From a virus: 38,486 bases of DNA. The first letter of the stretch is position 1, and each line of letters opens with the position of its first letter. The translations under genes were made by a program, and so were the position numbers. Below are positions 1 to 38,486 of this stretch, piece by piece. A model generated the notes under the pieces. The model did no database searches. It was not told the origin of the DNA and saw only the letters and a list, made by a program, of their open reading frames with translations. Location of the stretch: IMG/VR virus record IMGVR_UViG_3300035698_003100, positions 1 through 38,486 of that record; one strand, given 5' to 3'.

Positions 1-24
1 ACTCACATAATTTTAAACCTTTAT

Positions 25-2529
25 ATGAATAAACTTGTACAAAAACAAGTAGAAGAAGATGCAGAGTTTTTTGATACTTTAGAAAGTACTCCTGAGTTTA
101 AAAGAATGAAGAAGTTAATTGAGAAAGCTTTATTAGACCAATGGAATGATGTTCTTTTTTCAGGAATAATAAATACTATGTTTAATAAGTATAAGGATTT
201 TATTGTAAAGGGAGGCAAGAAGATACAGATTAAAAAGACAGTTGCTAAAGCTACTAATGAAGAAGAATTAGATGAAGCCATATTGGATAGCTTACAGCAG
301 GATAAATTTTTAGTAGGGGAAAAGGGTATGAAGATGAAACTTTATTTAGCTTTTCTATTAACTTTAGTAAAAACTAATATGAAATCTATTGGTAGTTATT
401 ATGATTTTAGAAAGAATATGAATACTTTCTTAAAAACAATGGCAAATAAAGGAGGGCAAGACATAGTATCTGATATAAAAACGCCTAAGCCTATTAAATT
501 TAGATTATCTAATGTTGCTCTAAAAGCAAAAATAACAAAAAGAGTAAATGTATTAATAAAAGATTTAGACAAAGTTACTAGAAAAATTTTAGTGAGACAT
601 TTAGCTTTAGGTATTAAGAATGGAGAAACAAAAACACAAATAATTAAAAGGCTACAGAAAACAGGAAAGCAATTTTCAAAGACTAGAGCAAAAAGGATAG
701 TAGATACAGAAACAGAAGCGGCAGCAGAATTTATGAGATATGAGACCGCTAGATTAAATGGAGTTACTACGAGAACTTGGGAAACAGCGGGAGATGATAG
801 AGTTTGTTTTCCAAAAGATACTCAAGTAGTTACTGATAGAGGGGAGAGGGGGATACAAGAACTTAAAATAGGAGATAAAGTATTGACTCGAAACGGTTAT
901 AGAAAAGTTACTGCAACTAATAAAAGAAAATATAGTAAGAGTATGACTAGTATAACTACAACTAAGGGGAAGCTAGTGTGTACTAGCGATCATCCGATTT
1001 GGGAAAAAGGTTATGGTTGGTTATGTGCGGGAGATTTCAATGTTGGAGATTTCGTTAAGTCTAAGGAGAATAAATATTTCAGGGTGGATAAGGTGAGTAA
1101 TTTCAGTATCAAGTATGCGTACAACTTTCCATCCATTTTTTATAAGAAAATTATTTTTCCTTTTATCTCTTTGTGCATTAGAATGCCAATATGCTCCATC
1201 TGCTTCGAGAGCAATTTTATATTTAGGCAAAAGAAAGTCAACACTATATCTTCCGACTTGTCCTTCTTGGATAAAGGGAATACCAAGTTTGTACAGACTA
1301 AGCCTGAAGAGCTTTTCAAGAGAAGTTTCTCCAGTAAATTTACGGTAGCACGAGAAAGAGCAAAAACGCCTAATATCTTTTGCATAAGGCATTACTCTAA
1401 ATTGTTTAGCACATTGCTCACAAGTTTTATAAGTAGGAGGACGATAACATTTTTCAGAGCAATATGTTTGTATTCCTATTTTATCTCTAAAAACTTTTTT
1501 ACATCTTTTACAAATAATGTTTCCCATATTTATCCAACGACAGGCGAGGCTACAAACTGTATACCTATGAGAAATACTTTTATTAATTTGAAAAGATTTA
1601 GTACATACAGGGCATATTTTAGTAACCTTTTTAGGAGTTCTAGCTTTTTTATAACATTTAGAAGAGCAGTACTTTTCATTTCTGGCTACTCGACTTTTGT
1701 TAAGATAAAAGGATTTATTACACCCCTTACAGAGGAGAATCTTACCTTGTTTAGTGCTTTTGTGATAACATTTAGGAGAACAATAGGCATTTTTTCCTCT
1801 TATTTTCTTTTCTTTTTTAATGGCTTTACCACATTGATAACAGATATATTGGAACATGCCACACAATTAAGGATTGATTTACTTATAGTATATAGTAGAT
1901 TGTTAGGCAAATCAATATTTGTTTATGACATACAGGTAGAAGAATACCCAGAATTTTATGCAAATGGGATACTTGTACATAATTGTCCTATATGTGCTCC
2001 CTTGGATGGAGTTACTAAAAAAATGAGTCGTAATTTTAATTCAGGAGATTTTTCTGGTAAGTATCCACCAGCTCATGCAGTATGTAGATGCTCAGTTACT
2101 TATGATATAGAAGGTAATGAGGCGAGTAATTTTGTATTAAAAAGAGGGGTATTTGAAACTATTGATGATTTGTTTACAAAAGCGAAACAATTAATTTTTT
2201 ATACTCCTATAAAGACTACTGCAATAAGTGTTGTTAATCCTAATGCGGTATGGGCAGGAGGCAAAACTTTAATAGGTCCCGATAGAGGTATTAGTAAGTT
2301 TATTGAAGATATAAAAATATTTAGAGATTATAAGAGAAATTTAAAAAATATATTAATAATGAAAGAAGGGAAATTGGTAGTGGATATATTAAGAGAACAA
2401 TCAATTTTAACTTTTGGAGTGGATAAGATTTTAGTAGATGCAAGAGATAAATTAACAGATGAAGGATTTGTTCAATTAATCAGGAGTTTTGGAGTTACTA
2501 AGAAGATACCAAGTAAAAATATAACTTAA
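25..2529 (+). CDS. MuF-like minor head protein precursor interrupted by an intein
   Basis: Minor capsid protein of the phage Mu gpF / SPP1 gp7 family, normally associated with the portal and carried in the head. The 834-residue precursor consists of an N-extein (residues 1-260), an intein (261-653) and a C-extein (654-834). Joining the exteins restores the family signature: an SRAKRI-like helix around residue 215-230, then AGDDRV followed by CPICAPLDG, then the PPAHAVCRC motif. The mature protein would be about 441 residues, longer than minimal MuF domains because of a roughly 130-residue tail with no motif I recognise. The start ATG lies in an A/T-rich leader without a Shine-Dalgarno sequence, as in almost every gene here. 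Portal and terminase genes are expected just upstream, outside the window. The intein frame contains no stop, so the precursor can be translated as one chain. The family call is confident; the exact role in this phage is inferred. Confidence 0.9.
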   Translation: MNKLVQKQVEEDAEFFDTLESTPEFKRMKKLIEKALLDQWNDVLFSGIINTMFNKYKDFIVKGGKKIQIKKTVAKATNEEELDEAILDSLQQDKFLVGEKGMKMKLYLAFLLTLVKTNMKSIGSYYDFRKNMNTFLKTMANKGGQDIVSDIKTPKPIKFRLSNVALKAKITKRVNVLIKDLDKVTRKILVRHLALGIKNGETKTQIIKRLQKTGKQFSKTRAKRIVDTETEAAAEFMRYETARLNGVTTRTWETAGDDRVCFPKDTQVVTDRGERGIQELKIGDKVLTRNGYRKVTATNKRKYSKSMTSITTTKGKLVCTSDHPIWEKGYGWLCAGDFNVGDFVKSKENKYFRVDKVSNFSIKYAYNFPSIFYKKIIFPFISLCIRMPICSICFESNFIFRQKKVNTISSDLSFLDKGNTKFVQTKPEELFKRSFSSKFTVARERAKTPNIFCIRHYSKLFSTLLTSFISRRTITFFRAICLYSYFISKNFFTSFTNNVSHIYPTTGEATNCIPMRNTFINLKRFSTYRAYFSNLFRSSSFFITFRRAVLFISGYSTFVKIKGFITPLTEENLTLFSAFVITFRRTIGIFSSYFLFFFNGFTTLITDILEHATQLRIDLLIVYSRLLGKSIFVYDIQVEEYPEFYANGILVHNCPICAPLDGVTKKMSRNFNSGDFSGKYPPAHAVCRCSVTYDIEGNEASNFVLKRGVFETIDDLFTKAKQLIFYTPIKTTAISVVNPNAVWAGGKTLIGPDRGISKFIEDIKIFRDYKRNLKNILIMKEGKLVVDILREQSILTFGVDKILVDARDKLTDEGFVQLIRSFGVTKKIPSKNIT
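1021..1857 (-). CDS. Antisense homing endonuclease (zinc fingers + Vsr/EDxHD-like nuclease) nested in the intein
   Basis: A 278-residue protein read from the strand opposite the intein. It starts at ATG 1857 (a TTG at 1866 would add three residues) and stops at TAA 1021. It holds five repeats of a CxxC - 13 to 17 residues - CxxxC zinc finger (Cys 6/9/26/30, 43/46/64/68, 82/85/102/106, 116/119/133/137, 146/149/166/170). These are followed by a nuclease domain (about 176-265) with Asp207, the EADGAYWH motif (Glu218, Asp220, His225), RDKRK and NGWKVVRILD. This is the pattern of very-short-patch-repair-like nucleases, including the EDxHD homing endonucleases (I-Bth0305I group). The fingers probably recognise the target DNA. 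The gene runs in exact codon register with the intein and its 3' end overlaps true splicing-domain code. It avoids TTA, CTA and TCA entirely. A promoter is predicted at 1887-1915. Homing into intein-less MuF genes is inferred. Confidence 0.87.
   Translation of the reverse strand: MFQYICYQCGKAIKKEKKIRGKNAYCSPKCYHKSTKQGKILLCKGCNKSFYLNKSRVARNEKYCSSKCYKKARTPKKVTKICPVCTKSFQINKSISHRYTVCSLACRWINMGNIICKRCKKVFRDKIGIQTYCSEKCYRPPTYKTCEQCAKQFRVMPYAKDIRRFCSFSCYRKFTGETSLEKLFRLSLYKLGIPFIQEGQVGRYSVDFLLPKYKIALEADGAYWHSNAQRDKRKNNFLIKNGWKVVRILDTEITHLIHPEIFILLRLNEISNIEISRT
1887..1915 (-). promoter_or_regulatory. Predicted promoter of the antisense endonuclease
   Basis: Reading the minus strand, TTGATT (1915-1910), a 17-base spacer and TATACT (1892-1887) form a good sigma-70-type promoter. 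The start point would be near 1880, giving a leader of about 23 bases before the ATG at 1857. The same spacing and -10 hexamer occur in the + strand promoter at 2843-2871. The site lies inside the code for the C-terminal splicing part of the intein. Found by eye only. Confidence 0.5.
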
Positions 2530-2538
2530 CATAACAAT

Positions 2539-2826
2539 ATGGAAGACTACAGGTGTTTAAATTGCAAAACCCTACTTTACAAAGCTGCGGGAGATATAGA
2601 TGTTGAAATTATATGTCCAAAATGTCGGAGGGTTAACTACCCCAACAGAGGAGACCAAGGAGTTGGGTTGAGAGGAATTGACTTTTTTAATAAAGCCAGA
2701 CAGCTCTCATGCAATGGTTGTAGTAGACCATTATTAAGTTTTATGGGGGTAGGTTTTGTTGAAACTAAATGTAGATATTGCAAAACTGTAGTAGAGTATG
2801 GTAGTGTGAAGAATGTAAAAAGTTAA
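2539..2826 (+). CDS. Com-like tandem zinc-ribbon protein
   Basis: A 95-residue protein with two Cys4 zinc ribbons. The first (Cys6, Cys9, Cys26, Cys29) matches the Com family of phage Mu: RCLNCKTLLYKA, then IICPKC. The second (Cys58, Cys61, Cys78, Cys81) repeats the layout with CNGC and CRYC. In Mu, Com is an RNA-binding activator of mom translation. Many other phages carry Com-like proteins near head genes without a known target. It starts 9 bases after the MuF gene stop and is followed by a new promoter, so it is the last gene of the upstream transcript. The second ribbon makes it longer than Mu Com (about 62 residues). Family call good; function here unknown. Confidence 0.75.
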   Translation: MEDYRCLNCKTLLYKAAGDIDVEIICPKCRRVNYPNRGDQGVGLRGIDFFNKARQLSCNGCSRPLLSFMGVGFVETKCRYCKTVVEYGSVKNVKS

Positions 2827-2842
2827 GAAAGAGAAAAAAGTA

Positions 2843-2871
2843 TTGCTATTTATTATAAATATAAATATACT
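2843..2871 (+). promoter_or_regulatory. Predicted promoter upstream of the capsid genes
   Basis: TTGCTA (2843-2848), a 17-base spacer and TATACT (2866-2871), with a start point near 2878. It lies in the largest non-coding gap of the window and would drive the structured leader and the protease-scaffold and capsid genes. Confidence 0.55.
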
Positions 2872-2877
2872 GAACTC

Positions 2878-3019
2878 GTAAAGTAGGGCAAAGCCCCGAG
2901 GACCTCAAGAAGGCCACAAGCATAAAGTTATATAATACTGTTATAAAGCTATTCTGTACGTGGCCTTTTCCTTTATATAAGGTAAGGCAAGAATATTTCA
3001 ATATTTTAAGCCCACCTTT
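2878..3019 (+). other. Structured non-coding leader or small RNA
   Basis: No ORF is seen. Several pairings can be read: GGGC/GCCC with an AAA loop (2886-2896); a 10-bp stem built on AAGGCCAC (2910-2917) and GTGGCCTT (2960-2967) closing a 42-base A/U-rich loop and followed by TTCC; and a small hairpin CCTT/AAGG (2970-2982). The GGGC at 2886-2889 could pair instead with GCCC at 3010-3013, seven bases before the start codon of the protease gene, so alternative folds are possible. It could be a small RNA of about 95 bases ending at the long stem, or a regulatory leader. No known family recognised. Confidence 0.4.
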
Positions 3020-4972
3020 ATGTTTAAATTATCAATACCGATTACAAAGTCATTTCAGAAGAAGAATGGCAAATTTATTGTAGAAGGAATCGCTTCAGAC
3101 CCGACAATAGATCGAGATGAAGAAAGATTTGATGAAGAGGCAATAGCAAAAATGGTTAAGGGAGTAAATGGAGGTAGTTTACCTATTAGAATTGAGCATG
3201 AAGATAAAGTTTATACAGATGTAGGTACTTGGACAAAAGCGTCAATGGTTGATGATAAATTATATGTTAAAGGGGAAATAGATACTGAGATGTCACTAGG
3301 AAAAGATATTTCAGTTCTTTTAAAAAGAGGCACTCCTTTATCATTATCCGTTGGTGGTAAGGTTCTAGACGCAGTTTATGAATATGTAACTGAGTTAGGA
3401 AAGAATATCAAGATATATAAAGATGTAATTCTTGAAGAAATATCAGTAGTTAAAAACCCTTCTAATTATAATACTTCCCTAGCAATGGCTAAGTCTGTTG
3501 ATTGGGAGAAAAGTAAAGACGAGGTTGAATACACTACACAAGCACAGCAATTGATTGATACATATAAGAGTATAAGTAAAATTGATGCTGATAAATTTGT
3601 TGAAGTATCTAAAGACGAGGAAGAAGTAAAAGCGACAAAAGATAGCTTTAATACTTGGATGGCTGAAGTAGAGCCTAAAGTGATTAGTCTTTTTAAAGAT
3701 TATTATGAAGACGAATGTTATTGTGAAGATGAGTATAGAGGATTAACTCCTGAGGATTTAAAACTTATTGCTCAGTTGACTACTATATTAAGTGAAGTTG
3801 ATTTACCTGATGATAATACATGGCCTGCAATATTTGATGATGATGCTTATTGGGAGAATTTAACAGAAGAGATGCAAATTGTTTTATTTAATAGAACAAT
3901 GACAATGCCTCATCATAATACAGACTTTAGTGTTAATAAAGAGTTATTACTTTATCAATTAAAGAAAGTCGTTGACGGAGTTGGTTGGTATACACCTAAG
4001 GAATATACAGCTATCGTTAATCATTTATATATACATTTAAAAAAGTTACAAATTGTTAAATCTAAAACTATGCTTGAAAAACCTAAAGACAATATGAGCG
4101 ATATTAAAAAACATATCGCAGAACAAGATATCAGTAAGGAGCAATTAAACTTGTTACAAAGTTGCCATAACTTCTCCGTAGGCAAAACAACAGTAGTACC
4201 AAGTAACGAAGGCAAAGAAATGACAAAGGAAGAAATTGCCAAATGTTTTGAAGCTTATAAGGAACTGTTGAAAAGCCCACATTTTAATCAAATTATTAAC
4301 CAATCAGAAACTATGGATAAAACAACTAAAAAGGTTGAAGAAAAAACTGAAGTAGAAGAAACTCCTGTAAAGAAGGAAGAAACTACTGAAGAAAAAACTG
4401 AAACCACTGAGGTAGAAAAAGCTGACTCTGCAACAGAGGAAGAAGAAACTACTGAAGAAACTTCTGAAGAAAAAGCTGACTCTGAAACAGAGGAAGAAGA
4501 AACTAAAGAAGAAGAAGTTGAGGAAGAAAAGGAAGAGGAAAAAGAAGAAGAAGTTGAGGAAAAGGAAGAAGAAACTACTGAGGAAGAAGCTCCAGTAGAA
4601 GATGCTGAAGTTGAGAAAAAACTTACAAAAAGCATCACAGCGAACGTGGAAAAAAGTATGGTAGCAAGGTTTGATAAATCTCTCAAGAAATTGACAGAAA
4701 TTGTAGACGTTCTTGTTACAAAGTCAGAAGATGTTACTGCTACAGAGGACATTAACGGTCTTAAAAAAGACATAGGAGCTATTAGTGAGACTTTAGAATT
4801 AATGTCTAAAGCTTCATTAGGTCGTAAATCTTACGCTACTAACCAAGTGGTTGAAAAATCATTTACAGAAGGAGCGTTAAATAAGACTGAGCAAGAACAA
4901 ATTGATGCTGGCATGAAAAAAGGCGACACTTTTACTGAAGCTTATAAAGCAGTATTGGCTAAAAGAGTCTAA
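3020..4972 (+). CDS. Prohead protease fused to an acidic scaffold
   Basis: A 650-residue head maturation protein. Residues 1-160 resemble prohead serine proteases (HK97/XkdF-like): VEGIASDPTIDRDEERFD, a candidate catalytic His60 in RIEHED, and Ser108/Ser110 in TPLSLSVGGK, then an EEISVVKNPSN strand. A middle domain (about 190-350) contains MPHHNTDFSVNKELLLYQL and an alpha-helical HL-rich segment seen in XkdF-like proteins. Residues 430-535 are an almost pure Glu/Lys/Thr tract, followed by a coiled-coil C-terminus (about 545-600). The acidic and coiled-coil parts fit an internal scaffold that the protease removes. It sits directly before the major capsid gene, the usual order. The acidic tract contains a 36-bp direct repeat. 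The protease call is good; catalytic residues are by motif position only. Confidence 0.8.
   Translation: MFKLSIPITKSFQKKNGKFIVEGIASDPTIDRDEERFDEEAIAKMVKGVNGGSLPIRIEHEDKVYTDVGTWTKASMVDDKLYVKGEIDTEMSLGKDISVLLKRGTPLSLSVGGKVLDAVYEYVTELGKNIKIYKDVILEEISVVKNPSNYNTSLAMAKSVDWEKSKDEVEYTTQAQQLIDTYKSISKIDADKFVEVSKDEEEVKATKDSFNTWMAEVEPKVISLFKDYYEDECYCEDEYRGLTPEDLKLIAQLTTILSEVDLPDDNTWPAIFDDDAYWENLTEEMQIVLFNRTMTMPHHNTDFSVNKELLLYQLKKVVDGVGWYTPKEYTAIVNHLYIHLKKLQIVKSKTMLEKPKDNMSDIKKHIAEQDISKEQLNLLQSCHNFSVGKTTVVPSNEGKEMTKEEIAKCFEAYKELLKSPHFNQIINQSETMDKTTKKVEEKTEVEETPVKKEETTEEKTETTEVEKADSATEEEETTEETSEEKADSETEEEETKEEEVEEEKEEEKEEEVEEKEEETTEEEAPVEDAEVEKKLTKSITANVEKSMVARFDKSLKKLTEIVDVLVTKSEDVTATEDINGLKKDIGAISETLELMSKASLGRKSYATNQVVEKSFTEGALNKTEQEQIDAGMKKGDTFTEAYKAVLAKRV
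4415..4504 (+). repeat. 36-bp direct repeat in the acidic scaffold region
   Basis: Two copies, 4415-4450 and 4469-4504, offset by 54 bases and differing at one base, encode EKADSATEEEET and EKADSETEEEET. It is an in-frame duplication in low-complexity code, so the scaffold length could vary by slippage. Confidence 0.8.
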
Positions 4973-5027
4973 GCCTAAAAAATATTAATATTATTATTAT
5001 AGTAAAAATTATATAACAACTTAAATT

Positions 5028-5993
5028 ATGGATCTAGATCAAACATTAGCTAATGTAAAGAAAACACTATCAACTCCTGTTTATATACAGGGTGCGATTA
5101 TCACAAGAGAAAACCTTTCAGGATTTGTTAACAGACTTACTGAAAAAGAAACGCCTATTAGAGACAGATTAATGCGTAAACCTGGTAGCGGACTTGCTGC
5201 TTCATGGAATGTTCTTACAAGTATGGGTGTAGGTAACTCTCCTTTTGCGGAAGGTGGTACACCGACAGAAGACGCTTCAAACTACGCTAGAAGAAGTGCT
5301 ATCTATAAAGAATTAGGTAAAACTAAATCTATTACAGATAAAATGCTTGCGGCAGGTAAGACTTTCATGGATCAAGAAGCTGAACAAACAGAAGTAGCTA
5401 TGAGAGAAGTAATTCAAGACGAGGAAAGCTTGATTGTTACGGGAGATAGTGGAGCAGTTGCTACCCAATTTGATGGGTTAGACACACTGATTACTACTAA
5501 TCTTACGAATGATAACAACAACGCGCTTGGATTCAGAACTGACTTGCTTGATGCTGAGATCAGCAACCTTATTAATACTTACGGAGTAAGACCTACAGCA
5601 GTTTACTGCTCATACGGTATGAAACGTGCTATTAACCAAAGTTTAGCTGGTGATGTTCGTGTTAACATCAACCAAGGGCCTCAAACAGAACTAGGAACTG
5701 GATTAGACATTACTTATTACCAAAGTATGGTAGGTAAATTACCTATTGTAGCTTCATTTGGTATTGCAGACGATACTACTACATACGCAGGGTTCACAGT
5801 AGGTAGTATTTATATCGTAACAGAGAAATGGGCTGGTTCTGAAGTTTTATACATGGAAGATTTATATGGTTTAGGAAAATCAATGCTTGACAGAACAGGA
5901 GCAGCGATTAAATTTATGGTAACTGAGGCAACAGTATTAGTGTGCCGAGCAGAAGAATTCCAAACTGTAATTTCGAATATTAGAATTGCTTAG
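5028..5993 (+). CDS. Major capsid protein (HK97 fold)
   Basis: A 321-residue protein in the position of the major capsid protein, directly after the protease-scaffold. The N-terminal region up to about residue 60 (ending near KPGSGLAASWNV) and the sequence FAEGGTPTED resemble the N-arm and E-loop region of HK97-fold capsid proteins. The pattern TDLLDAEISNLINTYGVRPTAVYCS fits the spine-helix and P-domain region, split here across residues 165-195. The Dps-like stretch YGLGKSMLDRTGAAIKFMV near the C-terminus is typical of capsid subunits of the SU10/DUF5309-like type. Codon use is richer in C-ending codons than in its neighbours, as expected for a highly expressed gene. A strong stem-loop follows the stop. 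The call rests on gene order and general pattern. Confidence 0.8.
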   Translation: MDLDQTLANVKKTLSTPVYIQGAIITRENLSGFVNRLTEKETPIRDRLMRKPGSGLAASWNVLTSMGVGNSPFAEGGTPTEDASNYARRSAIYKELGKTKSITDKMLAAGKTFMDQEAEQTEVAMREVIQDEESLIVTGDSGAVATQFDGLDTLITTNLTNDNNNALGFRTDLLDAEISNLINTYGVRPTAVYCSYGMKRAINQSLAGDVRVNINQGPQTELGTGLDITYYQSMVGKLPIVASFGIADDTTTYAGFTVGSIYIVTEKWAGSEVLYMEDLYGLGKSMLDRTGAAIKFMVTEATVLVCRAEEFQTVISNIRIA

Positions 5994-5997
5994 TAGA

Positions 5998-6041
5998 ATT
6001 TGTCAAGGGGGTGGGTAGTATCTACCCCCATTGGCACAAAT
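5998..6041 (+). terminator. Strong stem-loop after the major capsid gene
   Basis: ATTTGT-CAA-GGGGGT (5998-6012) pairs with ACCCCC-A-TTG-GC-ACAAAT (6024-6041) around an 11-base loop, with one small bulge. There is no clear U-run after it, so it is more likely a partial terminator or an RNA-stabilising 3' end than a full stop. Confidence 0.6.
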
Positions 6042-6063
6042 ATTTAATTAAACATTTTAAACT

Positions 6064-6681
6064 ATGAATAGAACGCTAAGAAAGCTATCACAAATTTTAG
6101 GTGGTATAGGAAAAGATTATATTGTGGATACCGTTCAAGGAGGGTTTCCCGTTATACAGTCAATGATTGATGTAGAAGCTGCGGAAGCGGCTGATGTGTT
6201 AACATCTACTGTATTAGCGGCAGCAGTCACTACAACGGTTGACGGATTAAGCGGAGAGCCAGATGCCTATAGATGTGTGTCTGTTACAGGTAATCAAGGT
6301 ACAGTAGCAGGTACAGTAATTGTTCGTGGGTATGATTGGTCTCGACAAGTAGTAGAAGATCACATAGTTGCCTCAGGGGTATCTACTGTGGAAGGAGTAG
6401 TTCCATTTGATGAAGTATTTGAAGTTGTTCTACCTGCAAGGGTAGCTTTGGCAGATGCAATTTCAGTAGGTACTTCAGACAAATTAGGAGCGTATCGACC
6501 TGTTAAAGATTTTGCGGATATTAGTTGGATTCAATTAGAGAGAAAAGCGACTGGTGTAGGTGCGTATTCTGTAGAAGGTGCTCCACCAACAGTTGATTCA
6601 GAGTATGGAACTTTCAAACCAAATGGAGGTATAGTAGGAGATGATTCGTTCAAAGCGGCGTATTTAACAGAGTTATTCTAG
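6064..6681 (+). CDS. Virion structural protein, possible capsid decoration
   Basis: A 205-residue protein directly downstream of the capsid gene. It has a beta-rich pattern: CVSVTGNQGTVAGTVIVRGYDWS, split over residues 77-100, followed by VEDHIVASGVSTVEGVVPFDEVF. This alternation of VtG, E and sG..tv.g..pF is common in small phage virion proteins placed next to the capsid gene. No catalytic motif or membrane segment is visible. Decoration or head-completion is inferred from position and from the beta-rich composition. A stem-loop follows the gene. Confidence 0.5.
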   Translation: MNRTLRKLSQILGGIGKDYIVDTVQGGFPVIQSMIDVEAAEAADVLTSTVLAAAVTTTVDGLSGEPDAYRCVSVTGNQGTVAGTVIVRGYDWSRQVVEDHIVASGVSTVEGVVPFDEVFEVVLPARVALADAISVGTSDKLGAYRPVKDFADISWIQLERKATGVGAYSVEGAPPTVDSEYGTFKPNGGIVGDDSFKAAYLTELF

Positions 6682-6689
6682 TCCTATAG

Positions 6690-6718
6690 TATCCGTCTTT
6701 TTACATTAAAGGCGGATA
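6690..6718 (+). terminator. Stem-loop, terminator-like
   Basis: An 11-bp stem, TATCCGTCTTT (6690-6700) with AAAGGCGGATA (6708-6718), includes one G-U pair and has a 7-base loop. Only a short T run (TTTA) follows, so termination is probably partial. Confidence 0.55.
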
Positions 6719-6755
6719 TTTAGGAGAGTATATAACTCATTTAACACTCAAAAAT

Positions 6756-7013
6756 ATGGCTGAAGGAGTAACAGGCTTTCGATCTATTACAATGACAACA
6801 ATGATGCAGGACTATAATAGTCCAAAGATAAAAAAGTTTTTTGTCAGTGATGTAGATGGGGACGCTACAGATATATATTATATTCAGGCGGCAGGAGTAG
6901 ATGGAGAAAAATGTCTTCGTCAGAGGTTATCGTATATTACAGCAAGTGGTATTAAGAGCATACAAAAAGAAACTTGGGAATCTAGCGTATGGAGTAGTGC
7001 TTGGGATTTATAA
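6756..7013 (+). CDS. Small hypothetical virion protein
   Basis: An 85-residue protein I do not recognise, flanked on both sides by stem-loops. It starts MAEGVTGFRS and ends KETWESSVWSSAWDL. It has no Cys clusters, signal peptide or membrane segment. Its position in the capsid cluster suggests a minor structural part. The ATG is preceded by an A-rich leader typical of this genome. Confidence 0.6.
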   Translation: MAEGVTGFRSITMTTMMQDYNSPKIKKFFVSDVDGDATDIYYIQAAGVDGEKCLRQRLSYITASGIKSIQKETWESSVWSSAWDL

Positions 7014-7030
7014 AACAATTAGAGTACCCC

Positions 7031-7053
7031 GACCTAAAAAAAGTTTTTAGGTT
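7031..7053 (+). terminator. Intrinsic terminator-like hairpin
   Basis: ACCTAAAAA (7032-7040), loop AAG, TTTTTAGGT (7044-7052), with G7031-T7053 as a further wobble pair, followed by a T-rich stretch (TTAGATTTCT). The same GACCTAAAAA stem is used in the terminator at 31.41 kb. Two more small hairpins follow before the next gene: CAAGC/GCTTG (7067-7080) and CAAAAT/ATTTTG (7086-7100). Confidence 0.6.
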
Positions 7054-7114
7054 TAGATTTCTGACTACAAGCTAACGCTTGCATACAAAATAATATTTTG
7101 ATCACAGAAACTAT

Positions 7115-7705
7115 ATGAGACAAGTGATACACAAGGGACAACACCTTTTAAGACACAAAGCGGAGGAAGTAGGCTATCTGAATGCTACCTTAGGAGCTAG
7201 TATTAAGACTGTTAAAGACGCATTAGATTTGTTTGCGACTCTTAATATTAATTTTAGTTGGAAAGACCCCGTAGCTACTAAAGCGGCTTTACCTTTAACA
7301 GGAAATACTTTAAGTGATGCTAGAATGGTTCAAGATGATGGAGATGGTAATACGTCTTTGTATGTTTGTATAGCTACTTCAGGAGATGTTGATGCACAAT
7401 GGCAGAAAATAGCGGATGTAGATTGGGAAGGAGATATTAGTCAATTACAGAGTGATGTTTCTACATTGCAAGGTGAAATGACTGCTGTAGAAGGAGATGT
7501 TTTTACATTGCAAGGTGAAATGGCGGCAGTAGAAATAGATGTTTTCGGGCTACAAAATGCAGTTAGTATATTACAGGGAGAGATGACTGATGTTCAGGAG
7601 GAAGTGATAGATAAGATGACGCTTACAATTAATGATGATTTATCTGGGTTATTATATCTTAGGGTTGGTGTTGGTAGTAAGATAGAAAATAGAACAACAA
7701 AATAA
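7115..7705 (+). CDS. Fiber-like virion protein with coiled-coil repeat
   Basis: A 196-residue protein. Its N-terminal 105 residues (MRQVIHKGQHLLRHK, then KTVKDALD, LPLTGN, YVCIATSGDVDAQW) are clearly homologous to the start of the next protein and probably form the attachment domain. The remainder (about 110-175) is a heptad-rich coiled coil with repeated LQGEMTAVEGDVF-type units, ending in a short beta segment. This is the architecture of a trimeric fiber or fiber-base. It lies between the capsid and head-tail connector genes, so attachment to the head is as possible as to the tail. Confidence 0.65.
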   Translation: MRQVIHKGQHLLRHKAEEVGYLNATLGASIKTVKDALDLFATLNINFSWKDPVATKAALPLTGNTLSDARMVQDDGDGNTSLYVCIATSGDVDAQWQKIADVDWEGDISQLQSDVSTLQGEMTAVEGDVFTLQGEMAAVEIDVFGLQNAVSILQGEMTDVQEEVIDKMTLTINDDLSGLLYLRVGVGSKIENRTTK

Positions 7706-7721
7706 TTTAATAACTTAATTT

Positions 7722-8729
7722 ATGAGACAAGTAATACATAAAGGGCAACATCCATTGAGGCATAAATCGCAAGACGTTAATTATACTTATGCAGGACTCC
7801 CTTCATTAAAAACTGTTAAAGATGCTTTAGATACCGCTTTAGGAGTATCTTCTACATCTTGGAAAGCTCCAGTAGCCGATAAACCTTCCTTACCTTTGGC
7901 AGGTAATTCTATTAATGATGTTAGGGCAGAACAGTCAGGGTCAGCCATTTATCTATGTATTGCTACGGCAGGTGTTGTAGACGTACAATGGCTAGAGATT
8001 ACTAGTCCAGGAGCGACATTTGATTTAGGAACGCCAGACGGTGCAATTTTAAAGAAGACAGGAGCTAATACAATGGGAGAAGTTACAGCTATACCAGAAA
8101 GCTTAATTGTAGCTAATCATGCTCTTTCAAGTTTTACTAATGATGCAGGGATACAAGAAAAAGGAGTAACATTAAATGCTTTTAATTTAAATTGGGCTTT
8201 TAATAGAAATTCGGATGACCCTACTTCACAAAATATTACTCCAATTTCAGGAGCTTCTTGGACTAATCCAATTGCAGTGGCTTTGAGAACTATATCAGTA
8301 ACAGGCGCGGCTTTAACAGCTCAACAAATTTATACTTTTGCGGGAGTTGGAGATGATACTACAGTATTATCAGGAAGTACGACTGTTTATTTTAGAAGTA
8401 AAAGATATTGGGGACCAAGTGGTACTGTATTAAATGCTTCAAGTACAGGAGCACAAGTTAGAGCGGCTCTTTCAGGAAGTGAATTTGGTACATCTAAAGC
8501 AGTATCAAAGACTTTTGATGCTAGTGCGGGTAATCAGTATTTATACTTTGCTTATCCGAAATCTTGGGGAGCACCTTCAGGTACTCTTTTTGGAGGATTT
8601 GAATTCTCAGATTATACTTTATATACAATAACTAACTTTGAGAATGCTAGTGGTCATACTGAAGATTATTATCTTTTGAAAACAAATGGTCAATATAATG
8701 GTTCAAGTTTGAATTGGGAAATTTATTAG
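7722..8729 (+). CDS. Fiber-like virion protein, paralog of the preceding gene
   Basis: A 335-residue protein whose first roughly 90 residues (MRQVIHKGQHPLRHK, SLKTVKDALD, LPLAGN, LCIATAGVVDVQW) match the preceding protein. The coiled coil is replaced by a beta-rich C-terminal part (about 145-335): an SWTNPIAVALRTISVTGA-type strand, then DTTVLSGSTTVYFRSKRYWG, then GNQYLYFAYPKSWG. These segments resemble receptor- or carbohydrate-binding modules of phage fibers. The shared attachment domain suggests that both proteins bind the same site or form one mixed fiber. Confidence 0.65.
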   Translation: MRQVIHKGQHPLRHKSQDVNYTYAGLPSLKTVKDALDTALGVSSTSWKAPVADKPSLPLAGNSINDVRAEQSGSAIYLCIATAGVVDVQWLEITSPGATFDLGTPDGAILKKTGANTMGEVTAIPESLIVANHALSSFTNDAGIQEKGVTLNAFNLNWAFNRNSDDPTSQNITPISGASWTNPIAVALRTISVTGAALTAQQIYTFAGVGDDTTVLSGSTTVYFRSKRYWGPSGTVLNASSTGAQVRAALSGSEFGTSKAVSKTFDASAGNQYLYFAYPKSWGAPSGTLFGGFEFSDYTLYTITNFENASGHTEDYYLLKTNGQYNGSSLNWEIY

Positions 8730-8741
8730 TAACTAAACAGT

Positions 8742-10784
8742 ATGACGTTAATTCAAGGAATAAATGTAGGTGCTCCTGTAGTGCCTTACGACTCAGCAGA
8801 TAACCAGGCTTCCCATAGAGCAACTTATGGTGAGGGAGGTTTGCGAACAGTTACAAATAACACAAATAGAAACGCCATTTATGGTAATAGGTCTGAAACT
8901 GGAATGATGGTGTATGTATCAGATGACGATAAATACTACAAATTAAAAAGTGGCTATACACCAGGAGGATTAGTAGATGCAGATTGGGAAGAATTAACTT
9001 TTGGAGGTACTTCTTATTGGCAAAGAACTGGTACAAATTTAAGCCCTCTTAATTTAGGTGATGATGTAGGTATTGGAACAGCTACTCCAGGTGAAAAATT
9101 ACAAATTTATGGAGATAAAGCAGGTATGCTAGTTTGTGGTATTGAGAATCCAAGTAGTGATGCTGGGGTTGTAGTTGGTTCTTTATATAAATTAACTAAT
9201 GACGATTCTTTTTGGGCTGGAATAATGTTACTTAATAGTGGGTCTACTATAGGATCAGGTGCTTTTGCTAATTCTTTTGCTGTTTATAATCAAGGATATG
9301 CGGATACTGTTTTTGCTGTAGATGGTAATAAAGATTTTGTATTTTATTCAGACCCTTCAGATAGTCATGATTTTTCTTCTTTAGCAAATGAAATCGCAAG
9401 ATTAAAGGCTTCTGGAAAGTTTGGTTTGAGCGTAGCAATACCAAAAGCAGGGTTGCACGTAGCAGACGGGGCTACTTCAAATATAACTGAGGGATTATTA
9501 GGGGAAATGGCGATATCTAGTGCTACAATGCCTAGAATTTGGTTTGAAGATACAGGAGAGGGGGCAGGAGACAAGGTAATGGCTATTAGTTATTTTAATG
9601 AGAGAATAGAAATTTCATCTTTAAATGATGTAGGAGACACTTATGATAAACAAGGTATTTTAGTAATTGATAGAGATAATAAAGTAGGTATTGGGGAAAC
9701 TTTCCCTGAGTATCAGTTAAATTTAGCATCCGCAACAGCGGACAATGCTATTATTTCACTTGACCAATATAATGATGACAGTAATCGTCCTCCTTATATT
9801 TATCTTAGAAAATCGCATGTAGATAATATTGAAGGTTTGGTTTCTACTATAGATGAAGAGATGTTAGGAGGTATTTATGCTATGGGTGTAAATTCTTCAA
9901 ATGCAAGAGATTTACAAGGCTCTGCTGGTATTTTATTCAGGCAAGTAGGAGCGGCTGGTACTTATGTAGGAGGAGAAGTTATATTTAAAACTAAAGAGAG
10001 TACTGACATGGTACTAAGGAATAGAGTAGTAATTTCTGACACAGGTTTAGTGGGTATTAATACATTAACCCCAGATTATGCTTTATCAGTAGTAGGAGAT
10101 GATGCTACTACTAGTTCTATAGAATTACAAAGATATAGTAATAATGTTGGTGGTTCTGCTTTTAGGTTTAGAAAATTTAGAGGTACTATTGGAAGCCCAG
10201 CACAAGTACAAGATGATGATTTAGCAGGAACTTTAAATTTTGCAGGTTATATAGATGGGGATATGAGAGATTTGGCATATTTTCATGCTCTAGTAGACGG
10301 TACGCCTTCTGCGACAAGTTACCCTTCAAGATTTGAATGGTGGACGACTACAGAAAATTCTGTTAGTCCCGATAAGAAAATGGTTTTGACTAATGCTGGT
10401 CAACTAGGGTTAGGTACAGCTACACCAGTAGCAGATAGTGAAGTAAATGGTTCTATTGGTTATAAAGTTACAACTGTCTCTGCAACTACTTATATTATTT
10501 TAGTTACAGATAATACTATTGAGGTTGATAGAACTGCGACTGATTCTGTTATTTTATACTTACCTAGTGCGGCTCTGTGTTATAATGCGACTGACGGCAT
10601 AGGAATAAGATTTTTAATTAAAGATACAGGGTGTAATGCGGCATTAAAGAACATTACTATACAAAGAAATGGTAGTGATACTATAATTAATACTGCTCTA
10701 GCGCAAACATCACATCTTGTAAGTACTGATGGAGCGAGTGTTTGGGCACAAGCTATCAGTGCTACTGAATGGATAATATGTTAA
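8742..10784 (+). CDS. Large fiber protein with GIGT-type repeats
   Basis: A 680-residue protein. The N-terminal module (about 1-95: INVGAPVVPYDSADNQASH, then MMVYVSDDDKYYKLKSGYTP) is shared with the protein at 11760. It is followed by four spaced repeats of the type VGIGTATPGEKLQI: DDVGIGTATP, KVGIGETFP, LVGINTLTP and QLGLGTATP. This motif is common in long beta-structured fibers, often ahead of an intramolecular chaperone, but no catalytic chaperone dyad is evident here. The C-terminal roughly 100 residues form a beta-rich cap ending SATEWIIC. Host-receptor or surface binding is inferred from the architecture. Confidence 0.7.
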   Translation: MTLIQGINVGAPVVPYDSADNQASHRATYGEGGLRTVTNNTNRNAIYGNRSETGMMVYVSDDDKYYKLKSGYTPGGLVDADWEELTFGGTSYWQRTGTNLSPLNLGDDVGIGTATPGEKLQIYGDKAGMLVCGIENPSSDAGVVVGSLYKLTNDDSFWAGIMLLNSGSTIGSGAFANSFAVYNQGYADTVFAVDGNKDFVFYSDPSDSHDFSSLANEIARLKASGKFGLSVAIPKAGLHVADGATSNITEGLLGEMAISSATMPRIWFEDTGEGAGDKVMAISYFNERIEISSLNDVGDTYDKQGILVIDRDNKVGIGETFPEYQLNLASATADNAIISLDQYNDDSNRPPYIYLRKSHVDNIEGLVSTIDEEMLGGIYAMGVNSSNARDLQGSAGILFRQVGAAGTYVGGEVIFKTKESTDMVLRNRVVISDTGLVGINTLTPDYALSVVGDDATTSSIELQRYSNNVGGSAFRFRKFRGTIGSPAQVQDDDLAGTLNFAGYIDGDMRDLAYFHALVDGTPSATSYPSRFEWWTTTENSVSPDKKMVLTNAGQLGLGTATPVADSEVNGSIGYKVTTVSATTYIILVTDNTIEVDRTATDSVILYLPSAALCYNATDGIGIRFLIKDTGCNAALKNITIQRNGSDTIINTALAQTSHLVSTDGASVWAQAISATEWIIC

Positions 10785-10802
10785 TAATTTTAATTTATAT
10801 AT

Positions 10803-11738
10803 ATGGGAATGAATGAAAGATTAAATACTAAAGAGGATATGGTTATTACTGAGGGATTATTTTTAAGAGAAAATATCCCTAGTGATTTAGATATGCTTTA
10901 TGAAAAAGGGATTGTTAGAAATGGGTTAGATTATTATTTTACATTTTCAAGTGGAAGTGTAACTCTAACTCCTGCTTCAACAGGTTTTGAAAAATTAGCT
11001 ATTGTGCAAAAAACTAAAAATTCTAGTGCGCCTCCAGCTATTAAAGATGGGCCAGAAGTAGCGACTTCTACAACAAACATTGCGACAACATCTTCTTCAC
11101 CTACAGTAAGACCTTTATTTGTTAATGGAGCACCAGATATTTATAGGTATCATGGTTGGAGATATGCTAATACTAGCGGGACAAATCTTAAAATAAATTA
11201 CCTAGAAACTAATTCAGAATCTAATTCAGGTACTATCGATATTAGTTTATATGCGGTACCCGATGATGGATTTAATAATCCTGATTGGGCTAATAAGGTA
11301 CTTATAGAAACAAAAGTAGGAGTAGGGGCAGGAACATTAACACAAACTTGGGCTGATTTCAGTATTGATCTTGATAATGGAAGTAATGTATGGATTGTTT
11401 TTATAGGTTCAAATGCTTCCGATACTGATTCAGATTGGAATTTATATTGTGCTCAATCAGCGACTACGACTTTAGCGGCTGGAATAGCTACTATAAGTAA
11501 AATATCAGATGATAGCGGAGCTAATTGGAGTGCGGGTTTACCTAATAATGGTTCTTGGAAAACAGCTAAGTCAGGAGGGGTATCTTTAGTTTACCCAGAT
11601 GCAGATACAGATAATGTTAATTTGTCTTATATAGGAGATTTGACAACGCCTATTGATGAGAATACTGATGATGTTGTGGTAGATGCGCCTACGGGGACTG
11701 AAGTACAATTTTTACCGATACACAAATATAGACTTTAA
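10803..11738 (+). CDS. Virion-associated beta-rich protein
   Basis: A 311-residue protein between two paralogous fibers. An N-terminal helical segment (LNTKEDMVITEGLFLRENI) with a short linking region (to about residue 55) leads to a beta-rich domain containing YHGWRYANTSGTNLKINYLE, then FSIDLDNGSNVWIVFIG and SDTDSDWNLY. The Asp-rich loops resemble lectin or carbohydrate-binding folds, but no family is certain. The context argues for a part of the same fiber system. ATG at 10803 is used; ATG at 10809 is an alternative. Confidence 0.55.
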   Translation: MGMNERLNTKEDMVITEGLFLRENIPSDLDMLYEKGIVRNGLDYYFTFSSGSVTLTPASTGFEKLAIVQKTKNSSAPPAIKDGPEVATSTTNIATTSSSPTVRPLFVNGAPDIYRYHGWRYANTSGTNLKINYLETNSESNSGTIDISLYAVPDDGFNNPDWANKVLIETKVGVGAGTLTQTWADFSIDLDNGSNVWIVFIGSNASDTDSDWNLYCAQSATTTLAAGIATISKISDDSGANWSAGLPNNGSWKTAKSGGVSLVYPDADTDNVNLSYIGDLTTPIDENTDDVVVDAPTGTEVQFLPIHKYRL

Positions 11739-11759
11739 ATTTATCAATAATTAAATAGT

Positions 11760-14252
11760 ATGACTTTAATAAGTGGAATAAATGTAGGAGCACCAGTAGT
11801 ACCATACGATTCTGCGGATAACCAAGCCTCCCATAAAGCAGTTTATGGAGAAGGGGGTTTAAGAACCGTTGTGGATAATACGGCTAGAAACGCTATTTAT
11901 GCAAATAGGGCTGAAGTAGGGATGATGGTTTATGTTTCAGATGATGATAAATATTTTAAATTAAAAAGCGGTTACACGCCTGGAAGTATTGTTGATGCCG
12001 ATTGGCAAGAATTAGCTTTGGGTGTTGAAACTTATTGGCAAAGAACATCAACTTTTTTACACCCATTAAATGCTGGAGATAGTGTTGCCATACCAAGTGG
12101 TAAGCTTTATGTTGGAGAAGCTGTAGATGCAGCAGCAGATTTTTCTGGAGCGACTGCTGTATTTAATCATACAGATACAGGATACATTAATCCTATAAAT
12201 GTGGGTGCAGTTGGAGCAGCTACCTCTGGCGCTGTGGAAGGGGCTGGGCTATTAGGATTTGGAGCTGCTAGTGGTATTGTTGCGGCAATGGGTGTTTATG
12301 GGCAAGCTGGGGTGAGTGATGGTGCTACCGATACAGGAGAGGCGCATGGGGTTCATGGGGTAGCTATTAGTGGTAGGACTAATGGAAATAATATTGGTGT
12401 ATATGGATTTGCTACAGGTTCTTCTGTAGCAGATGATAATTATTCTTTTTATGGTTCTGGAGGAAGATTATTTAATAATGGTAAAGTATTAATTTCGCAT
12501 GAAACAAGTGTTTCAGGTTTTGTGGGAGTAACTTTTGACTTTACGCATTCAGGACTACACAACCAACCAACCGCCTTTACAGTAAATCTAACCAATCAGA
12601 CTAATGCTAATGCTAGTATGCTTGGTCAGAAGATTAATATTGACCCTCAAGTATCTAATGCTGGTTTAAAGGCTGATACTACTGGTTTATTTATAGAAAA
12701 TATATCGGCGGCAAATACAGGTGAAAGTGCTCTTAAACTTGGAGGCCCTTGGAAATATGGTATATATTACTATACTGATGAATCTGGAGTGACAGATGTT
12801 CTTGCTCCTCAGTCAATTTATGTATATCAAAAAACATATACTGGTGGAGCTAGTGCTAAAGGTTTAAATATTAATGTAGTAGATGGAAGTGCGGCAGGAG
12901 CAGATTCTTTAACTGGGTTAAATCTTATACTTACAGCGAAAGAAGTAGGCACTACTATTAGAGGTATAGATTTAAACCAAAATGGAGTGACTCCTGACAC
13001 AGCGGCTACTGGTATGAGATTGTTAGGAGATTGGATTTATGGAATACAATTTTCAGGTGATTTTAGTACAAATGTTATTACAATGACTACATCCACACCA
13101 ACCTACGCTATTAATATGGGAGCGGGTACTGGTGGTGGTATTCATATATTAAATGCAGTTAATACAAATGCGGTAAACGCTTGGGGTATTCGTGTTAAGA
13201 GTTCTGGTCAAACCAATCTTAGTTCACCTTCCAGCAAGTCAGGTAGTATTTGGGGAGAAAATGACCACGAAGATGGTGTTGGTGGGTACTTCAGTAATAC
13301 TGGTATAGCGGGAACAGGAGTCGCATTAATGGCTGTTTCTACTAACAATATATTATTCCAAGCAAGAAATAATAGTAATATAGAAGCAGAAATCGGTAAT
13401 CTAGGGCAATTAGGTCTTGGTGGTGCTTCTGTTCTTAATATGGGTATTAAAATGCAAGGAGATGTTACAGTAATTGCCAATTATGCGGCAGGTATTCAGA
13501 TGTATTCTAATTTTGAAGATTTAGCGGATAATGATATTTTCTATGGATTAGACATAGCGGCTAATTTCTCTAATAATTCACATTCAGGAATTGCTTTATA
13601 TGGAGCTAGAATAATAGCAGGATTGACTCAGCAAGCTTCTTTATTGATTTCAGATGTAGTAACAGATAGTACAGATAAGTATCCAGTTATCAGTTGTTTA
13701 CAAAGAGATTCAACCGACACTAAAGTAGGTTTAATATCAGGAGATTTAGATGCTACAACTAATAAAATGTATATTGGTGCGGGTTGGGGAGATGATGTTT
13801 ACGATTCTGTAACAGATATTTATTTTATGGCGGCGGCGGATATAGGGACAAAAGATGGTTCTGCTGTAAATGTTGGTTATATGGACAATACAGCGATAGT
13901 AGCAAAAAAAGCATTATGTCTAGACCCATTGGCTACAACAATTACTATGTTTGTAGGAACTACTTTATCTTCTGACAATTCTTATGCTAGAGTGGTAGGT
14001 AGTGGGGGTGCTATTACTTTGACAAGTACTCCTAATATTTCGGCTGGTAAATACGATGGGCATATACTTGTAGTGCAAGGGACAGACGACTCTAATACAG
14101 TTACTTTCAGAGATGATAATAATTTAGTAGGGTCTACTCTAAGATTAGATGGAGGTGCGGATGCTACGTTAGGAGATGGAGATACACTTATTTTAATTTG
14201 GCATTCTTTTTCAGGAGGAAGTTGGTATGAACTATCAAGATCAAATAATTAA
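11760..14252 (+). CDS. Large fiber protein, paralog of the gene at 8742
   Basis: An 830-residue protein. Residues 1-95 match the start of the protein at 8742 at most positions, but the DNA differs widely at silent sites, so the duplication is old or came by recombination. The long middle part is Gly/Ala/Asn-rich with beta-helix-like repeats (GVYGQAGVSDG, GVHGVAISGRT, GVYGFATGSS; later GIYYYTDESG and GIQFSGDF). The C-terminal roughly 110 residues (GGAITLTSTPNISAGKYDGH, then a DGDTLILIWHSFSGGSWYEL ending) form a cap module seen on many phage fibers. No enzyme motif is visible. Probably an adhesin or depolymerase-like fiber without a recognisable active site. Confidence 0.7.
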   Translation: MTLISGINVGAPVVPYDSADNQASHKAVYGEGGLRTVVDNTARNAIYANRAEVGMMVYVSDDDKYFKLKSGYTPGSIVDADWQELALGVETYWQRTSTFLHPLNAGDSVAIPSGKLYVGEAVDAAADFSGATAVFNHTDTGYINPINVGAVGAATSGAVEGAGLLGFGAASGIVAAMGVYGQAGVSDGATDTGEAHGVHGVAISGRTNGNNIGVYGFATGSSVADDNYSFYGSGGRLFNNGKVLISHETSVSGFVGVTFDFTHSGLHNQPTAFTVNLTNQTNANASMLGQKINIDPQVSNAGLKADTTGLFIENISAANTGESALKLGGPWKYGIYYYTDESGVTDVLAPQSIYVYQKTYTGGASAKGLNINVVDGSAAGADSLTGLNLILTAKEVGTTIRGIDLNQNGVTPDTAATGMRLLGDWIYGIQFSGDFSTNVITMTTSTPTYAINMGAGTGGGIHILNAVNTNAVNAWGIRVKSSGQTNLSSPSSKSGSIWGENDHEDGVGGYFSNTGIAGTGVALMAVSTNNILFQARNNSNIEAEIGNLGQLGLGGASVLNMGIKMQGDVTVIANYAAGIQMYSNFEDLADNDIFYGLDIAANFSNNSHSGIALYGARIIAGLTQQASLLISDVVTDSTDKYPVISCLQRDSTDTKVGLISGDLDATTNKMYIGAGWGDDVYDSVTDIYFMAAADIGTKDGSAVNVGYMDNTAIVAKKALCLDPLATTITMFVGTTLSSDNSYARVVGSGGAITLTSTPNISAGKYDGHILVVQGTDDSNTVTFRDDNNLVGSTLRLDGGADATLGDGDTLILIWHSFSGGSWYELSRSNN

Positions 14253-14262
14253 TTTATAAACT

Positions 14263-14538
14263 ATGGAAATATTTATCAAAGATTGGCTTATACCTTTAGC
14301 TACTTTAGGAGGAATCCTTACAGCTATTATTCTGTTTGTTACTAAGAAAGATTCCAATCAAGATATAGATATTTCTACGTTAAACGTAACTGTAAAGAAT
14401 ATGTCAGGGAATGTGGAAAAAATAATGACTAATCATTTACCACATATTCAAGCAAAATTAGAAGATGTATGTGAGAAAGTAATTAGGACTGAAGTTAAAT
14501 TAGATGAACACGTAAAAAATCATTCTAAAAAAAGATAA
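14263..14538 (+). CDS. Small membrane-anchored protein, holin-like
   Basis: A 91-residue protein with one membrane segment near the N-terminus (about residues 8-27, LIPLATLGGILTAIILFV) and a charged, helical tail with NLTVKN-like and HLPHIQAKLEDVCEKV stretches that can form a coiled coil. It resembles small XhlA-type membrane proteins that assist lysis, but such proteins also occur without a lysis role. It is the last gene before a weak promoter. Confidence 0.5.
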   Translation: MEIFIKDWLIPLATLGGILTAIILFVTKKDSNQDIDISTLNVTVKNMSGNVEKIMTNHLPHIQAKLEDVCEKVIRTEVKLDEHVKNHSKKR

Positions 14539-14543
14539 AAAAC

Positions 14544-14571
14544 TTGTAAAAGTTAAATAATAGAGTATGCT
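14544..14571 (+). promoter_or_regulatory. Weak promoter of the TTG-AAAAGTT family
   Basis: TTGTAA (14544-14549), a 16-base spacer and TATGCT (14566-14571), with the AACTTGTAAAAGTTAAA leader found at the stronger promoters near 32.5, 34.7 and 35.5 kb. The -10 match is poor, so use is uncertain. Confidence 0.35.
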
Positions 14572-14600
14572 GAAGGTATTATTTATTAACTAGAATTAAT

Positions 14601-14969
14601 ATGTATCTAGTAAAAAACATTACTGATCCCTTAAAAGCTTTTAATGGAGAAAGTATCAAAGACATGAAAGGCAACGAATTACACATTAAAGAAGTTCTTA
14701 CTAACCAATTAGGTTCTTATTCAGGAAAAGGGGTTACAGGGGATAAGCTTATAAAAGCGTATGATTTGGGATTAAAAATTTATGGTTCTAAAACAGAAGT
14801 AGAGTTAGATGATGAGCAAATTAAATTTATTAAATCTGTATTAGAAGCTAATCCTATGTATACTTCTATTGTAGTAGGACAAGTTTTAACTATCTTAGAA
14901 AATTCAAAAAAATCTGAAAAAAAATCTGAAAAAAAAGATGATAAAGAAGAAGTACCTGCTAATAAATAG
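14601..14969 (+). CDS. Hypothetical protein upstream of the connector gene
   Basis: A 122-residue protein of unknown function, well placed in a head-tail joining operon. Sequences such as KAYDLGLKIYG and VELDDEQIKFIKSVLEANP suggest a helical domain like small phage proteins seen between capsid and connector genes. The C-terminus is a Lys/Glu/Ser tail. Nine of its twelve leucine codons are TTA or CTA, typical of the window and useful for comparison with the antisense endonuclease. Confidence 0.6.
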   Translation: MYLVKNITDPLKAFNGESIKDMKGNELHIKEVLTNQLGSYSGKGVTGDKLIKAYDLGLKIYGSKTEVELDDEQIKFIKSVLEANPMYTSIVVGQVLTILENSKKSEKKSEKKDDKEEVPANK

Positions 14970-14989
14970 TTTTCTAAAAATTTAGGTTT

Positions 14990-15661
14990 ATGGCAACAAT
15001 ATTAACTTTAGCTGAATATAAAATAGCAAAAGATATTACAGTAGCGACTTATGACGCTCAATTGACTCTTATTATTGATATGATAAATGAGTTTATTATT
15101 TCATATTGTAATAGAGAATTTGGAGTAGATACATATACGGAACAGAAAGAAGGAGTAATGAATAACTTAAGCCAATATGTATTTCAAGTAGATCAGCCCC
15201 CAATAACGAGTGTTACTAGTGTTGAGATTACTTTTAAAGGAGTTCCTAGCACACCTCTTTCAGTAGATATAACAAGATTAGATTTATTTTCTAAAGCAGG
15301 TTACGCATATTATTCATATGTTTTAAATCCAAGCGTGTCAGTTATTAGACCTGAATATAGATATGATTTTTATTATACTATTGTTTATATAGGAGGGACT
15401 GCTGTACCTGGGCCAGTAAAATTGGCGGCTATTATGATGGTTTCAGATACTTTTGAATATTTCACTAGAACGGATAGCATTAAGACAGGGACTAAGACTG
15501 ACGATTTGAAATCAATTAAGATAGGGGATTATCAAGAAACTTATAAAGAAGGGCATAATACATTATTTGCTAGTATGCACAATACCGAAACAGGAGTAGT
15601 AGTTTCACAAACAGTAAGAGATTTATTAGCTCCTTATTTGAATGAGGGGCAAAGTTGGTAA
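14990..15661 (+). CDS. Head-tail connector protein (gp6-like)
   Basis: A 223-residue protein with the helical N-terminus of gp6/gp15-like connectors (LAEYKIAKDITVATYDAQL, then MINEFIISYCNREFG), followed by a beta region and a helical C-terminus (AAIMMVSDTFEYF, TVRDLLAPYLNEG). The opening helix bundle with a Cys-Asn-Arg pattern is typical of adaptor rings that bind the portal. The next genes are head closure, tail completion and tail terminator, which supports the assignment. Confidence 0.75.
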   Translation: MATILTLAEYKIAKDITVATYDAQLTLIIDMINEFIISYCNREFGVDTYTEQKEGVMNNLSQYVFQVDQPPITSVTSVEITFKGVPSTPLSVDITRLDLFSKAGYAYYSYVLNPSVSVIRPEYRYDFYYTIVYIGGTAVPGPVKLAAIMMVSDTFEYFTRTDSIKTGTKTDDLKSIKIGDYQETYKEGHNTLFASMHNTETGVVVSQTVRDLLAPYLNEGQSW

Positions 15662-15678
15662 AATAACCTAATAATATT

Positions 15679-16056
15679 ATGTCTTTAACTGAAATTATAG
15701 CAAAATATCTTAATACTAAAGTAACTGTAAGAAGGCGTTCTTTAGTGTCAGATGATATTGGAGGATTAACTGAGACTTGGAATAATATTACAACTGATTT
15801 AGCAGCTACAATTCAAGCAATGACTACAAGAGAAATAAATGATTTATCTCAGGGTAAAGAATTTTTTGCTACTTTTAAAATGTATTGCCCAAATAATGTA
15901 ATAGTAATAAAGAATGGAGATAGAATTTACGATGAAGAGACTACAAAAGAATTTGAGGTTGTGGGAGTTGAAGATAGAAAAGCGTCAAGATCAGATGTCA
16001 CTACAGGACATCACTATAAATTATATTTAAATATTCCTAAAGAAGATAAAACTTAA
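15679..16056 (+). CDS. Head closure protein (SPP1 gp16-like)
   Basis: A 125-residue protein with the small beta-barrel pattern of phage head-tail joining proteins: VTVRRRSLVSDDIGGLTETW near the start, then AATIQAMTTREI and GDRIYDEETTKEFEVVGVED. The order connector, head closure, tail completion, terminator is standard. It is separated from the next gene by two bases, implying translational coupling. Confidence 0.75.
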   Translation: MSLTEIIAKYLNTKVTVRRRSLVSDDIGGLTETWNNITTDLAATIQAMTTREINDLSQGKEFFATFKMYCPNNVIVIKNGDRIYDEETTKEFEVVGVEDRKASRSDVTTGHHYKLYLNIPKEDKT

Positions 16057-16058
16057 TT

Positions 16059-16445
16059 ATGCCAAGACAAGCTTTAAGTATCAGAATTGTTGGATTAGAA
16101 CCAATAATCAAAGGATTATCTGTTTTAGGAAAAATTAAAATACCAGCAGCAATAGCTAAAGGTTTAGATCTTAGTAGTAGGTATGTACTTACGAATTTAA
16201 TACAAAATACACCTGTAGATACAGGGAATTTAGCTCTTAGTGAAACAATCTTTCCAGAGAGCGATCAAAAAGTTTTAGTAGGGCCTGATTTAAGTGTTGC
16301 CCATTATGCCCCTTTTGTTGAAAGAGGCCACCACACAACTGGTGGAAGTTTTGTTCCTGGTCAATTTTTTATTGAAAAAACAGCGATTGAAACTAGATCA
16401 GGAGTTATTGAGATATTTAATCAATTAATTAAAAACGTAGTATGA
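16059..16445 (+). CDS. Tail completion protein (HK97 gp10-like)
   Basis: A 128-residue protein with the family signature NTPVDTGNLALSE followed by VGPDLSVAHYAPFVERGHH and a C-terminal helix. HK97 gp10-like proteins act at the tail neck. Its TGA stop overlaps the next start (ATGA), and it is one of the genes showing that UGA is a stop here. Confidence 0.82.
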   Translation: MPRQALSIRIVGLEPIIKGLSVLGKIKIPAAIAKGLDLSSRYVLTNLIQNTPVDTGNLALSETIFPESDQKVLVGPDLSVAHYAPFVERGHHTTGGSFVPGQFFIEKTAIETRSGVIEIFNQLIKNVV

Positions 16446-16867
16446 GTAGAGATACAGATGAATTAAATAAGATAGTTTATGACGCATTAAAAAATAATGC
16501 GGCCTTACTAATTGCTTTAGGAGGTGATGCGACAAAAATAAAACATGCAGGACCAATGAATCTTTCAGAGTATCCTTGTGTTACTTATAAAATTTTAGGA
16601 GAAGAAGACAATGCTTACAATTCCGATCAGAAATCTGATATTACTAATACTTATATAATAGTACAATCTTTTTCGACAGACGCTTCACCTAAAGAAGTTT
16701 ATAACATAAATGATGCTGTTTTTGGTGCCTTAGATGGAAAAAGCTTGTCTAATGCAAGTCTATTAGTATATACTGCATATAGGCAGTTATCTACTCCAGT
16801 TTACGAGCCTAGTGTAAAAGTGTGGAGGGTGGACGCTACTTTTAGATTAGTAAATGCCGCTTTATGA
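16442..16867 (+). CDS. Tail terminator protein
   Basis: A 141-residue protein in the tail terminator position, with a DUF3168/gpU-like layout: an N-terminal helix (LNKIVYDALKNNAALLIAL), the strand YPCVTYKILGEE, a central region with VYNINDAVFGALDG, and a final strand VWRVDATFRLV. It overlaps both neighbours by four bases (ATGA), indicating coupled translation. Confidence 0.7.
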   Translation: MSRDTDELNKIVYDALKNNAALLIALGGDATKIKHAGPMNLSEYPCVTYKILGEEDNAYNSDQKSDITNTYIIVQSFSTDASPKEVYNINDAVFGALDGKSLSNASLLVYTAYRQLSTPVYEPSVKVWRVDATFRLVNAAL

Positions 16868-17307
16868 ATTACTCAAATAACAAAGATAATAGAGATAGAA
16901 AATTTCCGTTTTCTAAGTTTATTTTAGGGAGATTTCATAAGTGGACTGGCATAAAAGATGACAATGTAGAAGAAGCTTTAATAGAATTAACAGGGGATAC
17001 TTATCACGAAATGCGGCGTTTAGTATCACAAGTTTTAGATAAAATAGAGAAGATGGTTGAAGACGATGTATACCCAGGATATTTAAATGGGAAACCTTTG
17101 ACTACAGATCAAAGAAAGTGTATAAGAGAGATAGGTAATGAAGATTTAAAAGCGTATCTCAGGGTTACTATCACTGACGCATGGAATGATATATTGGATA
17201 AACAGAAATATGGAATTGATAAATTGGGTTTAGCTTTAAAACCATATTTAAAACCTAACGAAGAAGATAATGATGTTGGAACTGAACAGTCTGGCAGTAA
17301 ATCCTAG
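16864..17307 (+). CDS. Hypothetical protein in the tail operon
   Basis: A 147-residue, mostly helical, highly charged protein I cannot assign. Features: KFPFSKFILGRFHKWTGIKD at the start, then a helix YHEMRRLVSQVLDKIEKMV and YLRVTITDAWNDILDKQKYG near the end. It lies between tail terminator and tail tube genes, where small accessory tail proteins are often found. The following small gene overlaps its end by 38 bases. Confidence 0.6.
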   Translation: MNYSNNKDNRDRKFPFSKFILGRFHKWTGIKDDNVEEALIELTGDTYHEMRRLVSQVLDKIEKMVEDDVYPGYLNGKPLTTDQRKCIREIGNEDLKAYLRVTITDAWNDILDKQKYGIDKLGLALKPYLKPNEEDNDVGTEQSGSKS

Positions 17308-17476
17308 AAAGATATTTATATACGGAGAGTATATATTCAGGTACGGAGAAGACCTGAAACCAGTACCCTTAGAGGTACCAAGTTATGTAGCAGACATTTT
17401 ACTTCAAATGACAGGGAGGGTCAGTAGTTGTTGCGGACCGAAAGTACCCCCACCACTCTTTAGAGTAGTGAAGTAA
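17270..17476 (+). CDS. Small hypothetical protein overlapping the preceding gene
   Basis: A 68-residue ORF in a different frame, beginning within the 3' end of the preceding gene. It encodes RKIFIYGEYIFRYGEDLKPV, then LEVPSYVADILLQM and a CCGPKVPPP tail. The code beyond 17307 is the only explanation for a 210-base gap, and the sequence looks protein-like (Val-Pro-Ser-Tyr-Val and an amphipathic helix). Two ATGs (17270, 17273) are possible starts. Moderate support only. Confidence 0.5.
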   Translation: MMLELNSLAVNPRKIFIYGEYIFRYGEDLKPVPLEVPSYVADILLQMTGRVSSCCGPKVPPPLFRVVK

Positions 17477-17517
17477 TGAGGCGGAAGCGTATGAAATAAT
17501 TTTTAACACACTAATTT

Positions 17518-18084
17518 ATGGCTATTGACATTACAAATATCAATACCAAAGGAGCAGTTGTGACAATCGGTGGTGTAATACCTCTAGCAACTAATCCAGA
17601 CGGGGACGGATACTATTGGGGTACAGTTTCAGGAACAGATGTAGGATGTACCGCAGGCGGAGTGACAGTTAGTTATAGTTTTGAAAAGAATGACATTTTC
17701 TGTGACCAAACACTTGCTGCCGTTACTAGTTCGATCATTTCGGAAACAGTTGAAGTGGCTTTTAATATGCTGGAAACAGATGCGGCTAATTTAGCGTTAG
17801 CTATTCAACAATGTGTTACGGCTACAACTCCTGGTACTGAGGCTAAAATAGGAGTAGGTGGAATTACTACTATTACGTATGTTCCATTGAAACTTGAAAT
17901 ACCTGATAATGACACAGGAAATTTGACTACTTGGACTTTCTTCAAAGTACTATCTAGTGGAATGGAAATTAACTTTGAAAGAGACAATCCTTCTCAAATT
18001 ACTGTAACCTTTACTGCTTATGCTGATACATCTCACGCAGTAGGACATCAGTTATTCTCAATCCACGAGGACTTAACACCTTAA
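17518..18084 (+). CDS. Major tail tube protein
   Basis: A 188-residue beta-rich protein between tail terminator and tail chaperone genes, the standard place of the tail tube. Patterns: VTIGGVIPLATNPDG, then GGVTVSYSFEKNDIFCDQ, then SSIISETVEVAFNMLETD and a final PSQITVTFTAYAD. These match the tube fold, in which a long beta-hairpin follows the N-terminal strands. The codon use includes more C-ending codons, as in the capsid gene, fitting a highly expressed subunit. Confidence 0.78.
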   Translation: MAIDITNINTKGAVVTIGGVIPLATNPDGDGYYWGTVSGTDVGCTAGGVTVSYSFEKNDIFCDQTLAAVTSSIISETVEVAFNMLETDAANLALAIQQCVTATTPGTEAKIGVGGITTITYVPLKLEIPDNDTGNLTTWTFFKVLSSGMEINFERDNPSQITVTFTAYADTSHAVGHQLFSIHEDLTP

Positions 18085-18119
18085 TCTAGGTCTATAAATA
18101 ACCTGTAATATTTAATGTT

Positions 18120-18659
18120 ATGAGTGATACAAAAAAAGAAACGGAACAATTAGAAACTAAAACTGGGATAACTGAGGTTGTAAAACCAGTAGTAGCTAAG
18201 GAAGAAGATTCTAATGTTCCGTTTCTAACAGAGAAAGAAGTTAAATTTCCCTCTTCAGGAGAGACTAGGCTTATTAAAAAGCTGAAAGCAGGAAAGCATT
18301 ATGAGGCTCAACAAATTTATGCAAATTGGATTAATTCATTGCAGAAGATTTTGTTAAAAGCTCGTGTTGATCTTGATACAGGCTTTGATAAAGAAGGTAA
18401 AGCTGATATGAAGAAGCTAACTGATTTAATTGAAAAGAATAAAGAATTAAATGCAGATGCTTTATTGGAAAAAGCTCAAGAAGCGGCAAAAATGCGTATA
18501 GCTTTATTATCAGTGTGCTTAGGAGAAACTGAGAAGGAAATTGAAGAAAATTATTATGCAGAAGATTTAGAAGTTTTATTAGATGCTTCTATAGAGCTAA
18601 ATAATTTTCTTGGAACGCTAAAAAAATCCGTAGCCCCTATTACTGGCGGAGGGGCTTAG
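18120..18659 (+). CDS. Tail assembly chaperone (gpG-like)
   Basis: A 179-residue helical, charged protein directly upstream of the tape measure region, as gpG in lambda. Sequences: LTEKEVKFPSSGETRLIKKL, then HYEAQQIYANWINSLQKILL and a C-terminal helix DLEVLLDASIELNNFLGTL. The last codons run over a heptamer of seven A (18620-18626) that allows a -1 shift into the next ORF. Most ribosomes would stop at TAG 18657-18659. The chaperone role is known for the family and inferred here from position and the frameshift layout. Confidence 0.75.
   Translation: MSDTKKETEQLETKTGITEVVKPVVAKEEDSNVPFLTEKEVKFPSSGETRLIKKLKAGKHYEAQQIYANWINSLQKILLKARVDLDTGFDKEGKADMKKLTDLIEKNKELNADALLEKAQEAAKMRIALLSVCLGETEKEIEENYYAEDLEVLLDASIELNNFLGTLKKSVAPITGGGA
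18620..18656 (+). promoter_or_regulatory. Programmed -1 frameshift site
   Basis: The slippery heptamer A-AAA-AAA (18620-18626) is in the right register of the upstream gene. Five bases later a stem-loop pairs AGCCCC (18632-18637) with GGGGCT (18651-18656) around a 13-base loop. The -1 frame is open from 18605 to 19108. Slippery site, spacer and stem are the three elements of a typical -1 frameshift signal. Confidence 0.8.
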
Positions 18660-19108
18660 ATCAAGAAGTAGGAATAATTACTAGTATTCCTAACCCTATT
18701 ACTGATTTATTTAAGATAATAGTGGATACTCTAGCCAGTAGATATGGTTGGTCATTTTCAGAAATATCTGAAAACATGTATTGGGAAGATGTATATGAGA
18801 TGTATGAGTTATCAGCGAATACCCAAGTATTAGAGCGAAACGAGAAAATGAAATTTGACTATATGATACATGCCACATCTAAAAAAGCGTTAGACGGTTG
18901 GAAGGACTTATCAATACCTTTTCCAAATAGGAGTTGGGTTCCGCCAAAAGAAAATAAGATTGATGATTTACCTCAGTCGTTTAGAAGATTTAAAAATGCT
19001 AGTAAAGCATCCCCAGAGCAAGTGAAACGGGCCAAATATGTTAAGAAGCGAGTAGAAGAAAATTATAAAAGAATGATGGCTATACAGCATGGCACCTTAA
19101 CAGAATAA
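18626..19108 (+). CDS. Tail assembly chaperone frameshift extension (gpT-like)
   Basis: The T part of a G-T fusion, read in the -1 frame relative to the upstream gene from the slippery A run onward. The extension adds about 160 residues (SPYYWRRGLDQEVG, then FKIIVDTLASRYGWSFSEIS, WEDVYEMYELS and a basic end VKRAKYVKKRVEENYKRMM). Together with 169 residues of the upstream protein this gives a fusion of about 329 residues. There is no ATG at the front; the GTG at 18722 could give a shorter free product but is not needed. The role is to bind the tape measure protein and recruit tail tube subunits, as in lambda gpGT. Confidence 0.78.
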   Translation: MRSPYYWRRGLDQEVGIITSIPNPITDLFKIIVDTLASRYGWSFSEISENMYWEDVYEMYELSANTQVLERNEKMKFDYMIHATSKKALDGWKDLSIPFPNRSWVPPKENKIDDLPQSFRRFKNASKASPEQVKRAKYVKKRVEENYKRMMAIQHGTLTE

Positions 19109-19118
19109 CTAAACTCAA

Positions 19119-22100
19119 ATGGCAGTTTCCGCAGAGACATCAATTATTATAGAAGCGATTAATAGAGCTTCAACAGAAATAAGACAAGTTCAAACGGACT
19201 TAATTGGTTTAGGGAAAACTGTAGGAGCTACTAATACAGGGATGGCGGCTTTCAGTTCTAAGTTAAAAAACATAGGAGGACAATTAAGAGGAATAGGTTT
19301 AGGTTTAACAGCTTCTTTGACGTTACCTTTGGTTTTATTAGGGAGAGCAGCATTAAAAACTTCTGAGGAATTTGAACAAAGTATTACGAATGCTTTCTCA
19401 GTAATGCAAGGGGCTTCTGAAAGTGCTAGAGAGGAGCTAACGCTATTCGCAAGACAATTAGGTAAAGATACTGCTTTTACAGCTAGTGAGGCGGCAGACG
19501 GTATATATAAACTAGCTTCAGCAGGTTTAGACACAAAACAAATAATAAAGACTCTTAATCCAGTATTAGCTTTAGCGGCAGCTACTCAATCAGAATTAGC
19601 AGATGTAGCAGAACAAGCTACTGTTGCTATGAAAGTATTTGGTTTAGAAGCTACTGAGGCTGAAAGGATTATGGATACTTTTGCGGCTGGTATTGCTAAC
19701 ACAAATTTAAATTTTAGTCGTATCCAAGAGGCTATGAAATTTGCTGCTCCTTCAATGGCGGCATTTGGGAAGACAGTAGAAGAAACAACTGCGGCATTAG
19801 GGCTATTTGCCAATGCAGGTATATTTGGAACTAGGGCGGGTACTGGGTTAAGAAGAATTTTATCAAGACTAGCCGATCCAACAGCAGAAATGGTTAAAGT
19901 ATTTGGTGAATTAGGAATAGCAATGGATGAGGTTAATCCAGCTACTAAGGATTTAGGAGAAATATTTGATGTACTTCAAGAAAGCGGTATCAATGCTACA
20001 CAAACATTTCGAGCGTTTGGACAAATTGCGGCTACTCCTGTGGTAGCTGTGTTAAAATCTGCGGCAGGACAAGGGCAAGCTGTAAGTGAAGTATTAGACG
20101 AGCTTGAAGGAAAAATGGGTAAGACAGGATTAGCGGCTAAAATAGCGGCAGAACAGATGGATACAGTTTCAGGAGAAATGAGAAAATTAAAATCATCCTT
20201 AGATGAGGTATTTCTTTCTTTTAAAGAAGATGTATTTGGAGACTCAATTAAAGAATTTATAAAAGATGTTAGAATATTTGTTAATGGCTTAGGGGAAATA
20301 CCCGCAGCCACTAAAAGAACTATTGTAGAACTTGGTGGATTATTAGCAATAATAGGGCCATTAACTTTATTAATAGGGGGATTAACGGCGGCTATAGGTA
20401 CTTTACTAACAACCGCAGGAGCTTTAGTAGGAGCGGTAGTCGCTATTTCAGCGGCTTTAATATTTTTCAGGGATAGTGCAATAGCACCACTTATAGCAGT
20501 ATTAGCTACTTTTGGAGCTAGTTTATTAATAATAAATAAATTAGTAGGGTTTTATAAAGTGATACAAAAATCTGTAGTAGCTATGGCAGTTTATCAAAAA
20601 GCTATACAGGCGGGAACGGTAGCAAATTTAGCTTTTGGTAAAAGTTTATTAGCTTTAGCAGTAAATCCTATTGTTTTAGCGGCGGCAGTTATTACTAGTT
20701 TAGTAGCTCTGTTTATTAGAGCTAAAAATAAAGCTACTGAATTAGCAGTAGCCAACGAAAACTTAACAGAGTCTTTTAAACTTTTAAGTTCTGCTGGAGT
20801 TAAAGCACAGCAAGTCGTTACTCCTTTACAGGATGCTATAGATAAGACTAGAGAAGCTAGTGATGAGGTTAGAAGACTAGAAACACAACTTCAAAAGACT
20901 GATTTAGCTTTGGATATTAAAACTCAGTCTTTTGATGATTTAAGAAAACAAATTTTAGATTTTTTAATAGCTACAGGTAGTACTAATGTAGAGATTCAAA
21001 CTATAACGGGAAATATGAGGTTATTTGGAAAAGCTGTAAATAAGTCTACAGACGATATTAATAAATTTGGTAGTAATGTTGAGTTAACTACCGAAGATTT
21101 AGCTGCTTTAGAAAAAGTATCTAAAGCTACAGCAATAACTATATCTCAGAATCTTAGTAAGGCTTTTGATTTTAATGTAAGTACTTTATTAAAATCAGGG
21201 GATACTTTAAAAGAAGCTCTGAATAAAACATTAGACGGGGCTAGAAAAGAGCTAGGCAAATTTCCTCAAGATGTTGAGTTAATGTTTGATGCTTTAAATA
21301 CTCAATTTTTGGCTAGAATAGCTAACCAAGAAGGCATTGGGGCAGCCTATTCTTTTGCTTTTGGTAGAGGTATGACTTCTCAAGATGCTAAACAAAGTTT
21401 AGAGTCTGCTGGAGCTACTATATCAGATACTACTATAGGAGCTATTTTAGCTAAAAGTAAGGACATTGAAGAGGCGGGAGAAATTGATGGTCTTTTATTT
21501 GCTTTAGCATTTGAAGATGCAGGAGAAAGAGCTGCTATTAGAAGTGCTCCTAACGTATTAGCGGCTACCATAGATGCTTTAGATGCTAAAAGACAAGGTT
21601 TAGTGCAAGAAGGTATTATAATAGGTACAGCCACAGGAAATGCAGTTGTAATAGGGCTAGAGAGTACTTTACCTTCTTTACAAGGGGTTACTAGAAGAAT
21701 AGCTGAAGCTTTAAGTTTATTATCTACTAGTGCTGTAAAAGCTGGTCCAGTAGTTAATACTTTGGTAAAATCTTTAGGTAAAATGGCTGGAATAGAAGTA
21801 GTTAATTTTGAGCAAGCTAGTGATACTATGATTGATTTAGCTAAAGGAGCTAATGCGGCAACTGAAGAGCTGGATAACTTGCCACCTGCTATATCAGCAG
21901 GAGGATCAGCAGTTAAAGAGGCTACTAAAGAAATGAAAGAAATGTCCAGTTCTTTAAAAAGATTAGGAATATTTGCTGTTAGAGAAGGAGGAAAAATAGT
22001 TGATACTTTTGATAGCGTTGAAGAAGGAGTAGAAAAAGTAAAAGATAGATTAGCGGAATTAGATAATAGGCAAGCAGAGTTTGCTAGTAATGCTGATGAA

Positions 22101-23606
22101 TTAGGAATTTCAATTAGAAATGCTATTGCTACAGGATTTGGAGGATTAGAGAACGTAGTAGATGATTATGCCGATGTAGAAGAAGTACTTGTAAATATAA
22201 CTAAAGAAGTAGAAACCTTACAAAAAGCTCACCAAAAATTTATCGATGACGCTGTATCAGGATTAGATAAATATGGAGGCATTATTCAAGATATAAATAA
22301 GGAGTATGATGAATTACTTAATAAAACTTCTGAATCAGCGGCAATTGATATAGTTGAACAATATAATAAAGCATTAGATGACCAAGTTGAGGTAACAGGG
22401 CAATTAGCAGAAGCTCAAAAAGAATTGGATAGTGCTAGATCGGAAGGAGATCAAGATTCTATATCACGTTCTCAGGAAAGAGTAGATACTTTAAAAAAAG
22501 AAAAAGCAACTTTAGATAAGTTTGTAACTGAATTTAAAAATTTGACTAAGGAAGGGCAAGATTTTAGTGAATCCCTTACTACAGTTCAAGAGAAGATTTC
22601 AGAAGCAACTATAAAACAACAAGAATTACTTGAAGCAGGAAAAGAAACTGCGAAGATAGATCAGACTATTGCCGATTTAAGAACTCAAGAATTAATATTA
22701 TTAGGAAAACAAAAATTAGCTGTAGATGAAAGAGCTATTATAGAAGCACAATTAGCGGAAGATAAATTACAAAGAGATTTATCAGAGATTGATTTTATTG
22801 CTTATAAATTAGGTAAAGAGCTAGAAGCTATTAATGCTAAAAGAGCTGAAGAAATAAAAGCACAAGAAGATATTGCAAAAGTTCAAGCGGCTATTTCAGG
22901 ATTATCTATAGATGAGTTATCGGCTAAAGGATTTAGTGATGATTTTATTGCTGAAGTGAATAAAATTAAAGATGCCTTACAATCTGAAGATTTAGGAGCT
23001 GCCTTAGCAGATTTAGGGTTAGATGTAACCGCAGAAGAATTAATTACAAAATATCAAGAAGAAGAGCAGTTAAGAAAAGATTCTTTAGACAGACAATTAG
23101 AATTACTTGAAAGAACAAAAGAGCAGGAAGTAGAGATAGCTATAGAGACTAGATTAGAGTTACAGCAACAGCAAGCCTTATTAGAAGAAGATTTAACATT
23201 GAGCTACGATAGATTAATAGTCAAATTAAAAGAAGTAGAGGCGGCTGCTATAAAAGCATTAGCGGCAAAAAGAGCGGCTGCTAGTAGCGATAGTTCGGGT
23301 AAAAAAGAAGGAGGATTTGGTTTTGCTTCTGGTGGTTTTACTGGGGCGGGTAGTTTAGATAGCGTTGCAGGGCTAGTACACAAAGGAGAATGGGTTGCGC
23401 CTAATTGGATGGTAAAGAATTTTAGACCTATGATTGACTTACTTGAAGGAGTAAGGCAAAATAAGGCTAGAGGATTTGAAGAAGGAGGTATGGTTGGAGG
23501 AGGAACTACATTTAATACACCTGTTAATATGAAAAACATAATTAGCTCTCCTATGGACTTTAATAGTATAGCTAGAAATATTAAATGGCATTTGCGAACC
23601 CACTGA
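19119..23606 (+). CDS. Tail tape measure protein
   Basis: A 1495-residue tape measure protein of the TP901 type. Residues about 85-290 form the conserved tail-tape domain (FEQSITNAFSVMQGASESAR, FARQLGKDTAFTASEAADGI and NTNLNFSRIQEAMKFAAPSM). A strongly hydrophobic section follows at about 395-535, probably membrane-active during DNA entry. A long coiled-coil region spans about 960-1420. The C-terminus has FASGGFTGAGSLDSVAGLVH and a KGEWVAP motif typical of tape measure ends. No muralytic domain is visible. At roughly 0.15 nm per residue, the tail would be a little over 200 nm long. Confidence 0.93.
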   Translation: MAVSAETSIIIEAINRASTEIRQVQTDLIGLGKTVGATNTGMAAFSSKLKNIGGQLRGIGLGLTASLTLPLVLLGRAALKTSEEFEQSITNAFSVMQGASESAREELTLFARQLGKDTAFTASEAADGIYKLASAGLDTKQIIKTLNPVLALAAATQSELADVAEQATVAMKVFGLEATEAERIMDTFAAGIANTNLNFSRIQEAMKFAAPSMAAFGKTVEETTAALGLFANAGIFGTRAGTGLRRILSRLADPTAEMVKVFGELGIAMDEVNPATKDLGEIFDVLQESGINATQTFRAFGQIAATPVVAVLKSAAGQGQAVSEVLDELEGKMGKTGLAAKIAAEQMDTVSGEMRKLKSSLDEVFLSFKEDVFGDSIKEFIKDVRIFVNGLGEIPAATKRTIVELGGLLAIIGPLTLLIGGLTAAIGTLLTTAGALVGAVVAISAALIFFRDSAIAPLIAVLATFGASLLIINKLVGFYKVIQKSVVAMAVYQKAIQAGTVANLAFGKSLLALAVNPIVLAAAVITSLVALFIRAKNKATELAVANENLTESFKLLSSAGVKAQQVVTPLQDAIDKTREASDEVRRLETQLQKTDLALDIKTQSFDDLRKQILDFLIATGSTNVEIQTITGNMRLFGKAVNKSTDDINKFGSNVELTTEDLAALEKVSKATAITISQNLSKAFDFNVSTLLKSGDTLKEALNKTLDGARKELGKFPQDVELMFDALNTQFLARIANQEGIGAAYSFAFGRGMTSQDAKQSLESAGATISDTTIGAILAKSKDIEEAGEIDGLLFALAFEDAGERAAIRSAPNVLAATIDALDAKRQGLVQEGIIIGTATGNAVVIGLESTLPSLQGVTRRIAEALSLLSTSAVKAGPVVNTLVKSLGKMAGIEVVNFEQASDTMIDLAKGANAATEELDNLPPAISAGGSAVKEATKEMKEMSSSLKRLGIFAVREGGKIVDTFDSVEEGVEKVKDRLAELDNRQAEFASNADELGISIRNAIATGFGGLENVVDDYADVEEVLVNITKEVETLQKAHQKFIDDAVSGLDKYGGIIQDINKEYDELLNKTSESAAIDIVEQYNKALDDQVEVTGQLAEAQKELDSARSEGDQDSISRSQERVDTLKKEKATLDKFVTEFKNLTKEGQDFSESLTTVQEKISEATIKQQELLEAGKETAKIDQTIADLRTQELILLGKQKLAVDERAIIEAQLAEDKLQRDLSEIDFIAYKLGKELEAINAKRAEEIKAQEDIAKVQAAISGLSIDELSAKGFSDDFIAEVNKIKDALQSEDLGAALADLGLDVTAEELITKYQEEEQLRKDSLDRQLELLERTKEQEVEIAIETRLELQQQQALLEEDLTLSYDRLIVKLKEVEAAAIKALAAKRAAASSDSSGKKEGGFGFASGGFTGAGSLDSVAGLVHKGEWVAPNWMVKNFRPMIDLLEGVRQNKARGFEEGGMVGGGTTFNTPVNMKNIISSPMDFNSIARNIKWHLRTH

Positions 23607-23608
23607 TA

Positions 23609-23628
23609 ATCTATATAATTATATAGAT
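23609..23628 (+). promoter_or_regulatory. Perfect palindrome covering the start of the HNH gene
   Basis: Twenty bases, ATCTATATAA followed by its exact reverse complement, end on the first two bases of the ATG of the HNH gene. In RNA this forms a hairpin that would hide the start codon. Phage T4 uses similar hairpins to silence homing endonucleases on early transcripts. Confidence 0.65.
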
Positions 23629-24181
23629 GAATAAAACAGGAAGAAAAATTGGGCATGAAGTTACTAAAGCTACAAGACTTAAAATGAGTTTAGCAGGGAA
23701 AGGTCGCAAAGCTTGGAATAAAGGAATACCTATGTCAGAGGAAGCTAAACTTAAATTGAGCAAAACTAATACAGGAAAAACATGGAGTGAGGAGCATATC
23801 AAAAAGAGGTCTATAAGCATAAAAAAAGCACACTCTACTAAAGGGATGAGGAAGAAAAAAAGTTTATTGCAAAAAGGATCAAAAGGGTCTAATTGGCAAG
23901 GAGGTATAACATCTATGAATATTTGCGGGAGGAATACATCTAAATATAGGGATTGGAGAGAAGAGGTGTTCAAGCGAGATAACTATGAATGCCAAGAACC
24001 AGAATGTAAGAGCAAGAGAGGGAGTTACATAGAAGCTCATCATATAAAATCTTACTCGAAACACATAGAATTAAGGTATGATATAGGAAATGGTATTACA
24101 TTATGCAAAAAGTGTCATAGCAAAACAATTAAAAAAGAAACACATTATGAGAAAAAATATTTTAAACTACTAGCATTATGA
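23627..24181 (+). CDS. Free-standing HNH homing endonuclease with NUMOD3 motifs
   Basis: A 184-residue DNA-binding nuclease. The N-terminal half carries NUMOD3-type DNA-binding motifs (ATRLKMSLAGKGRKAWNKGI, then SEEAKLKLSKTNTGKTWSEE). The C-terminal half is an HNH domain: WREEVFKRDNYECQ, then EAHHIKSY, then NGITLCKKCHS with the closing His. It sits between the tape measure and distal tail genes and overlaps the next start (ATGA). This is the typical place for a free-standing homing endonuclease that cuts the neighbouring gene of a rival phage. A palindrome overlaps its start codon. Confidence 0.9.
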   Translation: MNKTGRKIGHEVTKATRLKMSLAGKGRKAWNKGIPMSEEAKLKLSKTNTGKTWSEEHIKKRSISIKKAHSTKGMRKKKSLLQKGSKGSNWQGGITSMNICGRNTSKYRDWREEVFKRDNYECQEPECKSKRGSYIEAHHIKSYSKHIELRYDIGNGITLCKKCHSKTIKKETHYEKKYFKLLAL

Positions 24182-26268
24182 GGGGCTATTCGTACACTTT
24201 CACAAATAACTTTACAGGACAAACCTTTAGCATAGGTTTAGACGAGGTAGGTAATGAAGTATGTCAGTCTTATAATGGATTGCTTTTACAAGAGTATCCT
24301 GTATTTGAAGCAGAGATTAGAAATGAAGAGCAAGACAGAGCTGGTCAGCATGGTATTTGGGACTTTTTTAGTTTTTATGGAAAAAGAAATGTTACTCTAT
24401 CAGGAGTTATTTTAGCGAGTAGTTGGTCAAACTTAGTTCATTTACAAAACTTAGTTAAAGAGACACTATCATTACCAGCACAGCCTATACAGGGGACTAA
24501 TGATGGTTATGTAAATTTAAAATGGACAGATGCTCAAGGAATAGAATGGAATATGAATGTGAAACTTACTCAAGACCTTCAGTTTAGTCGTCCAAGTGGA
24601 AACCGATTAAGAAGTACATTTTTTATATCTCTAAAATCAGATAGCCCTTATATATTATCTACTACTGAATATTCAGAAGCTTACTATAGAGGATGGAGAC
24701 AAGGGTCTATGCCTTTACCAGCTTATTTACCAGCATATGTAAATACAGTTTATAATGAAGTAGTTAATATTTACCAAGCGGGTACTGGAGATTCTCCTGG
24801 AACATATAGAGTATATGGCCCAGCTACTAATCCAGTTTTAACAAAATTGACTGAAAATTTTGCAAGTGAAACGGTTATATCAGATTTTACTGATACTTGG
24901 ACTGGAGGTACTGTAGACACAGAGCATTCTTTAATTGGAGGACAAGCTCTAAAATTAACATCTATTGCTGGAGCGCAAGCTACTGCTACTATTACAAAAT
25001 CTTTAGACTTAACAGGTGGTGAATTTATTTCTGGATATTTTTATGTAGATGACCCAGAAAATTTTGCTTACGGAGAATATACTGTTGGAGAAAATTATAT
25101 AAAATTTATAGAAACAGATGGGGTAGATGAATTTGTTGCTGAATTATATTTAGGAAATAGAACTCCCAGGGTTGGGTGGAATTATTTTTACATGCGAAAG
25201 TCTGTATTTAATATTATAGGGACTCCTAGTTGGGGTGATATTTCAAAGATAGAATTGAGCATCAAAGCAAAAGGAACAACTGATTTGAATGTTACCTTTG
25301 ATGATTTTAGGAATAGAGATATTACATATAATGAGGTAAAATTAGAACTTACTACTACTTTGCTTGCAGGGGAGTATGTTGATTTTAATATTGCTACTGG
25401 AGCTATTACTAAAGAGGATGGTTCAGATTTATCCACATATTTGACTTCTGACAGCCAATGGTATTACGTGAGTCCAAAACAAAACTTATTCATATATGAA
25501 TCAGATGGAGTAAGTCCTTTATCTACGGGAGTATTACCTAGGGTATATGCTGACCCTGTATCAGAAACCGACTTAACGGGTTACTGGCATTTTGATGATG
25601 CGGATACTGTAACTGCTATTGATTATGTAGGAAGTAACAATGGAGCTATTACGGGAGCTAATCCAGCTCAAGGAGCAGATCAATCTGGTTTGCTATTTAA
25701 TGGTGCTAGTGGTGATGTTAAAGTAACTGATACGGCTATATTTCAAAATATATTTGATGGAGGCGGAAGTGTAAGTGGGTGGTTTAAACCTTTATCAGAT
25801 GGCGAGAATAATGAGGGGCATATTATAACAAAAGGAGAATGGTCAATTTATATTGAAGATGAAGCTGCTGGGTTCGTGAGATTGAAATTTAAAAAGACCT
25901 TTTCAGGAACAGACGGAGAGTGGAGAACTACTCGAACAATTCCTGTAGGGGAAGTAATTACATTTATTTTGACTTATAACGATAGTGCTGTAGGTAATAA
26001 CCCAATACTCTACTTAGGAGAGGAAGGAGCTGTTGAAGCTCTTGCAGAGGTTTCTACTCCTGTTGGGGTTAGAGTGTCTGATATTGGAAGTGACTTGTAT
26101 TTTGGGAATAATTCTGCCAATACTCGTACTTTTGATGGAATGATAGATGAATTGAGAACTTATTCATCTATTGTAACTGCGGCTTATGCAGTTGATTTAG
26201 CTGGGCAGGTTTCTCTTAATAAATATATAGATCAAGTTTCTATTACTTGGAATGACGCAATTTTATAA
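24178..26268 (+). CDS. Distal tail protein with LamG-like carbohydrate-binding domain
   Basis: A 696-residue protein. Residues 1-165 resemble the N-terminal belt of siphovirus distal tail (Dit) proteins: SYTFTNNFTGQTFSIGL, then EEQDRAGQHGIWDFFSFYGK and RSTFFISLKSDSPYIL. The middle part (about 215-430) is beta-rich. Residues about 465-680 form a LamG/concanavalin-like jelly roll (LTGYWHFDDADTVTAIDYVG, SVSGWFKPLSDG, RTFDGMIDELRTYS), the usual 'DELRiYs' ending. Insertion of a carbohydrate-binding module into Dit is known from other phages and suggests early contact with cell-surface glycans. It follows the tape measure gene once the HNH gene is discounted, the standard order, and its stop overlaps the next start by one base (TAATG). 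Confidence 0.8.
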   Translation: MRGYSYTFTNNFTGQTFSIGLDEVGNEVCQSYNGLLLQEYPVFEAEIRNEEQDRAGQHGIWDFFSFYGKRNVTLSGVILASSWSNLVHLQNLVKETLSLPAQPIQGTNDGYVNLKWTDAQGIEWNMNVKLTQDLQFSRPSGNRLRSTFFISLKSDSPYILSTTEYSEAYYRGWRQGSMPLPAYLPAYVNTVYNEVVNIYQAGTGDSPGTYRVYGPATNPVLTKLTENFASETVISDFTDTWTGGTVDTEHSLIGGQALKLTSIAGAQATATITKSLDLTGGEFISGYFYVDDPENFAYGEYTVGENYIKFIETDGVDEFVAELYLGNRTPRVGWNYFYMRKSVFNIIGTPSWGDISKIELSIKAKGTTDLNVTFDDFRNRDITYNEVKLELTTTLLAGEYVDFNIATGAITKEDGSDLSTYLTSDSQWYYVSPKQNLFIYESDGVSPLSTGVLPRVYADPVSETDLTGYWHFDDADTVTAIDYVGSNNGAITGANPAQGADQSGLLFNGASGDVKVTDTAIFQNIFDGGGSVSGWFKPLSDGENNEGHIITKGEWSIYIEDEAAGFVRLKFKKTFSGTDGEWRTTRTIPVGEVITFILTYNDSAVGNNPILYLGEEGAVEALAEVSTPVGVRVSDIGSDLYFGNNSANTRTFDGMIDELRTYSSIVTAAYAVDLAGQVSLNKYIDQVSITWNDAIL

Positions 26269-27347
26269 TGTATACAATTACTATATACAATAAGGATTTC
26301 TCTACTGCACACACTACTCTTTTTCATGGGCCTGATTTTTCTAATTTGCAGTATGATCTTCAATTAATGAAGCCAGGAGGGTTACAATTTAGAGTGCAGT
26401 TAAGAAACGCTAAAGCTACTCCAGATAATTTTCAGCTTTTTAATAAAGTAATTCTTAGTGAGGATGGGACTGATTTGATGATAACTTATATAGAGAATTT
26501 ATCTATGGATACTAATACTATGGATATTACTTGTACTGGTATTCTAGGACTCTTTAAAAAGCGACTATATTCTGCTAATTTAGCAGGAGATTCTGCAACA
26601 GCTTTTGAGGCTATTTTAACAGCTACAAACGCAATAGATGATACTGGAATAACATTTGGAACGTCTGATGTTGTGGATACTATTACAGATGTTAAATTTA
26701 ATAGAAGTACTATTCTCGCTGCTTGGTCAAAACTTGCTAATTTAGCGGGTTCAGAATTTATTATAAATGGGGATAAAACTTTAGATTTTTTACAAGAGAT
26801 AGGTACAGACCAAAGTGCTTCTGTTGTTTTGAGATATAGAGTGACTCAGATTAATATGGCTACGCTTAATGAATTTTCAGTAGATGTTGAAGGGAAGGAT
26901 ATGACTAACAAAGTAGTAGGATTAGGTTCAGGAGGTATAACAGACGTACAACAAAGTGCGGCTAGTATAACTAAATATGGAGTATTAGAATCTTCAAAAA
27001 GTTTAATTCAAACAGATGATGCTACTGATTTAGCTACTGAAACTGCTAATTTTGTGGCTAATCATAAAGAAGAATTTTATGCTCCAAGTATTGTAGTAAA
27101 CACTAGTAAAATTGATGCGAGTATTTTAGGAATAGGAGATACAGTTACAGTCGATTTAAATAATGGATTTATAGAAGTTAATGGAGCTTATAGAATTATT
27201 AAAAAAATGGTATCTGTCTCTAACAATTTAACAGAAGAAGTAAACTTAGAACTCATGGCCGTAGGGATAAATGTATTGCCTAATACACCCTTTGAAGATA
27301 TAGTTAGTATCGAAGATAGAGTTAGTTTATTAGAATCTGAATTATAA
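26268..27347 (+). CDS. Baseplate hub / tail-associated protein
   Basis: A 359-residue protein following Dit, in the place of the tail-associated (Tal) or hub protein. The N-terminus (YTITIYNKDFSTAHTTLFHG, then LQYDLQLMKPGGLQFRVQL) and the later LADNTMDIT-like and TILAAWSKLANLAGSEF parts fit the gp27-like hub fold of siphoviruses. It ends with a short coiled coil (VSIEDRVSLLESEL) that may contact the next protein. No lysin domain is attached. Confidence 0.7.
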   Translation: MYTITIYNKDFSTAHTTLFHGPDFSNLQYDLQLMKPGGLQFRVQLRNAKATPDNFQLFNKVILSEDGTDLMITYIENLSMDTNTMDITCTGILGLFKKRLYSANLAGDSATAFEAILTATNAIDDTGITFGTSDVVDTITDVKFNRSTILAAWSKLANLAGSEFIINGDKTLDFLQEIGTDQSASVVLRYRVTQINMATLNEFSVDVEGKDMTNKVVGLGSGGITDVQQSAASITKYGVLESSKSLIQTDDATDLATETANFVANHKEEFYAPSIVVNTSKIDASILGIGDTVTVDLNNGFIEVNGAYRIIKKMVSVSNNLTEEVNLELMAVGINVLPNTPFEDIVSIEDRVSLLESEL

Positions 27348-27378
27348 TATAGTATAGTTAATTTAACAGAAATCAATT

Positions 27379-30300
27379 ATGTCAATTACATCATATTTAT
27401 TAAATGGAAATGAGGCTAACAACAGTGCTAAAGAGGTTGGAGGCGGTTTTCAATTAATGGCTTCAGAAGGTGTTTTAAACACTTCGGGAACTAATCAAGA
27501 TTTTGAAGTAACGGAAAGTGCAGTACCAGCAATGACTGTAGCAGTCGCAGATGGAGCGGTTCACGTACAGTATACGAAAGACGCAGAAACTTGGAAAGTT
27601 ATTAATATCAGTGATGCAGTAGCTACTTTAAATATAACTGCTAATACTTCGGGTTCTAATAGGATAGACGCTGTTATTATTCACATGCTTCAAGATGCTC
27701 CTGATAATTTAAAGGATAACGTGGGAGAATTAGTAGTTATTCCTGGTTCAGGTATAACCGCTTTATTAGATGCGGATATTGATAATGCTATTGGAGATGC
27801 GAATTGGTATAGACTAGCTGATGTAACAGTTGCAAATGGAGCGGTTACTATATTAGATGCTAGTATAACTGATACGAGAGCTGGAATTGCTTTAGAAGGA
27901 ATGGTAGACACGACAAACGATCAAACGGTTGGAGGAGTAAAAACATTTTCTTCTTTCCCTGTTACTCCTAGTACAGCCCCTACAACTAATTATCAGGCGG
28001 CAAATAAAAAATATGTTGATGATAATGTAGGTTCTGCTCCTGTGCAGGTTACATATACTGCTGAGGAAGCAATGGATATAGGTAAACCTGTTTCAGCTTC
28101 AAGTATTGCTGGACAGGCTTTAAATATGGTTAAAAATTCTTTAAATAATCCAGGAACAGTCGGAACTGTATCTGCAAATAATTGCGGTTTTACAGATGCT
28201 TGTAATATAGACGATAATGTTGCGGCAGTTATTTATACTAATAATACAGACAATAAAGTATATCTAGCAGGTGTTTCAGTAGACCCATATAAAGAGCCTA
28301 CTATGGGAACCCCTGTAGAGGTACAAAGTGTTACAGCTAATCTCCTTAGAATATGTAAGGTTGGTACTAATAAAGTTGCGGTAATTTATCTTAGAAATGC
28401 TAACGCCACTTTATACTCAAGAATTGCTACCTTTGTAGGAACAGTTCCTACTCTTGGTGCGGAGTTAATCGTAAGTGCAATAGGAGGAATGGATACTGCT
28501 TACCATTATGCGGCAGATATTACGGCAATAGGTACAGACAGAATTGTGGTAGCTTGGAGAGATAATAATTTGGCAGATGCAGGAAGTATAGTAGCTTCTA
28601 CATTAACTGGAACAACTATTGACGCGTATAGTGTTGTGCAAACTTTTGAAGCGGGTACTGTAAAATATGTATCTCTTTCAAAAAATAGTGCAACTGCTGG
28701 GGTAGTGTTTTATCAAGATGGAGGAGATTCTAATCATGGTAAAGGACATGCTTTTTCAATAGCAGGAACAGTTATTACATTAAATGGAACTCCTGTAGAT
28801 TTTGAAACTAATGGAACTTGTCAATATATAGATTCTTCTTATATTGAGGATAATAATATTTTATTGACTTGGAATTATCTTACAGACGTTTTTGGAGCAA
28901 TAGCTTCACTTTCAGGTTTGACTATTAGTTATGGAGCAGTGACTACTATTTATGATAGTGCTTCTACTCCTGCAAAGACTGTGAATGTGGTTATAGATAC
29001 TACACATGCCTTTTTAGTCACTGAAGATGGTGGAACTAATAGTGGGCATTTATTTGATTTAACTTTAGATACTGCGGCTAATACAGTTACTAATGATGAT
29101 AGATTAATTTATAACACTTTAAATAGTGGAGGTAATATTGAATATCCGTCTATAGCTAAATTAGGAGATCGTTCTCAGTTTATAGCTTTTTTCCAAGATG
29201 AGGATGATACTAATAAATTGAAGTGTGAGGCTTATCAGGTTTATGATAATTCTGACTCTTTAATTGGTTTTGCTTCCTCTACAGTAGTAGCTACTGATCC
29301 AATTGCTGTTAGAAGCAAAGGTGAAATGGATAATCAAACTGTCACATTAACCCCTGGTCTATCTGTATACGTACAAGGAGGCGGTGAGATGGGACACGCT
29401 GAAACAGATATTAGAGTAGGTGTAGCAAATGCTACTGATACTATTGATTTAGATATAGATAGAAAATTTTTAAACTTAGGTGTAGGTGATGGTTCAGATG
29501 GGCCTTTAGTAATAGCATCAGGAACTACTTATCTAAATTTAGGACAAGTATATAATTTCAGCTCTATAAGTCTTTCTGGTGGAGCTACTTTAGCTTTTAC
29601 AGGAGATGAAGACGCTGCTTTAGTTAATTGTTTAGGGAATTGTACCTTAGCTGGAACTGTGGAACTTAGAAATTCAGTTACAGATCGTTTAGGTATTATA
29701 ACACAAAGATTTAATTTAACTACTGGTGATGGCTTTAGCTTTACTGCTTCAGAAGGAGGAGTTGGTGGAGTTGGTGCTTTTGGAGGAGGGGCTGGTGGAG
29801 ATGGTGATGCGGCTTCAGGTAGTCCTGGTACAGGAGGAGCTGGTGGAGCATTAAGTACTATTGGAGCAGACGGAGAAGGTGGAAACTCAACCGTTGGTGG
29901 AGGAGGAGGAGGCGGCGGAGGAGGAAACTTAGGAGTAGGTTCTGCTGGGTCAACTACTGCAAATGATAATGGAGGTAATGGGGGTACGCCTGGTAGTGGA
30001 AATGATGGCCCTGGAGGAGGGGGAGCTGGAGGAGCTATTAATAGTGGAAATGGGGGAACTGGTGCGGCGGGTGCAAGTACTGGGTCAGGAAATGGTTCTG
30101 GAGGGCAGGGAGGAGCAGGAGGAAATTCTGGTCCTGATGGAGGAAATGGAGGACTTGGTGGAACTGGGGGTAATAGTTCCGTTAATGCGCCCTCTATAGC
30201 TGGAGGACTTGCTGGAAAGGGAGGAGATGGATATGCTGCGGGTGGAGTTGGGGGTATAGGAGGAGGTGGAAATCCTGCTGCAACTGGTGGTGTTGGTGGA

Positions 30301-30798
30301 AGAGCGACTCACGGAACTGGTGGTACTGGTGGTGCTGGAGCTATAGGAGGAGCTGGACACGCAGGAGGGCAAGGAGGAGCTGGTGGAGATGGCCGAACTG
30401 GTGGAGTTGGAGGTATTGGCGGACTAGCCGCTTCACATATAGGGGGACAAGGAGGAACTGGTGGTAATGGATTGACAGGAGCAACTGCGTTTTTACTACA
30501 AGTAGGAGGAGATTTGAATGTGACTGGAGTTACTGTTAACGCTCAAGGTGGAGCTGGTGGTGCTGGTGGAAATGGGCCTGCCGCTAATGGTGCCGCAGGA
30601 GATGGAGGAGATGGAGGTAGAGGATCAGACGTGATTATGGTATGTGTAGGAACTTTAACTGGTGGTACTGGTGGGGTATATAACTCAGGAGGAGCTAGTG
30701 GAGCACCAGGTTTAGCGACTGGAACAGGAGCAGTTGGAGAACAAGGAGCGCAAGGAGAAGACGGAAAGATATACGTTAATAAATTAACAAACATGTAA
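27379..30798 (+). CDS. Tail-tip adhesin with large glycine-rich domain
   Basis: A 1139-residue receptor-binding candidate. The N-terminal domain (about 1-170: SYLLNGNEANNSAKEVGGGF, a VADGAVHVQYT strand, then RIDAVIIHMLQDAPDN) is typical of proteins that attach to the baseplate. A linker motif DQTVGGVKTFSSFP with YQAANKKYVDD marks the fiber shaft. A beta-propeller-like part spans about 240-640. Residues about 792-1124 are a glycine-rich domain of GGxGG repeats (GGAGGDG, GGTGGNG and the like), resembling the polyglycine-II sandwich of Salmonella phage S16 gp38-like adhesins, with less Gly-rich loops between. The end is EDGKIYVNKLTNM. Local GC content is raised and there is a run of GGA/GGC codons. 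The fold is inferred from composition. Confidence 0.75.
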   Translation: MSITSYLLNGNEANNSAKEVGGGFQLMASEGVLNTSGTNQDFEVTESAVPAMTVAVADGAVHVQYTKDAETWKVINISDAVATLNITANTSGSNRIDAVIIHMLQDAPDNLKDNVGELVVIPGSGITALLDADIDNAIGDANWYRLADVTVANGAVTILDASITDTRAGIALEGMVDTTNDQTVGGVKTFSSFPVTPSTAPTTNYQAANKKYVDDNVGSAPVQVTYTAEEAMDIGKPVSASSIAGQALNMVKNSLNNPGTVGTVSANNCGFTDACNIDDNVAAVIYTNNTDNKVYLAGVSVDPYKEPTMGTPVEVQSVTANLLRICKVGTNKVAVIYLRNANATLYSRIATFVGTVPTLGAELIVSAIGGMDTAYHYAADITAIGTDRIVVAWRDNNLADAGSIVASTLTGTTIDAYSVVQTFEAGTVKYVSLSKNSATAGVVFYQDGGDSNHGKGHAFSIAGTVITLNGTPVDFETNGTCQYIDSSYIEDNNILLTWNYLTDVFGAIASLSGLTISYGAVTTIYDSASTPAKTVNVVIDTTHAFLVTEDGGTNSGHLFDLTLDTAANTVTNDDRLIYNTLNSGGNIEYPSIAKLGDRSQFIAFFQDEDDTNKLKCEAYQVYDNSDSLIGFASSTVVATDPIAVRSKGEMDNQTVTLTPGLSVYVQGGGEMGHAETDIRVGVANATDTIDLDIDRKFLNLGVGDGSDGPLVIASGTTYLNLGQVYNFSSISLSGGATLAFTGDEDAALVNCLGNCTLAGTVELRNSVTDRLGIITQRFNLTTGDGFSFTASEGGVGGVGAFGGGAGGDGDAASGSPGTGGAGGALSTIGADGEGGNSTVGGGGGGGGGGNLGVGSAGSTTANDNGGNGGTPGSGNDGPGGGGAGGAINSGNGGTGAAGASTGSGNGSGGQGGAGGNSGPDGGNGGLGGTGGNSSVNAPSIAGGLAGKGGDGYAAGGVGGIGGGGNPAATGGVGGRATHGTGGTGGAGAIGGAGHAGGQGGAGGDGRTGGVGGIGGLAASHIGGQGGTGGNGLTGATAFLLQVGGDLNVTGVTVNAQGGAGGAGGNGPAANGAAGDGGDGGRGSDVIMVCVGTLTGGTGGVYNSGGASGAPGLATGTGAVGEQGAQGEDGKIYVNKLTNM

Positions 30799-30799
30799 T

Positions 30800-31036
30800 A
30801 TGGCTAAATCAGAATTGCATAGAAAAATATTTTATCACCCAGATACCCTTAAAATTATTGGGATGAGTGACGGAGATCAATCTTTGGCTAAATTCCCTTA
30901 TCTTGAAGTTGAGGCTCCATATCATGCTACAAATAATTTAAAAATAGGTAAAGATAAAGACGGAAAATTAAAAGTCGAACATAAACATAATAAGTTACAA
31001 ATTTCAGAAAAAGTAAAAGAGAAAAAAGTTAAATAA
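30800..31036 (+). CDS. Small charged protein after the adhesin
   Basis: A 78-residue lysine-rich protein beginning one base after the adhesin stop. It contains RKIFYHPDTLKIIGMSDGDQ and a Lys/Glu/His-rich tail. I do not recognise it. The position directly after a receptor-binding protein suggests an assembly helper or minor fiber part, as small genes after adhesins often are. Confidence 0.55.
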   Translation: MAKSELHRKIFYHPDTLKIIGMSDGDQSLAKFPYLEVEAPYHATNNLKIGKDKDGKLKVEHKHNKLQISEKVKEKKVK

Positions 31037-31054
31037 TTTTCTAACCCATTTTAT

Positions 31055-31381
31055 ATGGAGGAAACAGTAACAGATGTATTACCCGCAGTAATTCCTACGT
31101 TGGATATAGTAACTCCTCAGTTATTATTAACAATTTTAGGAGGTGCTGTAGTAACTATTCTAGGAGGTTTGCTGAAAGGTAAACTATCTAAGTTTAGCCC
31201 TAAATTGGTAATAACTGCTGTAGCAATAGTATTAGGAGTTTTGTATTATGTATTTAGTACATTCATTTCTTTGACTATACAGCAAGCAATCGTAGATTTT
31301 GCAGTAGGCTCACTAGCTTTCGCAGTATTGATTTATGAGTTTATTTATAAAACTTTATTTCCAAAAAAGAAAAAAAAGTAA
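31055..31381 (+). CDS. Holin candidate
   Basis: A 108-residue protein with three hydrophobic segments (about 22-42, 50-71 and 80-101: LLLTILGGAVVTILGGLL; LVITAVAIVLGVLYYVF; FAVGSLAFAVLIYEFIY) and a Lys-rich C-terminus. Size, topology and position at the end of the structural operon, ahead of a terminator, fit a phage holin. No endolysin is found next to it in this window, so the lysis enzyme would lie elsewhere. Confidence 0.6.
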   Translation: MEETVTDVLPAVIPTLDIVTPQLLLTILGGAVVTILGGLLKGKLSKFSPKLVITAVAIVLGVLYYVFSTFISLTIQQAIVDFAVGSLAFAVLIYEFIYKTLFPKKKKK

Positions 31382-31408
31382 ATGTACTTGCTATTGCCTT
31401 GAATGACT

Positions 31409-31445
31409 CGACCTAAAAAATTTTTAGGTTGGGTTTTTCTTTTTG
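31409..31445 (+). terminator. Intrinsic terminator ending the structural operon
   Basis: CGACCTAAAAA (31409-31419) pairs with TTTTTAGGTTG (31421-31431) with a one-base centre in the DNA (in RNA the last A-U pairs open to form the loop), followed by GGGTTTTTCTTTTT. The stem is the same as in the hairpin at 7031-7053. Confidence 0.8.
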
Positions 31446-31457
31446 CCATAGTATAAT
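31429..31457 (+). promoter_or_regulatory. Predicted promoter for the accessory region
   Basis: TTGGGT (31429-31434), a 17-base spacer and a perfect TATAAT (31452-31457). The -35 lies in the right arm of the terminator stem, so one operon ends where the next begins. Start point near 31464; start codon at 31487. Confidence 0.5.
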
Positions 31458-31486
31458 TAACTTAATACTCATTAACTAATATAACT

Positions 31487-32545
31487 ATGGCAAAAATAAT
31501 AACCTTATCAGATTTTTCTAATGTTGTTTATGGGCAATACCATGCGTACAATTTAAGATTTTTTAATGAACACTTTGGAGAAGACTATTGGACAATACCT
31601 GTTTCAGAGTTTCCGCATACTAAATTTTTAGAAAGTTTAGATGAGAAAGGAGTAGAAAATACTGATAGTTTTTATTATCAGTTTTTAAATAATGCTTTTG
31701 AGAGACCAGGTAGTTTACCAAATACTAAAAAGATAAAGCTTTTAAAACAAAAGAAATTTGTAGAATTCTTGGAAGAAATTAGAGCGAATCCTGATATGTT
31801 ATTAACATTAAAGAGAGATAACCATGCTTGCGGGTCTTATAGAAAAGACGGAAAGCTTGCTATATTACATGGAAACCATAGAGTAGCTATTGCTGCTTAT
31901 TTGGGTATACCTTTAAAAATAAAAGTGCAAGATGATTTTAAGAAAAATTTGAAAAGGTACTTTGATAGACACTTGGAAGTAAATCCTAAATTTTTTGATG
32001 GCTTAAAACAGCCTTATCAGAGTATATTCGACGGAGAAGAAGAAATAGCTGAAGGACGAAGACCAGATATTTTAGAGAGATTCAAGAAAATAAACTTAGA
32101 AGATATTAAAGGAAAGAGAGTTTTAGAGTTTGGCTGTAATGTAGGAGCTTCTTTATATTTAGCTTTAGAGAATGAAGCTACTTACGCTTTTGGAATAGAA
32201 ATGAATCCCTTAACTGTAAATATAGCTTTAAAATTAAATACTTATTTTGCCAAAAATATTAACTTTCTTAATGTTAATTTAAATAATGATTTTGAAATAA
32301 AGGAAAAATTTGATACTGTTTTTTGTTTATCTATTGCAGGATATGTTAAGGATTGGGATAGATTATCAAAATTTATTTTAGATACAGATTTAAAAGTTAT
32401 GTATTTTGAAGGGCATATAAATAAGAAAATAGTAGATTATGTAGACCTATTTAAGCATTTTTCTAAAATTGAATTCTTAGGATATAATAAAGATCAAAGA
32501 AAAACAGATACATACACAAGACCCTTTTTCAGATGTATAAGATAA
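31487..32545 (+). CDS. ParB-like domain fused to a SAM-dependent methyltransferase
   Basis: A 352-residue protein. Around residues 125-140, ILHGNHRVAIAAYLGIPL matches the DG-HR core of ParB/sulfiredoxin-like domains (here HGNHR). From about 205, a class I methyltransferase follows: VLEFGCNVGASLYLAL (SAM-binding loop), then YAFGIEMNP, then FDTVFCLSIAGYV. Such fusions occur in phage and cell-surface polysaccharide loci. The substrate is unknown; the neighbouring glycan genes suggest a sugar or small molecule. Confidence 0.7.
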   Translation: MAKIITLSDFSNVVYGQYHAYNLRFFNEHFGEDYWTIPVSEFPHTKFLESLDEKGVENTDSFYYQFLNNAFERPGSLPNTKKIKLLKQKKFVEFLEEIRANPDMLLTLKRDNHACGSYRKDGKLAILHGNHRVAIAAYLGIPLKIKVQDDFKKNLKRYFDRHLEVNPKFFDGLKQPYQSIFDGEEEIAEGRRPDILERFKKINLEDIKGKRVLEFGCNVGASLYLALENEATYAFGIEMNPLTVNIALKLNTYFAKNINFLNVNLNNDFEIKEKFDTVFCLSIAGYVKDWDRLSKFILDTDLKVMYFEGHINKKIVDYVDLFKHFSKIEFLGYNKDQRKTDTYTRPFFRCIR

Positions 32546-32547
32546 AC

Positions 32548-32576
32548 TTGAAAAAGTTAAAAAAGTTCGCTATATT
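32548..32576 (+). promoter_or_regulatory. Promoter of the TTGAAAAAG family
   Basis: TTGAAA (32548-32553), a 17-base spacer and TATATT (32571-32576). The -35 and spacer form a tandem repeat TTGAAAAAG-TTAAAAAAG, shared with 34.7 and 35.5 kb. It starts three bases after the preceding stop codon. Confidence 0.6.
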
Positions 32577-32600
32577 ATATTAGTAACATAAAAATTTATT

Positions 32601-33995
32601 ATGAATGGAAAGTATCAATTTGCAGGAATAGTTTGGACTGCGAGAACAAAGACAATCGCTAAGTATATTAAAGATGACACTAATGTTTTAGATTTAGGTG
32701 GTGGGGTAGAACACTTAAAGGAATTCATAAAACCTAAAAAATATATCAGCGTAGATTACTGTAAAGTAAAACCTTCTACAGTAGTTGCAAATTTAAATCT
32801 GAAGTTACCAGATTTTGAGACAAGATTTCACTATGTTGTTTGTCAGGGGGTATTAGAGTATTTGGATGATGTTCCAGGAGTTTTAAAAGGAATAAAAAAA
32901 TATGCTAAAACTTTATTAGTAACTTACTTTGACAGGTCTAGAAAGCATAGAGCTTGGGTAAATAATTATACATTTTGGGAATTTGAACAAATATTAAAAG
33001 AAGCTGGTTGGTATATTAAAAAGAAAGAACAAGTAATGGATGGAGGACAGGCTTTATATTATTGCACACAGACCCCACCTAAAAAAATATTATTTGCAGG
33101 AGCTTCGGGGTATAAAAATATTGGTGATGATGGGTATAAACAAGTTTTTGAAAAACATTTAGGGCTTAATTATGAGTTGTATTTTGACAGTCCTTATCCT
33201 GATATGAGGTATTTTGAAGAAGGGATTGACCATGTAGTTATTGGTGGAGGAGGTTTGTTATATGATAATAAAACAGAGCATTTTAATTACATGAAAATGT
33301 ATTTAGACGAAGCAATTAAAAGGAATATTGATTTTTCTTTTATTTCTTGTGGAGTTCAAATAGTAAATTATTCCATAAAATTACCTGAAGAAAAAGTATT
33401 AGAGATTGGTATAAAAGAATTGCAGAGATGGAAACCTTATTTAGATAAGGCTAAAGTAATTACAGTTCGTTCTGAAATGGATAGAAAGATTATTAAAGGA
33501 GTGTGTCCTGAGTCTAATGTTCATTACGTTCCTGATTTATGTTATTTATTAATGCCTTGTGATAGACATCTAACTTTGCCTAATTCAGCAGTATTTATTC
33601 TTACTAAATTAAGTTTAAAGGGAAATGGAGATAAATTTAGAGAGCTATGGGATAAATATAAATGTTATGGAAACAGAAGATATGTTATTGCAATGGCGCA
33701 AGATGATGAAGATATTACAGAAGAGTATGCTAATAAAATACAAGCAGGTGGTCATTATTCTATAAGAACAAGTTTGACTCCTACTGAAGTAGCTAGAATT
33801 ATTAGGGATGCTGATAAAGTAATTAGTGCTAGGTATCATGGTCATGTGTTAGCAAGAGCTTGTGGTAAAGCGGAAGAAGATATTGATGTAATAGACCTTA
33901 GATATAAGAGTATGGTAGAGCAAAAACCTGATAGACTTACAGACGCTAAAGAAAATATTATATTATTAACACAAGCAATAAATGGAAGATTATAA
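32601..33995 (+). CDS. Methyltransferase-polysaccharide pyruvyl transferase fusion
   Basis: A 464-residue two-domain enzyme. Residues 1-155 are a small class I methyltransferase (NVLDLGGGVEHLKEFI, then HYVVCQGVLEYLDDVPGVL and WYIKKKEQVMDGG). Residues about 160-455 match polysaccharide pyruvyl transferases: ILFAGASGYKNIGDDGY, the VVIGGGGLLYDN loop, SFISCGVQ, the ITVRSEMDRKII motif and ISARYHGHVLARACG near the end. Pyruvyl transferases add ketal pyruvate from phosphoenolpyruvate to sugars of surface polymers. Both domains are recognisable; activity is inferred. It overlaps the next gene by 14 bases. Confidence 0.8.
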   Translation: MNGKYQFAGIVWTARTKTIAKYIKDDTNVLDLGGGVEHLKEFIKPKKYISVDYCKVKPSTVVANLNLKLPDFETRFHYVVCQGVLEYLDDVPGVLKGIKKYAKTLLVTYFDRSRKHRAWVNNYTFWEFEQILKEAGWYIKKKEQVMDGGQALYYCTQTPPKKILFAGASGYKNIGDDGYKQVFEKHLGLNYELYFDSPYPDMRYFEEGIDHVVIGGGGLLYDNKTEHFNYMKMYLDEAIKRNIDFSFISCGVQIVNYSIKLPEEKVLEIGIKELQRWKPYLDKAKVITVRSEMDRKIIKGVCPESNVHYVPDLCYLLMPCDRHLTLPNSAVFILTKLSLKGNGDKFRELWDKYKCYGNRRYVIAMAQDDEDITEEYANKIQAGGHYSIRTSLTPTEVARIIRDADKVISARYHGHVLARACGKAEEDIDVIDLRYKSMVEQKPDRLTDAKENIILLTQAINGRL

Positions 33996-34689
33996 AATTG
34001 TTGAGGCGAAAGGTCTCAAATGGGCGGTTAGAGCATCGTCTAAAATTGGTAACTGCACTCAAGACATGTTAGGGCCAAATGAAAGAGAGGATTATAACTT
34101 TGAAGTACTGGAAAAATACTCAGGTAAAGATAAAACCTTTTTAGATATTGGAGCACATGTAGGAGGTTTTTCAATGATTGCTTCAAAATTATTTGGTTCC
34201 GTGTATTCTTTTGAACCTCAACCTTTTAATTTCGAGGGATTATCAGAGAATATAAAATTGAATAATTTAGCTAATGTTATAGCTATTAATAAAGGAGTGG
34301 GTAATGAAATTACTGAAAAAGAAATATCAGCTAGAGGAGGAGGCTCTAAGATTTATTCAGGTAATATACCTAAAATACCTAAAGTTACTTACGATAAAAT
34401 TTCCCTTACTACTATAGATAGTATGAAATTTAAATTGCCTGTTTCAGTAATAAAAATAGATACTGAAGGATATGAAGAGCAAGTTTTAGAAGGAGCAAAA
34501 CAAACTATTGCTAAATTTAGACCTGTAATAATTATAGAAACTCACGAAAAAACCTATCATGGTGAGCCTATGGTTAAAGGACAAATAGAGAGATTAAAAA
34601 AATTATTAGTAGAGAATATGTATTATGAATGGCATTTAGCTTTTAAGACACACTTTGGAGATGAGCATTTAATTTGTATTCCAAAATAA
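33982..34689 (+). CDS. FkbM family methyltransferase
   Basis: A 235-residue protein with the FkbM pattern: KTFLDIGAHVGGFSMIA (SAM loop starting at about residue 53), YSFEPQPFNFEGLSENIKLN, the central TTIDSMKF, then VIKIDTEGYEEQVLEGA and PVIIIETHEKTYH. FkbM enzymes O-methylate sugars or polyketides. Together with the pyruvyl transferase and the glycosyltransferases it points to modification of a surface glycan. Start chosen at the overlapping ATG 33982, typical of coupled translation. Confidence 0.88.
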   Translation: MEDYKIVEAKGLKWAVRASSKIGNCTQDMLGPNEREDYNFEVLEKYSGKDKTFLDIGAHVGGFSMIASKLFGSVYSFEPQPFNFEGLSENIKLNNLANVIAINKGVGNEITEKEISARGGGSKIYSGNIPKIPKVTYDKISLTTIDSMKFKLPVSVIKIDTEGYEEQVLEGAKQTIAKFRPVIIIETHEKTYHGEPMVKGQIERLKKLLVENMYYEWHLAFKTHFGDEHLICIPK

Positions 34690-34693
34690 AAAC

Positions 34694-34722
34694 TTGAAAA
34701 AGTTGAAAAAGTAATATATAAT
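34694..34722 (+). promoter_or_regulatory. Strong promoter of the TTGAAAAAG family
   Basis: TTGAAA (34694-34699), a 17-base spacer and a perfect TATAAT (34717-34722). TTGAAAAAG occurs twice in tandem (34694-34711). Start point near 34729; the next ATG is at 34748. Confidence 0.75.
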
Positions 34723-34747
34723 ACAATCATAAATTAATCCAAAAGAC

Positions 34748-35044
34748 ATGCTTGATTTTTTACCATTTATATTAATATCTATAACGCTTATTATTTGTTC
34801 TAATATTTTAGGTAGAGTTTCAGGAAAGATTGAGTCTTTAAAATTCTTCGAGAAAGTAGTTGAAGATATTTGTGATAGAAGAAGAAAAGATTTAGATGCT
34901 TATACTCTTCTTTTTGTTTTAGATACTTTTCAGAGACATTTATTAGAATCTACTGAGGCAGGAAAAAGAATAAAAAAAGAGCGTTTAGAAAAACAAAAAA
35001 AGGGGTGGAAAAAAATACCAAATGAATCATGTAATAAAAAATAA
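34748..35044 (+). CDS. Small membrane-anchored hypothetical protein
   Basis: A 98-residue protein with one N-terminal membrane segment (about 3-21, DFLPFILISITLIICSNIL) and a long charged helical remainder (FFEKVVEDICDRRRKDLDAY, TLLFVLDTFQRHLLES) ending in Lys-rich sequence. It is co-transcribed with the Fic gene, whose start lies one base after its stop. It might modulate Fic, but it lacks a Fic-inhibitory SxxxEG motif. Function unknown. Confidence 0.6.
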   Translation: MLDFLPFILISITLIICSNILGRVSGKIESLKFFEKVVEDICDRRRKDLDAYTLLFVLDTFQRHLLESTEAGKRIKKERLEKQKKGWKKIPNESCNKK

Positions 35045-35045
35045 A

Positions 35046-35537
35046 ATGAGTATTAAAATAAATACTGAAGTAGAAAGGTTTCTTTATGAATCTAATTTAA
35101 TAGAGAGGGAGCCTAGTGAGAGGGCTTTTATAGATGCAAAAATAGCTTGGCAATATACTAGAGCAAATAAGAAGCTAGATGTAAGTAACATATTAGAGAT
35201 ACATGGGTTATTAATGAAGGGGCTGAACCCAAGAATTGCGGGGAAATTTAGAAACTGCGATGTATGGATAGGGGGCAATAGAAAAACATTTGTCAGCTAT
35301 AGATTATTCATAGAACAATTAAATGAAGTATTAAGGCAATTAAATAAATTTAAAAAGAATAATGAATGTGATGCTAGAAGATTGCACATAGACTTTGAAA
35401 ACGTACATCCATTTGAAGATGGAAATGGTAGGGTAGGTAGAATTATTTATAATTTTTATAGGCTGAAATCTGGTTTACCTTTAGATATTATTTATGATGC
35501 TGAGAAAGGAGAATACTATAAATGGTTTAAAGATTAA
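35046..35537 (+). CDS. Fic domain protein (probable AMP or other NMP transferase)
   Basis: A 163-residue protein from ATG 35046; an upstream in-frame ATG at 35022 would add eight residues but overlaps the previous gene. The Fic core HPFEDGNGRVGR begins at His121, with all residues needed for nucleotide transfer, preceded by a helical bundle (IHGLLMKGLNP, then AGKFRNCDVWIGG, the flap region). An N-terminal segment SNLIERE (residues 16-22) resembles the inhibitory SxxxE(G/N) motif, but Arg replaces the Gly/Asn, so autoinhibition may be altered. Fic enzymes add AMP or other nucleotide groups to proteins; in a phage this could change host targets. The target is unknown. Confidence 0.88.
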   Translation: MSIKINTEVERFLYESNLIEREPSERAFIDAKIAWQYTRANKKLDVSNILEIHGLLMKGLNPRIAGKFRNCDVWIGGNRKTFVSYRLFIEQLNEVLRQLNKFKKNNECDARRLHIDFENVHPFEDGNGRVGRIIYNFYRLKSGLPLDIIYDAEKGEYYKWFKD

Positions 35538-35541
35538 AAAC

Positions 35542-35570
35542 TTGCAAAAGTTAAAAAAGTAATATATTAT
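35542..35570 (+). promoter_or_regulatory. Promoter of the TTGAAAAAG family before recA
   Basis: TTGCAA (35542-35547), a 17-base spacer and TATTAT (35565-35570), with the TTGCAAAAG-TTAAAAAAG tandem repeat. Start point near 35577, 17 bases before the ATG. Confidence 0.65.
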
Positions 35571-35593
35571 CAATATATAATAACTATAAAAAT

Positions 35594-36562
35594 ATGCCTA
35601 CATTAGATGAAATGCTAAAGATTGTTAAAAAGAAGCATGGAGATGGGTCTTTAATTCAGTACGGTAAGGAAGAAAAGATTGTTGATATTCCTAGAATTAC
35701 TACAGGATTACCTAGCTTAGATTTAATTTTAGGCGGTGGTGTTCCAGAAGGTAGAATAATGGAAGTATTTGGCCCTGAAAGCTCTGGTAAAACGACTATG
35801 GCGATTCATATGTTGTCTAAATGTCAGGAAGAAGGAAAAAAGGTAGTCTTTATGGATTTAGAATATGCCTTTGATCCTGTTTACGGTAAACAGTTAGGTT
35901 TAGATTTAAAAGAATTAATTATAAGTCGCCCTGATAGCGGTGAAGCGGCTTTGGATATAGTAGAGAAATTATGTCAGACAAACGACATAGCGGCTATTGT
36001 AATAGACTCTGTGGCTCAATTAATGCCTATGGCTACTATTGCTAAAGAGATAGACGGTACTCAAAATATAGCTACTACAGCAAGGCTCCTTAGCCAGACA
36101 ATGCCTAGATTAAGTCATGCGGCTTCAAAAAGTGGTACTGCTCTTATATTCATTAATCAGATAAGAATGAATGTAGGGCAATTATGGGGAAACCCAGAAG
36201 TTACTCCAGGAGGCAGAGCATTAAAATATATGTCTTCAATTAGATTAGATGTTAGAGGAGCTAGTAAAGCGGAAGAAAGAAATGGAAAAGAAGGAATACC
36301 AGTAAAAGTTACAGTAAAGAAAAATAAAACAGCTCCACCTTTTAGGCAAACTGAATTATTTTTAGTATTTGGAGAAGGGTTTGATGAAGTAGCAGATTTA
36401 TTAGAAACTGCTTTACAAGTAGGTATTATAGAAAAAGCAGGAGGGTGGTATTCTTACAAAGCAATTAAGGAACAAGGATTTGATAATTTTTGCGATAAAC
36501 TACGAAAGGATAAAGATTTAATGAAAATAATTAGAACGACTCTATCAGAAATTAAAACTTAA
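35594..36562 (+). CDS. recA: RecA-like recombinase
   Basis: A 322-residue homolog of bacterial RecA. Visible landmarks: LPSLDLILGGGVPEG, Walker A GPESSGKTT (residues 60-68), VVFMDLEYAFDP (the IDAEHALDP region of RecA), IAAIVIDSVAQL (Walker B), RLLSQTMPRL, the FINQIRMNVG loop (L2 side) and TPGGRALKYMSS. The C-terminal half is shortened relative to E. coli RecA (353 residues). It would form filaments on single-stranded DNA and promote strand exchange, so it could serve recombination-dependent replication and the repair of breaks made by the homing endonucleases. Single gene behind its own promoter. Confidence 0.93.
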   Translation: MPTLDEMLKIVKKKHGDGSLIQYGKEEKIVDIPRITTGLPSLDLILGGGVPEGRIMEVFGPESSGKTTMAIHMLSKCQEEGKKVVFMDLEYAFDPVYGKQLGLDLKELIISRPDSGEAALDIVEKLCQTNDIAAIVIDSVAQLMPMATIAKEIDGTQNIATTARLLSQTMPRLSHAASKSGTALIFINQIRMNVGQLWGNPEVTPGGRALKYMSSIRLDVRGASKAEERNGKEGIPVKVTVKKNKTAPPFRQTELFLVFGEGFDEVADLLETALQVGIIEKAGGWYSYKAIKEQGFDNFCDKLRKDKDLMKIIRTTLSEIKT

Positions 36563-36573
36563 CCATATTAATT

Positions 36574-37323
36574 ATGTTATCAACAGAGGATTTAGAGTCT
36601 CAAGATTCTATTCAAAAAAGGAAAGAAACTTATTCTGAAAAGGAAATTAAAGAGCAAGCAGATAAAACCCTTACACAATTAGATTTGGGTAAAATAGGTA
36701 TAGTTTTCAGTCCTACTTCTTCAGCTATGCTAAAAAAAGGATTAGATTGTATAAGAGATAATTTACAAAATATAGATTATGGGGTAGTTGTAGTAGTACA
36801 AAAAGATATTATATTAGAGGAACACAGGCAAGAAAAGGCGAATGTTAAATTTATAGAAACTCCTAAAGTAGATGTATTTGCTAAAAAGAATATAGGGAGA
36901 CAGTTAATAAATACTGATATTAAATATATTTTATTTATAGATACATTATCTTATATAGATGTTGATGATTTTGAGATTACAGAGAATTTGGTTAAAGCTA
37001 GAATTGCTCCTTTGCATTTAGAGCCTACATGTGGAGTAGTTGGCGAAATGTCTTCCCAAACTTTATCAGAAGAAATTGTAGAAGATATTATAGGCTCTCT
37101 TTCTAAGAAAGTTAATTTTAATAGAGATGTTTATACTGAAAGATGTCTTACTGAAGATGGTAGGCTTAGATTTGCTGAAGCTAATTCAATGGCTGTAACA
37201 GTAAGTATTTGGGATTTATTCGGGGGTTTTAATATAAAAGACCAATATCCAAGTATTGAATATTGTTTAAGACTTCAATTATTAGGCTACAAAATTATTT
37301 TACAACAATTAAATGAAAGATAA
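36574..37323 (+). CDS. Glycosyltransferase-like protein (GT-A type)
   Basis: A 249-residue protein with the layout of GT2-like glycosyltransferases: an N-terminal Rossmann-like segment (KIGIVFSPTSSAMLKKGL, then YGVVVVVQKDIIL), KYILFIDTLSYIDVDD in the place of the metal-binding DxD region, and the acceptor-side motif FGGFNIKDQYPSIEYCLRLQ with LLGYKI. The GG(F)-x-E pattern with 'lGYKi' is typical. It overlaps the next glycosyltransferase by 11 bases. Family likely, substrate unknown. Confidence 0.65.
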   Translation: MLSTEDLESQDSIQKRKETYSEKEIKEQADKTLTQLDLGKIGIVFSPTSSAMLKKGLDCIRDNLQNIDYGVVVVVQKDIILEEHRQEKANVKFIETPKVDVFAKKNIGRQLINTDIKYILFIDTLSYIDVDDFEITENLVKARIAPLHLEPTCGVVGEMSSQTLSEEIVEDIIGSLSKKVNFNRDVYTERCLTEDGRLRFAEANSMAVTVSIWDLFGGFNIKDQYPSIEYCLRLQLLGYKIILQQLNER

Positions 37324-38486
37324 ACAAACTAATAAAGACGGCAAAAGCCCTATTAAAGTAGAATTAATTGGTAAGCAATTAGGTATTTCAATTAGTTCTA
37401 TAAAAGCGGCTAATGTAGTATGTAACAAAACATATATAGAAAAAAATACTCCTAGAAAGAAAATTAAAGTTTTATGGTATTCAGATTTTTTACGTCCTAC
37501 AGGATTTGGTAATGTAGCTGAAGAAATACTTACTCGATTAAAAGCTACAGGAAAATATGAGTTTACAGTATTAGGGATAAACTATAATGGAGTTCCTTAT
37601 AATACTCCCGATAGTGAATATTATCATTTGAAAGATATTAAAGTATGGCCCGCATTTTCTAAACCAGGAGATAATTTATTTGGGTATAATAAACTTAGAG
37701 AATTATTAGTAGAAGAAGAATATGATATTTTCTTTGCTTTACAAGATTCATTTAATATGATTCCTCTTAAAGGAGATTTAGAAAATATTAAAAAACGTAA
37801 AGATTTTGCTTATATATTTTATTTCCCTATTGATGGTAATATTAAAAGAGATTGGGTTGAGCATGGTATTAAGGTAGCTGATTTTCCAGTCACTTATACA
37901 GATTATGGTATAAGTAAAGTGAATAAATTATGTTCTTCTATAAAATTAAGTAAGATGTATCATGGAGCGGATTTAGATAAATTTAAACCTTTTGATACCG
38001 AAGTAGATAGAAAGAAATTTAGAGCAAAATTTTTCGGTAAAGACGCAGTAGATGATTTTATTATTGTTAATGTTAATAGAAATCAAAGAAGAAAAGATTT
38101 ACCTAGATGTGTATTTGCATTTCAAGATTTTTGTGAAAAGAATCCAAAAATTCCTGCAAGATTATATTTGCATTGTTTAGGTAACGATAGTGCAGGATAT
38201 AATCTTATTGACTTAATAAGGGAAAACATACCTAGACATATTGCAGATAGAATAGCTATGCCTTCAGCTCATATATTTGGAGAAGGAGGGTATCCAGTAG
38301 AAATACTTAGTAAAATATATGCTTCAGCAGATATAGTTACTTCAACTACTACAGGTGAAGGTTGGGGATTATGCTTACATCCTGAAAGTATGATTAAAAC
38401 TTCTAATGGGTATAAAGAAATTAGTAGTATAAAACAGGGAGAAAAAGTTTTAACTCGAAAGGGGTATAAAGAGGTAGTAGATAAAA
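37313..38486 (+). CDS. GT4-type glycosyltransferase interrupted by an intein (runs off the window)
   Basis: This ORF begins at ATG 37313, overlapping the preceding stop, and is open to the window end (391 codons). Residues about 50-353 form a GT-B glycosyltransferase: IKVLWYSDFLRPTGFGNVAE (nucleotide-sugar binding start), DIFFALQDSFNMIP, YIFYFPIDGNI, MYHGADLDKFKPFD, FIIVNVNRNQRRKDLP and the donor-site motif TTTGEGWGL at about 345-353. The next residue, Cys354, starts an intein exactly where GT4 enzymes continue to their E-x7-E motif. The second half of the intein and the C-extein are outside the window. It probably acts with its neighbours on surface glycans. Confidence 0.85.
   Translation, partial: MKDKQTNKDGKSPIKVELIGKQLGISISSIKAANVVCNKTYIEKNTPRKKIKVLWYSDFLRPTGFGNVAEEILTRLKATGKYEFTVLGINYNGVPYNTPDSEYYHLKDIKVWPAFSKPGDNLFGYNKLRELLVEEEYDIFFALQDSFNMIPLKGDLENIKKRKDFAYIFYFPIDGNIKRDWVEHGIKVADFPVTYTDYGISKVNKLCSSIKLSKMYHGADLDKFKPFDTEVDRKKFRAKFFGKDAVDDFIIVNVNRNQRRKDLPRCVFAFQDFCEKNPKIPARLYLHCLGNDSAGYNLIDLIRENIPRHIADRIAMPSAHIFGEGGYPVEILSKIYASADIVTSTTTGEGWGLCLHPESMIKTSNGYKEISSIKQGEKVLTRKGYKEVVDK
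38372..38486 (+). mobile_element. N-terminal part of a second intein (truncated by the window end)
   Basis: Cys1 (38372-38374) is followed by ESMIKTSNGYKEISSI, then KQGEKVLTRKGYKEV: the block A pattern of Hint domains. Of the first 35 residues, 14 match the intein in the MuF-like gene, including KVLTR and GY. Insertion is in the conserved GEGWGL region of the glycosyltransferase. Whether it carries an endonuclease, and on which strand, cannot be seen. Confidence 0.85.

Follow-up and report, generated by a model that had tools for sequence, protein, structure and literature searches.

The window, which is the entire IMG/VR record of 38,486 bases, ends within an open reading frame (ORF) on the plus strand (37313-38485; 391 aa, with no stop before the contig ends) that reads ...STTTGEGWGL followed by CLHPESMIKTSNGYKEISSIKQGEKVLTRKGYKEVVDK. 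The portion upstream of this junction is the N-extein of a GT4 glycosyltransferase (Table 1). It contains a GT-B N-terminal half and the glycine-rich GEGWGL upstream of the position of the E-x7-E motif, matches the glycosyltransferase phrog_2170 (E = 1.6e-26), and is 37.7% identical to the GT4 of phage TJE1 (E = 5e-52). A profile of the N-extein and its relatives matches PDB entry 3oy2 (B736L; 1.1e-47), the nearest solved GT4, which lacks an intein. Searches with the GT4 gene and with its upstream neighbor led to no close relatives. The adjoining region (31487-36562) is likely a glycan-modification cassette, with methyltransferases, a polysaccharide pyruvyl transferase, and an FkbM methyltransferase, followed by a Fic-domain protein and RecA.

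Table 1. Features of the window, of contigs assigned to the same phage, and of the comparison sets.
Feature	Position or locus	Strand or frame	Details
GT4 glycosyltransferase N-extein	37313..38371	+	353 aa, ATG to GEGWGL
Insertion point (GEGWGL, then C)	38371..38372		Shortly upstream of the first Glu in E-x7-E
Intein 2 start (Cys1 and Hint block A)	38372..38485	+	38 aa, truncated where the contig stops
Intein 1	805..1983	+	393 aa, in Phage_Mu_F-like minor head gene 25-2529; Hint_2 8.3e-7, Intein_splicing 3.6e-7
ORF antisense to intein 1	1021..1866	-	281 aa; Cys clusters and DUF559/Vsr-like nuclease; DUF559 1e-9, Vsr 6.6e-5
Helicase intein	L210:16922-17992		357 aa; same phage, via G001
ORF nested in helicase intein	L210:17214-17984	another sense frame	256 aa; DUF559 4.8e-12
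DNA polymerase A intein	L211:2293-3582		430 aa; same phage, via G001
ORF nested in polymerase intein	L211:2429-3490	another sense frame	353 aa; DUF559 5.8e-9
TerL intein			342 aa, in-frame HNH_3; same phage, via G001
GT4-site inteins with GEGWGL	L010, L039, L048, L063, L131, L074, L080, L081, L128
GT4-site inteins with GEGFG[L/F]	L088, L099, L100, L105, L108, L109, L111, L122, L123
Other inteins with the block A motif	L181, L183-L187, L189, L192, L193, L195, L197-L199	+2 (nested ORF)	Nested ORFs of 178-243 aa

Exactly at 38372, and in frame with the GT4, the [CST]xxE expected from the E-x7-E motif is replaced by the beginning of an intein (intein 2), the Cys1 codon of which occupies 38372-38374. 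The insertion lies between GEGWGL and the residue three positions before the first Glu of E-x7-E. The 38-residue segment matches Pfam Hint_2 with an E value of 7.9e-5, below the curated cut-off of the family because just 34 of the 147 profile positions are present. Its best solved match is the gp41-1 intein (6qaz; E = 7e-4), and 24 of its 38 residues are identical to the start of the phage intein L192. It also aligns with nine inteins located at the same joint of other GT4 genes and gives weak matches to the PT-HINT and Vint profiles. The original prediction of a Hint block A after GEGWGL, in place of the E-x7-E region, is thus borne out by the Hint_2 and gp41-1 matches.

The record shows the first 38 residues of intein 2; block B (TxxH), any endonuclease, block G, and the C-extein, with E-x7-E and the C-terminal half of the GT4, would follow beyond position 38486. 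Homologues supply the expected HN-[CST] splicing end and C-extein. Scans of IMG/VR with the joint, the block A motif, and the GT4 DNA returned no other contig of this phage that holds or continues the joint, and the start of the near-identical contig G001 was ruled out as a continuation of the GT4. A contig break driven by a repeat shared between inteins 1 and 2 was also rejected, as their longest common exact match is just 11-12 bases. A minus-strand ORF at 38269-38484 (71 aa) is uninformative as to an endonuclease, since it lies across the GT4 extein and is still open where the contig stops.

Complete inteins occupy this exact joint in at least 18 distinct viral GT4 genes in IMG/VR, in each case with GEG[W/F]G[L/F] before an intein that begins with Cys and ends in HN, and with C, S, or T after it. 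We searched with a degenerate DNA pattern for GEGWGLC and with a second pattern for GEGFG[L/F]C plus one further codon whose middle base is T, and candidates were accepted after each frame had been read. Cys1 is therefore common to all 18 by construction, and the counts are minimum values, since the patterns recognize Cys-initial but not Ser-initial inteins. Past the intein, the extein continues with xxE or, in the L105/L109/L111 group, with CPF[TS]AG, and block B is seen in the aligned relatives. The inteins range from about 140 aa (L074, without an endonuclease) to about 440 aa and are LAGLIDADG-like or mini-inteins, an assignment with Pfam support for L010 and L080 and made by eye for the others. 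Two GT4 genes are each filled at the joint in L128 and in the contig of L048 and L111. In L128, the two genes are adjacent (GEGWGL at 4883 and GEGFGL at 7954), and their inteins are clearly different in sequence.

The joint is empty in many other viral GT4 relatives, including those of the cultured phages TJE1 (GEGWGLSLTEAMA) and S-CBS4, and in B736L the insertion point aligns to the junction between GEGFGL and CSAE. Three tblastn searches with intein-bearing GT4 queries recovered no cultured phage with an intein at this joint. Flavobacterium phage immuto was considered and rejected, as its GT4 is uninterrupted; matches in Erwinia, Enterococcus, and Eggerthella phages are to genes not annotated as glycosyltransferases (e.g., a cytosine methyltransferase and a tRNA synthetase), and two bacterial GEGWGLC matches lack an intein. 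We found no paper naming a GT4 intein site in the literature searched. The GT4 joint appears to be a hot spot of intein insertion that has gone undescribed, where a nucleotide-sugar motif has been invaded by several different-looking inteins.

We conclude that ORF 37313-38485 is very probably a phage GT4 interrupted in frame by the N terminus of an intein. This reading is based on the in-frame joint, the Hint match, the occurrence of at least 18 inteins at the same joint, the existence of homologues with an empty site, and the presence of four other inteins in the phage. The complete inteins in 18 other viral GT4s agree with the original proposal of a GT4 intein cut by the window edge. A decayed or nonsplicing Hint remnant, or a different Hint-family domain (BIL, PT-HINT, or Hedgehog-like), could give the weak PT-HINT and Vint matches, and the C-terminal half lies past the contig end. 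However, an insert in the most conserved GT4 motif is expected to destroy the enzyme unless it is spliced, the relatives have intein-type ends at the identical joint, and the frame is intact up to the contig end, so we regard such a domain as very improbable. If intein 2 is an intein of the expected kind, the GT4 precursor would have no activity before self-excision of the intein. The intein would continue to block B and a terminal HN-[CST], and its splicing would restore GEGWGL-[CST]xxE. It may have spread by homing into the conserved GT4 site.

Contigs nearly identical to the window emerged from a search with G[DE]KVLTR[NKDE]GY, the block A motif. Matches at 99.9% extend over window positions 1-30216 for G001 (72.6 kb) and 1-30510 for G002, and intein 1 is present in G001, G002, and L190 (99.9% identical). 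The original prediction of two inteins in one phage proved to be an understatement, given that G001 brings in three more, in helicase, DNA polymerase, and terminase genes. If the window is joined correctly beyond 30.5 kb, the total for this phage is five or more (in the helicase, DNA polymerase A, TerL, minor head, and GT4 genes). For comparison, crAss-like phages have up to three inteins per genome (PMC7886860).

G001 and G002 both stop at window positions 30216-30510, within a glycine-rich repeat gene, and the window alone continues. The coincidence of these ends, at 30.2-30.5 kb, and a fall in G+C content from about 35% to 29% after 31 kb could indicate an assembly chimera, in which 30.5-38.5 kb, including the GT4, and the remainder of the window come from two separate phages. 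We found no other contig that overlaps this region or confirms the join. Against a chimera, an ORF of 1139 aa runs unbroken across the point, and sugar-modification genes are often AT-rich cargo. We consider a chimera unlikely, and the intein would be real in both cases.

In three of the four complete inteins of this phage, a DUF559/Vsr-like endonuclease ORF overlaps the intein frame, antisense in one case and in another sense frame in two. The antisense ORF of intein 1 is longer than in every one of 300 codon shuffles. An overlapping-frame endonuclease, mostly of the HNH type, occurs in all 14 distinct viral inteins selected by the motif G[DE]KVLTR.GY. The 13 other than intein 1 (Table 1) each have a +2-frame ORF that reads as an HNH domain with zinc fingers; L193, the sole one of these scanned, matches HNH_3 at 8.3e-15. 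In L181, L184, L197, and L199, the script recognized no HN end, and the intein was followed for as long as its frame stays open. Nested +2-frame HNH ORFs are also present in inteins of TJE1 terL (L216), Highwayman, and LS06 (L217, L218), the genes for which are annotated as terminase only. These three were found by an HNH query and not by the motif, and all three have LTRxGY in block A. In a control, the nested HNH ORF was absent from the 12 GT4-site inteins examined.

The overlap was evaluated by holding the nested protein fixed, redrawing codons from the flanking genes, and counting stops in the intein frame. The expected mean ranges from 1.6 to 36 stops, and none is observed in any of the 19 inteins. 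The probability of no stop is <0.01 in 14 of the 19 and 0.037-0.122 in L181, L186, L189, TJE1, and LS06. As L181 lacks available flanking genes, its codons were sampled at nearly equal frequencies. The effect is weaker with the codon usage of the nested ORF itself and is gone for intein 1 (P = 0.28). Such a loss would be expected if the codons of the ORF were already shaped by the other frame, although this is not proof. Within the HNH class, 120 of 120 pairs show stronger conservation of the HNH frame than of the intein frame (mean identity, 0.375 versus 0.208), in an alignment built on the HNH frame and thus biased toward its conservation.

To which class does intein 2 belong? Its 38 residues contain GEKVLTRKGY, which fits G[DE]KVLTR.GY. 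As this motif accompanies an overlapping-frame endonuclease in 14 of 14 inteins and is found in none of the 18 GT4-site inteins, we predict that intein 2 is dual-coding, with splicing and homing written in two overlapping frames. The motif class and the three other inteins of the same phage favor an endonuclease in an overlapping frame, as in intein 1, the helicase and polymerase inteins, and the LTRxGY inteins, and thereby also favor the original suggestion that the second intein may carry a non-standard endonuclease. In members of this class, the nested nuclease ORF lies downstream of the stretch that corresponds to these 38 residues, so that in intein 2 it would fall outside the record. The prediction is based on about ten residues of sequence, and we hold it to be somewhat probable. 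Across the whole segment, all 14 motif inteins score above every GT4-site intein, a ranking biased by the selection for the motif. Outside GEKVLTRKGY, the classes interleave, and a class call from that part of the head was rejected.

Intein 2 may instead be conventional, with an in-frame LAGLIDADG endonuclease or as a mini-intein, like the 18 that fill the same joint. The complete inteins known at this joint are of these types (nested HNH in 0 of 12), and the head of intein 2 outside GEKVLTRKGY does not separate the classes. However, LTRxGY is absent from all 18, whereas the motif-selected inteins all have the overlapping endonuclease and, with the bias noted above, the higher segment scores. 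We consider a conventional intein 2 a possibility to be held tentatively. If intein 2 is dual-coding, an intein of this class would have captured an active-site joint of GT4 that is occupied by LAGLIDADG inteins in other phages, and a single phage would harbor four dual-coding elements.

Intein 2 shares host family and insertion point with the GT4-joint inteins of uncultured phages (L010, L039, L063, L080, L081, L128, and others), the aligned GT4 hosts being 24-38% identical, yet those are LAGLIDADG-like or mini-inteins without LTRxGY. With the LTRxGY inteins (TJE1 terL, Acinetobacter phage Highwayman, Rhodobacteraceae phage LS06, and L181-L199), it has in common the motif and a fused, open frame. 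There, the host is a terminase in the three annotated phages, and the nested +2-frame HNH that is predicted for intein 2 is seen directly. In the gp41-1-type phage inteins (6qaz, 6riz), the intein is split and the nuclease is outside the intein frame, whereas the frame of intein 2 is fused and open over the length present, and its host gene is a GT4. Dassa et al. reportedly described in 2009 that gp41-1-type inteins are split in metagenomic phage genes, with a free-standing, often Vsr-like, endonuclease gene between the halves. It is plausible that dual-coding inteins are an intermediate between inteins with in-frame endonucleases and fractured genes with split inteins and a free-standing endonuclease.

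It is not certain that the dual-coding class is new. A 2025 preprint by Gosselin is said to report actinobacteriophage inteins with a "non-canonical architecture" and may already describe out-of-frame nucleases. An out-of-frame HNH insertion is known from phage methylases as the ShiLan domain; it has HNH and zinc fingers in another frame and leaves the host frame open, as in the inteins with nested ORFs. In contrast to these inteins, it has no detectable splicing domain (PMC11855218). Standard annotation misses dual-coding inteins, as illustrated by the three sequenced phages that carry them in genes labeled only as terminase. Translation of the second frame and the upkeep of both open frames are directly testable questions.

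Apart from its inteins, the phage has free-standing endonuclease genes dispersed along the genome. A gene of the HNH/NUMOD3 type at 23627-24178 was confirmed with Pfam, and further genes of this type were recognized by sequence resemblance (L210:5765-6277, 15326-16024, and 19407-20000; L211:4400-5002). Separately, near-identical relatives have some 40-50 extra bases at about window position 7496-7503, within a tail-like gene (7115-7705) that contains repeated coiled-coil-like units.
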